Assembly: GCF_014218725.1 (NCBI RefSeq)
Contig: NZ_JABBJE010000004.1
Coordinates: 186,001 to 250,000, forward strand
DNA: 64,000 bases
Reading direction: 5' to 3'
Origin: Brevundimonas huaxiensis
GTDB lineage: Bacteria > Pseudomonadota > Alphaproteobacteria > Caulobacterales > Caulobacteraceae
Shown: positions 1-64,000 of the stretch, in pieces
Layout of the letters: each line of letters starts with the position of its first letter
Numbering within the stretch: the first letter of the stretch is position 1
Translations under genes and position numbers: made by a program
Notes under the pieces: model-generated
What the model saw: the letters and a program-made list of their open reading frames with translations, nothing else
What the model was told of the DNA's origin: nothing
Databases searched by the model: none

Positions 1-207
1 GACAGCTTTTACACCTTCCCGTCAGGACGCATCCTCCTCACCGTGGCTGACAGCCGGTCGGCTTGGGTCTATCGGTCACGACTGACGTTGACGTCTTCAG
101 GGGTTGAGCGGCCGGTCTGGATCGACCAGACTGAATTGAAAGAGGCTCCGGGGCGAGCCGTGGCTGATTTGTCCGATGCAGTTCGACTTCCTTACGCCCC
201 GCGTTGA
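1..207 (+). CDS. GspK-like T2SS minor pseudopilin, C-terminal end (partial)
   Basis: Frame 1 is open from the window edge to a TGA at 205-207 and gives a 68-residue C-terminus (begins DSFYTFPSGR). Only the tail is visible, so the family is inferred. A beta-rich tail directly before gspL is where GspK normally sits, and the reading frame overlaps the next start by about 30 nt, which suggests translational coupling. GspK would cap the pseudopilus tip together with GspI and GspJ. It could instead be another T2SS component; no diagnostic motif is present. Confidence 0.5.
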   Translation, partial: DSFYTFPSGRILLTVADSRSAWVYRSRLTLTSSGVERPVWIDQTELKEAPGRAVADLSDAVRLPYAPR

Positions 208-1252
208 GCGGCTGTTGGCCGATGGCCGCTGGATGCAGGTTCATCCGGGCGGTCCAGGCGGCAGGCTGCGTCCGCCTGTCGTGCTGCTAGCGCGTGATCT
301 GACGGCGTTCAGCCTGTTTGAGGCGGCCAATCTGCCGCGCAGTCGCAGGGGGCAGGCGGCGCGCCTGCATGCACGCACGGGCTCGCCCTATATGGTAAGC
401 AGCTCTACTCTGGTGAAAAGCGGCTCCAATTTCGGCGTCTGGTGGTGGGACGCCGAGACGGTGAATGCCTTGGTGAGCGCACGCTACGGCGCCCGCGCGC
501 CGCTTGTTCGGCCCGAAACCCTGGCCCAACCCCCTGGCGTGGGATGGCGGATCGTCCGGCTCGAGCAGGGTTATGAGGCTCAGTTGTGGCGCGAGCGTCG
601 TCTGATCGCTTCTGCCTGGCGGCGCGAGCGCTTCGATGTCGCCTCGTGGGGCGCTTTCACGCGATTGCAGCGCGGCGCCGAGGACGCGCCGGAAACACCC
701 CCAGCAGCGCAGACGCTTCCCATCGACTTCAGCGCCCCTGCGTTCGCTGTGTCTGCGTCTGACCTCAGCCAGGAACAGCTGATCGGTATCGGCGCCGGCG
801 CCGTTGCATTGACGGCGATCGGCCTGAGCCTCTTCATGATGGGTCAGGGCGCGCGCTTGGCGTCAGAAGCCGACGAAATCGAAAAGGAAACAGCGCAGAT
901 TCAGGCTGCCACGCCGCGCGCCGCCCAAATGGGCGGGCTGGAGGCCGACCGTCGCAAGCTGGCCGCCTATGCCGAGATCGAGGCCCGAACAAATCCGCTT
1001 AGCGCCGCGGGCGCGGCGATCGGAATTGTGGCCTTCCACGATTTGACCCCGACCGCGCTTGAGGCCCAGAGCGAGACCTTGACCCTGACCCTGCCTTATA
1101 CAGCGGTCGCCGTGGCCGACACCTTGATCGCCGATTTCGAAGGCTCGGGCTATTTTTACGACGTTCGCCCACGGACGGACGCGCAAAATCAGCGTTTGAT
1201 TATCGAGATGAAGACCCGCGAGGCGGCTCCACCGCTGACTGCAGGCGAATAA
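176..1252 (+). CDS. gspL: Type II secretion system protein GspL
   Basis: Inner-membrane assembly platform protein of the T2SS. It links the cytoplasmic ATPase GspE to GspM and the pseudopilus. The 358-residue product has a long cytoplasmic N-terminal part, one hydrophobic helix at about residues 200-222 and a periplasmic ferredoxin-like C-terminal part, which is the GspL plan. The ATG at 176 lies inside the end of the upstream K-like gene. The 3' end overlaps convergent gspH by 53 nt. The sequence is divergent from enterobacterial GspL, so the call leans on architecture plus position between a K-like tail and other gsp genes. Confidence 0.75.
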   Translation: MQFDFLTPRVERLLADGRWMQVHPGGPGGRLRPPVVLLARDLTAFSLFEAANLPRSRRGQAARLHARTGSPYMVSSSTLVKSGSNFGVWWWDAETVNALVSARYGARAPLVRPETLAQPPGVGWRIVRLEQGYEAQLWRERRLIASAWRRERFDVASWGAFTRLQRGAEDAPETPPAAQTLPIDFSAPAFAVSASDLSQEQLIGIGAGAVALTAIGLSLFMMGQGARLASEADEIEKETAQIQAATPRAAQMGGLEADRRKLAAYAEIEARTNPLSAAGAAIGIVAFHDLTPTALEAQSETLTLTLPYTAVAVADTLIADFEGSGYFYDVRPRTDAQNQRLIIEMKTREAAPPLTAGE

Positions 1253-1706
1253 ACCGGCAATCGCCACCGGCCGTCCGAAGGGTCATGACGACACGATCGC
1301 CATTGATCAGATTGGCCGTGGTGTCCGAACAGCCGCCGCCGGCGGCGATGTCCAGAGCGGGAGCCATCGTGTAACGCCATGGCGACCTGAGGGTCACGGT
1401 TCGATCGACCCAATCATCAGACGCTCCTTCTGGCGCGCCGCCCGCTTGCGGGCTACCCCCCCTGGCGGCTTCTGGATCGGCCAGACGAATGGCGACCCCA
1501 GTGCGATTGGCCTCTCTGCGATAGTCCGAGACCTGCTTTTGAAACTCGAAGAACACCGCGTGGGACGTCGCCTGATCCAGCATTCGCGATGTGCTGGGCA
1601 TGATCACCGCAGCACTGAGCGCAAAGATTGCTAGGACCACAAGTATCTCGATCAGCGAGAAACCAGCCCGGCTGCTGTCAGCGTTGATCGGATGTGATGT
1701 CGGCAT
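1200..1706 (-). CDS. gspH: T2SS minor pseudopilin GspH
   Basis: Class III prepilin-like protein of 168 residues. A short basic leader ends in a Gly-Phe prepilin peptidase site (RAG/FSLIEILVVL) with the conserved Glu at +5, followed by the hydrophobic N-terminal helix. The globular part has the size usual for GspH, a minor pseudopilin near the tip of the pseudopilus. I place the start at the ATG at 1706, which gives a 15-residue leader; an upstream GTG at 1739 is also possible. It overlaps the end of gspG by 29 nt on the same strand and the end of gspL by 53 nt on the other. Confidence 0.85.
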   Translation of the reverse strand: MPTSHPINADSSRAGFSLIEILVVLAIFALSAAVIMPSTSRMLDQATSHAVFFEFQKQVSDYRREANRTGVAIRLADPEAARGGSPQAGGAPEGASDDWVDRTVTLRSPWRYTMAPALDIAAGGGCSDTTANLINGDRVVMTLRTAGGDCRFIRLQSAVEPPRGSSSR

Positions 1707-2181
1707 TCGCGCCCTGACCGCCTTCCTGGCCGTCCGCACCGTAGCTGACGACCTTTGCGCGGTTCTCGGGCGCGCCAGGGGTGCCGTCAGCAGCTGCGCT
1801 GGGCGGCAGATAGACGTATGGCCGGTTCCACGGGTCCGAGGGTAATGCCTTGTCTAGGTACGGCCCGGACCAGCCGGCGACTTGCTGAGGATCGGCTTGC
1901 ATAAGGAGCGCCAGACCTTCCTGCTGCGTCGGCAGACGGCCGATATCCAACCGCATTGTTTCCAGCGCCGCTTCAATAGAGCGGATCTGCAGACGGGCCG
2001 TCGTCGTTTTCGACCGATCAAGCTGAGCGAAGAGTCGTGGTCCGACCACGGCGGCCAGCATGGCGATAATCGCCAACACGACCAGAATTTCCAGCAAGCT
2101 GAACCCTTGCCGGGCGGAGACCCGCTGAACGGATCGACGACCCATCAAACGGCGAAGGTTGCGTGAAATACGAATGGACAA
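1678..2181 (-). CDS. gspG: T2SS major pseudopilin GspG
   Basis: Major subunit of the T2SS pseudopilus. The 167-residue protein has a prepilin cleavage site (RQG/FSLLEILVVLAII) with Glu at +5. The C-terminal DPWNRPYVY region is typical of the GspG calcium-binding loop. The TTG start at 2181 has an AGGGA purine run about 9 nt upstream; an ATG at 2145 would give a shorter leader but lacks such a site. gspG and gspH form a two-gene minus-strand block, divergent from gspM-C-D across a gap of about 115 bp. Confidence 0.92.
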   Translation of the reverse strand: MSIRISRNLRRLMGRRSVQRVSARQGFSLLEILVVLAIIAMLAAVVGPRLFAQLDRSKTTTARLQIRSIEAALETMRLDIGRLPTQQEGLALLMQADPQQVAGWSGPYLDKALPSDPWNRPYVYLPPSAAADGTPGAPENRAKVVSYGADGQEGGQGANADITSDQR

Positions 2182-2296
2182 ACGCTACGTCCCTATAACC
2201 ATGAAGCTATTACCACAGCCCGGGGGCTGCTATAGCGGATGGATGCGCGCGCGTCGATTGTGAACGGGTGGGCGCCGAAGATGCGGCGGGGCTGGA

Positions 2297-2983
2297 TTGC
2301 AGGACATCATTGCCGGACTCAGGGTGTCCACCCGGACGCAAACGCGTGCACTTCTCGCTCGGCTTCAGCGCACCACGCCGCGTGAGCGAGTTTTGCTGGG
2401 TGTGATGGTTCTGGCGGCCCTGATCTACGCACCAATCAGCGCCGCCGACTGGCGTGTGAGGCAGGAAGACCGTTACATCGACGCCTTGTCCACGCGAGCC
2501 AGCGCCCGTCTTGCAGCCAGCGCCGCGCGGCGTGTCGAAGCGGCAGCGGCAGACGATACCGCCGTCGAAGATATGAAAACCTGGGGATTTGAAGCCACGA
2601 ACGTCGCCGTCGCCCAGGTCCGCATTGAACAGCAACTGGCGAAAGCCGCACTCGACGCAGGAATGACCAGCGTCGTGATCACGACTGATGCTGAAGTCGA
2701 GACGATTGGCGTGACCGATTGGGTGGGCGCTGAAATCCAGGCGGATTTGCGATGGGCGCCGACCTTTGCCTTTCTGGATCGTGTCGCCGGCTGGCCAGAA
2801 GGGTTTCGGGTCGTGAGTTTTGACTATGAAATGACGCCGGCCGCGACATTCCAAGGTCAAATTCAGCAGGTGCAGGGCGCCGCCGCTCAGCTTCCACCTC
2901 CGACGGGGAAGGTGCGCATTCGTCTGTCGTTCCCTGTGGTTTTGCCTGCCGGTGCAGCGAAGGCCGAGAAGGTAGGCGGCTGA
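2297..2983 (+). CDS. gspM: Type II secretion system protein GspM
   Basis: Inner-membrane protein that partners GspL in the assembly platform. The 228-residue product has a cytoplasmic basic N-terminus, a single transmembrane helix at about residues 32-50 (RVLLGVMVLAALIY), a coiled-coil-prone Ala/Arg-rich segment and a C-terminal alpha/beta domain, as in GspM. The only in-frame start after the last upstream stop is TTG at 2297. Its TGA overlaps the ATG of the next gene (TGATG), indicating coupled translation. Confidence 0.8.
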   Translation: MQDIIAGLRVSTRTQTRALLARLQRTTPRERVLLGVMVLAALIYAPISAADWRVRQEDRYIDALSTRASARLAASAARRVEAAAADDTAVEDMKTWGFEATNVAVAQVRIEQQLAKAALDAGMTSVVITTDAEVETIGVTDWVGAEIQADLRWAPTFAFLDRVAGWPEGFRVVSFDYEMTPAATFQGQIQQVQGAAAQLPPPTGKVRIRLSFPVVLPAGAAKAEKVGG

Positions 2984-3465
2984 TGCGTTTTGGTCCTCTT
3001 TTCGTGGTGCTGTTCCTGGTTGGCGTCTTTTTGCTGGGGTGGCAGAACCCCAATGAGCCGGAGGAGCCGCCGTCTGTGCGCCGTGGCGGTCTTGGACAGG
3101 ACACCTTGGTGCTCAGGCCCGGAGAAAGTGCAGCCGCGGCAGTCCGGTTTCTGAGAACGCTCCGTTCCGACCCGCCCCCGCCTGCTCCGCCGCCGCCTCC
3201 GCCGCCCCCGCCGCCGCCTCCGCCGCCTCCGCCGCCGCCTGATGTGTCGGTGGTCTTCAAACAGGCGCTTCGGGGTGTAGAGCGCAACCCTGCAACCGGA
3301 TCATTGGCGGCGCTGGTGAGCGATCCTGCCGCGCCGGGGCCGCAAATCCAATCTATCGTCGTCGGTGATCGGTTCGGAGACGGGTGGCGAATCGAAGAGA
3401 TCACAGAAAGCGCCGTCACATTGCGAAAGGGCCGCGAAACGCGCGTGGTCCGTCTGTACGGCTGA
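2983..3465 (+). CDS. gspC: GspC-like T2SS protein with a long polyproline linker
   Basis: Small bitopic protein of 160 residues: an N-terminal transmembrane helix (about 5-20), a Pro-rich region at about 63-86 that includes an unbroken run of roughly 18 prolines, and a C-terminal beta domain (VGDRFGDGWRIEEI) resembling the GspC homology region or PilP-type domain. Placed directly before the secretin gene, as GspC normally is, it would couple the inner-membrane platform to GspD across the periplasm. There is no PDZ domain, unlike classical GspC, so GspC is a functional inference. The proline run is encoded by alternating CCG/CCT/CCC triplets, a site open to in-frame length change. Confidence 0.65.
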   Translation: MRFGPLFVVLFLVGVFLLGWQNPNEPEEPPSVRRGGLGQDTLVLRPGESAAAAVRFLRTLRSDPPPPAPPPPPPPPPPPPPPPPPPDVSVVFKQALRGVERNPATGSLAALVSDPAAPGPQIQSIVVGDRFGDGWRIEEITESAVTLRKGRETRVVRLYG

Positions 3466-3483
3466 GGCGCGCAGGAGTTGTCT

Positions 3484-5841
3484 ATGTCCAAGTTGTTCAC
3501 CGCCCCACGTATGAAGGGAACAGCCTCGTCGCTGATGGCGGCGGTTTGCCTGACGCCTCTGCTTCTGGCCGGTTGCGCCGCATTCCCGACGATGACCACC
3601 ACAACTCGCATGCCCGATCGTGCAGAAGATTCGCGCAGCGGCGGTGATGTTGTGCCGACCGGTTCTGATGCGGCTGTCGCCGGAGCACGCAACCCGTCAG
3701 AACGTCTGTCCATACCGACGCGTACTGCGCAGACACCCCAACGACCGCCGGCGACCGAAGCCGAAATCGCGGCGCTGCTGGCTGATGAGCCGGTCGATGC
3801 GACCTTGGCGCCGCAGTCTATCCCCCAATTCGCGGCGACCGTATTCGGCGGCGTTCTCAATGTGCCCTATTCTCTCAGCGGAGACGTGGCCACACGATCA
3901 GAGATCATTGCCGGCGGCACGGGCGGGACGATCAGCAAACGCGCTCTGTTTCGATTGACGCAACAGGCGCTGAAACAATACGGCATCGACGTCTATATCG
4001 ACGGCGGGGCGGTCACTGTCGGCGCTAGCCCCAATGGCGCGATCGGCAGCGAGATCGTTCGCAACCGAACAGCGCCCGCATCCTCCGGTCGCGTGGTCCA
4101 GTTCTTCAATGTTCAGACTATTGAAGTGAACGTGCTGCAGTCCTTGTTGGGCGATCTCTTCCCAAACCTTGGCGGCGCGCGGGTCACGCCGGATCCCCTG
4201 ACCAACAGCCTGATCATATCGGGCTCGGCGCGTGATGTGGCGCAGGTCGTTCGTACGCTCCGCGAAATCGATCAACCGCGCTTTGCCGGGGCTGATGTTC
4301 TTCGTGTCGAACCCGTCTACTGGGCCGCGGATGCGCTTGCGACATCGCTGGAGCAGACGCTCACCACCGAAGGCTACATCGTCAGCCGCCAGGCGCTGGC
4401 CGGTCGCTCAATCGTCATACTGTCCTTCCCGCAAGCCAATCAGATCCTCGTGTTCGCCAAGGATCCAGAGCTGCTGGAGCGCGTGAACTATTGGGTCGGC
4501 ATGCTGGATCGTCCGGCTGCGCTCGGCGACAAAGCGACCACCTTCGTCTACAACGTCCGCAATACGGACGCTCAGTCGCTGGGCCAACTGGCCATGGGTC
4601 AGGCGCCGACGACAAACCAACCTCAGCCGCCCGTCGGTGTTCCCGGCACGCCGGCCGTCACGGTTGGAGACAGCGCCGCGCCTCGGCAAGGCGGCCAGAT
4701 GTCCAGCACTGGAAGCAGTGCTCAGCAAGGCGCCTCCGGGACATTCCTGGGAGGCCGTCTGCTGACGGACCCCATCGGCAACCGCATCATCTTCACCGGT
4801 ACGGCCGGAGATTATGCTCAACTGCGCACCCTGCTGTCGACGTTGGACACACCGGCGCCTCAGGTCGTGATCGAGGTCATGATCGCCGAAGTCACGCTGA
4901 CCGACGGCACGGACATCGGCGTCAATCTCTTCGGCACTGAGACGCGCGGCGACGGCGTTCTGAGCGGATCGACAGAAGGTTTGACGCTGAAAGGCGCAGC
5001 GGGCGTGTTCAACTTCATCGGTCCGGATTTTAGGGCTCGGATCGTCGCCAGCGCATCGAACAACCGCGTCAGCATTCTCCAGCGGCCTCAGCTCGTAACG
5101 CGCAGCGGGGGAACGGCGCGTTTCCAAGTCGGAACCGACGTGCCGATCATCTCGTCGCAACGCGCGTCGAACAGCAACTCTAACGGCGACACCGACATTC
5201 TCCAGAGCGTGCAGTATCGTCAGACGGGCACCATTCTCGAGATTACGCCCGTGGTCTATGGGGACCGGGTGGACATCAGCATCAGCCAGGAACTGTCCTC
5301 CGCAGGCGCGCCGCCGGCGGGCACCAGCATCTCCAGTCCGACGATCTTGAACCGAAGCCTGACGACGCAGATCGCCATCAAGGATGGATGGACCGGCGTC
5401 CTAGGCGGCCTCATCGGCAACAACTACACGAAGGCGAATACAGGCATACCCTTCCTGAAGGACATTCCGATCATCGGCTCGGCCTTGCAGAGCAATTCGA
5501 TCAGCGGTGAACGAACCGAGCTTCTGCTCCTGATCACGCCCTACATCGTGCGTGGCGACGATGATATGGCGGACTTCGCCGACCAGTACGCCGGCAATAT
5601 GAATGCCGCGTTCCGAACCGGTCGCGGCTGGTCCTATACCCTGACTCCGTGGTCGATCAGTCCGAGATTCAGGGGATTGGGCCTGGATCTTCCCAGCCCC
5701 CTGCCTGCTTCCGAAACGCCTTCGCTTCTGCCGCCGCGCGGTCGGCCGGTCGCTGCACCGGCAGAGCCGATGGTTGGCGAAGAGTCGGTCGCGCCTGCAA
5801 GCACGCAGGAGCCCGTCACGGCGCCGGTGACGACGCCTTAA
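3484..5841 (+). CDS. gspD: Type II secretion system secretin GspD
   Basis: Outer-membrane secretin that forms the export channel. The 785-residue product starts with a lipoprotein-type signal (LLLAGC, Cys near residue 31), followed by N-domains with the expected internal repeats, a Gln/Ser/Gly-rich insertion at about 370-420, and a C-terminal secretin domain (VVIEVMIAEVTL; VLGGLIGNN near the end). The ATG at 3484 has a GGAG site 6 nt upstream; a TTG at 3478 is less likely. The lipobox suggests outer-membrane targeting by its own acyl group. The stop overlaps convergent gspI by 4 nt (TTAA). Confidence 0.95.
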   Translation: MSKLFTAPRMKGTASSLMAAVCLTPLLLAGCAAFPTMTTTTRMPDRAEDSRSGGDVVPTGSDAAVAGARNPSERLSIPTRTAQTPQRPPATEAEIAALLADEPVDATLAPQSIPQFAATVFGGVLNVPYSLSGDVATRSEIIAGGTGGTISKRALFRLTQQALKQYGIDVYIDGGAVTVGASPNGAIGSEIVRNRTAPASSGRVVQFFNVQTIEVNVLQSLLGDLFPNLGGARVTPDPLTNSLIISGSARDVAQVVRTLREIDQPRFAGADVLRVEPVYWAADALATSLEQTLTTEGYIVSRQALAGRSIVILSFPQANQILVFAKDPELLERVNYWVGMLDRPAALGDKATTFVYNVRNTDAQSLGQLAMGQAPTTNQPQPPVGVPGTPAVTVGDSAAPRQGGQMSSTGSSAQQGASGTFLGGRLLTDPIGNRIIFTGTAGDYAQLRTLLSTLDTPAPQVVIEVMIAEVTLTDGTDIGVNLFGTETRGDGVLSGSTEGLTLKGAAGVFNFIGPDFRARIVASASNNRVSILQRPQLVTRSGGTARFQVGTDVPIISSQRASNSNSNGDTDILQSVQYRQTGTILEITPVVYGDRVDISISQELSSAGAPPAGTSISSPTILNRSLTTQIAIKDGWTGVLGGLIGNNYTKANTGIPFLKDIPIIGSALQSNSISGERTELLLLITPYIVRGDDDMADFADQYAGNMNAAFRTGRGWSYTLTPWSISPRFRGLGLDLPSPLPASETPSLLPPRGRPVAAPAEPMVGEESVAPASTQEPVTAPVTTP

Positions 5842-6260
5842 GCTCCCTCGCCGACCATTCGTCGCCAACCCATACGGTCGAAGACCAAGGCGGCTGGCGA
5901 GCGACCATTGCGCCGCTCGATCTCCACCGTGACGGTGAAGAGCTGGACCTGGAAAGTGCCGTCTCCCGTTGGAAAGCCGGCATTGGTCCGGCTTTCCGTC
6001 TTGGGGCTTGAGGTCCAGCGTATGACGTCGCCCTCGGGCAGCGTGATCGTTCCGGAGGGTTGGTCCATCGGATTGATGTCGCGGGTCAAGGCCAAGGCGT
6101 TTTCCTGGGCGGCGACCTGTTCCATCACATCGGCGGCGCGGCGTTGTCCGCGGATCATCTGCTGCTGAAGCTCGAAGATCGCGGTCAATGTCATCGCGGC
6201 GATCGCCAGCGCCACAAGCGCCTCGATCAGGCTGAAGCCTTCGCGACCACGCCTGATCAA
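5838..6260 (-). CDS. gspI: T2SS minor pseudopilin, GspI-like
   Basis: A 140-residue prepilin-like protein with cleavage site REG/FSLIEALVALAI and Glu at +5. Length and the Gln/Glu-rich helix after the hydrophobic core (FELQQQMIRGQ) fit GspI better than the longer GspJ. GspI bridges the major pseudopilin to the K-J tip. The start is TTG at 6260, overlapping the TGA of gspF, so the two are probably translated as a unit. It is the last gene of the E-F-I minus-strand block. Confidence 0.75.
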   Translation of the reverse strand: MIRRGREGFSLIEALVALAIAAMTLTAIFELQQQMIRGQRRAADVMEQVAAQENALALTRDINPMDQPSGTITLPEGDVIRWTSSPKTESRTNAGFPTGDGTFQVQLFTVTVEIERRNGRSPAALVFDRMGWRRMVGEGA

Positions 6261-7462
6261 ACGACACCTTCGTAGACGCTGGACAGCGCCAGCACCAAGG
6301 ACAGGGCGACGAAGCCGACGATCAGCGAGATCGCGCCGATGGCCGCCGGCTCCAATAGCGACGTCATGCGTTTCATGCTGTCACGCAGGCGGTTTTCGTA
6401 GTTGTCCGCCATGAAGCCGAACATGGCTCCGATCGCGCCCGAACGCTGGCCCGCGCGCAGCAGGCTGAGGTCCATCGCTTCCAGTTTGGTGTGAGCCGCC
6501 AGAGACGCATCCAGCGTCAGGCCGGCCTTCAGATCGTTTTCGAGCCGGTTCAGGCCTTGCCTGAAGGGCCCGATCGGGACGGCGGCACGCGCCAGGGCGA
6601 CGGCCGACAGGATCGGCACACCGTTCACCAGGGCGAAGGACGTCAGTCGCGCCCAGGCTGCGATTTCGCGCGCCTGCAGCACGCCGCCCACGACCGGCAG
6701 GCCATGCGCCAGCGTATAGGCCCGCGCCTTGATCGCGGGATTGGTGGCGATCACGACGACCAGGGCGATCAGGGCGCCGAGCCCGATGCCGATTACGCCT
6801 ATGTTGGCGTTGGCGAACTCGCCGGCGGACAACACCCAGCGCGATACGGTCGGCACGCGACTGCGGTCTTCGCCGATCATGGCGCCGAAGCGCGGCACCA
6901 CCTGGGTGAAGATGAAGGCGACGGCGCCCAATCCGGCCATCAGCAGGAAGGCCGGATAGGTCATCGCATTGCCGAAATCCTTCCGCAGCCGATCCTCATA
7001 GGCCATTTGCTCTGCAGCCTGTTTGAGCACTTCGGCGACGCGACCCGAGGCTTCGCCCACACGCGCCATGGCGTACAGATAGTCGGGAAAGCCCGGAACG
7101 TGTTCCTCCAAGGCCTTGCCCAGCGAATCGCCGCGTCGCAGGGCGGCGATGGCGGCCAGGAATTGTTCCTTGCCTTTCCGCGACTGCATGCCCTGCGCAA
7201 CCGTATCCAGCGATTCCAGCAGCGAAACGCCGGCCTCCAGCATCAGGCCCAGCTGCCGCAGGACCAGCACCCGCTCACCCGACTTCAAGGGCCGGTTCTG
7301 GCCTTCGCCTTGCGCGGCTGCGGCGGGCGACACCTTCAGGACCGTCAGGCCTTCGGCCGACAGCCGCCGCACCAGCGCGGCTTCATTGGGCGCGGTCAGC
7401 ACGCCCCGGGACATCGCACCCTGGCGATCGATCGCCTGATACTGGAAAGCCTGCGGCGTCAC
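6257..7462 (-). CDS. gspF: Type II secretion system protein GspF
   Basis: Polytopic inner-membrane platform protein. The 401 residues show two tandem T2SSF domains (GERVLVLRQLGLMLEAGVSLLESL, and later WARLTSFALVNGVPILSAV) separated by membrane helices, with a C-terminal helix ending LVLALSSVYEGVV. The length is normal for GspF/PilC. The GTG start lies 2 nt after the gspE stop and the end overlaps gspI, so E-F-I is one operon. Confidence 0.95.
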   Translation of the reverse strand: MTPQAFQYQAIDRQGAMSRGVLTAPNEAALVRRLSAEGLTVLKVSPAAAAQGEGQNRPLKSGERVLVLRQLGLMLEAGVSLLESLDTVAQGMQSRKGKEQFLAAIAALRRGDSLGKALEEHVPGFPDYLYAMARVGEASGRVAEVLKQAAEQMAYEDRLRKDFGNAMTYPAFLLMAGLGAVAFIFTQVVPRFGAMIGEDRSRVPTVSRWVLSAGEFANANIGVIGIGLGALIALVVVIATNPAIKARAYTLAHGLPVVGGVLQAREIAAWARLTSFALVNGVPILSAVALARAAVPIGPFRQGLNRLENDLKAGLTLDASLAAHTKLEAMDLSLLRAGQRSGAIGAMFGFMADNYENRLRDSMKRMTSLLEPAAIGAISLIVGFVALSLVLALSSVYEGVV

Positions 7463-7464
7463 GA

Positions 7465-9219
<1,755 letters not shown>

Positions 9220-9289
9220 GTCTGAATCTGATTTCGATGCGGGGCGCTGAGTTCGGGTTATAGCGCGGCCCGCCAGCGGTGTCGCGGGC

Positions 9290-10204
9290 CTAACCCGTTG
9301 AAGCGAAGAACAGACGCGGAACCGCAGGGTGTGTGATCCGGCCTCTCAAAAGCGGCATCGTCTGGACGCGGCCGTAAGGACGTCCGACCAAGGCCTCATA
9401 CTCCTGGGCAAAGAGGTCACCCAATGACCGGCCGGCTTCGGCTTGACGTCGGATGCCACCCGCTTGTGTGGTCGCCCCGTAATGCAACTGGTGGAATGTG
9501 CCTTCCCCGACCAGCATGATGAAGCCGTCTCCAGCAGCGTCAACCGCCCGGCGAAAGAAGTCGAAACTGGCGAAGCCGCCGCCCAGCTGCACGAAATCCT
9601 CATTGTATCCGCCGATCGCTTCGAACATGGCTTTGCGCATGACGAAGAACGTCGTCTCGGTCGGGGGGGCAAGAACCCCCATGGCGTAGCTTTCACCGAG
9701 GGCGCAGATTTCGAAGAGGCGATAGCCGTCGCCGTTCGGCCAGTCGATGTCGGCCAGCAGGCGGTCCTCGACGTCACGGCTGTAGCCTTCTTCGACTGAA
9801 ATCTGCTGAACCTTGGGGCCGAGATGAAAACCGAGCGTCGCGACGAAGGCGTCGGGGCTTGAGCCGGCCGCGTCCAGAGCGGCGCGGACCATGCCGGGCG
9901 ACACCATTCGCGCGCCGTCGATCATCAGCGCGATATGGTCTGCACGCGCCAGCGCGACGCCGCGATTGATGGCGCGACAGGGGGATACGCCGCCGTCATC
10001 GACGCGCAGGATCTGAATGTCCGCCTCTTGTGAAAACAGGTCGCGGGTCACGGGCTGGGCCGAGCCATTGTCTACGACGATGATTTCGACGTCCTCAATC
10101 TCCAGACCGCGCTGATAAGGCGGAAGAAGAGAGGTGACGGTGCGCGGCAACTCGCGCGCCATGTCGAAACCGATGACGATGACCGAAAGGGCCGGCCGCT
10201 TCAT
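9290..10204 (-). CDS. Family 2 glycosyltransferase
   Basis: Predicted GT-A fold glycosyltransferase of 304 residues. N-terminal LSVIVIGFDM and EIIVVDNGSAQPV are the nucleotide-sugar binding strands of GT2. The position of the usual DxD is occupied by MIDGAR, so metal binding may differ. C-terminal GGYNEDF is the acceptor-side motif common in this family. The start at 10204 overlaps the sulfotransferase stop (ATGA), so the two are co-translated. Donor and acceptor cannot be told from sequence. It is the first gene of the glycan island beside the T2SS. Confidence 0.85.
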   Translation of the reverse strand: MKRPALSVIVIGFDMARELPRTVTSLLPPYQRGLEIEDVEIIVVDNGSAQPVTRDLFSQEADIQILRVDDGGVSPCRAINRGVALARADHIALMIDGARMVSPGMVRAALDAAGSSPDAFVATLGFHLGPKVQQISVEEGYSRDVEDRLLADIDWPNGDGYRLFEICALGESYAMGVLAPPTETTFFVMRKAMFEAIGGYNEDFVQLGGGFASFDFFRRAVDAAGDGFIMLVGEGTFHQLHYGATTQAGGIRRQAEAGRSLGDLFAQEYEALVGRPYGRVQTMPLLRGRITHPAVPRLFFASTG

Positions 10205-10899
10205 TGCGCGGCGTCCTGTAGCGCCGCCCAAAGGTCGGCGACAGAGGCTGGCACGGCGGCGTTGATCTTCTGGTGGTTCAACTCATCCGAGCGGAAGGGC
10301 ATGGGCGCTGCGGCGTTCAAACCCAATCCCGCCGCGACGCGTCGGACGCGGGCTTCGTAGTCGTCCGCATCGTAGTCGATGACGGAGAATGGCGTCAGGT
10401 CGCGCCACCGAAGGACGGCACGATTGTATCCGGTCCAGATGGCAAGGGACCGCGCCTGATCGAACCCGTTGCGCGCCGCCAGAGAGCCCGCGACGGCGAG
10501 GGGGTGGCGGATGGAGGCGACCAGCTTCAAATCCGGTAGAACTTCAAACCACCCGTCCAGCAAGAGCGTGGCGCGGGGATCCTTGAAGCCCCAAGGCGTC
10601 GGCAGGGTATCGTAGTCGGCCAACACCGCTTTCAGATCGGCGATCTCGCTCGCGGTCCAGGCGACGGGCGTGTTGGGCGGCGCATCCCAGGCGGCGCCGA
10701 CGCGGGCCAGGACAGCGTCGTGGACGGGCCAGAACCGGGGGTTCTCGCGATTGCCCTTCTTGTTGTGCGGTGCGGCGGTATTCACCGCGCCAAGATGCAG
10801 GCCCAAATCCTCAAGACACCCCGCCAGGCAGGACGTCCCGGATCGATGCATGCCGATCACGGCGACGGGCGAGGGGCTTGAAGCGGGCGTCATGGACAT
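10201..10899 (-). CDS. PAPS-dependent sulfotransferase family protein
   Basis: A 232-residue sulfotransferase-like protein. GMHRSGTS at residues 16-23 is the 5'-phosphosulfate loop and IRHPLAVAGSLAARNG is the 3'-phosphate-binding Arg/Ser segment. It would transfer sulfate from PAPS to a cytoplasmic sugar or lipid-linked acceptor. It precedes and overlaps the GT2 gene. A second copy of the family lies at 21448-22188 with the same motifs at nearly the same residue positions. The acceptor is unknown; a surface glycan is suggested by context only. Confidence 0.85.
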   Translation of the reverse strand: MSMTPASSPSPVAVIGMHRSGTSCLAGCLEDLGLHLGAVNTAAPHNKKGNRENPRFWPVHDAVLARVGAAWDAPPNTPVAWTASEIADLKAVLADYDTLPTPWGFKDPRATLLLDGWFEVLPDLKLVASIRHPLAVAGSLAARNGFDQARSLAIWTGYNRAVLRWRDLTPFSVIDYDADDYEARVRRVAAGLGLNAAAPMPFRSDELNHQKINAAVPASVADLWAALQDAAQ

Positions 10900-10942
10900 C
10901 TCGATTTCTAAAGGTGGCCTTTGACTCTACCGCGCATCACAC

Positions 10943-10973
10943 AAAAAAAAGGGAGGGCCGAAGCCCTCCCTTT
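10943..10973 (-). terminator. Rho-independent terminator of the lysine-free surface protein gene
   Basis: The arms GGGAGGGC (10951-10958) and GCCCTCCC (10963-10970) form a perfect 8-bp stem with a CGAA loop, extended by flanking A:T pairs. Read on the minus strand it is followed by a run of eight Ts (10943-10950 as A on the plus strand). It starts about 18 nt after the stop of the minus-strand gene ending at 10992. Confidence 0.92.
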
Positions 10974-10991
10974 CCGATCAATGTGCGGTTC

Positions 10992-12482
10992 TTAAGGCAC
11001 GTTGACTGCGTTTTGGTCGTTTGCAACCGTTCCGCTTTCGAACTCGGTCACAGAACCATTCGCCAGAGTAGCGTAGCGACGAGCGGTGATCGTAGCGCTC
11101 GGAGCTTCGACCGAAATCTGGACGTCGCCGCGGCCCCACTCACCCAATGCGCTGGTCAACGCTGCAGTCGTAACCACCAGTTCGCCGTTAGCGGCGATGG
11201 ACGGCGCGATTTGCACAGGTGCCGCAGCCGGGGTGTAACCCGTAGCGGAGTTAACCGAGTTCAATACTTGCGCAAACACCGGGCCCGTAGCGCCCGAGCT
11301 GATGTTGCCCAGACGGATGACGTTATTGGTGCCCGTGCGAGCCTGAACTGCGCTCGAGTTCATCCACGGCATGACAACGTTCGTACCGTCGCGACCGATT
11401 GTTTCCAGAGCGCCGGAGACAGGGCCTTCTTGCGTGTAGTAGGTGCTGTCAAGCACGTACGAAACGGTAGCCGAGTAGGAGGAGCTGGCGATCGGACCGC
11501 CATCGGCGTTGACGCGGAAAGCCACAGAGCCAGCCGTCAGTGCCGCTTGCTGGTTGTTGATAGCTGCTTGAGTTGCGGCGGCATTGACGGTCGCAGCAAC
11601 GGCACCCAGCGTGACACCGCCGCCAGGACCGTTGAACGCATTGAAGTTGCCCGTGACGAGAACGTCCGCATCTTGAACGTCCGTAGCAGCGACCGGGGTG
11701 TTAGCCAGGTCGCGACGAGCGGTCGTATCGACGGCGATCGTGATCGTGCCGAGTTGAGCCTCGTCTGTCGACTCGGAGGGAGTGGTGTGGCCGCCAGCGC
11801 CAACGAAGAAGGTCGTATAGACCGGCGAGGTGGTGAGGGTTGCGAACGTATCGTTCAGGGCGCCGGCGCCAATGGCGCCATCGATGACGACGTTGAACGC
11901 GTTGACGCGATCAACGATCTGAAGAGCCTCTTGGTTTGCTGCAAGCGCGCCAAACGGATTGCCTGCCGGTTGCACTTGAGCGGTGTCGGGATCGATGGGG
12001 GTGCCGCTTTCGGTGCGGAGAGTGGTTCTCGCCCACACGTCTGCGCCTGCGTTGGGGGTTACAGGCAGGTCGAGATCGACACTACCGCAGCCCGCGCCAG
12101 CCGACGAAATCAGGAAGGTTGCCGAGGTCGAGCCAGCAGCGCCGCCCGAAGACAGAACGGTCGTGCAGCCGGCAGCCACTACGTTGGCCGAGGTCACGCC
12201 GGTCGCGAACGTACCACCGGCCAGGTCGATAGTGATGAGGTTGTTGCCCGACGGGAACGTCGAGGTGCCCGACAGGTCAGCAAGCAGGGCGAAGGTGCCA
12301 CCCGCGGTGCTCACAGCTTCTTCCGCCAGGCGGTATCCGGTTGCGCCGACGCCGGTGGTTCCCGCATCAATGTCCGTCGTGGATGCGGTAGCCGCACGGA
12401 AGGTCAGGGTGTGCGCGCTAGCCGCACCTGCCGTAGCCATGACGGACATAGCCGCCGCAGCCAAAAGAAGATTCTTTTTCAT
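10992..12482 (-). CDS. Secreted lysine-free Ala/Thr/Ser/Gly-rich protein, S-layer candidate
   Basis: A 496-residue exported protein. It has a Sec signal peptide of about 23 residues (MKKNLLLAAAAM... ending AASA/H). The mature part contains no lysine, only two cysteines (in AAGCTTV and GAGCGS, about 25 residues apart, likely a disulfide), and is rich in Ala, Thr, Ser, Gly and Val with an excess of Asp/Glu, the composition usual for S-layer and other abundant surface proteins. I recognise no domain. The ATG at 12482 has a GAGGGA site 8 nt upstream. It is monocistronic: own terminator, long upstream region and a candidate promoter. It stands between the T2SS locus and a glycan gene cluster. Function is inferred; a fimbrial or matrix protein is also possible. 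Confidence 0.7.
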   Translation of the reverse strand: MKKNLLLAAAAMSVMATAGAASAHTLTFRAATASTTDIDAGTTGVGATGYRLAEEAVSTAGGTFALLADLSGTSTFPSGNNLITIDLAGGTFATGVTSANVVAAGCTTVLSSGGAAGSTSATFLISSAGAGCGSVDLDLPVTPNAGADVWARTTLRTESGTPIDPDTAQVQPAGNPFGALAANQEALQIVDRVNAFNVVIDGAIGAGALNDTFATLTTSPVYTTFFVGAGGHTTPSESTDEAQLGTITIAVDTTARRDLANTPVAATDVQDADVLVTGNFNAFNGPGGGVTLGAVAATVNAAATQAAINNQQAALTAGSVAFRVNADGGPIASSSYSATVSYVLDSTYYTQEGPVSGALETIGRDGTNVVMPWMNSSAVQARTGTNNVIRLGNISSGATGPVFAQVLNSVNSATGYTPAAAPVQIAPSIAANGELVVTTAALTSALGEWGRGDVQISVEAPSATITARRYATLANGSVTEFESGTVANDQNAVNVP

Positions 12483-12592
12483 AGAGAGGGTCCCTCGAGA
12501 CAACTTAGATTTGTGGACGAGCCAACGTTTGAACGCCTTTCGGCCACAGTTCGGAACTCAAAGAGGTCAGAGGCTGCGCCCACGGCATCGAC

Positions 12593-12622
12593 CTTGTATC
12601 CTGTCGCAAACAGAAACGTCAA
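12593..12622 (-). promoter_or_regulatory. Candidate sigma-73 type promoter of the surface protein gene
   Basis: On the minus strand TTGACG (12622-12617) matches the Caulobacter housekeeping -35 consensus. An 18-nt spacer leads to TACAAG (12598-12593), a weak -10. A transcript from here would have a 5' leader of about 105 nt before the ATG at 12482. The stretch 12483-12895 (413 bp) holds no convincing gene; apart from this promoter and the Shine-Dalgarno sequence I see nothing else defined in it. Confidence 0.35.
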
Positions 12623-12895
12623 GGACGTTGACCCGCGCTCGATCAACGACGTGACGGCGGAAAAGAGCTGTCTATGCAACGATTTGATAACAATGGGCCG
12701 GCGCTGGTCAAAAGCGCAGGTAAGATAAGTGGCGCTGTGTTCAGAAAGCCACGGGTTGCGAGAAGTTCGAACGATGTTCGGTTTACTGTGGCGCAACCGA
12801 GTTCACTTTGCCTTTTTGTCCGCACATCCGTGACAGCTTGGCTATATGCCACTATGTCCGCAGTATCAGTGTGTCGAATGGCCAAGGTTTAGCGC

Positions 12896-13552
12896 ATGCC
12901 CATCAATCGCTACGTGGACGAGGACGTTACCCGTCGCCGCATCGAAACAGAGGGACATCGGAGTGTTGTGGGTGGGCTCTGGGACGTTATGGGCGCGCTC
13001 CAACGCGACTTTTTGATTTCTCGCGGCCTTCAGCCCGGGCATGATCTGCTGGATATCGGGTGCGGATCGCTTCGCGCCGGCAAGCCTCTGGTGGCCTGGT
13101 TAGAGCCGAGCCGCTATTACGGGATCGATATCTCGGCCTCTTTGATCGAGGCGGGCTATACGAACGAGATCGTCGCGGCTGGTTTTGCCGACCGACTGCC
13201 GCGGGAAAACCTGTTCGTGACGTCGGATTTTGGAATCCCATTCGACATCTGTTTCGATGCCGCGATTGCGACCTCCGTCTTCACGCACCTGACTCTGGAT
13301 TATCTGACGCGGTGTCTGGAGCGCCTGCATCCCGCTATGAAGCCTGAGGGCCGGTTTTATGCGACATTTTTTGAAGGCGAAGGCGTCAGCCTTAACCGTC
13401 CGGATGGCGTCGTCACCCACCCTGACCGTGATCCCTTCCATTTTTCGCAGGCCCAAATCCGAGCCGCCACGCCCGAGAACTGGGCGTTTGAGTGGATTGG
13501 CGATTGGGATCATCCGCGCGATCAGAAAATGGCCTGCTTCATTCGCCGGTAA
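12896..13552 (+). CDS. Class I SAM-dependent methyltransferase
   Basis: A 218-residue Rossmann-fold methyltransferase. Motif I is LLDIGCGSLRAG (about residues 51-62), followed by the acidic strand end YYGIDIS and the motif IV-like region FDAAIATSVFTHL. The ATG at 12896 is the first start after upstream stops. It reads away from the surface protein gene and converges with the GT-D gene 2 nt beyond its stop. In this setting it may methylate a sugar (O-methylation, chain capping), but nothing in the sequence fixes the substrate. Confidence 0.85.
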   Translation: MPINRYVDEDVTRRRIETEGHRSVVGGLWDVMGALQRDFLISRGLQPGHDLLDIGCGSLRAGKPLVAWLEPSRYYGIDISASLIEAGYTNEIVAAGFADRLPRENLFVTSDFGIPFDICFDAAIATSVFTHLTLDYLTRCLERLHPAMKPEGRFYATFFEGEGVSLNRPDGVVTHPDRDPFHFSQAQIRAATPENWAFEWIGDWDHPRDQKMACFIRR

Positions 13553-13554
13553 GG

Positions 13555-14520
13555 CTAGCTGTCGGCGATCTTAAAGCGATCGACGAATTCAGGGCTGTGA
13601 TAGTTTCGAACCGCCTTGCCGCGCCAGACATCGACGACGCTGCCGATATCCAGTGCGACCGCGCCTTGCAGTTGAGCGTGGCGGCACAACGCTTTGCCGA
13701 GCAATCCGGCAGCCACAAGGGTCAGGACGCCGGGCCCCACTTTCATATTTTCCAGCAAGCGGTCGTATGCGTCTGGAAACCACTTCGCGCCTTCGCCTGG
13801 GGTCGACGAGGCTTGGTTCGGAATCGTCAGCGTCCGAACTTTCTGAATACCGAATGCCTGTTGAAGCGCCGAGGACAGATCGTATGGGCCGATCAGGAGT
13901 ACCTCGTCGGCCTGCGAAGCGATGGACGCGTAGAAGTCCATCAAATAGCGGTGGATGTGGTTGCTGACAATCAGTCGTCGGCGTGGCTGCGACGCCTGAA
14001 GCGTCTTATCCACCTGAACGATCGATTCGTACGAGCCCATGTATCCTCGCACATCAGAACGGCCGTCCGGTGATTGACGTAAGGCTTCAAGTCTTCCAAC
14101 GCGGACCCAGTCTGAAACGCCGAGAATGTCAGCGTTCACCAGAGCCTCAATCATATCGAACCGCATGCGGAGAAGCTCCGCGTTTGAAAAGCCTGACGTG
14201 GCGAACATCATGTTCAGAATTTCACGCGTCGAATGATTCCTAGCGTCTCGGAAGTGGGGCTCAAACGCACCAAGAATATTCCCCTCGCCGTCGCCGATCC
14301 TGACCAAGGACAATGCAACCCTTCGCTCGAGGGCATCGATCACAAGGTCCTGAGCGAGCGAGGCCCCACTCTCAGCCAGGTCGGCGTGATGTCCGAATGC
14401 CTCAACACGCTTTAGAGCGAGAGACAGACGGTCGATCGTCGTTGAAGCCAAGTAATGACCATAGCTGTTCGCCGCCGCCTCCGCCGAAACAACCGGCTGG
14501 TCGAATGAATGTATGCGCAT
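13555..14520 (-). CDS. GT-D fold (DUF1792-like) glycosyltransferase
   Basis: A 321-residue protein with the GT-D signature SLVRIGDGEG at about residues 71-80 and the C-terminal segment LTLVAAGLLGKALCRHA...ALDIGSVVDVW, which matches the end of GT-D/DUF1792 domains. Members add a hexose to glycoprotein glycans or polysaccharide in other bacteria. The N-terminal 55 residues are outside the domain. It is encoded alone on the minus strand between the methyltransferase and the TPR-headed block. The family call is from pattern memory, so moderately sure. Confidence 0.7.
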   Translation of the reverse strand: MRIHSFDQPVVSAEAAANSYGHYLASTTIDRLSLALKRVEAFGHHADLAESGASLAQDLVIDALERRVALSLVRIGDGEGNILGAFEPHFRDARNHSTREILNMMFATSGFSNAELLRMRFDMIEALVNADILGVSDWVRVGRLEALRQSPDGRSDVRGYMGSYESIVQVDKTLQASQPRRRLIVSNHIHRYLMDFYASIASQADEVLLIGPYDLSSALQQAFGIQKVRTLTIPNQASSTPGEGAKWFPDAYDRLLENMKVGPGVLTLVAAGLLGKALCRHAQLQGAVALDIGSVVDVWRGKAVRNYHSPEFVDRFKIADS

Positions 14521-14578
14521 GATGAGACAGTTTCTCGTCGTTCAGACTATTTCCATCTTAAAATGAAGCCCGGCTGAA

Positions 14579-14809
14579 TTGGTCAGCCCCAGGCAAGATG
14601 CGAACATCGTAGTGACTGTGTCGCCTTTCGAGCGCGCTCTGCGTGCAGCTTTTGTGAAATGCAAAACGTCGCATACGATACCGATCGACTTCATTGTCGC
14701 GACGCCGTCGTGCAATCACGGGCGTCCTCATCTCTGGGAGCACGGGATCAGCCACGAAATGACGCTGACGGTTCCGCTGGTCCTGCGCTATCGCGGCCGG
14801 CCGGTTTAG
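14579..14809 (+). pseudogene. Possible remnant of a protein-coding gene
   Basis: The 296-bp gap 14521-14816 contains a frame ending at 14809 whose last 45 residues look protein-like rather than random (IPIDFIVATPS, PHLWEHGISHE, TLTVPLVLRYRG). The only start is a TTG inside a stretch without a Shine-Dalgarno site, and I recognise no family. It could be the 3' end of a gene lost when the glycan island was rearranged, or chance. No other feature is visible in the gap. Confidence 0.22.
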
Positions 14810-14816
14810 GCGCAGC

Positions 14817-15638
14817 CTATCGCAGTCGTGAGGTGTCCAGCGCTGGATGGACGTGTTGTAGGCAGATCCGGATCTGCTCCAGCACATGATCCTCTGAGCC
14901 TGCCCAGCCTTCGGTTTCCATGCGCAGCATCCGGGCCAGCGAGAACTGTTCCGCCGCCTTGCTGAACTGTTGAGCCAGTTGCAGCGCATTGGCGTATTGC
15001 AGCCGCGCTTCATAGGCCAGAGGTCCGCCATCCACCGTGACCGCCTGAAGATAGCGGCCATACAGGTCCACGGCCTCGTCGAGACGGCCCTGTTCCTTGA
15101 CCGCATGGGCCAGCACCAGCAGGTAGTTGGGCCGTCCGGCGTCAACGAGCGCTCTCAGGCCCGTCTCGGCGGCAGCCCATCGGCCTTGCGCCATGGCCGT
15201 CATGGCGTCGTCGATGCGACCCTGCCACGGGGCATCGGCCGCGCGCGTTCTGCCGATCCGCAGCGCCTCTGCGATCGCGCGGTCGTTGAGGGCGAGTTCG
15301 GCTGCGCGTTCATAATAGGCGAGGGATTCCTCCGCCTGGCCCTTGACCCAGAAGAAGTGACCGATCTGGACATTCAGATCCGCGTCGTCGGGCTTCTGCT
15401 TCAGCGCCTGGAAATAGGCGGCCTGTGCGCCCTCAAGGTCGCCGGCCTCCTTCAGCATATGACCCAGCTGCACACGCGGGCCGAAGCCGTCCTGAAGCTG
15501 AAGGGCGCGCCGGTAAAGGTCGGCGGCCCCGCGCCAGTCGTGTTGCAGCTTCGCGGCCTTGGCCGCTTGAAGGATCTGTTTTCGCGCGCTCGCCGACCGT
15601 GCCTTGCGAATGCGCTTGAACAAAGCGGCGAGCGTCAT
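14817..15638 (-). CDS. Tetratricopeptide repeat protein
   Basis: A 273-residue cytoplasmic protein, without signal peptide, built of helical TPR units (WRGAADLYRRAL, GDLEGAQAAYFQALKQKP, GQAEESLAYYERA, GRLDEAVDLYGRYL, QFSKAAEQFSLA). The N-terminus is strongly basic (RIRKARSASARKQ). It is the last gene of a four-gene ATGA-coupled operon with two glycosyltransferases and a DUF4214-like protein, so it is probably a scaffold for glycan synthesis or export. No enzymatic motif is seen. Confidence 0.85.
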   Translation of the reverse strand: MTLAALFKRIRKARSASARKQILQAAKAAKLQHDWRGAADLYRRALQLQDGFGPRVQLGHMLKEAGDLEGAQAAYFQALKQKPDDADLNVQIGHFFWVKGQAEESLAYYERAAELALNDRAIAEALRIGRTRAADAPWQGRIDDAMTAMAQGRWAAAETGLRALVDAGRPNYLLVLAHAVKEQGRLDEAVDLYGRYLQAVTVDGGPLAYEARLQYANALQLAQQFSKAAEQFSLARMLRMETEGWAGSEDHVLEQIRICLQHVHPALDTSRLR

Positions 15639-16552
15639 TCGGCGATCCAGGTCAAGCTGACTTCCTGCGGCTTGACGATCCAGGCCGCGTCATCCGCTTC
15701 GCCTTTGCGGATTGCGAAGATCAGCAGTTCGAACACTAGATGTTCCGGCAGGATCGTGAATTCGGACGCGAAACCGGCCTGGCCTGCAAAGGTCATGGAG
15801 AACAGCTTCTCCAAACCGCCGTTCACAGTGGCCTCGAAGCAGATCGCAGAGTCGGGATGCTGCTCCCAGTTCACGTTCAGCCTCCAGCGACCGGCGCGCA
15901 GCGACTTCTTGGGCCCGGCGAAAACCAGTCCTGGTTCAAGGCCCAGCCCGCCTGCCTGATAGACCGCGTTCTCGGTCAGACCGCCGTCGGCGACCATGAG
16001 GCCGCGCTCGCCCAGCGACAGCATGAGCACAAGACGTTCTCTTCGCTCGGCCGAAACGAGCGAGAAGGGCGTATCGCCCATGATCCGCGCAACGGTCGGA
16101 TTTCGGCCCTCGGCGCGCGCCATGTCGATGATCTCGCGGATCACGTCCGAGCGACTGGAACCCGAGTTCAGACGATTTCTCAGAGCCAACCGCTCATGCA
16201 TCTGCAGATCACGACCGATCAGGCGATAAGCGGCGTAGTCCACAAAGATCGTATCGTCATCCGGGGCATGACCGATCAGAACTTCTTCCGTGGCGATCTC
16301 GTCGTCGGGCCGCACGAGGGCCGTGGGAACCGTTGGCGGCGCAGCCGCAGGAACGCCGATGGCGCGCGCCTGGATCGCCGCCCAGATCTTGGACTTGTTG
16401 ACGCCCCGCATGATGGACTGGGTCAAGGCATTGGCGTCTCTGGGCGTCACAGAGGTCGCACCTAGGGTTTCGATTGCGGCGCGGACAAAGGACGCCGCGG
16501 GAAGGCTCATCAACTCGGCGGGAATGGCTGCGGGATCGCGCGGCGTCGACAT
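15635..16552 (-). CDS. Glycan-cluster protein with a DUF4214-like domain
   Basis: A 305-residue protein without signal peptide. Residues about 100-150 (VDYAAYRLIGRDLQMHERL, then LNSGSSRSDVIREII) resemble the DUF4214/phycobilisome-linker-like unit, and an earlier half-unit lies near 20-65. The C-terminal 100 residues are beta-rich (WRLNVNWEQHPDSAICFEATVNG) and unrecognised. DUF4214 units commonly occur in surface-protein and glycosyltransferase contexts. It overlaps both neighbours (TGATG and ATGA), indicating joint translation with the GT4 and TPR proteins. Function unknown. Confidence 0.6.
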   Translation of the reverse strand: MSTPRDPAAIPAELMSLPAASFVRAAIETLGATSVTPRDANALTQSIMRGVNKSKIWAAIQARAIGVPAAAPPTVPTALVRPDDEIATEEVLIGHAPDDDTIFVDYAAYRLIGRDLQMHERLALRNRLNSGSSRSDVIREIIDMARAEGRNPTVARIMGDTPFSLVSAERRERLVLMLSLGERGLMVADGGLTENAVYQAGGLGLEPGLVFAGPKKSLRAGRWRLNVNWEQHPDSAICFEATVNGGLEKLFSMTFAGQAGFASEFTILPEHLVFELLIFAIRKGEADDAAWIVKPQEVSLTWIAE

Positions 16553-18756
16553 CAAGAAATCCTCATCAAATTGGCGGCGCGTTGGCTGACGACATCCCAG
16601 CTGTGGGTCTCGGCGTAACGTCGGCGCGCCCGATCATGCAGCGTTCTGACGGCGTCATCCTGCGCCAGTCCCAGCAAGGCCTCAGCCAGCGTCTCGACAT
16701 CCAGTCTCCGCACCAGATGGCTGAAGGGCCAGAGATCGCGAAACACGCCCGAACTCGACAGCAAGGTCGGACGGTCGAGGGCGATCGCCATGCGCGCGGC
16801 GCCCGAGGCGCCTTCGGGCGAGGGACCGTAGGGGAAGGCCAACAAATCGCACGGCGCAAGCAGCTTCACGATCTCTTCGTCCGGCAGGAATTCGAAATTC
16901 GTCGACACCGAATCCTGCAGATTCATTGAACGAATGAGCGCCTCCACGCGGGTGCGAGCCACGCGGCTTTGCCGCTCCACCCTTTGAGCGTTCGCCAGCA
17001 CCAGACAAATGCGAGGATCCGAACGACGGGCCTGAGCCACGGCGCTGACGAGGAGTTCCAGGTTCTTGTGTTCGGTCAGAAATCCAAAACTGCCGACGAC
17101 GAACTTGTTCGGGTCGGTGCGATGGGGGGTCGCCAGGATCCGGACTCCATGCGGCAGAACTTCGCCGCGATAGCCGGCCCGACCCAACTCTTCGACGTCT
17201 TCGGCCGAGTGCGCAACGATGACGTCAAAGCCGCGGAGCCAATCGGCTCCTGACTGCAATGTCTCTTTGACGTTGTGCAGCGTGATTATAAGTCTTTCAC
17301 GACCTCGACGCAGCGCGGGCGTTACCCTCCGCATGTCGTCAGCCGAGAAATATCCTGGATGGTGTTGAAACCACAGGACGGGCGCCTTGGCGTCATTGCC
17401 CACCTTGTCGGCGAAACGCTGCAGCGATACGCCGTCGTAGCCCCATAGCCGTGTGACGCCCTCCTCAATCGCGCCTGGATCAGCCGGCTTGAGAGAGCGC
17501 CGGGCCCACACGTGAGCCAGTCCGCTGGACAACCGGGTTTGCCCGAACAACTGCTCCGAGTAGGTCGCCAGACCGCACTCTTCATTCCAGGTTGATACGA
17601 CTTCGAAGGAAGGCGATGGCGAAGTGACGGCCGACGGCGAACCGGCGAGCGCGGAAACCACGCGGCCGGCGACGGCATCCCAAGTCAAGGACTCAGAGGC
17701 CAGCGTCTTGGCGTTCGAAGCCAGGCGGCGGGTCGTCTCCGGGGCATCTATAGCCACCTTTAGCGCGCTCACGAAGCTCTGTCTTTCAGGCTCTTCCCAA
17801 AGGCCATAGGCCGACGCGACGTGAGACTGTGATTTTGCAGGATGGCTTTCGACCAGCAGGGCGGTCTGCTCGGTGCAAAAATCAGCCTGACCGCCGACCC
17901 TGGCCGCCACCACGGGTATGCCGAGGTGCATCGCCTCGGCCAGTGGAAGTCCGAATCCTTCACCGCGGCTTACCAAAACCACCGCCGTTGCGCTCTTGTA
18001 AAGCCGACCGATACCGGCCGCATCGAGCTTGGACTCATCTATGATGATGTGAGGCGGATATTTAAAACCCGCCCTAACATCTTCGACAATGCGACCGATC
18101 GCGTTGTGGGGGTTGGGGCTGGTCTTGATATAGAGCTCGACATCGTCACGCCCATCAAAAGCCTCGCAGTATGATGTGACCAAGGCCTCGGGCGCCTTTC
18201 GAGGCAGGCACGTCGAAATATGAAGCAGACGCTTGCGTTCGGTAGGAATGACTTGGCTACGAGCGTCGGCCAGAATTTGGTCTGCGCCGTTTCCGACCAT
18301 TGGGCAGGGGATTGTCACGCCTGATCGGCGGAGCGCCTCGGAAACATACTCGGCCGTCGTGAGAATGAAATCCAGATCCCGATTGAAGCGGGCCGCCATC
18401 AGCGCGGGAACTTCGCTTTCTTCCCATGCCCAGCACACAAGCCCGTTTCGTTTGCCGGACATGCCGTGCGTAACCGGTGGCCAGGCGTTACGCAGATGCA
18501 CGTCTACAGGTTCAGCATGCGACAAGGTCAGGCTTGCCAGACCTGCGCGATGAATTTCCCCATCGCCCTCATGTCGATCTGTGGGCAAAATCCTGACGTC
18601 CACCCCACGACGCAACAGAGCCGTGGCCAGGTTTCGGTTGACGATCGAAAGGCTGGCAAAGCCGCAAAACTGCCCTTCTATAAGGACGCGACCAATGGAA
18701 CAGGTCCGACCATGTTGCGGCCTCGCTAGCCCCTGTCGAGGCTGATCTTGCTTCAT
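16552..18756 (-). CDS. Bifunctional GT4-type glycosyltransferase (two GT-B modules)
   Basis: A 734-residue protein with two GT-B modules. The first (about 20-360) carries EGFGLPLAEAMHLGIPVVA, the E-x7-E donor-binding motif of family 4 transferases, preceded by LHISTCLPRKAPEAL. The second (about 375-734) has VVGSFGFLTEHKNLELLV and a weaker donor site (FPYGPSPEGASGAARMAIA). Two active sites could add two sugars in succession, as in other tandem GTs of polysaccharide loci. The ATG overlaps the stop of the large GT2 gene (ATGA). Confidence 0.85.
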   Translation of the reverse strand: MKQDQPRQGLARPQHGRTCSIGRVLIEGQFCGFASLSIVNRNLATALLRRGVDVRILPTDRHEGDGEIHRAGLASLTLSHAEPVDVHLRNAWPPVTHGMSGKRNGLVCWAWEESEVPALMAARFNRDLDFILTTAEYVSEALRRSGVTIPCPMVGNGADQILADARSQVIPTERKRLLHISTCLPRKAPEALVTSYCEAFDGRDDVELYIKTSPNPHNAIGRIVEDVRAGFKYPPHIIIDESKLDAAGIGRLYKSATAVVLVSRGEGFGLPLAEAMHLGIPVVAARVGGQADFCTEQTALLVESHPAKSQSHVASAYGLWEEPERQSFVSALKVAIDAPETTRRLASNAKTLASESLTWDAVAGRVVSALAGSPSAVTSPSPSFEVVSTWNEECGLATYSEQLFGQTRLSSGLAHVWARRSLKPADPGAIEEGVTRLWGYDGVSLQRFADKVGNDAKAPVLWFQHHPGYFSADDMRRVTPALRRGRERLIITLHNVKETLQSGADWLRGFDVIVAHSAEDVEELGRAGYRGEVLPHGVRILATPHRTDPNKFVVGSFGFLTEHKNLELLVSAVAQARRSDPRICLVLANAQRVERQSRVARTRVEALIRSMNLQDSVSTNFEFLPDEEIVKLLAPCDLLAFPYGPSPEGASGAARMAIALDRPTLLSSSGVFRDLWPFSHLVRRLDVETLAEALLGLAQDDAVRTLHDRARRRYAETHSWDVVSQRAANLMRIS

Positions 18757-21272
18757 GGTCGTTGTCCAATCCGCCCGCTGAACGCTGGCGGCGAAATATC
18801 CTCGAAAAAGCCCGCCGCCAGGTCCGGCGGCGGTCTCAGGCGACTAAAGGGCCGTGCGCGGCGGTCAAAATGGGGATTGTAAAAGGGATCAGGCAGCATC
18901 TTCTTGGACCACCTACGCCATAGACTCCCCAAGGCGCGCCTTGCCTCAGCGCGCGCGGTTTCGGTCGCCCCACAGCCACGCGTCTTCGACTCCAGATGAT
19001 AAAGAGTGGCGAAGGGCGTATAGATCACCGAGTAGCCGGCGTCTCGTGCTCTGAAGCAAAAATCCACGTCGTTGCCGTCGACTGGAAATTCCACGGCGTC
19101 AAAGCCGCCAAGGGCCAGAAATGTAGATCGGCGAACCGCCAGACATGCGCCGGTCACGGCAATCGTTTCGTGCGCTAAGGCATGGCGGCCCAAGTAACCG
19201 CCGTCACTACCCTCTTCCCCAACCCCCTCGTGCACAAGAAACTCGTTGGGGTCTTCCCTCGCCACGAAGCCGGCATGTTGTAGTGTGCCGTCCTCGTAAA
19301 GAAGGCGGCACCCCACAGCGCCAACTCCGGGCTGCAGGGCCCTGGAAGCAAGTTCGTCGAGCCAGTCGGGGCTTAAAACGATCGTATCGTTATTCAAGAA
19401 TATCAGAACGTCAGCGTCACACTGTTCGGCGGCGATATTATTCATAAGCGCCCAGTTGAACTCGCCATCATAGTCTATCGTGTGGATAAGACCGGACGCG
19501 TTGGCCTCGTTCAAGAATGAAATTGTTTCTTCGCAAACGCTCTGATGATTGACGACGACAACATCAACATGTGAAAAATTGAAAAGCCGACTATTGACGA
19601 TACTGTCGATGCAGGGCCGGACTAGATCCATGCGATCTTTCGTCGGTATGATGACTGCAACCTTACAAGGCTCTGGCGGAATTTTGACCCTGATGGCGCC
19701 CGTTAGGTTTTCCCCCAGTATATCGGAATGATTGACGATATATGCTTTCACGCTGAGAGTAGATAGATATGACTTTATCGTCGAAATCCATCCATTATCA
19801 TTGTTTGTCCATTTTATTGGCTTTGAATATAGCAAGGAAGGAATGTGTATTGCTTGTCCGTCTACGATAAGAGCCAGCGCGCTTTGCAGGGTTTGATTAT
19901 TACAATCCATCGGAATGGCGCGAATGGAATTCCAAAATGATCGTCTGAAAGAAACGGCGTTGCCGATGTAAGGGTTCTGGATTAGGAGTTCTCTGTCAAA
20001 CGACGGTTTGAAGTACGGCTGAGAATGGACTGTGATGCCGTCTTCATTTTCATAGTAGTGATCTTCATCGCAATATAACATATTCGCGTCTATGTTACTG
20101 TCGCCGTAGTAAGCGAATAAGGACAGGGCGTCGGGATGAAGGACCGCACCAGCCGACAGCACATGTACTAAATCAGCAAGCCTATTTATAGATAAGTCCT
20201 GTATCCAGTTTTCTTGTGGGCCAACATTCAAAACATCCACCAGAATTCCATTCTGGTTTCTTGCACGATCCGTTATTCCCAAAACCAACGCCGCATTTTC
20301 AGACGAGGTCACAACGGTTATGTAAAAGTGAGAATGCCTCTGAGCGATAATGCTACTAAGGGATCGTTCAATGTCATCGGCTGTCGAGCTGAGCCCATTT
20401 AGTACGACATGTATGCCTGTTCCGGAAAATTTATCCGGACCAATTTCGGCATCTCGCCTCCATCGATTGTAGTAGGCGTCGTATCCGACATTTGATTTCG
20501 AGTTAGATGACAATTCTATTTCGTCGAAACCGCCTCCGATTTCGGAACCAGGCATGATCTCCGTCGACGCAAAGAAGAGCCCGGTTAGGCAGTCCTTTAT
20601 GTCGACGTTGGAAAATCTGTGTCTGTTAAAATCTTGCGGCAAGGAAAATTCAAAGCCAACGCACGCATCAACTCCCAGTTGGTCCTCAAGATCAGGCCTG
20701 CGAACTGTCGCAGCCGTGCTACAGACGAATTTTCCGTTCAGCCAGCATTCTACGCGTAGCTGAGTTAGTCGGCGATCGTGGTGGACGACCCAGCCACGAA
20801 CAAATTTCGAGTCCGCATAATCTATGCGGCCTTCAAGGTTGGCCGCACTGTCCGCGATCTGACTTATCTTTTTTATCGCCGATACTGTCGGCATCGCGCC
20901 GATGTCTGCGAGGTCCCGGCTGGTGAGCACTGTTGCTATGATCTGAAGGTGGGTTCTGGCATTCGACAGGCGAAGGCGCTGCTCATCAGTGAACCTTAGT
21001 CGGCCGGCCGCCCAGGCCTTCAGATCGGACGCTGCTGTGGTATGTGCCGCGCGTGGAAGGCGGCCCTGCCGTATCGGCGCAAGTGAGTTGTGTTCGAATT
21101 CATCGGAAGATAGAAACTGAACAATAGTAGCGACTATTTCGTTTCCAGAAATCGCCTCAGCTGAAGCCGGTGTTTCGGGTTCGCGCAGCAGAAAAAGTCT
21201 GTAAAGATTTGAGGCATCCTCAACGGACACCATGCCAGTCGCTGTGTGATTTTCATCTGGCGATGATTTCAT
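18753..21272 (-). CDS. Large multidomain GT2 glycosyltransferase with a DUF4214-like N-terminus
   Basis: A protein of about 839 residues. The N-terminus (LYRLFLLREPET ... FLSSDEF) resembles a DUF4214 unit. Next is a beta-sandwich-like segment (EGRIDYADSKFVRGWVV ... VRRPDLEDQLG ... GFEFSLP) of the kind found beside GT2 domains. A degenerate GT-A-like part follows, then a canonical GT2 domain (VAVIIPTKDRMDLVRPCIDS, FLNNDTIVLSPDWLDEL, GGFDAVEFPVDGNDVDFCFR). I use the ATG at 21272; 21233 is an alternative and neither has a clear Shine-Dalgarno site. The 19.4-21.2 kb part is much more AT-rich than neighbouring genes, a sign of transfer. It leads the four-gene operon down to 14817. Confidence 0.8.
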   Translation of the reverse strand: MKSSPDENHTATGMVSVEDASNLYRLFLLREPETPASAEAISGNEIVATIVQFLSSDEFEHNSLAPIRQGRLPRAAHTTAASDLKAWAAGRLRFTDEQRLRLSNARTHLQIIATVLTSRDLADIGAMPTVSAIKKISQIADSAANLEGRIDYADSKFVRGWVVHHDRRLTQLRVECWLNGKFVCSTAATVRRPDLEDQLGVDACVGFEFSLPQDFNRHRFSNVDIKDCLTGLFFASTEIMPGSEIGGGFDEIELSSNSKSNVGYDAYYNRWRRDAEIGPDKFSGTGIHVVLNGLSSTADDIERSLSSIIAQRHSHFYITVVTSSENAALVLGITDRARNQNGILVDVLNVGPQENWIQDLSINRLADLVHVLSAGAVLHPDALSLFAYYGDSNIDANMLYCDEDHYYENEDGITVHSQPYFKPSFDRELLIQNPYIGNAVSFRRSFWNSIRAIPMDCNNQTLQSALALIVDGQAIHIPSLLYSKPIKWTNNDNGWISTIKSYLSTLSVKAYIVNHSDILGENLTGAIRVKIPPEPCKVAVIIPTKDRMDLVRPCIDSIVNSRLFNFSHVDVVVVNHQSVCEETISFLNEANASGLIHTIDYDGEFNWALMNNIAAEQCDADVLIFLNNDTIVLSPDWLDELASRALQPGVGAVGCRLLYEDGTLQHAGFVAREDPNEFLVHEGVGEEGSDGGYLGRHALAHETIAVTGACLAVRRSTFLALGGFDAVEFPVDGNDVDFCFRARDAGYSVIYTPFATLYHLESKTRGCGATETARAEARRALGSLWRRWSKKMLPDPFYNPHFDRRARPFSRLRPPPDLAAGFFEDISPPAFSGRIGQRP

Positions 21273-21392
21273 TGAACCGAAGCTGAATTTGATGTGAAGC
21301 AATAAGGCAGGGCGTCTGGTATGCCATGGCCGCTGCGAGATTCAAACTGTCAGGAAAGGGAAGGGCGCCGGCTCTTGTTTGCGAGACGCCCA

Positions 21393-21418
21393 TGGCAATG
21401 CCGCTCTCGGCATTGCCA
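21393..21418. promoter_or_regulatory. Perfect 11-bp inverted repeat before the second sulfotransferase
   Basis: TGGCAATGCCG (21393-21403) and CGGCATTGCCA (21408-21418) are exact reverse complements around a CTCT loop. There is no T run, so a terminator is unlikely. It lies between the divergent GT2 and sulfotransferase genes, 30 bp before the ATG at 21448, where it could be an operator or an mRNA hairpin in the leader. Confidence 0.55.
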
Positions 21419-21447
21419 TACGAGAGAAGGGGCTTCAAACAAGCGCC

Positions 21448-22188
21448 ATGAACGACTTACCGACAAAACGGACAGCATTTGTTGTCCTGGGCATGCATCG
21501 GAGCGGCACATCTTCTGTCGCTGGCGTGCTTGCGCTGTTGGGGGCGACGCCGCCCCGGACCCTGATGGGCCCCAAGCCAGAGAATCCGAAAGGATTCTGG
21601 GAGAGCGAGGTGCTCATGGCGTTCAACGACGAAATTCTGACCCGGGCCGGATCGGCATGGGACGACCCTGCCCCCCTGGACCAAGGCGTCTTCGATGGCG
21701 CTCAGGGCGACGACCTTCGCCGCCGCGCGCGCGAGAAACTGAATGAGGAGTTCGGCGACGCCGACACCATCGTGATCAAGGATCCGCGCATCTGCCGCTT
21801 TTACCCCTTCTGGCGGGAAGCTTTATTGGGGCGCGGCTACGAACCGTTCGTCATTCTGCCGCTTCGTGATCCGGCCGAAGTGGCTGCCTCGCTTGCGGCG
21901 CGCAATGGCATGTCCATGGCCGACGGGCTTAGGCTGTGGCGCGCATATGTAACTGACGCTGAGCAGGCGACGCGAGGCCATCAGCGAAAGGCCATTACGT
22001 GGAGACACCTTTTTGAAGATTGGCAGTCGATAGTATCGACAATCAGCGCAATGTCCGGTGTTGTCTTTGCAGGCAAGGAGGAAGAAGTGGATAGATTTTT
22101 GAGCCCTCATCTCTCAACATTTTTGTCTGCTGATATTCTACCGGTAGATGCCGAATATCGATCGATATACGATAATCTCAGAGGATAG
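21448..22188 (+). CDS. PAPS-dependent sulfotransferase family protein (second copy)
   Basis: A 246-residue paralogue of the protein at 10201-10899. GMHRSGTS (about 15-22) is the phosphosulfate loop and LRDPAEVAASLAARNG the 3'-phosphate site. KDPRICRFYPFW between them is typical of this bacterial subfamily. The start ATG at 21448 puts the P-loop at the same distance from the N-terminus as in the other copy. The 5' two-thirds is GC-rich and the last 250 nt abruptly AT-rich, so the edge of the imported segment may fall inside the gene. Confidence 0.85.
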   Translation: MNDLPTKRTAFVVLGMHRSGTSSVAGVLALLGATPPRTLMGPKPENPKGFWESEVLMAFNDEILTRAGSAWDDPAPLDQGVFDGAQGDDLRRRAREKLNEEFGDADTIVIKDPRICRFYPFWREALLGRGYEPFVILPLRDPAEVAASLAARNGMSMADGLRLWRAYVTDAEQATRGHQRKAITWRHLFEDWQSIVSTISAMSGVVFAGKEEEVDRFLSPHLSTFLSADILPVDAEYRSIYDNLRG

Positions 22189-22326
22189 GAATCCTGCATA
22201 ATAGGTAGATTCCGAAGGTCGTGTCGGATCATGTCATTTGAGATAACTGATCCCAAATGACAAGGTCTTGTGGATACATGTGCATCTTTGCCATGTAAAA
22301 TTATCTTATCGATAGGGCTTCAATAA

Positions 22327-24051
22327 ATGGCACATGAATTGAGAATTTTCTCGGGTGCTTTTCATACGAGTTATCAATATAACCTTGCTACTGCTTTTCC
22401 GGAGCACGAGTGGAGCTTTCTTGGTCCTTGGTCGTCCAATCGTCCAATCACCGACAACGTCGTAATCGATCGGTCTGATGATATAGACCAATATGATTTG
22501 TACTTAGCCCACTCCCCGCGCGAATTTATTAGACTTGCTGGTCGATTGGACCGATTGGGAATCAGTCGCGCACGTCTAGTTTACATCACTCACTGGGGTT
22601 ATCAGCCCAAGCAGTGGATTCATGTCTACGACGACGTATCTCTTGAGGTTTTCACAAGAGATGTATCAATGTCGCCCATAGTTTGCGTGTCTCACTATAT
22701 GCCTAAGCAGTTCGGTTTCTATTCCGACGTAGCCATAGAGGTTATACCGCATTTTATACCGCAAGAATTGTTCGATGAAGCGGTTTGGAAAGATGGCGGC
22801 ACGAGTTATGTAAATATTGTTAATTCGTTCTATGCGCCAGAACGAGGCGTAGGCGCCGATTTTTGGGACTCCTTGCCGATCTCAAAGTGTTTGTACGGGG
22901 GGGGGAACAGGCCATCGGATGGAGGAAATCTGAATTCGGTTTCCGAGTTTAAATCAGCTATTACTCGAGCTCGAGCATATCTGTGGACTGCCGACGCTGC
23001 CGCTACATCTTTCGCACCGCTCGAGGCAATGGCTCTGGGGTGCCCCATGATTGCACCTGACAATGCAGATTGGAAAACAGACTTCGAACATGGGCGTGAA
23101 ATACTGCTTTATAAAGCAGGCGATAAAGAATCCTGCCTTGAACAGATTCACGCGTTTGAATCGAGTTCTGATCTAAGGCGCTCACTATCAGAATGTGGCA
23201 GGGCTGCAGTTCTTCAGCGATTTAAGAAGGAACTATTCCGAGGCCGCTGGCAGAGAATTATCAGCGCTGCGATGACAGTACCGAAATTTGACAAGCATCA
23301 GATCGATTATTGCGTTCGCCGCGGTGCTGGCGTTATGCGTCGAGACGACGGCTTGTTCGATCTAGCGACGGAAATCACGTTAGACAATGCTGCGATCAAG
23401 GTGGTTCATCCCCAGTCTGACGAGACTGATATCCGACGGGAATTGCGAAATAAATCCAATTCAATCGACCTGTTGGAAGGGTTTTCCGCCGCGGCCGCTC
23501 GGCTAAGTAGTGACGATTTGTCAATATCGGTGTCCAAGGACTATGGTGCGCTCACACAACTTCTTATTTCGCAGGGGTGCGCTGTCGAAGTGCTGACAGA
23601 GCCGGAGTTTATGCGCTTCGAGAAAAGGACGCATGATTTCAATGATGCACTTTATAAAGGCATTTATAATCCGTTACTAAGATTTCCCGATAATGATGAC
23701 CGCAAATTCGTTTCTAAGTGGGCCGATGTTGATATCGGTTCTTTGGTAGGAAGAAACAATTCACGGATTGTGGTGTTTCTTAATTTTGACGGTCGTGAAC
23801 CTGGTTTGATCAACGACATGCTCGAATCCGGATTTCGACCAAGACTATTCATCGCGAATTGCATGCCAGACTCATCCTGGGCGAAAGGGTGTCACGTCGA
23901 AGTCATCGTTGAAAAATTAAATCAAAATGGATACCATATAGAGTTTCTGTCTATTCCCGGTCTCGAAGATATTAGGGGTGAGATTGCGGAGGGCGATACA
24001 ATACCAAAGCGGCATAGATACGTACTAAGGGCTAGCCGCCAGGAGCATTAA
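22327..24051 (+). CDS. GT-B type glycosyltransferase containing a G9 tract
   Basis: A 574-residue protein. The N-terminal 330 residues look like a GT-B glycosyltransferase: VYITHWGYQPKQWIHVYDD, IVCVSHYMPKQ, then SFAPLEAMALGCPMIAPDNADW (donor-side acidic motif) and a C-terminal helix (AAVLQRFKKELFRGRW). The remaining 240 residues are unrecognised. The gene is strongly AT-rich compared with argB next door, and its codon use differs (many ATA, TTA, AGA), pointing to horizontal origin. A run of nine Gs at 22897-22905 encodes three Gly residues (LYGGGNR) and is in frame here. Confidence 0.65.
   Translation: MAHELRIFSGAFHTSYQYNLATAFPEHEWSFLGPWSSNRPITDNVVIDRSDDIDQYDLYLAHSPREFIRLAGRLDRLGISRARLVYITHWGYQPKQWIHVYDDVSLEVFTRDVSMSPIVCVSHYMPKQFGFYSDVAIEVIPHFIPQELFDEAVWKDGGTSYVNIVNSFYAPERGVGADFWDSLPISKCLYGGGNRPSDGGNLNSVSEFKSAITRARAYLWTADAAATSFAPLEAMALGCPMIAPDNADWKTDFEHGREILLYKAGDKESCLEQIHAFESSSDLRRSLSECGRAAVLQRFKKELFRGRWQRIISAAMTVPKFDKHQIDYCVRRGAGVMRRDDGLFDLATEITLDNAAIKVVHPQSDETDIRRELRNKSNSIDLLEGFSAAAARLSSDDLSISVSKDYGALTQLLISQGCAVEVLTEPEFMRFEKRTHDFNDALYKGIYNPLLRFPDNDDRKFVSKWADVDIGSLVGRNNSRIVVFLNFDGREPGLINDMLESGFRPRLFIANCMPDSSWAKGCHVEVIVEKLNQNGYHIEFLSIPGLEDIRGEIAEGDTIPKRHRYVLRASRQEH
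22897..22905 (+). repeat. Poly-G (G9) tract inside a glycosyltransferase gene
   Basis: Nine consecutive guanines in an otherwise AT-rich gene. Homopolymeric G tracts of this length are classic sites of slipped-strand mispairing; gain or loss of one base would truncate the protein about one third of the way in. In this assembly the frame is open. Confidence 0.9.
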
Positions 24052-24114
24052 GCTAACCATGTGATCGCTTATGTGAGTGACTTCTCCGTCGCCCCCCGCT
24101 ATCTCGCGCGCGTG

Positions 24115-25044
24115 ATGAACGAAACAGAACGCCAGTCGGAAGAACGCAGCTGGGAGACGGCGAAGACGCTCGCCGAGGCCTTGCCGTATATTCAGGTGTA
24201 TGACCGCGAGACTGTGGTCATCAAATACGGCGGTCACGCCATGGGCGAGAGCGCCGTGGCGCGTCAGTTTGCGGCCGATGTGGTGCTGCTGAAGCTGATG
24301 GGCGTGAACCCGGTGGTGGTGCACGGCGGCGGGCCGCAGATCAGCGCCATGCTGGACAAGGCGGGGGTGAAGTCCAGCTTCGTCGACGGGCTGCGGGTCA
24401 CCGATCCGGCGACGATGGAAGTCGCCGAGATGGTGCTGTCGGGCGCCGTGAACAAGGAGATCGCGCACTGGATCACCATGGCCGGCAAGGAGGCGGACGT
24501 GCGCGGCGTCGGCCTATCGGGCAAGGACGCCGGTCTGCTGACGGTCGAGAAAACGCGTCGCACCAAGCGCGATCCCGACAGCATGATCGAGCACGAGGTC
24601 GATCTGGGCTATGTCGGCGAACCGACCAAGGTCGATCCCAAGCTGATCGCCGGCCTGATCGCGTCCGAGACCGAAGACTGGGTGCCGGTCATCGCCCCGA
24701 TCGGCGTGGCCGAAGACGGCCAGACCTACAACGTCAACGCCGACACAGTGGCCGGCGCCGTGGCGGGTTCGCTGGACGCCAAGCGGATGTTGTTGCTGAC
24801 GGACGTGCCGGGGGTGAAGGGCGCGGACGGCGACATCATCCGCCAGATGACGCTGGACGAGGCGCAAAACCTGATCGACACAGGCGTCGCCACCGGCGGC
24901 ATGATCCCCAAGCTGGAGACGGCCATGGCCGCCGTTCGCGCGGGCGTCGAGGCGGTGGTCATTCTGGACGGGCGTCGGCCGCACGCCATGCTGGTCGAGT
25001 TGTTCACCGAGTTCGGCGCCGGCACCCTGGTGAAGGCGTCTTGA
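24115..25044 (+). CDS. argB: Acetylglutamate kinase
   Basis: Second step of arginine synthesis, phosphorylating N-acetyl-L-glutamate. The 309-residue product has the amino-acid-kinase features [11 protein letters not shown] near the N-terminus, VVHGGGPQI (acetylglutamate-binding glycine loop), [16 protein letters not shown] and the C-terminal [11 protein letters not shown]...[13 protein letters not shown]. The start is taken as ATG 24115, which gives the alphaproteobacterial N-terminus MNETERQ; an upstream GTG at 24061 would add 18 unlikely residues. It is followed without a gap by the HAD gene and dapD. Confidence 0.97.
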
Positions 25045-25711
25045 GCGACCCCCATTCCACATCCCTTGGGCATGTGCGCGCTTGGGTGTTCGACATGGAC
25101 GACACCCTGTATCCGCGCGAGCAGGGTCTGATGCGGCTGGTCCAGGCGCGCATCAACGCCTTCGTGGTTGAGGCCGTCGGGCTAGAGCCCGAGGCTGCGG
25201 CCGCGATGCAGCGCCAGTTCCTGGACGAACACGGCACGACCCTGGCCGGACTGATGGCCAACTATGCCGTCGATACCGAACGGTTCCTGCGCGAGGTGCA
25301 CGACGTGCCGCTGGACGGGGTCGAGCCCAACCCGCGTTTGGCCGAGCGACTTAAAGCTCTGCCCGGTCGTTGCTATGTCTTCACCAATGGCGCGCGCGAC
25401 TACGCGCATCGTGTGCTGGACCGGATCGGGGTCGCCGACTGTTTCGAAGGCGTCTTCGCCATCGAGGATGGGGATCTGACGCCCAAGCCCAATCCCGCGA
25501 CCTTCCGCCGGATGCTGGAGCAATTCGACATTGATCCGCACCGATCCGCGTTCTTCGAGGACACGCCCAAGAACCTGGAGCCGGCCAAGGCGCTGGGCAT
25601 GGCGACGGTCCTGATCGGCGACGGCCATGGCAAGCCGATCGAGTCGCACATCGACCATGTGGCCCCGGACCTTCTCGACTTCCTCTCCCACCTGACCTTC
25701 AAGGACGCCGC

Positions 25712-25715
<4 letters not shown>
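25041..25715 (+). CDS. Pyrimidine 5'-nucleotidase-type HAD hydrolase
   Basis: A 224-residue HAD-superfamily phosphatase. Motif I is FDMDDTLYP (nucleophile Asp), motif II FTNGA, Lys in LTPKPNP and motif [11 protein letters not shown]. The DDTLYP form and the cap size match the SDT1/pyrimidine 5'-nucleotidase group. The TTG start at 25041 overlaps the argB stop, and the end overlaps dapD (ATGA). The order argB-HAD-dapD is conserved in caulobacters, but the substrate in this context is not known. Confidence 0.88.
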
Positions 25716-26581
<866 letters not shown>

Positions 26582-27917
26582 TCAGGCGGCGACGCGGACC
26601 GATTCGATCCGGGGCGCGTCGAACGTCGCGTGAAGGGTGAAGGTTGATCCCTGACCGGGAGTCGACGTCACGGTGATCTCGCCGTCCATCAGGGCGGCCA
26701 GACGCTGACAGATGCTGAGGCCCAGGCCGGTGCCGCCGAACTTGCGGGTGGACGACCCGTCCACCTGAGAGAAGGGCTGGAACAGTCGGGTCAGATCGTC
26801 GGCGGCGATGCCGATGCCGGAATCGGCCACCCCAAGCCGCAAGGTCGTGCGATCCTCGCCTGCCGGCTCGCTCTCTATAATCAGGCGAACCTCGCCCTGC
26901 GGCGTGAACTTGATGGCGTTGGCCAGCAGATTATGCGTCACCTGGGCCAGACGCAGCGGGTCCATTCTGAGAAGCGGCGGTAACGGGCCGCGGATGTCGG
27001 TCGCGAAGGTCAGTCCGCGCGCCTCGGCCTGGGCCTTGAACGGACCCGTCAACCGGGCGGCGAGGGTCTCGGCTTCGACATCGACGAAGTCCAACTCCAT
27101 CTTGCCGGATTCGATCTTGGTAATGTCGAGGATGTCGTTCAGCAGCACCATAAGCCCTTCGCCGGAATCGCGGATCACGCCGACGAACTCCTTCTGGCGG
27201 TCGCTGAGCTCGGACATCTGCAACAGTTGCGCGGCCCCCAGAACCCCGTTCATCGGCGTGCGAAGCATGAGAGATGACGCCCAGGAAGTTGGATTTGGCG
27301 GCGCTGGCGGCGTTGGCGCTATCGCGCGCGGTTTCGAGTTCGGCGATCAGTTCGGCCTGGCGACGGTTGACGGCTTCCAGATCGCTGTCCTTCATCTGGG
27401 TGATGGCCACCTTGATCAGCAAGGCCAGCGCCAGAACCGGGATCATGCTGACGACCACCCAAAAGCCGGGCGTGCCCCACAGTTGTGCGAACAGCAGCAC
27501 CACGACCACCGAATAGGGCGCCGACGCGATCAAGGCCTCGCGGGGCGCGGCGCGCATCTGGGTGAAAACCAGCACATAACCGGCCATGAGAAGCGCCACG
27601 CCCAGCGGCACGCCATAGGTCCCGCCGTAAAGGAAGGCGAGCAGCGGCGCCGCCGACCAGGCGATGCAGGAAATGGTGGCGGCCGTCAGCTTGATCCGGC
27701 CGTGCAGTTGCTCATCTCGGATCACCAAGACCCGTTCGGCGAACGTGCGCAGCAGGCCTGACGCGGTCGCCGCTGCAAACCACAACACTGCGGTCGCCCA
27801 ATCGGTGACGGTGAACAGGGCAACCGCCCAACTGGCGATGATCAGATACCGCATGTGACCGTCCGCAATCAGATGCTGGAGCAGGGAACGGCCGGGGTGG
27901 GTCTTGAACGTCGTCAT
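26582..27917 (-). pseudogene. Membrane histidine kinase broken by a 2-nt deletion in the H-box
   Basis: The upstream part (27917 to about 27267) encodes five to six membrane helices, a short coiled coil and AAKSNFLGVISH. At 27266/27267 the frame is lost: CATGCTTCGC is present where a typical H-box (SHELRTP) needs CATGAGCTTCGC. The downstream frame resumes with LRTPMNGVLG and carries an intact HATPase domain (N box LLANAIKFT, DSGIGIA, GGTGLGLSI) to 26582. A 2-nt deletion therefore separates the sensor and phospho-His from the catalytic domain. The ATG within CATGCTT could still start a detached ATPase domain. A sequencing error cannot be excluded. The N-terminal start is uncertain (27917 ATG, or upstream 27995). 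Confidence 0.85.
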
Positions 27918-28007
27918 CTTCGGATCTCGTCGAGCGATGGTCCAAAGTGGCGCGTCCTCACCTAAGATACGATGAACGCTGGGTATTGTGCCCAAAATGT
28001 CCGGGCG

Positions 28008-29198
28008 TCAGCGGTTAAAGCGCGGTCTGAATTTCATTAGATTGCCTCGAAGGCGTCCGATAAGTGAACGATTGAGGCGATAGTTGCTTAGAAGCTTCCG
28101 ATATTTTTTCTCCGTAGGATGGAGAAGAACGGCGCGCTCAACAGCCTTTATCGCTTCAGCCTGAGCGCCGGCTCGCTGCGCAATAAAGCCATGCCAGGCG
28201 TGGATGTGAGCCATCACTGATGTTTCGGGTCGCGCAGTGATTTCTCGCGCTAAGGTCAGCGCAGATTGGTGCTGGCCGAGCTCCGATAACAGATCGGCAT
28301 AAGGCACGGCGATTACGACGTTACGGTTAGATTGGTCTAAAGCCTCTTCATAAGTCGACAGGGCTTCTTCGTTACGGCCGTGCAGATAAAAGGCTCTGGC
28401 TAGACACTGAAGAGCGCCGATGTGCGTGGGCTGAATAGCGATAGCACGCTCCGCGAGCTGCAAAGCGATATCACGCCGTTTCGAAGCTAGGCTCTCGGAT
28501 AACGTTATGAGATAGGTGACGCTATCTTTTCGTCTGGCCTTCGCCTCACGCCTGTACTCGATCGGATCTAGCGTCCCATTTAAGACGTCATTCAATAGCG
28601 GTGACAGCATCTGCTGCTCAGCCAGCATTGATGCCGATGGGTGTCCTGAATACCTGACTGGAATTTTTACGAGGTCCGTCTCGCTTGCGATGAGGTCGAC
28701 ATGTACCTTGTCGATAGAAGCCGGGTCGTAGACGGCTATGGCTCGCGCCCGCGCCGGCAGGGAGGGTTCACCCTCAGGAAGCCAGACTATTCGCTCCGCA
28801 TCCTGCAGCCAGCGCTTTTCGAAAGGCACGACTGCTGGATTGATTGAATATTGCGGGGACAAGGCCAAAGCCGCATCAACATTTAGTGCATCTGCAAAAC
28901 GTAATGCCGCATAGCCTCCCATTGACGAGCCATAGGTTATGCTTCGCGATGCGCCGGAGATCGCTTCCCGCACAGCAGTCAAGACATCTGACATTTCGGG
29001 ATACTGATACCAGTCCTCCCGCCGGCCCATGATGTGGATGGCCGAAATACCCTGCGATCTGAGATAGGCTTCGCCAAAGCCTTCTCGATCAAAGCCGTGG
29101 CCGATGCTGTAATTGTCAAACGTGACGACCCAACGCGATATATCCTCGCAAGCCACTTCACGAGCGACCAGGTTATCGCTTCTAAACAACTCCCTCAT
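28008..29198 (-). CDS. Alpha/beta-hydrolase-like domain fused to TPR repeats
   Basis: A 396-residue cytoplasmic protein. Residues about 20-210 resemble an alpha/beta hydrolase, with the nucleophile elbow YGSSMGGYAAL near 89-99 and LSPQYS following. Residues about 230-380 are TPR units (RRDIALQLAERAIAIQPTHIGALQCLARA; GRNEEALSTYEEAL; AQAEAIKAVERAVLLHPTEKKY). It lacks a signal peptide. Base composition is lower in GC than the flanking thrS. Similar hydrolase-TPR proteins occur with capsule or glycan loci, and the glycan island lies 4 kb away, but the substrate is unknown. Confidence 0.7.
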   Translation of the reverse strand: MRELFRSDNLVAREVACEDISRWVVTFDNYSIGHGFDREGFGEAYLRSQGISAIHIMGRREDWYQYPEMSDVLTAVREAISGASRSITYGSSMGGYAALRFADALNVDAALALSPQYSINPAVVPFEKRWLQDAERIVWLPEGEPSLPARARAIAVYDPASIDKVHVDLIASETDLVKIPVRYSGHPSASMLAEQQMLSPLLNDVLNGTLDPIEYRREAKARRKDSVTYLITLSESLASKRRDIALQLAERAIAIQPTHIGALQCLARAFYLHGRNEEALSTYEEALDQSNRNVVIAVPYADLLSELGQHQSALTLAREITARPETSVMAHIHAWHGFIAQRAGAQAEAIKAVERAVLLHPTEKKYRKLLSNYRLNRSLIGRLRGNLMKFRPRFNR

Positions 29199-29241
29199 TG
29201 ATCGTATTGTTCGCTTCCTGATCTGACTAGGCCAGCGGAAA

Positions 29242-31170
29242 TTATCGTTCGCGCTTCAGATCCGGCGGGGTCGCCTCGTCGGTCAGGATGCGGATGGCTT
29301 CCTCGACCGAAACCAGGGTTTGGGCCTGGGAGCCCAGGCGGCGGATGGCGACCATGCCGTCTTCGGCTTCCTTGCGGCCGACGACGGCGATGACCGGGAC
29401 CTTGCCGACCGAGTGTTCGCGGACCTTGTAGCCGACCTTTTCGTTGCGCAGGTCGATCTCGGTGCGCAGGCCGGCGGCCTTGAACCTGGCCATCACGTCG
29501 CGGGCGTAATCGTCGGCGTCCGAGGTGATGGTGGCCACCACAGCCTGGGTCGGGGCCAGCCACAGCGGGAAGGCGCCGGCGTAGTTTTCGATCATGATGC
29601 CGATGAACCGCTCGAACGAGCCTAGGATCGCGCGGTGCAGCATGACCGGGCGGTGCTTCTGGCCGTCCTCGGCGATGTAGGTGGCGTTCAGACGTTCGGG
29701 CAGGACGTAGTCCAGCTGGATCGTGCCGCAGGTCCATTCGCGGCCGATGGCGTCCTTGACGATGAAGTCCAGCTTGGGCGCATAGAAGGCGCCGTCGCCC
29801 TCGGTGACGACCGGCTCGGTGCCGGCGGCGCGGGCGGCCTCGGCCATCAGGGTCTCGGCCTTGTCCCAGAACTCGTCCGTGCCGGCGCGGTTCTCGGGCC
29901 GGGTGCCCAGGCTGATGTAGGCCGTTTCCATGCCCAGGTCGGCGTGGACGCTGCGGGCCAGTTTGATGAACTCAGCCGTCTCCTCGACGATCTGGTCCTC
30001 GCGGCAGAAGATGTGGGCGTCGTCCTGGGTGAAGCCGCGCACCCGCATCAGGCCGTGCAGCGAGCCCGACGGCTCATAGCGGTGGCAGGCCCCGAACTCG
30101 GCCATGCGCAGCGGCAGTTCGCGATAGGACCGCTGGCCCTGGTCAAAAATCTGCACGTGGCCGGGACAGTTCATCGGCTTGAGGCTCAGTTCCTCGCCCT
30201 CGACCGTCTCGCAGACGAACATGTTCGGACGATACTTGTCCCAGTGGCCGCTCTGTTCCCAGAATTTGCGGTCCAGCACCTGGGGCGTCTTGACCTCGAC
30301 ATAGCCGGCGGCGTCCAGGCGACGGCGCATATAGGCCTCCAGCACGCGCCACAGGACCCAGCCCTTCGGGTGCCAGAAGACCATGCCCCGGCCCTCTTCC
30401 TGCATATGGAAGAGCTCCATCGCCTTGCCGACCTTGCGGTGGTCGCGCTTCTCGGCCTCTTCCAGACGCTGCAGATGGGCGTCCAGGTCTTCCTTGGTGG
30501 CCCAGGCGGTGCCGTAGATGCGTTGCAGCTGCTCGCGCTTGGAATCGCCCCGCCAATAGGCGCCGGCCAGCTTAGTCAGTTTGAACGCCTTGCCGACGTG
30601 GCGCGTCGAGGGGAAGTGCGGGCCCCGGCACAGGTCGATCCAGTCGCCCTGTTTGTACAGGGTGATGGTCTCGGTCCCCGGCAGGTCGCGGATCAGCTCG
30701 GCCTTGAACTTCTCGCCGCGCGCCTCGAAGAATTGGATCGCCGCGTCCCGCTCCCATACCTCGCGCTCGAACTTGGCGTCGCGGTCCACGATCCGGCCCA
30801 TCTCCTTTTCGATGGCGGCGAAGTCGTCGGTCGAGAACGGCTCTTCGCGGTAGAAGTCGTAGTAGAAGCCGTCCTCGATCGCCGGGCCGATCGTGACCTG
30901 GGTGCCGGGGAACAGGGTCTGGACCGCCTCGGCCAGGACGTGGGCGGTATCATGGCGGATCGTATAGAGGGCGGCGGGGTCGTCGCGCATGATCAGGCGG
31001 AAGTCGCCGCCCGTCTCCAGCACCCGGTCCATGTCGCGTTGCTCGCCGTTCAGTTCGGCCAGCACGGCCTTCTTCGCCAGCGACGGCGAGATCGAGGTCG
31101 CGACGTCGCGCGCCGTCGAACCGGCCGGGTATTGGCGCACCGCGCCGTCGGGGAATTTCAGGTCGATCAT
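29242..31170 (-). CDS. thrS: Threonine--tRNA ligase
   Basis: Class II aminoacyl-tRNA synthetase, full length at 642 residues. It shows the TGS domain (DLKFPDGAVRQYPAG), the editing domain with HDTAHVLAEAV, the catalytic core with class II motif 2 (FGACHRYEPSGSLHGLMRVRGFTQDDAHIF region, about 360-390), the zinc ligand NCPGH and the C-terminal anticodon-binding domain. It starts 3 nt after the yidD stop. No T-box or leader structure is visible in the short upstream space. Confidence 0.98.
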   Translation of the reverse strand: MIDLKFPDGAVRQYPAGSTARDVATSISPSLAKKAVLAELNGEQRDMDRVLETGGDFRLIMRDDPAALYTIRHDTAHVLAEAVQTLFPGTQVTIGPAIEDGFYYDFYREEPFSTDDFAAIEKEMGRIVDRDAKFEREVWERDAAIQFFEARGEKFKAELIRDLPGTETITLYKQGDWIDLCRGPHFPSTRHVGKAFKLTKLAGAYWRGDSKREQLQRIYGTAWATKEDLDAHLQRLEEAEKRDHRKVGKAMELFHMQEEGRGMVFWHPKGWVLWRVLEAYMRRRLDAAGYVEVKTPQVLDRKFWEQSGHWDKYRPNMFVCETVEGEELSLKPMNCPGHVQIFDQGQRSYRELPLRMAEFGACHRYEPSGSLHGLMRVRGFTQDDAHIFCREDQIVEETAEFIKLARSVHADLGMETAYISLGTRPENRAGTDEFWDKAETLMAEAARAAGTEPVVTEGDGAFYAPKLDFIVKDAIGREWTCGTIQLDYVLPERLNATYIAEDGQKHRPVMLHRAILGSFERFIGIMIENYAGAFPLWLAPTQAVVATITSDADDYARDVMARFKAAGLRTEIDLRNEKVGYKVREHSVGKVPVIAVVGRKEAEDGMVAIRRLGSQAQTLVSVEEAIRILTDEATPPDLKRER

Positions 31171-31173
31171 GTG

Positions 31174-31455
31174 TCAGTCTTTAACTGGCGGGACCGGGTC
31201 GTATCCCGATCCCCCAAAGGGATGGCATTTACAGAGGCGGCGCACGGTGAGCCACCCCCCCTTTACCGGGCCGTGCTGGATCAGGGCGTCGCGCCCGTAA
31301 TCCGAACAGGTCGGCAGGAATCGGCACTGCTGGCCGATCAGAGGAGACAGCGTCAGCTTGTAGCCCCGATGGGCCGCGCGCACGCTGCGTTCATAGAGAG
31401 ACATATGTCCCTTCGCCGGGGGCTTGAGAGGTTCGCCGCGCTTATCCCCTGTCAT
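31174..31455 (-). CDS. yidD: Membrane protein insertion efficiency factor YidD
   Basis: A 93-residue protein with the YidD core: [27 protein letters not shown], then [16 protein letters not shown] (described by position, about 33-60 and 74-89). The three conserved cysteines are present. It helps YidC-dependent insertion of membrane proteins. Here it sits between an Fe-S scaffold gene and thrS rather than in the rpmH-rnpA-yidC cluster. Confidence 0.95.
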
Positions 31456-31482
31456 CGCAGGGGGATCAACCGGTCGTGCCCG

Positions 31483-31938
31483 TCAGGCCGCGCCGGCGAG
31501 GCGAGTTCGGGCGGCCAAGGCATTGTTCACCGCCTCCAGCGTCGCTTCGATGGAAACGAGGGTCGAGGCGTGGCGGGCGGGGTAGTCGGCGACCTGTTTC
31601 AGCAGACGCAGATCCTCGAACCGACCCACGGGGCCGTCGCCGCCGGATTTCAGCATGGAGATCATGGCGTCGCGGGCGTCCTTGAGATCATCGACCGACG
31701 CGCCGATCACGGATTGACCCAGCACTCCGGCAGCCGCCTGGCCGAGGGCGCAGGCTTTGACGTCCTGGGCGAAGTCGGCGATGCGGCCGTCGTCGTCCAG
31801 CGTCACATCGACCGTCGCGCGCGACCCGCACAGTTTGGCCACCCGCTCGCCTGTGCCCTGCGGAGACGGCAAACGCCCCGCATGCGGCAGGTTCGCCGCC
31901 AGCGACAGGATGCGCGCGCTGTAGAGGTCGTCGATCAT
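31483..31938 (-). CDS. NifU/IscU-like iron-sulfur cluster assembly scaffold protein
   Basis: A 151-residue protein starting at ATG 31938 (MIDDLYSARIL). It keeps the IscU-type layout: an early segment around KLCGSRATVDVTLD with the first Cys, and FAQDVKACALGQAAA with the second, followed by the LKDARDAMISML and LRLLKQVADYPARHAS region with His in place of the usual third Cys. This variant is common in alphaproteobacteria. It could serve as a scaffold or carrier; direct cluster binding is not shown by sequence. Confidence 0.8.
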   Translation of the reverse strand: MIDDLYSARILSLAANLPHAGRLPSPQGTGERVAKLCGSRATVDVTLDDDGRIADFAQDVKACALGQAAAGVLGQSVIGASVDDLKDARDAMISMLKSGGDGPVGRFEDLRLLKQVADYPARHASTLVSIEATLEAVNNALAARTRLAGAA

Positions 31939-31957
31939 GGGGCGAAGATAGGCGCTC

Positions 31958-31996
31958 AATCCTCCCCCGTGAAGCGCAGCGCAGTGGAGGAGGATT
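31958..31996. repeat. Short palindromic intergenic element
   Basis: AATCCTCC (31958-31965) and GGAGGATT (31989-31996) form an inverted repeat around a CG-rich core (GAAGCGCAGCGCAG). It overlaps the stop codon of the HAD gene (31995-31997) and is 20 nt upstream of the Fe-S scaffold start. Elements with CCTCCCCC...GAAGCGCAGC are common between genes in Brevundimonas and relatives; there is no T tail, so terminator function is uncertain. Confidence 0.6.
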
Positions 31997-32669
31997 AAAG
32001 CGTCAGAACGAGACGCCCATCGGATCGGACCTCCAAAGTCGCATCCGCATAGTCCGCCAGAGTGGGATGATCCGTCTCCAGCCGATGGGTCCAGGCGGCG
32101 GTGACGACCAGCACGTCGGCGCCGGCCGCTTCGCCCGCCTTGATGCCGGCCTCGGCGTCCTCGAACACCAGGCAGTCGGCGATGTCGAAGCCCAGGGTCG
32201 CTGCGGCCTTCAGATAGCCGGCAGGGTCGGGCTTGCCGCGTTCGACATCCTCGGCGGTGACCATGACGGCGGGCGGCGTTACGCCTGCGGCCTTCAGCCG
32301 GGCGCGCGCCAGGGGGACGGAGGCGGAGGTGACCACGGCCCAGCGGTCGGGCGGCAGGCGTTTGACGAAGTCGATGGCGTCGGGGATGGGGGCGACGCCG
32401 TCCACGTCCTCGATCTCGCCGCGTTCGACCCAGGCGACCTCGGCGTCCAGGTCGATGTCGGGCAGGTTCTGGCGACGAATGGTGTCGATCGCGCGCACGC
32501 CGTGGATGGTGGGAACGAAGGCGGCGACATCCAGCCCGTGGCGCTCGGCCCAACGGGTCCAGACGCGCTCGGCGGCCAGGGTCGATGTGATCAGGGTGCC
32601 GTCCATGTCGAACAGGAAGGCCCGATAGGCGCGGGACGCGGGGAGGGCGGTCGTGGCCTCATCCACCAT
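31995..32669 (-). CDS. HAD-superfamily sugar phosphatase-like protein
   Basis: A 224-residue HAD IA hydrolase. Motif I FLFDMDGTLI, motif II VVTSAS, Lys in EDVERGKPDP, and motif IV LVFEDAEAGIKAG. This combination (DGTLI with a helical cap and GKPDP...FEDAEAG) is that of sugar-phosphate phosphatases such as glycerol-3-phosphate or hexitol phosphatases; the true substrate is not determinable. It lies between the TPR gene and the Fe-S scaffold gene on the same strand. Confidence 0.88.
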   Translation of the reverse strand: MVDEATTALPASRAYRAFLFDMDGTLITSTLAAERVWTRWAERHGLDVAAFVPTIHGVRAIDTIRRQNLPDIDLDAEVAWVERGEIEDVDGVAPIPDAIDFVKRLPPDRWAVVTSASVPLARARLKAAGVTPPAVMVTAEDVERGKPDPAGYLKAAATLGFDIADCLVFEDAEAGIKAGEAAGADVLVVTAAWTHRLETDHPTLADYADATLEVRSDGRLVLTL

Positions 32670-32696
32670 GCGGGCGGTCAGACCGCAACGGGCGGA

Positions 32697-33533
32697 TCAG
32701 CCGCCTTGCAGCGAATTCCAGGTGCGGGCGGTGTCGGTCGCGGGCGACGGACTTGCCGCGCCGCCGCCGGACGTCGTCGCGCCGCCCGTGCTGCGCGAAC
32801 GCAGCCATTGCAGGTTCTGCTCGGCCTGTTCGGGCGGCAGTTCGCGGCGCAGGATCTGTTCGGCCTCGCCCATCTTGCCCTGAAGGCCCAGCACCATGGC
32901 CAGGTTCTGGCGCACCTTGGCCGAGGCGGTCGGCTGGGCCGCGGCGCGACGCAGCAGGGTCTCGGCGCCCGGCGCATCGCCATGCGTCAGGGCGGCGGTG
33001 GCCGCATTGGTCAGGACGTCGGGATTGTCGGGCGACAGGGCCAGGGCCTGGTTCCAGGCGGCGCGGGCGTCGTCGGTGCGACGCACCTGCTCATAGGCCA
33101 CGCCCAGCAGGGAGTAGGGGCGCCAATCGCGCGGCGCCAGGTCGCGCGCCTGCTCCAGCGGCGCGACGCCATAAAAGGCCTGGCCGCGCGCGATGTGGGC
33201 GCGGCCAAGCTCCAGAAGTGCGTCGAGATTGTTCGGCTGGAGCGTCAGGGTCGCCTGGGCGGCCTCGGCTGCCTGATCGTATCGACCCAGCTCACGCAGG
33301 GCCTGGGCCAGTTTCACGGCCGCCACGGCGTCGGTCGGATCGGCCTGCTGCTCCGTGGCCCAGAAGACCGAGCGCGACAGGGCGTCCATCCGGTCATAGG
33401 TGGCCCGCACCGCAGCGGACGACGGCGCGCGAGCCTGGGCCGCGGTCGCCGCCGTCGGATCGGCCGCCAGCGTCGGTGTGCCGGACAGAGCGATCAGGGC
33501 GACGGTTGCGAGAAGGGCGGGCATGCGCGACAT
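32697..33533 (-). CDS. Exported tetratricopeptide repeat protein
   Basis: A 278-residue protein with a Sec signal peptide (RMPALLATVALIALSG ... LAADP) and at least four TPR units in the mature part (ALRELGRYDQAAEAAQATLTLQPNNL; RTDDARAAWNQALALSPDNP; GDAPGAETLLRRAAAQP; GKMGEAEQILRREL). It is probably periplasmic and a protein-interaction module. No enzyme motif. It is the first gene of the block reading down to thrS; a partner is not evident. Confidence 0.85.
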   Translation of the reverse strand: MSRMPALLATVALIALSGTPTLAADPTAATAAQARAPSSAAVRATYDRMDALSRSVFWATEQQADPTDAVAAVKLAQALRELGRYDQAAEAAQATLTLQPNNLDALLELGRAHIARGQAFYGVAPLEQARDLAPRDWRPYSLLGVAYEQVRRTDDARAAWNQALALSPDNPDVLTNAATAALTHGDAPGAETLLRRAAAQPTASAKVRQNLAMVLGLQGKMGEAEQILRRELPPEQAEQNLQWLRSRSTGGATTSGGGAASPSPATDTARTWNSLQGG

Positions 33534-33619
33534 GGGTCAGGTCCAGACGGTCCTAGAGGTCTCGCCCCTAGAATCGCCGGTTCGCGTCAACCGATGGTTA
33601 ACTTCGTTTCGAGGGCCTC

Positions 33620-35005
33620 ATGTCCGTCTCGCATCCCTTGCTGGTTCCCGCCCAAGACGTCGACGGCGCCGTTCCGATCCGCTTCGTTCAGGCGGGCGGC
33701 GTGCTGGACGGTGCGGCCCGCCGCTGGGGCGATCGGCACGGGTTCGAAGGCAAGCCGGGCCAGTTGTTGGTCGTGCCGGACGCAAACGGCGAGATCGGCC
33801 AGGTGGTCGTCGGCGCGGGCGCGACCTTCGATCCGATGAGCGTGCGGGGACTGTCGGCGCGGCTGCCGGGCGGCCTGTATCGGCTTGAGGTCGCCGCGCA
33901 GGACGCGGAACTGGCGACCCTGGCCTTCCTGCTGGGGGCCTATGTCTTCGACCGCTATAAGGTCCGGCCGGACCGGGCGCCCGTGCGGCTGGTCGCGCCG
34001 GACGGCGTGGACGTCGCTGAAATCTCGCGCATCGCCGCCGCCTGCGCCCTGGCGCGCGAAATGGTCGATACGCCCGCCGTCGACATGGGGCCGTTGCAGA
34101 TCGAGACCATCGCCCGCGAGATCGCAGAGAGCGCCGGCGCTGAGATCACCGTCACCACCGGCGACGCCCTGCTGGCAGACAACTATCCCGCCGTCCACGC
34201 CGTGGGGCGCGCCGCCGCCCCGCACCGGGCGCCGCGCCTGATCGAGATCGGCTGGAAGCTGGACCGGACCGACCTGCCGCTGGTCGCCCTGGTCGGCAAG
34301 GGGGTGGTGTTCGACACCGGCGGTCTGGACCTGAAGCCCGCCGCCGGCATGCGCAACATGAAGAAGGACATGGGCGGCTCGGCCCATGCCCTGGCCCTGG
34401 GGCGTCTGGTGATGCAGGCCGACCTGCCGGTGCGGCTGGTGGTCATCGTCGCGGCGGTCGAGAACGCCGTGTCGGCCGACGCCTTCCGGCCCGGCGACAT
34501 CCTGAACAGCCGCAAGGGTCTGACCATCGAGATCGGCAATACGGACGCCGAAGGCCGGCTGATCCTGGCCGACGCCCTAACACGGGCCGGCGAGCATGGG
34601 CCCGACCTGACGCTGGACTTTGCGACGCTGACCGGCGCCGCGCGGATCGCCTTGGGGCCCGAGCTGCCGCCGCTTTATACGGACGACGAAGCCCTGGCCG
34701 CCGGGCTGCTGGCGGCGGCGGGTCAGGTGCGCGATCCCCTGTGGCGAATGCCGCTGTGGGCTGGCTATCGCGGCGCGCTGGACGCCGAGATCGCGGACCT
34801 GCGGAACGACCCGGCCGGCTGGGCCCAGGCCGGCTCGGTGACGGCCGCACTGTTCCTGCAAAAGTTCGCTCCGGCCACGGGGGCCTGGGCGCACATGGAT
34901 ATCTTCGCCTGGAACCCCCGCGCCCGCCCCGGCTATCCGGAAGGCGGCGAGGCCCAGGCGCTGAGAGCCTGCTACGCCATGCTGAAGGCGCGCTACGCGA
35001 CGTAA
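33620..35005 (+). CDS. M17 leucyl aminopeptidase family protein
   Basis: A 461-residue zinc/manganese aminopeptidase. The catalytic core includes VALVGKGVVFDTGGLDLKP (metal ligands), KKDMGGSAHAL and the family signature NTDAEGRLILADAL at about residues 305-318. The N-terminal domain is short and divergent compared with PepA, as in the PepB-like branch. It releases N-terminal residues from peptides in the cytoplasm. It is monocistronic, divergent from the TPR gene and convergent with the membrane protein gene at 35006. Confidence 0.93.
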   Translation: MSVSHPLLVPAQDVDGAVPIRFVQAGGVLDGAARRWGDRHGFEGKPGQLLVVPDANGEIGQVVVGAGATFDPMSVRGLSARLPGGLYRLEVAAQDAELATLAFLLGAYVFDRYKVRPDRAPVRLVAPDGVDVAEISRIAAACALAREMVDTPAVDMGPLQIETIAREIAESAGAEITVTTGDALLADNYPAVHAVGRAAAPHRAPRLIEIGWKLDRTDLPLVALVGKGVVFDTGGLDLKPAAGMRNMKKDMGGSAHALALGRLVMQADLPVRLVVIVAAVENAVSADAFRPGDILNSRKGLTIEIGNTDAEGRLILADALTRAGEHGPDLTLDFATLTGAARIALGPELPPLYTDDEALAAGLLAAAGQVRDPLWRMPLWAGYRGALDAEIADLRNDPAGWAQAGSVTAALFLQKFAPATGAWAHMDIFAWNPRARPGYPEGGEAQALRACYAMLKARYAT

Positions 35006-35479
35006 TTAAGCGAAGGCGTAGGGGGAATTGGGTTCGGGATCGTCCGACGGAGATTGCGGCGGTCGAGGCTTACTGACGCGTCGGGCCCGCGACCGCATGC
35101 CTCTGATCCGGCCGACCAGTCTCCGAGCGAGGCCCTGCATCAGTTCGCGGCGCCGGATCAGCCCTCGCCAACCGGCGACCGCGCGTAAACTAACCGCCAG
35201 AACGACGAGGTCGAAGATGACGGTCACGTCGAACATCAGAACCCAGGCCACCATGTCCGGCGCGGCCATCGAGAACAGGCGGACGCCTTCCGTCTCGAAC
35301 AGCATGACGGCCGCGAGGCCCACCAGAGCGATGAGGCCCAACCCCAGCGCTCGACCGCGTGACAGGCCCGCCAGGAATCGCGCAGGCGTCTGGACCAGCC
35401 ATTTTCTGAGGGCCGTGCCGACGACGCCTTCGTCAGCGAGGGTCAGGCCAAGAATGATCAGAACGCTCAGCAGCAGCAT
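35006..35479 (-). CDS. Small membrane protein of unknown function
   Basis: A 157-residue protein with three predicted membrane helices (LLLSVLIILGL near the N-terminus, GLGLIALVGLAAVMLF in the middle, VTVIFDLVVLAVSL later) and a basic, Pro-rich cytoplasmic tail. I choose the ATG at 35479; a TTG at 35539 would add 20 basic residues. I do not recognise the family. Its stop abuts the aminopeptidase stop. Confidence 0.6.
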   Translation of the reverse strand: MLLLSVLIILGLTLADEGVVGTALRKWLVQTPARFLAGLSRGRALGLGLIALVGLAAVMLFETEGVRLFSMAAPDMVAWVLMFDVTVIFDLVVLAVSLRAVAGWRGLIRRRELMQGLARRLVGRIRGMRSRARRVSKPRPPQSPSDDPEPNSPYAFA

Positions 35480-35658
35480 AGGGACGTCCCGGCGCGACGC
35501 CGCCTCAAACCGAAATGGGCGCCCAAGGTGACGCTTCAAGACAGCGTCGCGCCAACAAGAACGCGGTTCTGTTGATTTTCTTTCGCAAAAGCGTCTCGCG
35601 TTAACGGCCCCTAAGCCATCGGGGGATAAGGCTGTGGGTTCAGCAATGCGAGTTCACG

Positions 35659-36441
35659 TTGACCGACGTCCTCGACCTTCTTCCGCACGGCGACCGCCTC
35701 GTTCGCCCCGACCTCGCCGAACAGGCGCTGGAAGGGCTGGTGCGCGCAGACGCCTATCGGGCGACGGAGGCCATGCATTGTCGGGTCGCCGTGGCGGACA
35801 TCCTATCCGACGCCGACGGTCGGATCGACCAGCTGCTGCATGGCGAGATCTTCGACGTTCTGGATCGGTCTAACGGCCGCGCCTGGGGTCGGGCGCGGCG
35901 CGACGGCGTCGTCGGCTGGGTCATCTTGGACAGTCTGTCGGCCGGCGCGCCGTTGGCGACGCACTGGATCGCTGGCGTGGATGCCGCCCTGCCGCTGAAC
36001 GCTCTGGTGGTCGAGGCGACGGAAGCGTCTGAGGCTGATCTGAAGCCGATCGGCGCGTTCGAGACGGATCTGGTCGCGGTGGCCGAGCGATTGCTCGGGC
36101 GGCCGCATGAACTTGGCGCCCGGTCCTCGATCTCCACCGACTGTTCCGGCCTGGTGCAGCAGGCCCTGCTGGCATGCGGCCTGCCCGGTCCCCGTCGGTC
36201 GGACGCGCAGGCCCGGTTGGGGCGAGCGGCGTCCTCATCGGACCTCCAGCGCGGCGACATCGTCGTCTGGCTGGCGCCGAACGACGATCACGACTGGACG
36301 GGTCATTCGGCGCTGATGCTGGATGGCGAACGCATCATCCATTCGACAGGCGGCAAGGGCGTCGTGATCGAGAGCCTGGCCGAGGTCGAGGCGCGTCTGG
36401 TTGTCGAAGGTTTTGCGACCGCCGTCTTCCGCCGGCTCTAG
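35659..36441 (+). CDS. NlpC/P60 family peptidoglycan hydrolase with SH3-like domains
   Basis: A 260-residue protein. The N-terminal half contains bacterial SH3-like parts (CRVAVADILSDADG ... GRARRDGVVGWV). The C-terminal half is an NlpC/P60 domain with catalytic Cys in STDCSGLVQQAL (about 156-167), His in WTGHSALML and a third polar His in ERIIHSTGG. It would cleave D-Glu-mDAP bonds in stem peptides. There is no signal peptide from the TTG at 35659, the only start available, so action on recycled muropeptides in the cytoplasm is plausible. The stop overlaps mmcB (CTAG). Confidence 0.85.
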   Translation: MTDVLDLLPHGDRLVRPDLAEQALEGLVRADAYRATEAMHCRVAVADILSDADGRIDQLLHGEIFDVLDRSNGRAWGRARRDGVVGWVILDSLSAGAPLATHWIAGVDAALPLNALVVEATEASEADLKPIGAFETDLVAVAERLLGRPHELGARSSISTDCSGLVQQALLACGLPGPRRSDAQARLGRAASSSDLQRGDIVVWLAPNDDHDWTGHSALMLDGERIIHSTGGKGVVIESLAEVEARLVVEGFATAVFRRL

Positions 36442-36881
36442 TCTCGCAAGGTCCGCATCGCGCCCAGCCGGGCGAAAGCCAGCGTCAGCGCCTTGCGGCG
36501 GGCGGCCGCCAAGCCGATCACCGGCGCGTCTCGCACGACCGCCCCGCCGAAACCGTCTGCGACGATCAGGCCCGGTTCGTCGGGCAGAATGTCCTGCGGA
36601 AACTCGGGCGCGACGGCGAAGAAGAAGGCGTCGCAGAAGGGTCCGTACTCGTGCCATTTGCGGTCGACGCGATAGTCCTCGACGCCCGACTTGACCTCGC
36701 AGATGACGATGTCGCCCTTGCGCCCGATCGCCATGACATCGGCGCGGCGGCCGTTGGGCAGACAGACTTCCAGAAGCGGCGCATAGCCCATGTCCATCAT
36801 CAGCCGCGCAGCCCCGCGCGTGACCGAAAGCGTGGTCTCGGGACGGCTGAAGACGAGTTCGAGATGGGCGACGGCGGACAT
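36438..36881 (-). CDS. mmcB: DNA repair putative endonuclease MmcB
   Basis: A 147-residue protein of the MmcB family (PD-(D/E)XK-like), known in Caulobacter as an SOS-induced DNA repair protein. The nuclease core is visible: NGRRADVMAIGRKGDIVICEVKSG carries the Asp and the E-x-K. A LexA-type box lies 14 bp upstream of the start. The gene converges with NlpC/P60 (4-nt overlap). Confidence 0.92.
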   Translation of the reverse strand: MSAVAHLELVFSRPETTLSVTRGAARLMMDMGYAPLLEVCLPNGRRADVMAIGRKGDIVICEVKSGVEDYRVDRKWHEYGPFCDAFFFAVAPEFPQDILPDEPGLIVADGFGGAVVRDAPVIGLAAARRKALTLAFARLGAMRTLRD

Positions 36882-36894
36882 GCCGTCAGCTTAT

Positions 36895-36909
36895 GTTCCG
36901 CCTACGTTC
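36895..36909. promoter_or_regulatory. LexA (SOS) box GTTC-N7-GTTC upstream of mmcB
   Basis: GTTC CGCCTAC GTTC is an exact match to the alphaproteobacterial LexA operator (direct repeat GTTCN7GTTC). It begins 13 nt upstream of the mmcB start codon, so LexA binding would block transcription or initiation. mmcB is a known SOS gene in Caulobacter, which supports the assignment. Confidence 0.9.
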
Positions 36910-36926
36910 CTATCGCAAGCGGGGCC

Positions 36927-37448
36927 TTAGAGGCCGGTGTGGACCAGGCGGCTGGTGCTGAAGCCCAGGGCGCGGACGCGGCTCAGAATGCGGTCACGCT
37001 CAGCCTGCGTCGCATTCTGATTGCGGTGCCAGATCCACCAGTTCGATTTGTCCGGCAGACCCATGATGGCCCAGCTGTAGTCCTGGGCATGGTCATAGAC
37101 CCAGTAGTTCTGGCCCGCCAGACCGCCGAAGCTGAGCAGGCCGGTCAGGCTAAACCGGAACTTCGCATTGGTCGTGGTGTCGGTGACGCGGGCGTTGGCG
37201 CGCAGCGTCTCGATCTTACCGTCGGCGCGCCGGACGCAGGTGACGGTGATGGCGTAGCGGTCGGCCGCGCCCTGCGGCGTAAAGTCGATCTGCGCCCGGC
37301 TGCAGTCCTTCTGGACGTTATTGTGATTGCGCTCGATCTCGAACCACCGGCCGTCGAAGCGGTTCAGATCAACGTTCGACGCCTGGGCGAAGGCCATTGA
37401 CGGCAAGGCGGCAAGGGCGGCGGCGGCGATCAGGCTGGCGCGAAACAT
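36927..37448 (-). CDS. Lipocalin family protein (Blc-like)
   Basis: A 173-residue exported protein with a Sec signal peptide (LIAAAALAALPSMAFA/QA). The lipocalin motif appears early in the mature part (VDLNRFDGRWFEIER; G-x-W). QNYWVYDHAQDYSWAIMG and NWWIWHRNQNA are typical of bacterial lipocalins. It probably binds small hydrophobic ligands in the periplasm; there is no lipobox, unlike E. coli Blc. The start is ATG 37448. Confidence 0.88.
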   Translation of the reverse strand: MFRASLIAAAALAALPSMAFAQASNVDLNRFDGRWFEIERNHNNVQKDCSRAQIDFTPQGAADRYAITVTCVRRADGKIETLRANARVTDTTTNAKFRFSLTGLLSFGGLAGQNYWVYDHAQDYSWAIMGLPDKSNWWIWHRNQNATQAERDRILSRVRALGFSTSRLVHTGL

Positions 37449-37504
37449 GGGCGCATCCTCGTTGGTTTGGAAGCGATACGACGCGCCGACGCGTTCGGTT
37501 GTGA

Positions 37505-38089
37505 TCAGCCCTTCAGGCGCGCCCGATTGATCGCCCATTCGTCGCGCGTTTGGCCCCACAGATCGATGGCGATGTCCTCGAGGGGTTCGGGCAGGAGGCC
37601 CGGCCCGCGATTGCGCGATCCCAGCCGTGTCGCGACCGCCGCCGAGGGCAGGTTCTCGGGCGCGATGCAGTGGATCACGTCGTCCCACCCCAGCACGTCG
37701 AAGGCGTAGTCCATCGTGGCTGCGGCCGCTTCGACCGCATAACCCTTGCCGGTGGCGTCGCGATGCAGGCTCCAGCCCACCTCGCGGCCGGGCCAGCCAT
37801 AGGGGTGAAGCGGCCCGATGCGGCCGATCCACCGGCCGGTCTCCTTTTCCAGGATGGAGAACATCCCTTCGCCCGTCAGGGCCCACATGCCCGCGACGGT
37901 GCAGATCAGGCGCCAGACCTGGGGCGCGGGCTGGACCCCGCCGATGAAGCGGGCGGTCTCGGGATCGGCCATGAACTCAGCCCAGCGCGGAAAGTCCTCA
38001 ACCGCCGGCGGACGCAGGATCAGTCGTTCCGTCTCCAGCGTCGGCCCCAAGGTCACATGGGGCGGCACGGCGTATGCGGCAGCGTTCAC
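37505..38089 (-). CDS. GNAT family N-acetyltransferase (RimJ/RimL type)
   Basis: A 194-residue GNAT protein. LETERLILRPPAVEDFPRWAEFMADPE is the RimJ/L-type N-terminus, the acetyl-CoA loop region is HRDATGKGYAVEAAAA, and DVIHCIAPENLPSAAVATRLG is the motif B region. The GTG start at 38089 overlaps the thpR stop (GTGA), so translation is coupled. The acceptor (protein N-terminus or small molecule) is unknown. Confidence 0.88.
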   Translation of the reverse strand: MNAAAYAVPPHVTLGPTLETERLILRPPAVEDFPRWAEFMADPETARFIGGVQPAPQVWRLICTVAGMWALTGEGMFSILEKETGRWIGRIGPLHPYGWPGREVGWSLHRDATGKGYAVEAAAATMDYAFDVLGWDDVIHCIAPENLPSAAVATRLGSRNRGPGLLPEPLEDIAIDLWGQTRDEWAINRARLKG

Positions 38090-38625
38090 AGCAGATACTC
38101 CCGCTCCAGTTCGTAATGGCTGCCGCTGTCGGTCAGGACGCTGGAATACAGGCCGAAGCGGTCGATGCGGATCGGCGGCGAATGCAACAGATTGTGCCCT
38201 GACACCCAGGCGCCGAGACGGTCGGGATTGGTCTGGGTTTTCAGATACGCCAGGGTCACATGCGGTTTGTAGGCGCGCGCCTCCATGCCGATCCCGGCCC
38301 GTTCCCCCGCGGCCTTGCAGCGCCCGGCGAGAACCGACAGGCGCTCGTTGGGCGTTTCGACCCCAGCCCACAGCGTATGGCTGCGATGGTCGTCGCCGAA
38401 ACAGCCGACGCCCTTCAGCGCGATCTCGAACGGACCGCCCGTCACGCGCGTCAGTTCCGACGCCAAATCGTCGGCGCGGCGTTCGTCGGTCTCGCCATAG
38501 AAGGCGAGCGTGACGTGCAGGGCGTCCAGCGGCCGCCACCGTGCGCCGGGCAGGCCCGATTGCCGTCGTTTCAGCGTCTCTGCGACGTCGGGCGGCAGGG
38601 TCAGGGCGGTGAACAGACGAAGCAT
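38086..38625 (-). CDS. thpR: RNA 2',3'-cyclic phosphodiesterase
   Basis: A 179-residue 2H-phosphoesterase (LigT/ThpR). The two HxTx motifs are HVTLAFYG (about 38-45) and HVTLAYLK (about 126-133). It hydrolyses 2',3'-cyclic phosphate ends of RNA. The start is ATG 38625. It is coupled to the GNAT gene downstream and divergent from the Bax-inhibitor gene. Confidence 0.92.
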   Translation of the reverse strand: MLRLFTALTLPPDVAETLKRRQSGLPGARWRPLDALHVTLAFYGETDERRADDLASELTRVTGGPFEIALKGVGCFGDDHRSHTLWAGVETPNERLSVLAGRCKAAGERAGIGMEARAYKPHVTLAYLKTQTNPDRLGAWVSGHNLLHSPPIRIDRFGLYSSVLTDSGSHYELEREYLL

Positions 38626-38755
38626 GCGACCGAAAGTAGCGGCCGGAACACAAGCCTCCAAGTCCGGTTTTCCTTGCAGCGCGGGCCCCGGCTCACGATA
38701 TTCAAAGCCTGTGACCGGAGAAGCCTCTCCGGCCAATCGGAGAAAGTTTGTCGCC

Positions 38756-39505
38756 ATGAGCGATTTCAACAACGGCTACGCCCGTCCTCTGCCGCAGACG
38801 GCCGACATGTCGGTCGACGCCGGCCTGCGCAGCTTCATGCTGGGCGTCTACAACAAGCTGGCCCTGGGCCTCGTGGTCGCCGGCGCCCTGGCCTATGTCA
38901 CCGGCAATGTGCCGGCGGTGCAGCAGCTGCTGTTCGGCGTGACGCCAGACGGCCGCGTTGGTCTGACGGTGCTGGGCATGATCGTCCAGTTCTCGCCGCT
39001 GGTGATGCTGTTCGGCTCGATGTTCTTCATGAAAAACCCGACGGCCAAGGGCGTGAACATGCTCTACTGGGCCGTGGTCGCCACGATCGGCGCGGGCCTG
39101 GGCATCCTGTTCCTGCGCTACACGGGCGGTTCGCTGGCCACCACCTTCCTGGTGACGGCGGCGGCCTTCGGCGGTCTTAGCTTGGTGGGCTACACGACCA
39201 AGAAGGACCTGACCGGCATGGGCACCTTTCTGATCATGGGCGTGATCGGCCTGATCATCGCCTCGATCGTAAACATGTTCCTGCAGTCCGGGACCTTCTA
39301 CCTGATCATCTCGGGCCTGGGCGTGCTGATCTTCTCGGGTTTGATCGCCTACGACACCCAGCGTCTGAAGATGACCTACTACGCCTTGGGCGGCGACCAG
39401 AATGCGATGGGCGTGGCGACCGGCTTCGGCGCTCTGAGCCTGTTCATCAACTTCGTGAACCTGTTCCAATTCCTGCTGGCCTTCATGGGTGGCAACCGGA
39501 ACTGA
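38756..39505 (+). CDS. Bax inhibitor-1/YccA family membrane protein
   Basis: A 249-residue protein with seven predicted membrane helices. The C-terminal signature TGFGALSLFINFVNLFQFLLAFMG and the IAYDTQRLK segment are those of the BI-1/TMBIM family, which in bacteria modulates FtsH or leaks protons/calcium. ATG at 38756 (MSDFNNGYARP). A strong terminator follows at 39529. Confidence 0.95.
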   Translation: MSDFNNGYARPLPQTADMSVDAGLRSFMLGVYNKLALGLVVAGALAYVTGNVPAVQQLLFGVTPDGRVGLTVLGMIVQFSPLVMLFGSMFFMKNPTAKGVNMLYWAVVATIGAGLGILFLRYTGGSLATTFLVTAAAFGGLSLVGYTTKKDLTGMGTFLIMGVIGLIIASIVNMFLQSGTFYLIISGLGVLIFSGLIAYDTQRLKMTYYALGGDQNAMGVATGFGALSLFINFVNLFQFLLAFMGGNRN

Positions 39506-39528
39506 CATCGGTCGAAAGACGGATACGG

Positions 39529-39558
39529 AAAGGGCCCCTCGCGGGGCCCTTTCTTTTT
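39529..39558 (+). terminator. Rho-independent terminator after the BI-1 gene
   Basis: AAAGGGCCCC (39529-39538) and GGGGCCCTTT (39543-39552) form a perfect 10-bp stem with a TCGC loop, followed by CTTTTT. Confidence 0.95.
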
Positions 39559-39602
39559 GCGCGCCGCTTGGTGATCCTGTGGGTGGGTTTGGGAGATGAT
39601 CC

Positions 39603-40232
39603 GTGAAGGGATTTACGAAAGTCGTCGTCGCTCTGGCGGCTGCAATGCCTCTGACGAGTTGCCTGACTTTAGCGGCCTATCAAAGAGCGGCCGAAGAGCG
39701 GGCGTCCGATCGTTTCGGTGAGCCCGGAGCGGCGGAGAAGACCTGGTTTGAAGCCGAGGGATTTCCTGTTTCCGGCACGCTCTCGCTGACCACGCACCTG
39801 ACTCGTCCCGTTACTGGCGGTATGGGCTACGGTGCGAAGGAAACGCTGACCTGCGAGGGACGAGCCATCCGGTTGATTCCCGATACGCCTCGCAATCGCT
39901 GGCTATTGTCGGAACGTCTTGGATGGCCTCTCAAGGCGGAAGGGGTTTGGCGCATAGGCTTTATGGCGCATTGGAATTGGCCGGAGTCGACGACCTTCAT
40001 TCGAGAAGGAACGTGCGGCGCAGGCGGCGCCTTCCGCTTCGATCAGGCGCCCGATGGTCGCTACTTCGTCATGGCGAAGATTTCCCAGCCAGCCTACGAA
40101 ACGGCTGACGTGAACATGGACTATGACGTTGTTCTCAAGCCGATCATCGTCGCCGGCGGACCTGCCCGTCCTCAGGTCGACGTCGTCTTGGACGGTGGTT
40201 CCTGGCTATCGCCCGTCTTGCGGGAGCAGTGA
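39603..40232 (+). CDS. Putative lipoprotein of unknown function
   Basis: A 209-residue exported protein. The N-terminus (MKGFTKVVVALAAAMPLTSC) ends in a plausible lipobox (LTSC, Cys 20). The mature part is beta-rich with two further Cys residues (ETLTCEG, EGTCGAG), perhaps a disulfide. It starts at GTG 39603. GC content is a little lower than its neighbours. I recognise no family; it stands alone between a terminator and the convergent DUF2794 gene. Confidence 0.65.
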   Translation: MKGFTKVVVALAAAMPLTSCLTLAAYQRAAEERASDRFGEPGAAEKTWFEAEGFPVSGTLSLTTHLTRPVTGGMGYGAKETLTCEGRAIRLIPDTPRNRWLLSERLGWPLKAEGVWRIGFMAHWNWPESTTFIREGTCGAGGAFRFDQAPDGRYFVMAKISQPAYETADVNMDYDVVLKPIIVAGGPARPQVDVVLDGGSWLSPVLREQ

Positions 40233-40237
40233 GACGA

Positions 40238-40573
40238 TCACTCGACCACCTGGAACTTGCGGCCATCGAAGACGCGCAGCACCTGGGCCAGGTCGCGGCC
40301 GCGTTTCAGGATCTGGCCGCCCTCGCCGATGACGGCCCACTGGCCCTGGCGGGTCTGGAGGGCGGGGCGCTTTTCGATGCGGTAGAGCGGGGCGTCGCCG
40401 CTGCGGCGAAAGACGGCGAACTCGGCGAAGTCCTTGTGCCCGACCATGGCGTAGTCGCGCCATTCGCCCTGCGCGACCATGCGTCCATAGACCCTGAGAA
40501 TCGGGTCCAGTTCGCGACGGTCGAAGAAGACGGGGCCGGGCGCCGGCGTCGTGTCGTGAGGGGTCAGGCTCAT
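40238..40573 (-). CDS. DUF2794 domain-containing protein
   Basis: A 111-residue protein with the conserved DUF2794 core FDRRELDPILRVYGRMVAQGEWRDYA (about 22-47) and APLYRIEKRPAL (about 80-91). The family is nearly confined to alphaproteobacteria and has no known function. No signal peptide or membrane helix. Confidence 0.88.
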   Translation of the reverse strand: MSLTPHDTTPAPGPVFFDRRELDPILRVYGRMVAQGEWRDYAMVGHKDFAEFAVFRRSGDAPLYRIEKRPALQTRQGQWAVIGEGGQILKRGRDLAQVLRVFDGRKFQVVE

Positions 40574-40894
40574 AAGTTCAACTTAGGCCGCTGGAGGCGC
40601 AACGCCAGAGGCGGCCAGGAAATCGACGCAGACACGAAATGGCCCCGTTTCGGTCCTTCGCCCGCCCGTATGCGCAACGAAATATCGATCATCGGCTCGT
40701 CGGAGTTCGGAAGCGTCCCGGATCCTGAACAGCCCCCCCAGCCCCCCTGGATGTTTCCAGTTTATGGGCTCCGGCGGCCGATGCTTCCTCCAAGCGAGCG
40801 CCCGCCCTGCCTTTCCCCTCCCCCTCCCTGGCAAGGCGGGCGTTTCGCTGTCTGGAGCCCGCCAGACAGCGCCACGTCGGCGTCTGACCCCGCC
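40574..40894. other. Intergenic region with a hairpin
   Basis: This 321-bp stretch between the DUF2794 and DegP-type genes has no credible coding frame. It contains a 9-bp inverted repeat GCTGTCTGG (40847-40855) / CCAGACAGC (40862-40870), 25 nt beyond the protease stop, which could act as a 3' hairpin of that mRNA, though without a T run. Pyrimidine-rich tracts lie at 40726-40745 and 40800-40830. Any promoter for the DUF2794 gene must also lie here. Confidence 0.5.
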
Positions 40895-42232
40895 TTAGAG
40901 CGACAGGGTCAGGTTCAGGGTCTCTCCATTTCTGAGCACGGTCGCCTCAACCGATCCCGATGCGCTCTGCAGCGCGGTCGCGGCCGCGCGAGCGTCGGCG
41001 ACGGGCGCGCCGGCGATGGCGGTGATCACATCGCCGGCCGTCAGCTCGGCCTGGGCGGCGGGCGAGCCGGCCGAGACGGCCGTGACCTGGGCGCCGCCGT
41101 CCTGGTCTCGCAGGGTCGCCCCATAGGCCAGTACAGACTGGGCGCCGACGATCACGGGCTGATCAGCAGGAGTCTCGACCGCCAGCGACGTGGTCGCCTC
41201 GCGGCCGCCGCGCAGATAGGAGACGCTGAGGTCCGAGCCCGGCGCGGCGATGCCGATGGTGGCGTTGACCGAGCCGGCGTTGGCGACGGGGCGGCCCTGG
41301 ATTCGGGTGATGACGTCGTTGTGGCGCAGGCCGGCGCGCTCGGCCGGCGATCCCGGCGCGACATCGGCGACAACGGCCCCGCGCACGATGCCCAGATGCA
41401 GATCGCGCGCGCGTTCGGCGTTCAGCGAGCCGAAGATGGCGCCGGTCGCGCCGCGCTTGACCTCGCCGCTCTTCTTCAACTGGTCGGCGACGTAGAGCAT
41501 GATCCGCGTCGGCACGGCGAAGGCGATGCCGTCGTTGCCGCCGCCCAGGCCGCCCGACAGGATCGAGGTGTTGATGCCGATCAGCCGGCCCCGGCTGTCC
41601 AGCAGCGGTCCGCCGGAGTTGCCCGAGTTCACGGCCGCGTCGGTCTGGATATAGTCCTCGACCGCATCGCCTAGCCCTGAGCGGTTCAGGCCCGAGATGA
41701 CGCCCATGGTCAGGGTCTGGTCCAGGCCCAGCGGATAACCGACCGCGAAGGCCAGGTCGCCGGTGCGCAGGGTGTCGGAATCCACCGTCTGGACCTGTTT
41801 GAGGTTCAGCGGCCGACCGTCGGGCGTGATGCGCAGCACGGCGATGTCGGTCGCCTTGTCCGCCCCGACCAGCACGGCGTCGAACAGGCGGCCGTCCGTC
41901 AGATCGACGGTGAACTTTCGCCCGCCCTCGACGACGTGATTGTTGGTGATCACCAACCCCTCGGCCGCATCGACGATGACGCCGGAGCCGGAGGCGTAGG
42001 GTTTGGGGTCGGCCGCGTCCGAACTGGGACCACGCGACTGGCCCAGGGTCGTGACCTGAACGACCGCTGGAAGCGAGCCTTCCAGCCCCGACGAGAAGCT
42101 GAACACGCCGCGCCGGGCGTCGTAGGGCAGGCCTGCCGTGCCCGATTGCGCCAGCACCGGCGTCGCTGAGGCCAGCAGGGCCAGGGCGACGGCCATGGAA
42201 GAGGCGGGCGAAAGGCGGATCGGCATGGGCAT
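40895..42232 (-). CDS. DegP/HtrA-type periplasmic serine protease with PDZ domains
   Basis: A 445-residue exported protease with a signal peptide (MAVALALLASATPVLAQ). The trypsin-like triad is visible: His in ITNNHVVEGG, Asp in ATDIAVLRI, Ser in NSGNSGGPLLDS. Two PDZ-type domains follow (SPAERAGLRHNDVITRIQG at about 290-310; SPAAQAELTAGDVITAIAG at about 395-415). It should degrade or refold damaged envelope proteins. It is monocistronic; the promoter would lie in 42233-42397. Confidence 0.93.
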   Translation of the reverse strand: MPMPIRLSPASSMAVALALLASATPVLAQSGTAGLPYDARRGVFSFSSGLEGSLPAVVQVTTLGQSRGPSSDAADPKPYASGSGVIVDAAEGLVITNNHVVEGGRKFTVDLTDGRLFDAVLVGADKATDIAVLRITPDGRPLNLKQVQTVDSDTLRTGDLAFAVGYPLGLDQTLTMGVISGLNRSGLGDAVEDYIQTDAAVNSGNSGGPLLDSRGRLIGINTSILSGGLGGGNDGIAFAVPTRIMLYVADQLKKSGEVKRGATGAIFGSLNAERARDLHLGIVRGAVVADVAPGSPAERAGLRHNDVITRIQGRPVANAGSVNATIGIAAPGSDLSVSYLRGGREATTSLAVETPADQPVIVGAQSVLAYGATLRDQDGGAQVTAVSAGSPAAQAELTAGDVITAIAGAPVADARAAATALQSASGSVEATVLRNGETLNLTLSL

Positions 42233-42397
42233 TTCCTTGATCGAACGCCGACCCTAGACCGAGTTTTCGTTTCTGACGATGGGTCTGAAGCGAGCGGGGC
42301 GCGTGTCGGTCACGTCCAATGAACAGATCGCGATGGGGGTTGCGTCGTCGGCCGTCCGGCGTGACCATGAGGCGACGAAGCAGGGAAGGCCGCCGCC

Positions 42398-42697
42398 ATG
42401 AGTCAGACGACGATCGACCGCCGCCGTTCGGGTTCGACCCCGTTCGACCGCCTGTTCCGCGACCACCCGCGCGAGGTCGACGAGACCTATCTGCAGCATA
42501 TGGCCGCCTCGGCCGGCTTCGGCTTCAAGCTGCTGGGTCTAGCGGGCGCCGCCTTCGCCCACGCGATCGTGCCGGGCGTGCACAAGGCCACCGTCTCGAC
42601 CGCGATCCGCAGCATGGCCAAGGACATGGGCGGCCGGGCCGAGGAGGCGCGCGAGACCCGGATGCGCGACGCCGGCGTCTGGGACGTGGGCCTCTAG
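42398..42697 (+). CDS. DUF6356-like small protein
   Basis: A 99-residue protein. FRDHPREVDETYLQHMAASAGFGFKLLGLAG, followed by the Ala-rich helix FAHAIVPGVH, fits the DUF6356 family (HP..VgEtYleHm). One hydrophobic segment at about 46-62 may be a membrane helix. It is 81 bp upstream of rlmN on the same strand. Function unknown. Confidence 0.75.
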   Translation: MSQTTIDRRRSGSTPFDRLFRDHPREVDETYLQHMAASAGFGFKLLGLAGAAFAHAIVPGVHKATVSTAIRSMAKDMGGRAEEARETRMRDAGVWDVGL

Positions 42698-42778
42698 GGC
42701 GGTCGAATCCGCCCCGGCCATGCAATCGCCGGGATCCGTGCTATATAGGCCGGCTCAACCTCACGCAGGATCGCCGCC

Positions 42779-43939
42779 TTGAGCATCACGCTCGATCTTT
42801 CGCGCGTCTCTAACGCGCCCGCCGTCAAGGCGCCCGTCAACCTCAGCGGTCTGACGCGCGCCGGCCTGCGCCAGGCCCTGATCGACGCGAACGTCTGTCC
42901 GCCCGAGAAGGCCAAGATGCGCGCCAGCCAGGTGTGGAGCTGGATCCACCACTATGGCGTGACCGAGTTTTCGGCCATGAGCAATGTCGCCAAGGACATG
43001 CAGGCCAAGCTGGCCGAGCATTTCACCCTGGGCCGCCCCGAGGTCGTCGAGCGCCAGGTGTCCAAGGACGGCACGCGCAAATGGCTGATCCGCACCGCGC
43101 CGGGCATCGAGATCGAGACCGTCTATATCCCCGACGTTGGCCGCGCCGGCGCCCTGTGCGTGTCCAGCCAGGTCGGTTGCACCCTGAACTGCACCTTCTG
43201 CCACACCGGCACGCAGAAGCTGGTGCGCAACCTGACCGCCGCCGAGATCGTGGCCCAGGTTCAGGTCGCGCGCGACGACCTGGAGGAATGGCCGTCGCCC
43301 AAGGAAGACCGGCGCCTGTCCAACATCGTCTTCATGGGCATGGGCGAGCCGCTCTACAATCTGGACCACGTCGCCGACGCCATCGACATCATCTCGGACA
43401 ATGAGGGCATCGCCCTGTCGCGCCGTCGGATCACGGTCTCGACCTCGGGCGTGGTGCCCCAGCTTCAGGCCTTGGGCGACCGGACGGCGGCCATGCTGGC
43501 CATCAGCCTGCACGCCACCAACGATGCGCTTCGCGACGTGCTGGTGCCGCTGAACAAGAAGTATCCGCTGGACCAGTTGATGGCCGCGATCCGCGCCTAT
43601 CCGGGCCTGTCGAACGCGCGGCGGGTGACGTTCGAATACGTCATGCTGAAGGGCGTCAACGACAGCCCCGAAGAGGCGCGGGCGCTGCTGAAGCTGATCG
43701 AGGGCATACCGGCCAAGATCAATCTGATCCCGTTCAATCCCTGGCCCGGCGTCGAATACGAATGCTCGGACTGGAAGACGATCGAACGCTTCGCCGCCAT
43801 CCTGAACAAGGCCGGCTACGCCTCGCCCATCCGCACCCCCCGCGGCCGCGACATCCTGGCCGCGTGCGGTCAACTGAAGTCCGAAAGCGAGAAGATCAGA
43901 GCGTCTGCTCTGCGTAAGGCGGAACAGGCGGCGGCCTGA
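42779..43939 (+). CDS. rlmN: 23S rRNA (adenine2503-C2)-methyltransferase
   Basis: Radical SAM enzyme that methylates A2503 of 23S rRNA and A37 of some tRNAs. The 386-residue protein has the C-x3-C-x2-C cluster motif in [16 protein letters not shown] (about 132-147), the SAM-binding GMGEPLYN, and the catalytic Cys region near the C-terminus (ILAACGQL). TTG start at 42779. Confidence 0.97.
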
Positions 43940-44050
43940 TTCTCGTGTCCTCTCTTGATGAGAGGACACAACCTTCGGACACATAATGTCACGCAGTGTG
44001 TCCCCGGCGCGCTTGCGGATTGGGGCGACAATCGGGCAAGGCGTCTGGGC

Positions 44051-44491
44051 ATGGACCCCTCCTTGTCGAACGTCCTTTCCAGCGCCGAGGTGCAGGCTTT
44101 CGCCTCGGGCTTCCCGGTCATGGTGATGCACCTGATCGTGACCCTGCTGCTGCTCGCGGCGGGGGCGACGGTCTATGCTCTGCTGACGCCGTGGAAGGAG
44201 GTCGCCCTGATCCGTCAGGGCAATGTCGCCGCCGCCATCGCCTTCGCCGGCATTCTGGTGGGGTTGGCGGTGCCGCTGGCGGTGTCGCTGGCGGTGTCGA
44301 CCTCGGTGCGAGACATCGCCATCTGGGGCGTGGCGACCGTGGTGCTGCAGCTTCTGGCCTTCCGGGTCGTGGACCTGCTGCTGACGGGCCTGCCCGAGCG
44401 GATCCGCCACGGCGAGATTTCGGCGGCGGTGGTGCTGCTGGGCGCCAAGCTGGCGACGGCCGTCATCCTGTCCGCCGCGCTGACCGGCTGA
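44051..44491 (+). CDS. DUF350 domain membrane protein
   Basis: A 146-residue integral membrane protein with four predicted helices (HLIVTLLLLAAGATVYALL, GNVAAAIAFAGILVGLAVPL, AIWGVATVVLQLLAFRVVDLL, SAAVVLLGAKLATAVILSAA). The repeated G-N-x-A-A-A and E-x-S-A-A-V elements are those of DUF350 (YjfL). Function unknown; family members often neighbour polyamine-related or potassium channel-like genes. It is directly followed by the protease gene. Confidence 0.88.
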   Translation: MDPSLSNVLSSAEVQAFASGFPVMVMHLIVTLLLLAAGATVYALLTPWKEVALIRQGNVAAAIAFAGILVGLAVPLAVSLAVSTSVRDIAIWGVATVVLQLLAFRVVDLLLTGLPERIRHGEISAAVVLLGAKLATAVILSAALTG

Positions 44492-44503
44492 TTGGCCGGA
44501 GCG

Positions 44504-45337
44504 ATGCAGTTTCCCCGCCTGCCGGACTGGGCCATCTACTCAGCGGTGGCGGCCGTGTTTCTGGCGGTGTCCCTGGGGCGACGCGAGAACGCCGATGCGC
44601 CGCCGGTCGCGCAGGCCGACGCCGATGTGGCCGAGGGCGCGCTGTTGGGCCCCATCACCCCCTTTGACGCCGCCGTAACCGTCGATGCGGGCGAGGCGCC
44701 GTTCAAGCCGTCGTCGGGCACGGCCTTCTCCATCGCAGGACGGGGGCGCTGGGTGACGGCGCGCCATGTCGTCGAAGGGTGCCGCAAGCCGGCGCTGGTG
44801 GTCGGCGAGGGGCGGGCGGTCGCAGCCGACGTCCGTCTGGCACCGCGCGCCGACGTCGCCTTGCTGATCACCGACGGCGGTCCCGCAGCGCTGCCGGTGG
44901 CGGTCGAGGCGCCGCTGCGCAAGGGTCAGCGCGCCTTCCATCCGGGCTTTCCTCAGGGGCGTCCGGGCGAGGTGACGTCACGCCTGTTGGGGCGCGAAAC
45001 GCTGAAGGTCTTCGGGCGCGGCGCGCGCGACGAGCCGGTGCTGTCCTGGGCCGAGGTCGGGCGCACCAACGGGCTTGAGGGCACATTGTCGGGCCTGTCC
45101 GGCGCGCCGGCCCTTGATGCGCAGGGCCGCGTCGTGGGCGTCACCATCGCCGAGGCGCCGAGACGGGGCCGGATCTATACGACGGCGCCGGAGACGTTCG
45201 GGCCGGCCATTCGCGGCGAACAGACGCCGGCCGACGACGCGCGCGGCCAGACCATCACGACCGAGGATTACGGCCAGGTAGCCAACCGGCTGAGACGCGA
45301 CCTGCGCGTGGCCCAAGTGGTGTGTCTGTCGGTCTAG
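44504..45337 (+). CDS. Membrane-anchored trypsin-like serine protease
   Basis: A 277-residue protein with an N-terminal membrane helix (WAIYSAVAAVFLAVSLG). The triad is recognisable: His in WVTARHVVEGC, Asp in RADVALLI and Ser in GLSGAPALD. No PDZ domain. Cys in VVEGC and near the C-terminus (VVCLSV) may pair. The ATG at 44504 is preferred over a TTG at 44492. It is 12 nt after the DUF350 gene, a likely two-gene operon, perhaps envelope stress-related. Confidence 0.82.
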   Translation: MQFPRLPDWAIYSAVAAVFLAVSLGRRENADAPPVAQADADVAEGALLGPITPFDAAVTVDAGEAPFKPSSGTAFSIAGRGRWVTARHVVEGCRKPALVVGEGRAVAADVRLAPRADVALLITDGGPAALPVAVEAPLRKGQRAFHPGFPQGRPGEVTSRLLGRETLKVFGRGARDEPVLSWAEVGRTNGLEGTLSGLSGAPALDAQGRVVGVTIAEAPRRGRIYTTAPETFGPAIRGEQTPADDARGQTITTEDYGQVANRLRRDLRVAQVVCLSV

Positions 45338-45669
45338 CGGACGGAAATTGCACCCGACGAAAAGGGTGCAACGGCGTGCAATTCGGCGCCAGGAGACGGA
45401 AATCGAAGGGATAAATCTCCGCTCGAATTGCACGCGTGCAATTCTCGAGGCCGGTCGGGCCCGACCTTGAGAATCAAGGACTCGGCGTGGGGATCGCGAT
45501 GTCAAAGATCGGGGATGGATCATATCCCCGTTCGACGCCCGTATGGATGATTGTCGACGATGGCCCGAAAGTCCCTGAAAAGAGACGACTTCGGTCCTGA
45601 AAATAGGACGGCTGGCGGCCGACCCCCTCCTTCGCCGCCAGGGGAAGGAGGGGGCTTGCCGATCCGGCC
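45338..45669. promoter_or_regulatory. Intergenic region with repeated ATTGCAC half-sites and a 20-bp palindrome
   Basis: The 332-bp space between two convergent genes has no credible gene. TTGCACCC/GGGTGCAA pair at 45348-45355/45364-45371. Further copies of AATTGCAC or its complement lie at 45376-45383, and a perfect 20-bp palindrome, GAATTGCACGCGTGCAATTC, at 45425-45444. At 45623-45632/45645-45654 a 10-bp stem CCCCCTCCTT/AAGGAGGGGG is 16 nt past the M16 protease stop and may end its transcript. The ATTGCAC cluster looks like multiple sites for one regulator, but no gene starts here. Confidence 0.55.
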
Positions 45670-48534
45670 TTACTTCAGCGAGCCGGTGTTCAGGTTCAGG
45701 GCGCCCGCCTCGATGACTTCGAGGTTCGGGTGTTTGGCGCGCAGATCGTCCAGGAACTTGGAGCCGTCGCCGACGATGACCAGGCTGGCGCGGTTGACCG
45801 GCAGGTGTTCGGCGAAGGCGGCCTCGACCTGTTCCGGCGTGACGGCGCGGACCCGGCCGGCGTAGTCGGCGAGGTCGCTCATCGGCAGATCATAGAGCGC
45901 CAGGTTGGCGACCAAGGCGCCCAGGCCGTCGACCGTCTCCAGCGAGCGGCCGAAGCCGCCGATCAGGGTGGCGCGGCGCGGGGCCAGATCGGCCTGGGTC
46001 GGGGTCTCGGTTCCCAGCTTGGCGATCTCGGCCAGGATCAGATCGGCGACCTCGTCGGCGGTTTCGTTCTTGGTCTGGGTCGAGGCGGTGAACAGGCCCG
46101 AATCCGCCCGTGCGCCCAGCGACGACGAGGCGCCGTAGGACAGGCCGCGCTTGATGCGGATTTCCTGGTTCAGGCGCGACGAGAAGCCGCCGCCCAGCAG
46201 GGTGTTGCCGACCGTCAGCGGGAAGAAGTCCGCATCGGTGCGCGACACGCCGCGAACGGCGGCGACGACCGCGGCCTGACCGGCGCCGGGTTGGTTCACC
46301 ACGACAATGCGCGGCGCCAGGGGCTGGCCGGCCGGATTGGTCGCAGCGGCCGGGGCCGCGCCGGCCGGACGCCAGTCGCCGAACGCCTGTTGCGCCAGGG
46401 CGCGGGCGGCGGCCGGCGTGATGTCGCCCGAGAAGACCAGGGTCGCGTCCGACGGCCGGTAGCGGGCGGCGTGGAAGGCGGCGACGTCGGCCGCCGTGAT
46501 GGCCGGGACCGTCTGCTGGGTGATCGTCGCGCCATAGGGGGCGTCGCCGTAGATGACGCGGCCGACCGTCATGCCGGCGATGGACGCCGGCTGGCTGAGG
46601 GCGACGCGCAGGCCGTCCAGGGTCTGGGCCTGCTGACGTTCAAGCTCTTCGCCGGCGAAGGTGGGGTTCTTCACCAGATCCGCCATCAGGGCGACGGTTG
46701 CCGGGAAGGCGTTCGAGGGGGCGTTGGCGTAGACGTTCGAGAAGTCGACCCCGGCCGATGCGCCGACGCTGGCGCCCAGCTGTTCGATCTGGGTGGCGAT
46801 TTCGGGCGCGGTCCTGGTCTTTGTGCCCTGGGTCAGAAGCGCGGCGGTCATGGCGGCGACGCCGGCCTTGTCCGTCGGGTCATCGGACGAACCGGCGTCG
46901 AAGCTGAGGCGGGCGGAAACCAGCGGCACGCCGTCGGTCGGGGCGACCAGGACGCGCAGGCCGTTATCGAGCCGGAAGTCGGCGACGGTCGGCGTCACGG
47001 GCGCGACCTCGGCGCCCGGCTGGGGCAGGGGCTTGCGCTCCGCCTCGGGCAGCAGGACGGCGGGCGGACCGGCGGGGGCCAGGTCGGCGACCTTCACGGG
47101 GGCGTCCACGTTCATCTTCTGGACCGAGGCGGGGTTCTGGTCGTCGGCGGCCAGGAAGGTGATCGTCGACTGGCGCTGCGGCGTCAGATATTTGCGGGCG
47201 ACGCGCTGGATGTCGGCGACGGTGACGGCCTGGATCTGAGCGACCTCTTCGTCGGCGGCGGCGGCTGAGCCGGTGTTGATCAGCGAGAAACCCAGGGCGG
47301 TCGCGCGGTCATCCACCGTCTCGCGGCTGCGCAGGGCGTCGGCGACCAGTTCGTTCTTGGCCTCGGCCAGTTCCTCGGCGCTGACGGGCGTGTCGCGCAG
47401 CTTGCCGATCTCTTCGTTCAGGGCGGCGATGCCTTCCTCGGCCGTGTGACCTTGGGCCATGATCGCCAGGGCGGACAGATTGCCGGCCTGCTGCGAGAAG
47501 TCGGGGGTCGAGCCGATCTGGGCCGCGATCTGCTTGTCATAGACCAGCGAGCGATACAGGCGGCTGGATTCGCCGGTGGACAGGATGCCGTCCAGAACGG
47601 TCAGGGCGGCGCGGTCGGCGTCGGCGTATTTCACCGTCGGCCAGGCGACGACGGCGGCCGGCAGCGGCACGTTCGGCGCATAGTAGGTGACGTTGCGCGG
47701 GCCCGTCGGCTCGGGCTCGACGACATTGTTGGTCGGGATCGGCGTGGTCGGGTTCTTCAGCGGGCCGAAATACTGATCGACCCAGCGGTCCAGTTGGGCC
47801 TGATCGAAGTTGCCGGCCACGATCAGATAGGCCGCGTCGGGGCGATAATAGGTGGCGTGGAAGCGGCGCACGTCCTCCAGCGACGAGGCCTCCAGCTCCT
47901 CGATCGAGCCGATGCCCGGACGGCGATAGGGGCTGTCCTGATAGATGGTCTCGGGCACGAACAGGCCAAACAGGCGGCCGTAGGGGTTGGCGAGGATTCG
48001 CTGGCGATATTCCTCCTTCACCACGTCGCGCTCGGCGACGAAGGTCGGCTCGTCCACAACCAGCGAACCCATGCGGTCGGCCTCGGCGAACAGCATCCGC
48101 TCCAGATGGTTGGCGGGCACGGTCTCGAAATAGGCGGTGGTGTCGTCGGCGGTGAAGGCGTTGTTGGAGCCGCCCACGTCCTCGGTCAGCCGGTCGAAGG
48201 TCTCGGGCGGCAGGTTGGTGGTCGACTTGAACATCAGGTGTTCGAACAGGTGGGCGAAGCCCGAACGGCCGGCCGGATCGTCCTTGGAGCCGACCTTGTA
48301 CCAGACCTGGACCGTGACGTTCGAGGTGTCGGCGTCACGCGCCGAATAGACCTCCAGCCCGTTCGCCAGAACGCGCTTGGTGAAGCCCAGCGGGGGCACG
48401 GTCACGCCCTGCGGCGCCTGCCCCGTCGATTGAGCGGCGGCCGCGGCGGGCGCGGCGCCCTCTGCGAAGGCGGGGGCGGCGAGGCCGAGAAGGAGGGCCG
48501 AGGCGGCGGCTGTGGCGATCAGGCGGGATTTCAT
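45670..48534 (-). CDS. M16 family zinc metalloprotease (two-module insulinase-like)
   Basis: A 954-residue exported protease with a signal peptide (LIATAAASALLLGLAAPAFA). The first module has the inverted zinc motif HLFEH in RSGFAHLFEHLMFK and the distal Glu in VVKEEYRQR. The second module (about 510-954; VADFRLDNGLRVLVA ...) lacks the HxxEH, as usual for the partner domain. Start ATG 48534. It would degrade peptides in the periplasm. Monocistronic. Confidence 0.95.
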   Translation of the reverse strand: MKSRLIATAAASALLLGLAAPAFAEGAAPAAAAAQSTGQAPQGVTVPPLGFTKRVLANGLEVYSARDADTSNVTVQVWYKVGSKDDPAGRSGFAHLFEHLMFKSTTNLPPETFDRLTEDVGGSNNAFTADDTTAYFETVPANHLERMLFAEADRMGSLVVDEPTFVAERDVVKEEYRQRILANPYGRLFGLFVPETIYQDSPYRRPGIGSIEELEASSLEDVRRFHATYYRPDAAYLIVAGNFDQAQLDRWVDQYFGPLKNPTTPIPTNNVVEPEPTGPRNVTYYAPNVPLPAAVVAWPTVKYADADRAALTVLDGILSTGESSRLYRSLVYDKQIAAQIGSTPDFSQQAGNLSALAIMAQGHTAEEGIAALNEEIGKLRDTPVSAEELAEAKNELVADALRSRETVDDRATALGFSLINTGSAAAADEEVAQIQAVTVADIQRVARKYLTPQRQSTITFLAADDQNPASVQKMNVDAPVKVADLAPAGPPAVLLPEAERKPLPQPGAEVAPVTPTVADFRLDNGLRVLVAPTDGVPLVSARLSFDAGSSDDPTDKAGVAAMTAALLTQGTKTRTAPEIATQIEQLGASVGASAGVDFSNVYANAPSNAFPATVALMADLVKNPTFAGEELERQQAQTLDGLRVALSQPASIAGMTVGRVIYGDAPYGATITQQTVPAITAADVAAFHAARYRPSDATLVFSGDITPAAARALAQQAFGDWRPAGAAPAAATNPAGQPLAPRIVVVNQPGAGQAAVVAAVRGVSRTDADFFPLTVGNTLLGGGFSSRLNQEIRIKRGLSYGASSSLGARADSGLFTASTQTKNETADEVADLILAEIAKLGTETPTQADLAPRRATLIGGFGRSLETVDGLGALVANLALYDLPMSDLADYAGRVRAVTPEQVEAAFAEHLPVNRASLVIVGDGSKFLDDLRAKHPNLEVIEAGALNLNTGSLK

Positions 48535-48709
48535 GAAAGGCTCCGAAGCCCGGAACGCCGGGCGCCGAGACCGTATCAGCGATTGGGCGTCTTGCACCTT
48601 ACCGAGCTGTAATGAACCGGATAAGGCGCGGGTCGTTGATGGACAAAACCCCGACGGCGCTCTATTCGCCAATAGGTCGCATCCCAGCGACGACCCAAGC
48701 CGAGGACGC

Positions 48710-50503
48710 GTGCCGAGACGAGCGAAAGCGACTTCTGTCTCCGACGAAAAGATCGCGGTCTGGGCCTTCGTCCTGCAAAATATGGTTACTCCGCCCGCCG
48801 TCCTCTACGGCAGCTGGGCGGCCGCCGGGCTGATCCTGGCGGCCCTCGGGCAGCCGTGGGTGGGGCTGGGGTTCGCCCTGGTCGGCATGGCGTTCGACGC
48901 CTGGGCGCAGGGGCGCGTCAGGCGATACCAGAAGGCTGAGGCGCCCGTCGCGGGCTGGCCCCCGTTGCTGATGGCCATCGTGGCGATCCGGTTCGCCCTG
49001 GGGGTATCCGGGCCGCTGATCGCCTGGCTGATGAACCCCCGCGCCGATGTGATGCTGGTGGTGGTGTTGATCCAGGTCTGGTCGATCGGCGTGGCCTTCG
49101 TTCAGTTCAGCGCGGCTCCTCGGCTGTTGGCGCTGGCGGCGGCGCCGATCTGCGCGACCGTGCTGGTCGTGATCTATCCCTCGCTGATCGGGCCGCACGG
49201 TCTGGCGGTGGCGGCGGCCTTCGTCATGCTGGCGACAATCCTGTTCATCATCTCGCGCGCGACCCACGCCCTGTGGTGCGACCTGTTCTCGGCGGACCAG
49301 CGCAACAAGGCGTTGCTGATGGACGTGCAGGCTGCGCATGAGGCGGCCGTGCGGGATCGCGACGCCGCGCGATGCGCTCGTCAGGAGGCCGACGAAGCCA
49401 ATGCCGCCAAGTCCCGCTTCCTGGCCAATATGAGCCATGAAATCCGCACCCCTCTGAACGGCGTCATCGGCATGGCGCAGATCATGGCGGGCGACGCGCT
49501 GGAGGACCGGCAGAAGACGCGGCTGGAGACTCTGGATCGGTCGGCCCACACCCTGCTGGACCTGATCAACCAGATCCTGGACCTGTCGCGGATCGAGGAG
49601 GGGCGGTTGGAGATCGTGCCGCAGCCCATCGATGCGGACGCCCTGGTCCACGAAGTCACAGAGACGCTGCGGCCCTTGGCCGAAAGCAAGGACCTGGCCT
49701 TCCACGTCGTGTCGCCGGGCCTAGGCTGGGTCAGCGCCGATCCGGTTCGACTGCGCCAGATCCTGTTCAACCTCTTGTCCAACGCCATCAAGTTCACGAC
49801 AGAGGGGCAGGTGGCGCTGGATGTCGCGCTGACGGGCGCCGGGGCGGTGTTTTGCGTGTCGGACACCGGGCGGGGCATACCGGCGGACCAGATCGGGCAG
49901 CTCTTTACGCGCTTCGCCCAGATCGAGGCGGCGGCCGTCGACCGGCGCGACGGGGCCGGGCTGGGCCTGTCGATCGTGGCGACCCTGGTGGAGCTGATGG
50001 GCGGTCGGATCGAGGTGGAGAGCGAGGCGGGCGAAGGGGCGACCTTCGTCGTCACGCTGCCGCTGACGCCAGCGCAGCCCGTGCAGGTCGGTGAGGATGC
50101 GCCGGACGCCGAGCCGGAGCGGGCGCTGCGGGTGCTGGTCGCGGAGGACCACCCGGTCAATCAGCAGGTGATCCGGGGCCTTCTGGGCCAGGTCGGGATC
50201 GAGGTCGAGATCGTCGATGATGGGCTTCAGGCGGTCGAAGCGACGCAAACGCGCGACTGGGACCTGATCCTGATGGATGTGCAGATGCCGAACATGGACG
50301 GACCGACGGCGACCCGGACGATCCGGCAGCGTGAGGCCGACCAGGGGCTGGTGCGTACGCCGATCATCGCCCTGACGGCCAATGCGATGGTGGAGCAGGT
50401 CGAGAGCTATCTGGCCGCGGGCATGGATGCCGTGGTCAGCAAGCCCATCGATCTGAAACGGCTGCTGACCACCATTTCCGACGTGATGTCCGCCAAGACC
50501 TAG
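48710..50503 (+). CDS. Hybrid histidine kinase with C-terminal receiver domain
   Basis: About 597 residues. The N-terminal part has five to six membrane helices (PAVLYGSWAAAGLILAALG ... VMLATILFIISRA), then a coiled coil. HisKA with H-box NMSHEIRTPLNG, HATPase with NLLSNAIKFT, DTGRGIP and GAGLGLSI, and a receiver domain (LVAEDHPVNQQ, phospho-Asp in LILMDVQMPNMDG, Lys in VSKPID). There is no Hpt, so the phosphate may go to a separate phosphotransfer protein such as ChpT. The start is not certain; GTG 48710 is used, ATG 48782 is alternative. It resembles the broken kinase at 26582-27917 in membrane layout. Confidence 0.9.
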   Translation: MPRRAKATSVSDEKIAVWAFVLQNMVTPPAVLYGSWAAAGLILAALGQPWVGLGFALVGMAFDAWAQGRVRRYQKAEAPVAGWPPLLMAIVAIRFALGVSGPLIAWLMNPRADVMLVVVLIQVWSIGVAFVQFSAAPRLLALAAAPICATVLVVIYPSLIGPHGLAVAAAFVMLATILFIISRATHALWCDLFSADQRNKALLMDVQAAHEAAVRDRDAARCARQEADEANAAKSRFLANMSHEIRTPLNGVIGMAQIMAGDALEDRQKTRLETLDRSAHTLLDLINQILDLSRIEEGRLEIVPQPIDADALVHEVTETLRPLAESKDLAFHVVSPGLGWVSADPVRLRQILFNLLSNAIKFTTEGQVALDVALTGAGAVFCVSDTGRGIPADQIGQLFTRFAQIEAAAVDRRDGAGLGLSIVATLVELMGGRIEVESEAGEGATFVVTLPLTPAQPVQVGEDAPDAEPERALRVLVAEDHPVNQQVIRGLLGQVGIEVEIVDDGLQAVEATQTRDWDLILMDVQMPNMDGPTATRTIRQREADQGLVRTPIIALTANAMVEQVESYLAAGMDAVVSKPIDLKRLLTTISDVMSAKT

Positions 50504-51369
50504 TCGCGGAAGACCTGGACGCCGATCTCGCCGGCGGGCGTCAGCCAGGCGTGCTTCATGCCCTGGCTGTTGAACGGGGCGGCGATGTTTCCGGCGGCGT
50601 CCAGGGCGATCATTCCGCCGTCGCCGCCCATCTGACCGATCTCGTCGATGACGGCCTGGGTCGCCTCGGCCAGCGACTGACCGGCGGCGACGCGCCAGGC
50701 GACCTGGGCGGAGGCGGCGACGCGGATGAAATATTCGCCCTGGCCGGTGCAGGAGGTCGCGGCGTGGGCGTCGGCCCAGGTTCCGGCGGCGGGGATCGGC
50801 GTGTCGCCGACGCGGCCCGGCATCTTGCCGAACACCCCGGCGGTCGAGGTGGCGGCGGCGAGACGGCCCTGGCTGTCCAGCACGCAGGCGCCGACAGTGC
50901 CGTGGCTGAGGATGCCGGGCGGATGGTTGTCCTCGCCCTTGCCGGCGCCGGTGAACCAGGCGGCTTCGTCGGCGATGGGCTCCAGCCCCTGGTCGTGGGC
51001 GAACAGGGCCGCGCCGTCGCCCACCAGCATGACGTGGGGGGTGCGATCCATCACCGCGCGGGCGGCGACGACGGGATTGCGGAACCCTTGCAGGGCGGCG
51101 ACGGCGCCGGCGCGTTTCGTCGATCCGTCCATGATGCTGGCGTCCAGCTCATAGGCGCCGGCGAGATTGGGGGACGCGCCCTTGCCGGCGACATAGAGGC
51201 CCGAATCCTCCAGCATGACGACGGCGGCGGTGGCGACATCCAGGGCGCTGTCGCCCGCGTCCAGCCGGACCTTCATGGCTTCCACCACTTCGCGCATGTG
51301 CACGACCTCGGCGTCGTAGTTGCGTTCGCGCCGGGCGCCGGCGCCGCCGTGGAGGATGAGGGCGGTCAT
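50500..51369 (-). CDS. Isoaspartyl peptidase/L-asparaginase (Ntn hydrolase)
   Basis: A 289-residue type 2 asparaginase. The autocleavage site is before Thr in ILSHGTVGACVLD (Thr about 157), the new N-terminal nucleophile. LILHGGAGA at the start, AGVFGKMPGRVGDTPIPAAGTWAD and TSCTGQGEYFIR are family hallmarks. It hydrolyses isoaspartyl dipeptides and asparagine. The stop overlaps the kinase stop by 4 nt. Confidence 0.93.
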   Translation of the reverse strand: MTALILHGGAGARRERNYDAEVVHMREVVEAMKVRLDAGDSALDVATAAVVMLEDSGLYVAGKGASPNLAGAYELDASIMDGSTKRAGAVAALQGFRNPVVAARAVMDRTPHVMLVGDGAALFAHDQGLEPIADEAAWFTGAGKGEDNHPPGILSHGTVGACVLDSQGRLAAATSTAGVFGKMPGRVGDTPIPAAGTWADAHAATSCTGQGEYFIRVAASAQVAWRVAAGQSLAEATQAVIDEIGQMGGDGGMIALDAAGNIAAPFNSQGMKHAWLTPAGEIGVQVFRD

Positions 51370-51469
51370 GTCGTCTTCCTGAGCCTTGTCCTTATCGCCT
51401 CTTTCAAACGGGCGTGGCGCTCTTTAGCGTCGCGATGAAGGCCGCGCCATGTCGGTCCAAGGGAAAACG

Positions 51470-51497
51470 GCCTCAAGCAGCGCAAAGCGCGATAGGC
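51470..51497. repeat. Dispersed palindromic repeat, copy 1
   Basis: GCCT (51470-51473) and AGGC (51494-51497) bracket CAAGCAGCGCAAAGCGCGAT, with inner GCGC/GCGC pairing. It sits directly before the Shine-Dalgarno of the quinone oxidoreductase gene. Near-identical cores occur at 55105-55138 and 59549-59578. Confidence 0.8.
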
Positions 51498-51514
51498 CCA
51501 GAAAGGAAACTTTG

Positions 51515-52516
51515 ATGCGCGCTGTTCTGTCCAAGACGCCTGGCGGCCCCGAAACCCTGGTCGTGGAGGACGTGCTCGACCCGACGCCCAAGGCGGGCGA
51601 GGTGATCATCGAGGTCAAGGCGGTGGGGATCAACTATCCCGACACCCTGATCATCGAGGACAAATACCAGTTCCGGCCCGAGCGGCCCTTCTCGCCGGGC
51701 GCCGAGGTCGCGGGCGTGGTCGAGGCGGTGGGCGAGGGCGTCAAGGGCGTACGCAAGGGCGACCGGGTCATCGCCGTGCCGGGCTGGGGCGGACTGGTCG
51801 AGCGGCTGGCGGTGCGGGCCGAGACGGTCATCCCCATCCCCGACGTCATGAGCTTCGAAGAGGCGGCGGCCCTGATCATGACCCATGGCACCAGCTACTA
51901 TGCGCTGAAGGACCGGGCGCAGCTGAAGGCGGGCGAAACCCTCTTGGTGCTGGGCGCGGCCGGGGGCGTGGGCGCCGCCGCCGTCGAACTGGGCAAGGCT
52001 ATGGGGGCCAAGGTGGTCGCCGCCGCCTCGACCAACGACAAGGTCGAGTTCGCGCTTGAACTGGGCGCCGACAACGGCCTGATCTATCCGTCGGGACCGA
52101 TGGACAAGGCGGCGCAAAAAGAGCTGTCCGGCGAGTTCAAGCTGGCGACCGGCCGCGACGGGGCGGACGTGGTCTATGACGCGGTCGGCGGCGACTACGC
52201 CGATCCGGCGCTGAGGGCCATGGACTGGAACGGGCGCTATCTGGTGGTCGGCTTTCCGGCGGGCATTCCTTCCCTGCCGCTGAACCTGACGCTGCTGAAG
52301 TCGGTGTCGGTGATCGGCGTCTTCTGGGGTGCGGCGGTGATGCGCGATCCCAAGGCCCACGCCGCCAACATGGCCGAACTGATGCAGATGTACGCCGACG
52401 GCAAGATCAGGCCGCGGGTCTCGAAAACCTTCCCGCTGGAAAAGGCCGGCGAAGCGATCAAGGCGCTGGGCGACCGTCAGGCGCTGGGCAAGATCGTGGT
52501 GACAGTCGAGAGCTGA
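51515..52516 (+). CDS. NADPH:quinone oxidoreductase-type zinc-free MDR protein
   Basis: A 333-residue medium-chain dehydrogenase/reductase. GINYPDTLII (instead of zinc ligands), PGAEVAGVVEAVG, the NADP site VLGAAGGVGAAAVELGKAMGA and the C-terminal KIRPRVSKTFPLEKAGEAI are typical of quinone oxidoreductases. The ATG at 51515 has AAAGGAAAC 4-11 nt upstream. It reads divergently from the asparaginase gene. Confidence 0.9.
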   Translation: MRAVLSKTPGGPETLVVEDVLDPTPKAGEVIIEVKAVGINYPDTLIIEDKYQFRPERPFSPGAEVAGVVEAVGEGVKGVRKGDRVIAVPGWGGLVERLAVRAETVIPIPDVMSFEEAAALIMTHGTSYYALKDRAQLKAGETLLVLGAAGGVGAAAVELGKAMGAKVVAAASTNDKVEFALELGADNGLIYPSGPMDKAAQKELSGEFKLATGRDGADVVYDAVGGDYADPALRAMDWNGRYLVVGFPAGIPSLPLNLTLLKSVSVIGVFWGAAVMRDPKAHAANMAELMQMYADGKIRPRVSKTFPLEKAGEAIKALGDRQALGKIVVTVES

Positions 52517-52520
52517 AGGA

Positions 52521-53732
52521 TCAGGCCGACGGGCAGCGGAAGTCCTCGCGCGGAACGCCCGACACCGACGACAGGCGCTCCGCCGGCAGCTTGATCGTCA
52601 GGCCGGAACGCTCCAGGTGGAAGTCGTAAATAGCCCCCAAGAGGCCAGCCATCGGGCAGCCCGTGACCCGCGCGCCCTGGGCGTCAAGGCCCAGGGCCAG
52701 GCCCTCGCCCATGCTGCCGGTCCAGCGGCCGACCTTGACCCGAACCGCGCCTGAGTGATGGCGGCCGGGGCGGGGCAGCACTTCTTCGATCCACTGGCGC
52801 GGCACGCCGGTTTCGCGCTCTTCCGCCATCAGGCGGTGCACCTGATAGGCACGGGCTTCGCTCACGAACCAGCCCATGACCGCGCGTGCGACGACCGTGT
52901 TGCCGCCGCTGGGGGTGTCGGTCAGATCCAGGATGATCGTCTCGTTGCGGCGGGCTTGGGTCATGGCGGCGTCGAAGGCCGCGATGGTGCGGTCGTCGCC
53001 TAGGGAATCGTTGAAGGTGATCGTCAGGCCGTCCCTTCCGCGCGTGGTCGTGATCGGCCCGGCGCCGGGGCGCGGGGCCGCATAAAGGTTCGACAGCTCC
53101 AACTCCCGCTGCAGACCGTCGCCGCGCTGGAGCGTCAGGCGACGCGGGCGGTCGCGGCGTCCGGCCGCCAGCACGCGCACGGCGTAGCTGGCGTCGCCGC
53201 CCGACTCTAGGCCCAGATCGCGCCAATAGGCGGCGACGGCCTCGTCCGTCGGGACGCCGTCGATCCGGATCAGCCGGTCGCCCACCGTCACTCCGGCGCC
53301 CTGGGCCGGGGATCGGTCGCGTACGGCTGTGATGCGATAGAGGCCGCCCTCGGGTTCGATCCAAAGGTCGGCGTAGCTGGGGACGATGGCCCAGCTGTCG
53401 GAGAACGAACTGCCAGTGATGACATGGGCGTCCGCCAGCAGCGCCAGCCGCCGCTCGGCGTAGCGCAGCAAGGTGGCGCTGTCGTGAACCGCATCGGCTT
53501 CGGCGCGCAGACGCTCGGTCATGGGCGCCTGGCCAGACGGGAAGCGGTCCAGATAGGCGTAGTTCGCCGCGATCAGCCCGTCGATGGACCGGGCGTCGCT
53601 CCTAAAGTCTTCGGCTGTCGGCGCGCTTGTTTGGGACAGGGCGGCAAGCGGCAGGCCGAATGTGGTGAGGGCGACGAACGGCGCCAGGCGCTTCAACAAG
53701 GACAGGGCCAAAATTGAGTCTCGCCTGGTCAC
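52521..53732 (-). CDS. S41-family peptidase with PDZ domain
   Basis: A 403-residue exported protein with a signal peptide (LAPFVALTTFGLPLAALS). A PDZ-like domain lies at about 125-165 (RSPAQGAGVTVGDRLIRIDG), and the C-terminal half is S41/Tsp-like: ETIILDLTDTPSGGNTVVAR, then VGRWTGSMGEGLALGLDAQGA with the likely catalytic Ser. A Lys in the canonical place is not obvious, so the mechanism is uncertain. The GTG start at 53732 is the first available. Confidence 0.8.
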   Translation of the reverse strand: MTRRDSILALSLLKRLAPFVALTTFGLPLAALSQTSAPTAEDFRSDARSIDGLIAANYAYLDRFPSGQAPMTERLRAEADAVHDSATLLRYAERRLALLADAHVITGSSFSDSWAIVPSYADLWIEPEGGLYRITAVRDRSPAQGAGVTVGDRLIRIDGVPTDEAVAAYWRDLGLESGGDASYAVRVLAAGRRDRPRRLTLQRGDGLQRELELSNLYAAPRPGAGPITTTRGRDGLTITFNDSLGDDRTIAAFDAAMTQARRNETIILDLTDTPSGGNTVVARAVMGWFVSEARAYQVHRLMAEERETGVPRQWIEEVLPRPGRHHSGAVRVKVGRWTGSMGEGLALGLDAQGARVTGCPMAGLLGAIYDFHLERSGLTIKLPAERLSSVSGVPREDFRCPSA

Positions 53733-53760
53733 CAGACAACTGAATAATCGGTAAGCTGAG

Positions 53761-54159
53761 CTATTTCGCCTTCAGCCGCTGCACCGCGTCCTCGGCCTGG
53801 TCGCGGTGGCGGCGTTTGATGTTGGCGCCGACCAAGGCCAGCAGGGCGGTGATGACGGCCGCATCGTCGGTGTAACCGATGCCCGCGAAGATGTCGGGAA
53901 TGGCGTCCACCGGCATGACGAAATAGGCCAGGCCCGCGAAGATCATGCCCTTGGCCGCCATCGGCGTCTGCGGATCGCGCGCGGCGTACCAGGCGGCCAG
54001 GGCCTGGTCCGCAAAGGGGATATGGGCGGCCGTGCGCTGGATCTTGGGCCAGAAGCCCTTGGTCACGCGGGCCTCGTTGATCTTCACGACCGACGGCACG
54101 AGCGCCTTTTTCGGGTCCAGGACATCCGACGGATCGGCGGGTTTGGCTTTGGCGGTCAT
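53761..54159 (-). CDS. DUF1232 (YkvA-like) membrane protein
   Basis: A 132-residue protein. The DUF1232 core is AKGMIFAGLAYFVMPVDAIPDIFAGIGYTDDAAVI (about 70-104) with the signature PVDAIPD. Helical hairpin or membrane-associated; function unknown. Divergent from the SDR gene. Confidence 0.92.
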   Translation of the reverse strand: MTAKAKPADPSDVLDPKKALVPSVVKINEARVTKGFWPKIQRTAAHIPFADQALAAWYAARDPQTPMAAKGMIFAGLAYFVMPVDAIPDIFAGIGYTDDAAVITALLALVGANIKRRHRDQAEDAVQRLKAK

Positions 54160-54214
54160 GGCCGCTAAATCCTCAAACGAAACTCAGGTTCACGACAATA
54201 TAGGAACGATCAGG

Positions 54215-54997
54215 ATGAAACTCGACAACACCATCGCCGCAGTGGTCACCGGCGGCGCCTCGGGCCTGGGCGAAGGCACCGCGCGCGCCATCGCGGCGAC
54301 GGGGGCCAAGGTCGCCCTGTTCGACCTAAACGCAGAAAAGGGCGAGGCTATCGCCGCCGAGATCGGCGGCGTCTTCTGCCAGGTGGACGTGACTGACGAC
54401 GCCTCGGTCGCCGCCGCCTTCGAAAAGGCCCGCGCCGCCCATGGCCAGGAGCGCCTGACCGTCAACTGCGCTGGCATCGCCACGGGCCAGAAGACCGTCT
54501 CGCGCAAGAAGGACACCGGCGAGATCAAGGCCCACGACATGGCCCAGTTCGAACGGACCGTGCGGGTCAATCTGTTCGGCACCTTCCGCGTCCTGTCGCA
54601 GTCGGCGGCGGGCATGGTGACGCTGGAGCCGATGGCGGACGGCGAGCGCGGCCTGATCGTCAACACCGCCTCCGTCGCGGCTCAGGACGGCCAGATCGGC
54701 CAGGCGGCCTATTCGGCGTCCAAGGGCGGGGTCTATGCCATGACCCTGCCTATCGCGCGCGATCTGGCCCAGGAAGGGGTGCGCTGCAACACCATCCTGC
54801 CCGGCATCATGTGGACGCCGATGATGGCCGGCATGGATCAGAAGATTCAGGACGCCCTGGCCGCCGCCATCCCCTTCCCCAGTCGCCTGGGCACGCCGGC
54901 CGACTATGCGTCGCTGGTGCTGGAGCTGGCGCGAAACGTCTACATCAACGGTGAATGCATCCGTCTGGACGGCGCCATTCGTCTGGCGCCGCGCTGA
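54215..54997 (+). CDS. SDR family oxidoreductase (3-hydroxyacyl-CoA dehydrogenase type 2-like)
   Basis: A 260-residue short-chain dehydrogenase. NAD site VTGGASGLGEGTARA, LFDLN (NAD preference), NCAGIATG, catalytic Ser in NTASVAAQDG, Tyr/Lys in AAYSASKGG and LPGIMWTPMM. The pattern fits the HSD17B10-type 3-hydroxyacyl-CoA dehydrogenases of fatty acid degradation. ATG 54215 with a purine-rich ATCAGG directly ahead. Confidence 0.92.
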   Translation: MKLDNTIAAVVTGGASGLGEGTARAIAATGAKVALFDLNAEKGEAIAAEIGGVFCQVDVTDDASVAAAFEKARAAHGQERLTVNCAGIATGQKTVSRKKDTGEIKAHDMAQFERTVRVNLFGTFRVLSQSAAGMVTLEPMADGERGLIVNTASVAAQDGQIGQAAYSASKGGVYAMTLPIARDLAQEGVRCNTILPGIMWTPMMAGMDQKIQDALAAAIPFPSRLGTPADYASLVLELARNVYINGECIRLDGAIRLAPR

Positions 54998-55104
54998 CGC
55001 GCGGAAGGGCGCTACGCTCGCGACGCGGTCGCTCGCTGCTTGAGCGCAAAAGCGCTTAGGCGGCGAGCAGCAAAGCGTTTCAGCGGCGACCGTAAAGGCA
55101 AATA

Positions 55105-55138
55105 TCGGGCTCAAGCAGCGCGAACCGCTATAGCCCGA
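55105..55138. repeat. Dispersed palindromic repeat, copy 2
   Basis: TCGGGCT (55105-55111) and AGCCCGA (55132-55138) form the outer stem of a hairpin; the centre CAAGCAGCGCGAACCGCTAT matches copies 1 and 3 with changes. The 220-bp space before tRNA-Gly also has other hairpin-forming sequence at about 55027-55080. Confidence 0.75.
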
Positions 55139-55217
55139 AAAAACCTCTTGCAGGACCGATCAACCCTCCGCTATACGCCCCCTCCTCGACGGGGAGCGCA
55201 CCTAGCTCCTACGGAGT

Positions 55218-55292
55218 GCGGGCGTAGCTCAGTGGTAGAGCACAACCTTGCCAAGGTTGGGGTCGAGAGTTCGAATCTCTTCGCCCGCTCCA
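55218..55292 (+). tRNA. tRNA-Gly (anticodon GCC)
   Basis: A cloverleaf folds cleanly. Acceptor GCGGGCG (55218-55224) pairs with CGCCCGC (55282-55288); the D arm has AGCTCAGTGGTAGAGC; the anticodon arm is CAACC-TTGCCAA-GGTTG with GCC at 55250-55252; the T arm has GTTCGAATC. TCCA at 55289-55292 supplies a genomically encoded CCA end. It reads GGC and GGU. Confidence 0.97.
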
Positions 55293-55302
55293 AGTCGAGA
55301 CG

Positions 55303-55345
55303 AAAAAATCAGGGGTCTGTCGGTTGCGGCAGGCCCCGATTTTTT
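55303..55345. terminator. Bidirectional terminator after tRNA-Gly
   Basis: AAAAAATC...GGGG at 55303-55314 pairs with CCCC GATTTTTT at 55334-55345, with a further CTG/CAG pair inside. It has A and T runs on both sides and so can end the tRNA transcript and the convergent DUF3429 mRNA. Confidence 0.88.
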
Positions 55346-55365
55346 ATCCGCTGCCTGAGATATTT

Positions 55366-55830
55366 TCAGATCAGCCCGGCGATGAGCGTCAGCACGCCCA
55401 GACCGATCGACAGCGGCGCGCGCAGCGCGAGCCAGCCCTCTGGCGTCAGACCGGCCGCCTTCAGCTTCAGATCGACCAGGACGCTGGCGGCGATGAAGAC
55501 GCCCAGCACGACCAGCGACACGGCCGGATCGGAGCCCGCCGCCCAGACGACGCTGGTCGCCAGCGCGAGAAGCGAGGGCGCCACAGAGGCGATCCAGACC
55601 CATTTGGGCGCCTTCAGGCCCGTCGCAGCCGCCAGTCCCCACCAGACGCCGCCAAGGAAGCTGAAGATCAGGGCGGCGTAGGCGTAGGCCAGGCCGAGGG
55701 CGGCGGTCTGCTGGTCCGCGTCGCCTGCAACAAGGACGGCGACCGCCGCCGCCTGGGGCAGCAGGCCGGCGAAACCCAGGATGCGGGCGAGCGGCGGCAA
55801 GCGATGTCGGCCGGTGGGTTCAATCGTCAT
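55366..55830 (-). CDS. DUF3429 membrane protein
   Basis: A 154-residue protein with five predicted membrane helices. The segment ALGLAYAYAALIFSFLGGVWWGLA is the hallmark of DUF3429 (AILSFLGGVHWG in others). Function unknown. It is convergent with tRNA-Gly and divergent from the DCC oxidoreductase gene. Confidence 0.9.
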   Translation of the reverse strand: MTIEPTGRHRLPPLARILGFAGLLPQAAAVAVLVAGDADQQTAALGLAYAYAALIFSFLGGVWWGLAAATGLKAPKWVWIASVAPSLLALATSVVWAAGSDPAVSLVVLGVFIAASVLVDLKLKAAGLTPEGWLALRAPLSIGLGVLTLIAGLI

Positions 55831-55925
55831 CGGACACCTGTCGAGGCGGGTTGCGATCCAGACTGTAGAGGACGCCCGTATAGGATGGCGAGCCCGTTCG
55901 CCGTCGCCGAGAGCCTTCGACCGTC

Positions 55926-56282
55926 ATGACACCCTTGCTCGTCTGGTATGATGGCGGCTGTCCCCTGTGCCGACGCGAGATCGCCCTGATGCGTCGGCTG
56001 GATCGACGCGGCGCGATCCGCTTCGTCGATGTGTCGGATGGTCAGACAAGCTGCCCGCTGGATCGCGAGACGCTGCTGGCGCGATTCCACGCAACGGAGA
56101 ACGGCAGGCTGCTGTCGGGCGCGGCGGCGTTCGCGGCGATGTGGCGGGCCATACCGCTGTTGCGCCCGCTAGGCCTGGCCGCACGCATCCCCTGGGTCCT
56201 TGCGGCGTTGGAGAGGGCGTACCGGGTGTTTCTGCGCCTGCGTCCTCGACTTCAGTCTCTCGCTCGCAAATGGGCCCGGTGA
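55926..56282 (+). CDS. DCC family thiol-disulfide oxidoreductase (DUF393)
   Basis: A 118-residue protein beginning LLVWYDGGCPLCRREIALM, the DxxCxxC motif of DCC/DUF393 proteins. These are thioredoxin-fold-like proteins of uncertain role. It is 12 nt upstream of the photolyase gene on the same strand; DUF393 genes often lie near photolyase or pigment genes, so a two-gene unit is likely. Confidence 0.88.
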   Translation: MTPLLVWYDGGCPLCRREIALMRRLDRRGAIRFVDVSDGQTSCPLDRETLLARFHATENGRLLSGAAAFAAMWRAIPLLRPLGLAARIPWVLAALERAYRVFLRLRPRLQSLARKWAR

Positions 56283-56294
56283 TGGAAATAACGC

Positions 56295-57833
56295 ATGTCC
56301 GTGCTTAGGCTGGTGCTGGGCGATCAGCTGTCGGACGACCTGTCGGCGCTGGAGGGGCTGAACCCAGACGTCGACACGGTTCTGATGGCCGAGGTTCGCG
56401 ACGAGGCGACCTATGTCCGGCATCACAAGCAGAAGCTGGCCCTGGTCTTCGCCGCCATGCGCAATCACGCCGAGCGGCTGAAGGGGTGGGGCGTCAATGT
56501 GCGCTATGTGCGGATCGACGACGCGGACAACAGCGGCTCGATCACCGGCGAACTGGCCCGGGCGCTGGACGACGGCGCCTATGAAACGGTGGTGATGACC
56601 GAATGCGGCGAGTGGCGGTTGGCCGAGCATCTGGCCGCCTTTGCGGAAGGGGCGGGGCTGCCGGTCGAGATTCGCGAGGATCGCCGCTTCATCAGCGGCC
56701 ACGAACGTTTTCGCCGCTGGGCCTCGGGCAAGTCGCAGCTGCGCATGGAGTTCTTCTATCGCGAGATGCGCCGCGCGACGGGCATACTGATGGACGGCGA
56801 TCAGCCGGAGGGCGGGCGCTGGAACTATGACGCCGAGAACCGCAAGAAGCTGGCCAAGGGCGTGACGCCGCCCAATCGCCTGCGCATCCGGCCCAACGCC
56901 GTGGCGCGCGAGGCGATGGCGGATGTCGAGCGACTGTTCGGCGACCATTTCGGATCGCTGGACGGATTCGGCTGGGCCACGACGGCGGAGGATGCGGAAG
57001 CCTCGCTGAAGCACTTCCTGAAGGATGTCCTGCCCTCATTCGGGGACTGGCAGGACGCGATGGCGGAGAATGAGCCGTGGATGTGGCACGGGCTGATCTC
57101 GACCTCGATCAACCTGGGACTGCTTGACCCGCTGGATGTTTGCAAGCGCGCCGAGGCGGTCTATCGGGCGGGCAAAGCGCCGCTGAATGCGGTCGAAGGC
57201 TTCATCCGGCAAATCCTGGGATGGCGCGAGTTCGTGCGCGGCATCTACTGGCTGAAGGCGCCGGAGTATCGGGCGCGCAACTTCCTGGATGCGGACCGCA
57301 AGCTGCCGTGGTTCTACTGGTCCGGCGAGACCGACATGGCCTGTGTCGCCGACGTGGTGAAGACCACGCGCGACAACGCCTACGCTCACCATATCCAGCG
57401 GCTTATGGTGACCGGCAATCTGGCCTTGCTGCTGGGCGTGCATCCCGATCAGGTCGATGACTGGTATATGTGCGTCTATGCCGACGCCTATGAATGGGTC
57501 GAGATGCCGAATACGCGCGGCATGGCCCTGTTCGCCGATGGCGGCATCGTCGGGTCCAAGCCCTATGCGGCCTCGGGGGCCTATATCGACCGGATGAGCG
57601 ACTACTGCGGGTCGTGTCGCTATGACGTGAAGAGCAAGAGCGGCGATGCCGCCTGCCCGTTCAACCGGCTGTACTGGGGCTTTCTAGAGCGCAATCGCGA
57701 CCGGCTGCGGGACAATGTGCGGCTGGCCATGCCCTACCGCACGCTGGAGAAGTTCGGAGAGGCCAAGCGCAAGGCCCTGGCGGCCGAGGCGGAGGCGTGC
57801 CGGACCCTGCTGGGCGCGACGCCGATCGATTGA
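56295..57833 (+). CDS. Iron-sulfur (6-4) photolyase/cryptochrome B (FeS-BCP, PhrB type)
   Basis: A 512-residue photolyase-like protein. N-terminal LVLGDQLSDDLSALEG belongs to the antenna domain of FeS-BCP proteins. The C-terminal part has the Fe-S cysteines: one in TDMACVADV, two in DYCGSCRYDVK and one in DAACPFN, plus VEGFIRQILGWREFVRGIYW and DWYMCVYADAYEW for FAD binding. Members repair (6-4) photoproducts with light and usually bind a ribityllumazine. Length normal. Confidence 0.95.
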   Translation: MSVLRLVLGDQLSDDLSALEGLNPDVDTVLMAEVRDEATYVRHHKQKLALVFAAMRNHAERLKGWGVNVRYVRIDDADNSGSITGELARALDDGAYETVVMTECGEWRLAEHLAAFAEGAGLPVEIREDRRFISGHERFRRWASGKSQLRMEFFYREMRRATGILMDGDQPEGGRWNYDAENRKKLAKGVTPPNRLRIRPNAVAREAMADVERLFGDHFGSLDGFGWATTAEDAEASLKHFLKDVLPSFGDWQDAMAENEPWMWHGLISTSINLGLLDPLDVCKRAEAVYRAGKAPLNAVEGFIRQILGWREFVRGIYWLKAPEYRARNFLDADRKLPWFYWSGETDMACVADVVKTTRDNAYAHHIQRLMVTGNLALLLGVHPDQVDDWYMCVYADAYEWVEMPNTRGMALFADGGIVGSKPYAASGAYIDRMSDYCGSCRYDVKSKSGDAACPFNRLYWGFLERNRDRLRDNVRLAMPYRTLEKFGEAKRKALAAEAEACRTLLGATPID

Positions 57834-57900
57834 CGGTGGAACCCCAGGCCCAGCGCGACCATTTGCCTTGCTGTTTCGTCCTGCTCGAAGAGGCCGCTCC

Positions 57901-58656
57901 GTGACCCTGCCCCGCCGTTCCGCCCTTGTCCTGGCCGCCGCCGTCGCAGCCTCGGCCCTGTCCGCCTGCGCCTATAACGAAGCGCTGGGCCGCAATCAGT
58001 TGCTGTTGGTGGACAACGCCGCCCTATCGCAGCAATCGACCGCGGCCTGGCGAGAAGCGATCGCCAAACCAGGCGTGATGACGACCGGCGCCCAGGTCGA
58101 CCGGATCCGGCGCGTCGGCGACCGTCTGGTCCAGGCGGCGGGTCTGGGCGGTCGGACCTGGGACTATGCGGTGTTCACGGAGGCCAGCCCCAACGCCTTC
58201 GTTCTACCGTCCGGCCAGATCGGCGTGACGACCAGCCTGTTGGCCCTGGTTCAGAACGACGACCAGCTGGCCAGCGTGATCGGTCACGAAATCGGGCACG
58301 TCGTCGCCAACCATGCGGCCGAGCGCGCCTCGAACCAGACGGTGACCAGCGTCGGTCTGGCGGCCGTCGGGGGGGCTGCGGGTCGCTACGGGGATGCGGT
58401 CAATGCCTATGGCGGTCTGGCCGCCCAATACGGCCTGCTGCTGCCCTATTCGCGGCGCGACGAGCTGGAGGCCGACCGTCTGGGCGTGGACTATATGGCC
58501 GGGGCCGGGTTCAAGCCGTCGCAGGCGGTGGCGCTATGGCGACTGATGGCGGCTCAGCGTCAGACCCAGACGCCGCAGTTCGCCTCGACCCACCCGTCGG
58601 ACGCGACCCGGATCGAGGCGCTGCAGCAGTATATCGCCAGCCGCGGCTGGAACTGA
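57901..58656 (+). CDS. M48 family metalloprotease lipoprotein
   Basis: A 251-residue exported protein starting at GTG 57901. The signal ends in lipobox LSAC (ALSACAYNE). The zinc site HEIGH is in SVIGHEIGHVVANH (about 116-129), and the third ligand Glu is in RRDELEADRLGVDY. It resembles LoiP/BepA-type envelope proteases acting in outer-membrane quality control. It starts 67 bp after the photolyase gene. Confidence 0.92.
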   Translation: MTLPRRSALVLAAAVAASALSACAYNEALGRNQLLLVDNAALSQQSTAAWREAIAKPGVMTTGAQVDRIRRVGDRLVQAAGLGGRTWDYAVFTEASPNAFVLPSGQIGVTTSLLALVQNDDQLASVIGHEIGHVVANHAAERASNQTVTSVGLAAVGGAAGRYGDAVNAYGGLAAQYGLLLPYSRRDELEADRLGVDYMAGAGFKPSQAVALWRLMAAQRQTQTPQFASTHPSDATRIEALQQYIASRGWN

Positions 58657-58935
58657 TCAGACCCGGATGTCGAGGTAGGAGCCGGGACGCATGATCCGCG
58701 GCTCCTCGCGCTGGGCCGGGGCGGGGGGCGCCTCGACCGGCCGGGCCGGGTTGGCGGTGCGAATCGTGGACATGACGGCCGCGGCCGGGACCGGCGGCTT
58801 GGGCGCCGCAGTCTGATCCACCGCATTCTGATTCAGGGCGGCGCGGAAGAAGGCCGCCTGGGCGCTGCGGGCGCTCGGCAGATCAAGGCCCTGGGCGGGC
58901 GTGTTCAGCGGCAGGCCGGGACGAATCGCGCTCAT
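58657..58935 (-). CDS. Small Pro/Ala-rich hypothetical protein
   Basis: A 92-residue protein without signal peptide, membrane helix or known domain. It has a central Pro/Ala-rich linker and a C-terminal peptide RIMRPGSYLDIRV. Probably a real gene: it fills the space between the M48 gene and ccmG, and codon use is normal. It abuts the M48 stop. Function unknown; it is 45 nt after the ccmG stop and could be the last gene of the ccm operon. Confidence 0.55.
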   Translation of the reverse strand: MSAIRPGLPLNTPAQGLDLPSARSAQAAFFRAALNQNAVDQTAAPKPPVPAAAVMSTIRTANPARPVEAPPAPAQREEPRIMRPGSYLDIRV

Positions 58936-58980
58936 GCCGACATGGTTAATGGAAACCCTCGAAAAAGGGTTAACGCAGCC

Positions 58981-59541
58981 TCACCGCTTGGTCGGCGCGG
59001 GACGAGGCGGGGCCTGCATGGAGGCGACCAGGCGGTCGATGTCGGCGTCGTCCAGCAGGGGGCCGGACTGTTTGGCGGTGATGCGGCCCATGGCGTCGAC
59101 GGCTAAGGTCTCGGGCACGCCGGAGATGCCGAGGTCGAGGCCCGCACGACCTTCGCGGTCCACCAGCACCATCGAATAGGGATCGCCCAGTTCGTCGAGG
59201 AAGGCGCGGGTGGCGACCGGCTCGTCCTTGTAGGCGATGCCGACCACGGCGACGCCGCGCGCCTTCAGCGCCAGCAGCTTGGGGTGTTCGATCCGGCATG
59301 GCGCGCACCAGGAGGCGAACACATTGACCAGCATGGGCCGACCGACGCCGGCGGTCTTCAGGTCCAGATTGCCCGGTCCCGCCTGATCGCCCGACAGCAG
59401 GGGCAGGACCGTCTCGGGGATCGGCTGTCCGACCAGGGCGTCGGGCTTGAACGCCGGATCGCGCTTCAGCGACCAGCCGACGAACAGGGCCGCGAGCGCC
59501 ACGATGACCGCCAGCGGGATCAGGGCCAGCCAACGGTTCAT
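58981..59541 (-). CDS. ccmG: Cytochrome c maturation thiol oxidoreductase CcmG (DsbE)
   Basis: A 186-residue membrane-anchored thioredoxin-like protein. An N-terminal helix (LALIPLAVIVALAALFVGW) precedes a periplasmic domain with the active site NVFASWCAPCRIEHP and the cis-Pro region ISGVPET. It keeps the apocytochrome c haem-binding cysteines reduced. ATG 59541 overlaps the ccmD stop (ATGA). Confidence 0.96.
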   Translation of the reverse strand: MNRWLALIPLAVIVALAALFVGWSLKRDPAFKPDALVGQPIPETVLPLLSGDQAGPGNLDLKTAGVGRPMLVNVFASWCAPCRIEHPKLLALKARGVAVVGIAYKDEPVATRAFLDELGDPYSMVLVDREGRAGLDLGISGVPETLAVDAMGRITAKQSGPLLDDADIDRLVASMQAPPRPAPTKR

Positions 59542-59756
59542 TTTTGTTGTCCTATCGCGCTTCGCGCTACTTGAGGACGGGCTGAGTCTGCCGCTTCAGA
59601 CGGGAGAACTTGGTCTGCTTCCAGCCGGGCCAGTTCGCGCTTCCATTTGCGGGAGGCGACGACGGCGCGGATGGTCAGGACGATCAGCACCAGGGCGCTG
59701 ACGCCCCAGGCGGGCCAGACGAATGCGGCGTAGGGGGTCATGTCGAGGTCGAGCAT
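59538..59756 (-). CDS. ccmD: Haem exporter protein CcmD
   Basis: A 72-residue protein with one membrane helix (FVWPAWGVSALVLIVLTIRAVV) followed by a basic cytoplasmic tail; the usual CcmD plan. It stabilises CcmABC with holo-CcmE. The last 15 residues (RPQVARSAIGQQK and neighbours) are encoded by a dispersed palindromic repeat (59549-59578), so the tail appears to be an inserted sequence tolerated by the protein. Confidence 0.92.
   Translation of the reverse strand: MLDLDMTPYAAFVWPAWGVSALVLIVLTIRAVVASRKWKRELARLEADQVLPSEAADSARPQVARSAIGQQK
59549..59578. repeat. Dispersed palindromic repeat, copy 3, inside ccmD
   Basis: GTCCT (59549-59553) and AGGAC (59574-59578) bracket ATCGCGCTTCGCGCTACTTG; the reverse complement CAAGTAGCGCGAAGCGCGAT matches copies 1 and 2. 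It is translated as the end of CcmD. Confidence 0.82.
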
Positions 59757-59760
59757 GGCT

Positions 59761-60480
59761 TCAGGCCTCCTGAGCCAGACGGGCGCGCAGGGTCGTGACG
59801 CGGCGGCGGCGGATCTCGGTGCGGATGGCGGTCAGCCACAGGGCCGCGAACAGCACGCCGTAGGCCGCCAGCATGGTCAGAAAGGGCGGCAGATAGACGG
59901 GGTCGAGGCCCGAGGAGCCAGGCGTCAGGAAGCTGGCGGGCTGATGCAGGGTGTTCCACCAATCGACCGAGAATTTCACGATCGGCAGATTGATCAGGCC
60001 GACCAGACCCAGGACGGCGGCGGCGCGCCCGGCCTTCTGCTCGTCGTCGATCGAGGCCCTCAGCGCCATATAGCCGAGGTAGAAGAGAAACAGCACCAGC
60101 ACGCTGGTCAGGCGCGCGTCCCACACCCACCAGGTCCCCCACATCGGCTGGCCCCATAGCGAGCCGGTGAATAGGGCCAGGGCCGTGAAGGCGGCGCCCG
60201 GCAGGGCGGCGGCGCGGGCGGCGGCGTCGGCCAGGGCGTGGCGGAAGACCAGCGCAAAAAAGCTGGATACGCCCAGCGCCGCATAGGCGCCCAGGCCCAG
60301 GGTGGCGGCAGGCACGTGGACGAACATGATCCGCACCGTGTCGCCCTGCTGATAATCGGCCGGAACGGTGAAGCTGAGCCAGGCGCCGACGCCCAGCAGC
60401 ACGGCGGCGAGCCCCCACAGAACGGGCGTCAACGGGCCGGTGAAGGCCATGAAGCGCTGCGGATTGGACAGGCCGAACAT
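59761..60480 (-). CDS. ccmC: Haem exporter protein CcmC
   Basis: A 239-residue protein with six membrane helices and the WWD haem-handling motif GTWWVWDARLTS (about 115-126). Periplasmic His residues in FVHVPAA and NTLHQPAS fit the two haem ligands. It delivers haem to CcmE. ATG 60480; 39 nt after the ccmB stop. Confidence 0.97.
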   Translation of the reverse strand: MFGLSNPQRFMAFTGPLTPVLWGLAAVLLGVGAWLSFTVPADYQQGDTVRIMFVHVPAATLGLGAYAALGVSSFFALVFRHALADAAARAAALPGAAFTALALFTGSLWGQPMWGTWWVWDARLTSVLVLFLFYLGYMALRASIDDEQKAGRAAAVLGLVGLINLPIVKFSVDWWNTLHQPASFLTPGSSGLDPVYLPPFLTMLAAYGVLFAALWLTAIRTEIRRRRVTTLRARLAQEA

Positions 60481-60519
60481 CAGTTCAGCGCTTACGCGGC
60501 GAAGGGACGGCGGGCAAGC

Positions 60520-61230
60520 TCACCCTTGCGCGTTGCGAACGGCGGCGGCCCCGGCGAAGGGCGCGACGACAGCGGCGAACAGGACGTAGGCGCAGAGCAG
60601 AGCCAGCGCCGGGCCGACCGGCTGGCCCGATCCGGCGCGCTCCAGGGCGCCCGCGCCGAAGACCACGGGCGGGATGAACAGCGGCAGGACGACGACGGCG
60701 ATCAGCAGCCCGCCACGCTTGGCGCCCAGCGCAAGGGCGGCGCCCAGCGCGCCGGTGAAGGCAAAGCCCGCGCCGCCGATCAGGGCGGTCAAAGCGACCA
60801 GCGGCGTCAGCGAGGCGGGCAGGCCAAGCGCCAAGGCGGCGACCGGGGCGGTCAGGGCGAGCGGCAGACCGACGGCGATCCACTGGGCCAGGGCCTTGAT
60901 CAAGACGACCTGCTCCAGCGCCAGATGGCCGAGGGCCAGCAGATCCAGCGCCCCGTCCTCCATGTCGCGCTCGAACAGCCGCTCCAGCGACAGCAGGGAC
61001 GCCAGGGCGAGCGCCAACCACGCGACGCCGCCGGCGACAGGGCCGAGCGTGCGCGGATCGCCGCCGGCCGCCAGCGGCAGTATGGCGGTCAGGCAGGCGA
61101 AAAAGCCGCAGGCCAGCAAGGGGCCGCCGCCCCCGCCCCAGGCCAGATCCAGTTCGCGCTCCAGCAGCACGCGCGTCGCGCCGCGCAGGCCAGGCGGACG
61201 GGGTTCCTGATCGACATCGCGACGGCTCAC
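60520..61230 (-). CDS. ccmB: Haem exporter protein CcmB
   Basis: Permease of the CcmAB ABC complex that releases holo-CcmE from CcmC. The 236-residue protein has six membrane helices; [28 protein letters not shown] and [22 protein letters not shown] are typical of CcmB. The GTG start at 61230 overlaps the ccmA stop (GTGA). Confidence 0.95.
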
Positions 61231-61850
61231 TTCAGCGCCCCCAGATCGAGAGCGCGGGTCGGCAGCGGCAGGGGGTCGTGGACGGCGGCGACGATCAGGC
61301 CGTCGGCGTCCAGATGACGCTGCATCTGTTCGGCGAAGGCTTCGCGCCAACGCGTGTCCAGCGGCGCCATCGGTTCGTCCAGCAGCCACAGGGCGCGCGG
61401 CGATCCGACCAGCCGGCCCATGGCCAAGCGACGGCGCTGACCGGCCGAAAGACGCCGGACCTCCAGGTCCAGCAGGGGCTTCAAGCCGAAGGCCTCGACG
61501 GCTTGGTCGACGCCGTACTGGGTGTGGCCCAACCAGTCGCACTGAAACCCCAGCTCTTCGCGCGCGGTGCGGCCGCCCTTGAGCCCGTCCAGATGACCGA
61601 GAAAGTGGGTTTCGCGTCCACGCGCCTGTCGTTCGTCCAGCCGATTGCCGTCGCCGTCCTGGAAGGCGACCGTCCCGGCATCGGGGCGCAACAGGCCCGC
61701 GATCGCGCGCAGCAGACTGGTCTTGCCTGCCCCGTTTGCGCCCGTCAGGGCCAGCACCTCGCCGGCGCGCAAGGTCAGGTCGAGACCATCGAACAGTCGG
61801 CGCTCGCCGCGCGAGACGGTCAGGCCGGAGAGGGCGAGGGTGTGGATCAT
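61227..61850 (-). CDS. ccmA: Haem exporter ATPase CcmA
   Basis: A 207-residue ABC ATPase. Walker [16 protein letters not shown], signature [16 protein letters not shown], Walker [14 protein letters not shown]. It powers haem chaperone release in cytochrome c maturation. The ATG at 61850 is 7 nt from the end of a 161-bp inverted-repeat element, whose arm provides the only Shine-Dalgarno-like sequence (GAGGGAGA on the coding strand). ccmE, F and H are not in the window. Confidence 0.96.
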
Positions 61851-61857
61851 GAGGGCA

Positions 61858-62018
61858 TCTCCCTCCCCGCTCCGGGGAGGGTGGCCGAGCACAGCGAGGT
61901 CGGGTGGGGGCGGCGGCGTGATACATCGCTGATCGCTCTCGCCACAAGCCGTGCGCCCCTGCCGGGCCGCCCCCACCCGGTCGCTGCGCGACCACCCTCC
62001 CCGTTCCGGGGAGGGAGA
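61858..62018. repeat. 161-bp inverted-repeat intergenic element
   Basis: TCTCCCTCCCCG (61858-61869) and CGGGGAGGGAGA (62007-62018) are exact reverse complements. The arms continue imperfectly inward (GTGG...CGAGGTCGGGTGGGGGCGGC against GCCGCCCCCACCCGGTCG...CCAC), and each arm itself holds a small CCTCCCCG.TCCGGGGAGG hairpin. This is the typical form of an alphaproteobacterial intergenic palindromic element. The rest of the 367-bp gap before acnA has a 7-bp inverted repeat TGTCCAC/GTGGACA (62051-62057/62067-62073) that could belong to the acnA promoter. Confidence 0.8.
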
Positions 62019-62217
62019 GGCAGGGCGTGTTTTCTGCGAACCCTTCTCAATGTCCACGTCAGGGGTGTGGACACATGGACGGTGCGGCGCGGCGGGGCTA
62101 TAGGCACGGTCGCCGCAGCAGGCTTTCGCCGCGCGCGCAGGGGCCCTGTGAGCCGCTGCGTCTGCCGCGCGAAGGCGCAACCGGATTGTCGGGCGGCGCT
62201 GACCAGAGGAACTCTCC

Positions 62218-64000
<1,783 letters not shown>

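Follow-up and report, generated by a model that had tools for sequence, protein, structure and literature searches.

What is the function of a secreted protein that contains neither lysine nor any recognisable domain, and whose gene lies between type II secretion system (T2SS) genes and genes for glycan synthesis? The question is raised by a gene, here called X, in the 3.16 Mb genome of Brevundimonas huaxiensis. Caulobacter is a textbook model for S-layers. We analysed X in a window of 64,000 nucleotides (G000:C4:186001-250000). According to the original prediction, X, the T2SS and the neighbouring sulfotransferase and glycosyltransferase genes form a surface-layer system with its own exporter and glycan anchor. 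The gene order, the homology to a gammaproteobacterial family and the nearby sulfotransferase-type genes support this proposal, which is still unproven.

The X gene and its neighbours

The open reading frame of X was predicted correctly (ATG at 12482, stop codon at 10992-10994), including the length of the mature part. The signal peptide cleavage site was set by eye, without SignalP. The mature protein of 473 residues has a computed mass of 46.8 kDa and a pI of 4.1, and is rich in Ala, Thr, Gly and Val. As had been claimed, it contains no lysine, does use arginine (14 residues), and has just two cysteines (residues 106 and 132). The features of the locus are collected in Table 1.

Table 1. Features of the X locus, with positions in the window
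Feature	Position	Strand	Basis
Unnamed protein; homologues stay at the cluster end in relatives	176..1252	+	gene order
Prepilin-type protein, GspH-like, below cut-off	1200..1739	-	profile match
GspG major pseudopilin	1678..2181	-	profile match
Unnamed protein; homologues stay beside gspG in relatives	2210..2860	-	gene order
Unnamed protein; homologues stay beside the secretin in relatives	2983..3465	+	gene order
Secretin, GspD-like	3478..5841	+	profile match
Prepilin-type protein, GspI-like, below cut-off	5838..6260	-	profile match
GspF inner-membrane protein	6257..7462	-	profile match
GspE secretion ATPase with N-terminal MshEN (c-di-GMP) motif	7465..9219	-	profile match
Family-2 glycosyltransferase (GT2), travels with the sulfotransferase	9290..10231	-	profile and gene order
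Sulfotransferase-like protein	10201..10899	-	Sulfotransfer_3, E 1.1e-5, 26.3 bits, just below the Pfam cut-off of 27
Intrinsic terminator after X: 13-bp stem, 4-base loop, T-run	10946..10975	-	terminator scan
X, secreted Ala/Thr/Gly-rich protein, 496 aa	10992..12482 (with stop codon)	-	ORF and translation
X, conserved C-terminal region	about 10995-11429	-	family alignment
X, mature part, without lysine	10995-12413	-	translation
X, signal peptide, 23 aa	12414-12482	-	cleavage after ASA, residue 23
Leader RNA of X: three-way junction, 11-bp closing stem, variable hairpin, hairpin capped by GAAA	12512..12587	-	covariation
Promoter-like boxes TTGAC ... GATACA, just before the leader	12595..12622	-	conservation in relatives
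SAM-dependent methyltransferase	12896..13552	+	profile match
Genes beyond X: GT-D-like, TPR, unnamed, double GT4, GT2-containing 849-aa protein	13555..21302	-	profile matches

The statement that X has no recognisable domain also holds. Pfam gave no match for X, and neither X nor its 24-row alignment matched a PDB chain at E<=1. The proposed profile search for kinship with RsaA therefore gave no indication of likeness to that protein (RsaA entry 5n8p, named in PMC7821379). Pfam and NCBIfam searches over 24 members of the X family found no enzyme family and no known adhesin domain, only sub-cut-off matches in single members. One of these, to the "phage structural protein" family NF047581, was dismissed as a chance match (E 0.0079, 16 bits against a cut-off of 80). 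Invariant residues are scarce in the family alignment, and most of them are Gly, Ala or single polar positions. AlphaFold models are strand-rich and of low confidence (pLDDT 40 with two sequences, 57 with three), and a fold search with the latter model returned nothing at E<=0.001.

The description of the secretion genes as a full T2SS is justified in part. A secretin, GspE, GspF, GspG and two further prepilin-type proteins could be recognised in the window, GspC, GspK, GspL and GspM were not identified in the cluster, and its three unnamed genes did not match any named T2SS component. GspE matches the MshEN family NF053729 over residues 22-74 (49.4 bits, cut-off 38). According to the available text of PMC5013675, the MshEN motif consists of two 24-residue motifs joined by a 5-residue linker. 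Compared with it by eye, the first half is intact in GspE and the second motif starts with Leu, not Arg, which makes c-di-GMP binding uncertain.

Among the 18 loci of the genus with a GspE of this type, homologues of the sulfotransferase and GT2 pair adjoin gspE in six (own, G113, G025, G036, G054, G124), and in seven (G075, G086, G085, G120, G078, G080, G025) a homologue of the methyltransferase separates gspE from gspF, G025 having both. Neither was present in the stretch read of G003, G097, G020, G052 and G076, and the locus of G088 is cut by the contig. Homologues of the GT2-containing 849-residue protein (18753-21302) also recur near X in relatives.

Relatives of X and their link to type II secretion

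A search with the single X sequence identified X or its relatives in 14 of 131 Brevundimonas genomes, including the own one, the others being 28-62% identical. GspE of the window type is encoded in 18 of the 131 (E<=1e-150), and all 18 have an X-type gene upstream of gspE on the same strand; in the four that the X search had missed, a divergent X occupies this slot. The arrangement was the same in 20 of the 20 loci measured by script (the 18 of the genus and two of genus g2). The distance from X to gspE is 76-662 bases in 18 of them, 1773 bases in the window, where the sulfotransferase and GT2 genes lie in between, and 1409 bases in G097, where there is an ORF on the opposite strand. At a contig end of a nineteenth genome, G071, the leader and the opening codons of an X gene are preserved; this genome has no gspE match. 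Four loci (L020, L023, L025, L031) share a small ORF of about 85-115 residues and similar sequence between X and gspE, which is absent from the window. In G036, a genome of one contig, the X locus occurs close to either end of contig 1 with identical scores (L030 1-14000, L031 2942001-2962000); this is probably an untrimmed overlap of a circular assembly.

Beyond the genus, the scan of the bacterial family gave solid matches in 14 of 299 genomes, and that of the class in 1 of 385, the own genome. These counts leave out 8 of 22 genomes in the family scan and 13 of 14 in the class scan, which had N-terminal matches of less than 100 profile positions and less than 25 bits, because such short matches were taken to be due to the signal peptide. 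Four of the class-scan loci concerned were inspected, and encode other kinds of protein. Genera g2 and g21 have the same linkage of X and T2SS. In G131, from another genus, three strongly diverged X genes stand in tandem (L112:7545-12956, minus strand), followed by the sulfotransferase and GT2 pair. Scanning the order with a merged profile yielded 5 of 200 genomes, of which two belong to the genus and the remaining three to other families of Caulobacterales. The proteins from these other families share 32-35% identity with X or with a close homologue (E 1.5e-33 to 1.7e-37); their genes lie no more than about 2 kb from gspE or the secretin gene. Methyltransferase and GT2 homologues are found near two of the three, and one also has a sulfotransferase homologue. 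A plasmid search with X gave no match.

A search for related loci with X as the query found nothing. With GspE as the query, the matches listed were mostly unrelated GspE proteins, plus L116 (the Brevundimonas MAG NZ_CALMFB010000070.1), L157 (Rhodothalassium) and L133 (Glaciecola); L117 has no X-like gene directly before gspE, and in L118 the same stretch reads as N. When a profile of 25 X sequences was compared with 4901 ORFs from 80 gspE loci, it matched L116, Rhodothalassium salexigens and Glaciecola sp. KUL10. In R. salexigens (L157:7152-8907, plus strand), the matches (E 6.9e-6 and 0.0023) fall in two frames situated about 1 kb ahead of gspE. This is a lead only, because the pairwise hhalign comparison is weak (42%). 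The split of this gene over two frames could be a natural frameshift or a sequencing error.

In Glaciecola, the X profile matches two neighbouring ORFs located behind the T2SS genes (E 1.3e-5 and 8.4e-5). Homologues of the first occur in 10 of 118 genomes of the gammaproteobacterial family concerned and in 3 of 398 genomes sampled across the phylum. The second (L133:16922-18352, plus strand) is a weaker X homologue, which directly follows the first in Glaciecola and in several gammaproteobacterial genomes. Aligned with the X profile, the gammaproteobacterial profile scored 98.2% (E 4.8e-14) over 414 columns. With the signal peptides removed, the score was 92.9; 30 column shuffles averaged 14.0 and never exceeded 19.1, and the reversed alignment gave 16.2. 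At the level of profiles, the X family is shown to be homologous to the gammaproteobacterial family over nearly its whole length.

All 11 gammaproteobacterial loci (Glaciecola plus 10 genomes) have the same gene order, with gspE, a second T2SS gene, several small genes, a gene of the size of gspK, the X homologue and a sulfotransferase-like gene; the names gspF, gspG and gspK are inferred there from the order. In each, the X homologue comes after gspE and other T2SS-type genes, at a distance within 2 kb, and the sulfotransferase-like gene comes next within about 6 kb. Three of the small Glaciecola genes encode a prepilin motif. The Glaciecola sulfotransferase-like gene matches Sulfotransfer_1 below the cut-off (E 0.0011), and the sulfotransferase of the window has no significant similarity to it (E 3.9). 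The gammaproteobacterial genome G749 also has a homologue of the window sulfotransferase (E 5e-23).

Leader RNA and expression of X

The long leader of the original prediction is present, and is conserved in relatives; in 13 X genes its core is very similar. A three-way junction is predicted by RNAalifold and also by folding the single sequence. In the 13 sequences, 93.6% of the cells pair, and among the 23 pairs there are 6 in which both sides vary. The covariation score of 0.210 compares with 0.130 in shuffles, none of which scored as high (0 of 500). The measure of further pair types is weaker (11 of 500), and in slid controls the paired share drops to 33-42%. Covariation is strongest in the variable hairpin, which is also the worst-pairing helix (77% of cells). 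The closing stem has one pair in which both sides vary, and in G036 this stem is one letter short on each side. The folding energy is no better than that of shuffles (z 0.42). We conclude that covariation supports a real leader structure.

A covariance model, run with stricter filters on the 131 genomes, returned the same 13 genomes only, with 14 places (G036 twice), each before X. As the 13 are the training sequences, the search shows just that no further copy turned up. The leader is missing from six X genes of the genus (G025, G076, G078, G080, G088, G120), the model gave one chance-level match in 26 other loci (E 0.73), and Rfam had no match at E<=1 in window positions 12400-12800. The leader RNA lies near the presumed transcript start, and would most simply serve as a 5' stabiliser of a long-lived mRNA.

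The promoter-like boxes before the leader were not reported by the consensus scan. The predicted terminator was found, in a scanned stretch where such sites are no commoner than in shuffles (3 against a mean of 3.7). The suggestion of a very abundant transcript is unsupported. The codons of X are only moderately adapted to those of ribosomal-protein genes (0.43 against 0.58-0.82), which puts X at rank 7 among 22 window genes. The reference was a set of 22 ORFs from one operon region, taken for ribosomal proteins on account of their lysine content. Codon usage gives no hint of extreme expression. The alanine codons of X (window 10995-12482) are unusual compared with ribosomal-protein genes, GCT and GCA being frequent, and the third-position GC content is 69% in X and 85% in gspE.

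A putative surface layer and its alternatives

In all likelihood short of certainty, X is a surface-layer protein, the structural subunit of the layer, and is exported by an adjoining T2SS of its own. X carries a Sec signal peptide, and would fold in the periplasm before passing the outer membrane through the adjoining T2SS, which looks dedicated to X because the two are constantly co-located. On the surface, X would build a lattice anchored to an envelope glycan, which the sulfotransferase, the glycosyltransferases and the methyltransferase may build or decorate. In view of the MshEN motif in GspE, export may respond to c-di-GMP. More generally, the X family probably consists of fast-changing, secreted surface-layer proteins beside their own type II secretion genes.

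S-layer proteins linked to T2SSs have a Sec signal peptide and are domain-less proteins of roughly 45-60 kDa, as is X, and their genes are constantly linked to one T2SS cluster, as is that of X in the 20 measured loci and in other families. In the case of Slr4 of Pseudoalteromonas tunicata, the available text of PMC7821379 describes a gene downstream of an adjoining T2SS operon, a predicted signal peptide cut at 23-24, a square lattice and a deletion mutant. X resembles Slr4 in its signal peptide of about 23 residues, in lacking a known domain and in the adjoining T2SS cluster, a position expected of the Slr4 family. It differs in being alphaproteobacterial, in having 473 instead of roughly 555 mature residues (calculated from 1,737 bp), and in its position upstream of gspE, whereas slr4 comes after the T2SS operon. 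The homology of X is to the gammaproteobacterial family with slr4-like gene order; that this family is the same as Slr4 is inferred from gene order, size and kinship of the hosts.

VapA and NpdA are further T2SS-linked S-layer proteins in the accessible part of PMC10765051. NpdA of Paracidovorax, compared by description alone, shares with X a signal peptide, the lack of domains in a protein of 52 kDa and the link to gsp genes, but is known from Beta- and Gammaproteobacteria (same source). VapA of Aeromonas, also compared by description alone, is an S-layer protein with a dedicated T2SS. RsaA, the S-layer protein of Caulobacter, comes from the same bacterial family as X, but is exported by a type I system (PMC7821379, text as available), and neither X nor its profile has a PDB match at E<=1. 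Slr4 orthologs are said to occur in Alphaproteobacteria in the accessible part of PMC10765051. The word Alphaproteobacteria is absent from the main text of the Slr4 paper (PMC7821379) as available, and some alphaproteobacterial members may already be listed in its tables. No paper in the open-access library searched, which leaves most subscription papers outside, mentions Brevundimonas, S-layer and type II secretion together, and the portion of it covered here contained no report of a Brevundimonas S-layer.

Alternatively, the T2SS may export X as an adhesive or biofilm-matrix protein, which would cover cells or surfaces but form no ordered lattice. Ordered and unordered coats are indistinguishable by sequence, Slr4 is also termed a major biofilm-matrix component in the title of a paper, and the strong divergence and the three tandem copies in G131 would fit an exposed adhesin or antigen. 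Against this, the gammaproteobacterial relatives have the gene order of slr4, whose product forms a lattice (PMC7821379, available text), and Pfam and NCBIfam detect no known adhesin domain in the family. We consider this possibility rather unlikely.

The best-known T2SS substrates are mostly released enzymes, and the T2SS could likewise release X as a soluble enzyme or binding protein of an ordinary kind. However, none of the 24 members matches a Pfam or NCBIfam enzyme family, and the few positions that never vary are mainly Gly, Ala and single polar residues. This explanation appears improbable.

The emphasis of the original prediction on lysine avoidance is not sustained by the family. At the mean lysine content of 22 neighbouring window proteins (2.3%), a lysine-free stretch of 473 residues has p about 1.4e-5. 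The four closest homologues of X have 21 lysines in 1904 residues (1.1%), which raises p to about 0.005 and places X in the tail of a lysine-poor family. The proposed survey of homologues yielded 1-25 lysines (0.2 to 5.2%) in each of 23 other distinct members from the same slot, so that zero lysine is not a family trait. Five members of the genus have 1-3 lysines and the gammaproteobacterial relatives 2-24. Homologues with 3-5% lysine, which according to the original prediction would tell against it if they had an enzyme fold, do exist, and no enzyme domain was found in the homologues. The composition of the family is lysine-poor and rich in Ala, Thr, Gly, Ser and Asn, with X as the extreme. 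The counts in the family and in its gammaproteobacterial relatives rule out a conserved adaptation, and the absence of lysine from X looks incidental, as a by-product of lysine-poor composition and fast divergence. It is thus highly improbable, in spite of the low p even at the rate of the closest homologues, that selection for resistance to proteases or chemicals, or for low synthesis cost, excludes lysine from X and defines its function, the more so as arginine is retained and trypsin sites therefore remain.

If X is a surface-layer subunit, as we prefer to think, the wider picture that we favour, with some reservation, is that Caulobacterales have a second, overlooked lineage of T2SS-exported S-layer proteins, homologous to marine gammaproteobacterial proteins that are T2SS-linked and of S-layer type. 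This lineage would not have been counted in a survey that, in the available part of PMC12700997, scored most Caulobacter relatives as lacking an S-layer on the basis of rsaADEF. The same picture includes a new class of leader RNA, found before this gene only and in Brevundimonas, a c-di-GMP motif in the exporter ATPase, and a sulfated surface anchor, which is indicated because sulfotransferase-type genes accompany X in both Alpha- and Gammaproteobacteria.

If X forms a layer, there would be a T2SS-based S-layer in Caulobacter's own family, and surface proteins of Alpha- and Gammaproteobacteria would be tied together by homology. The X locus is also a clean test case for a dedicated T2SS, with one exporter and one fast-diverging product, and for a gene-specific leader RNA.
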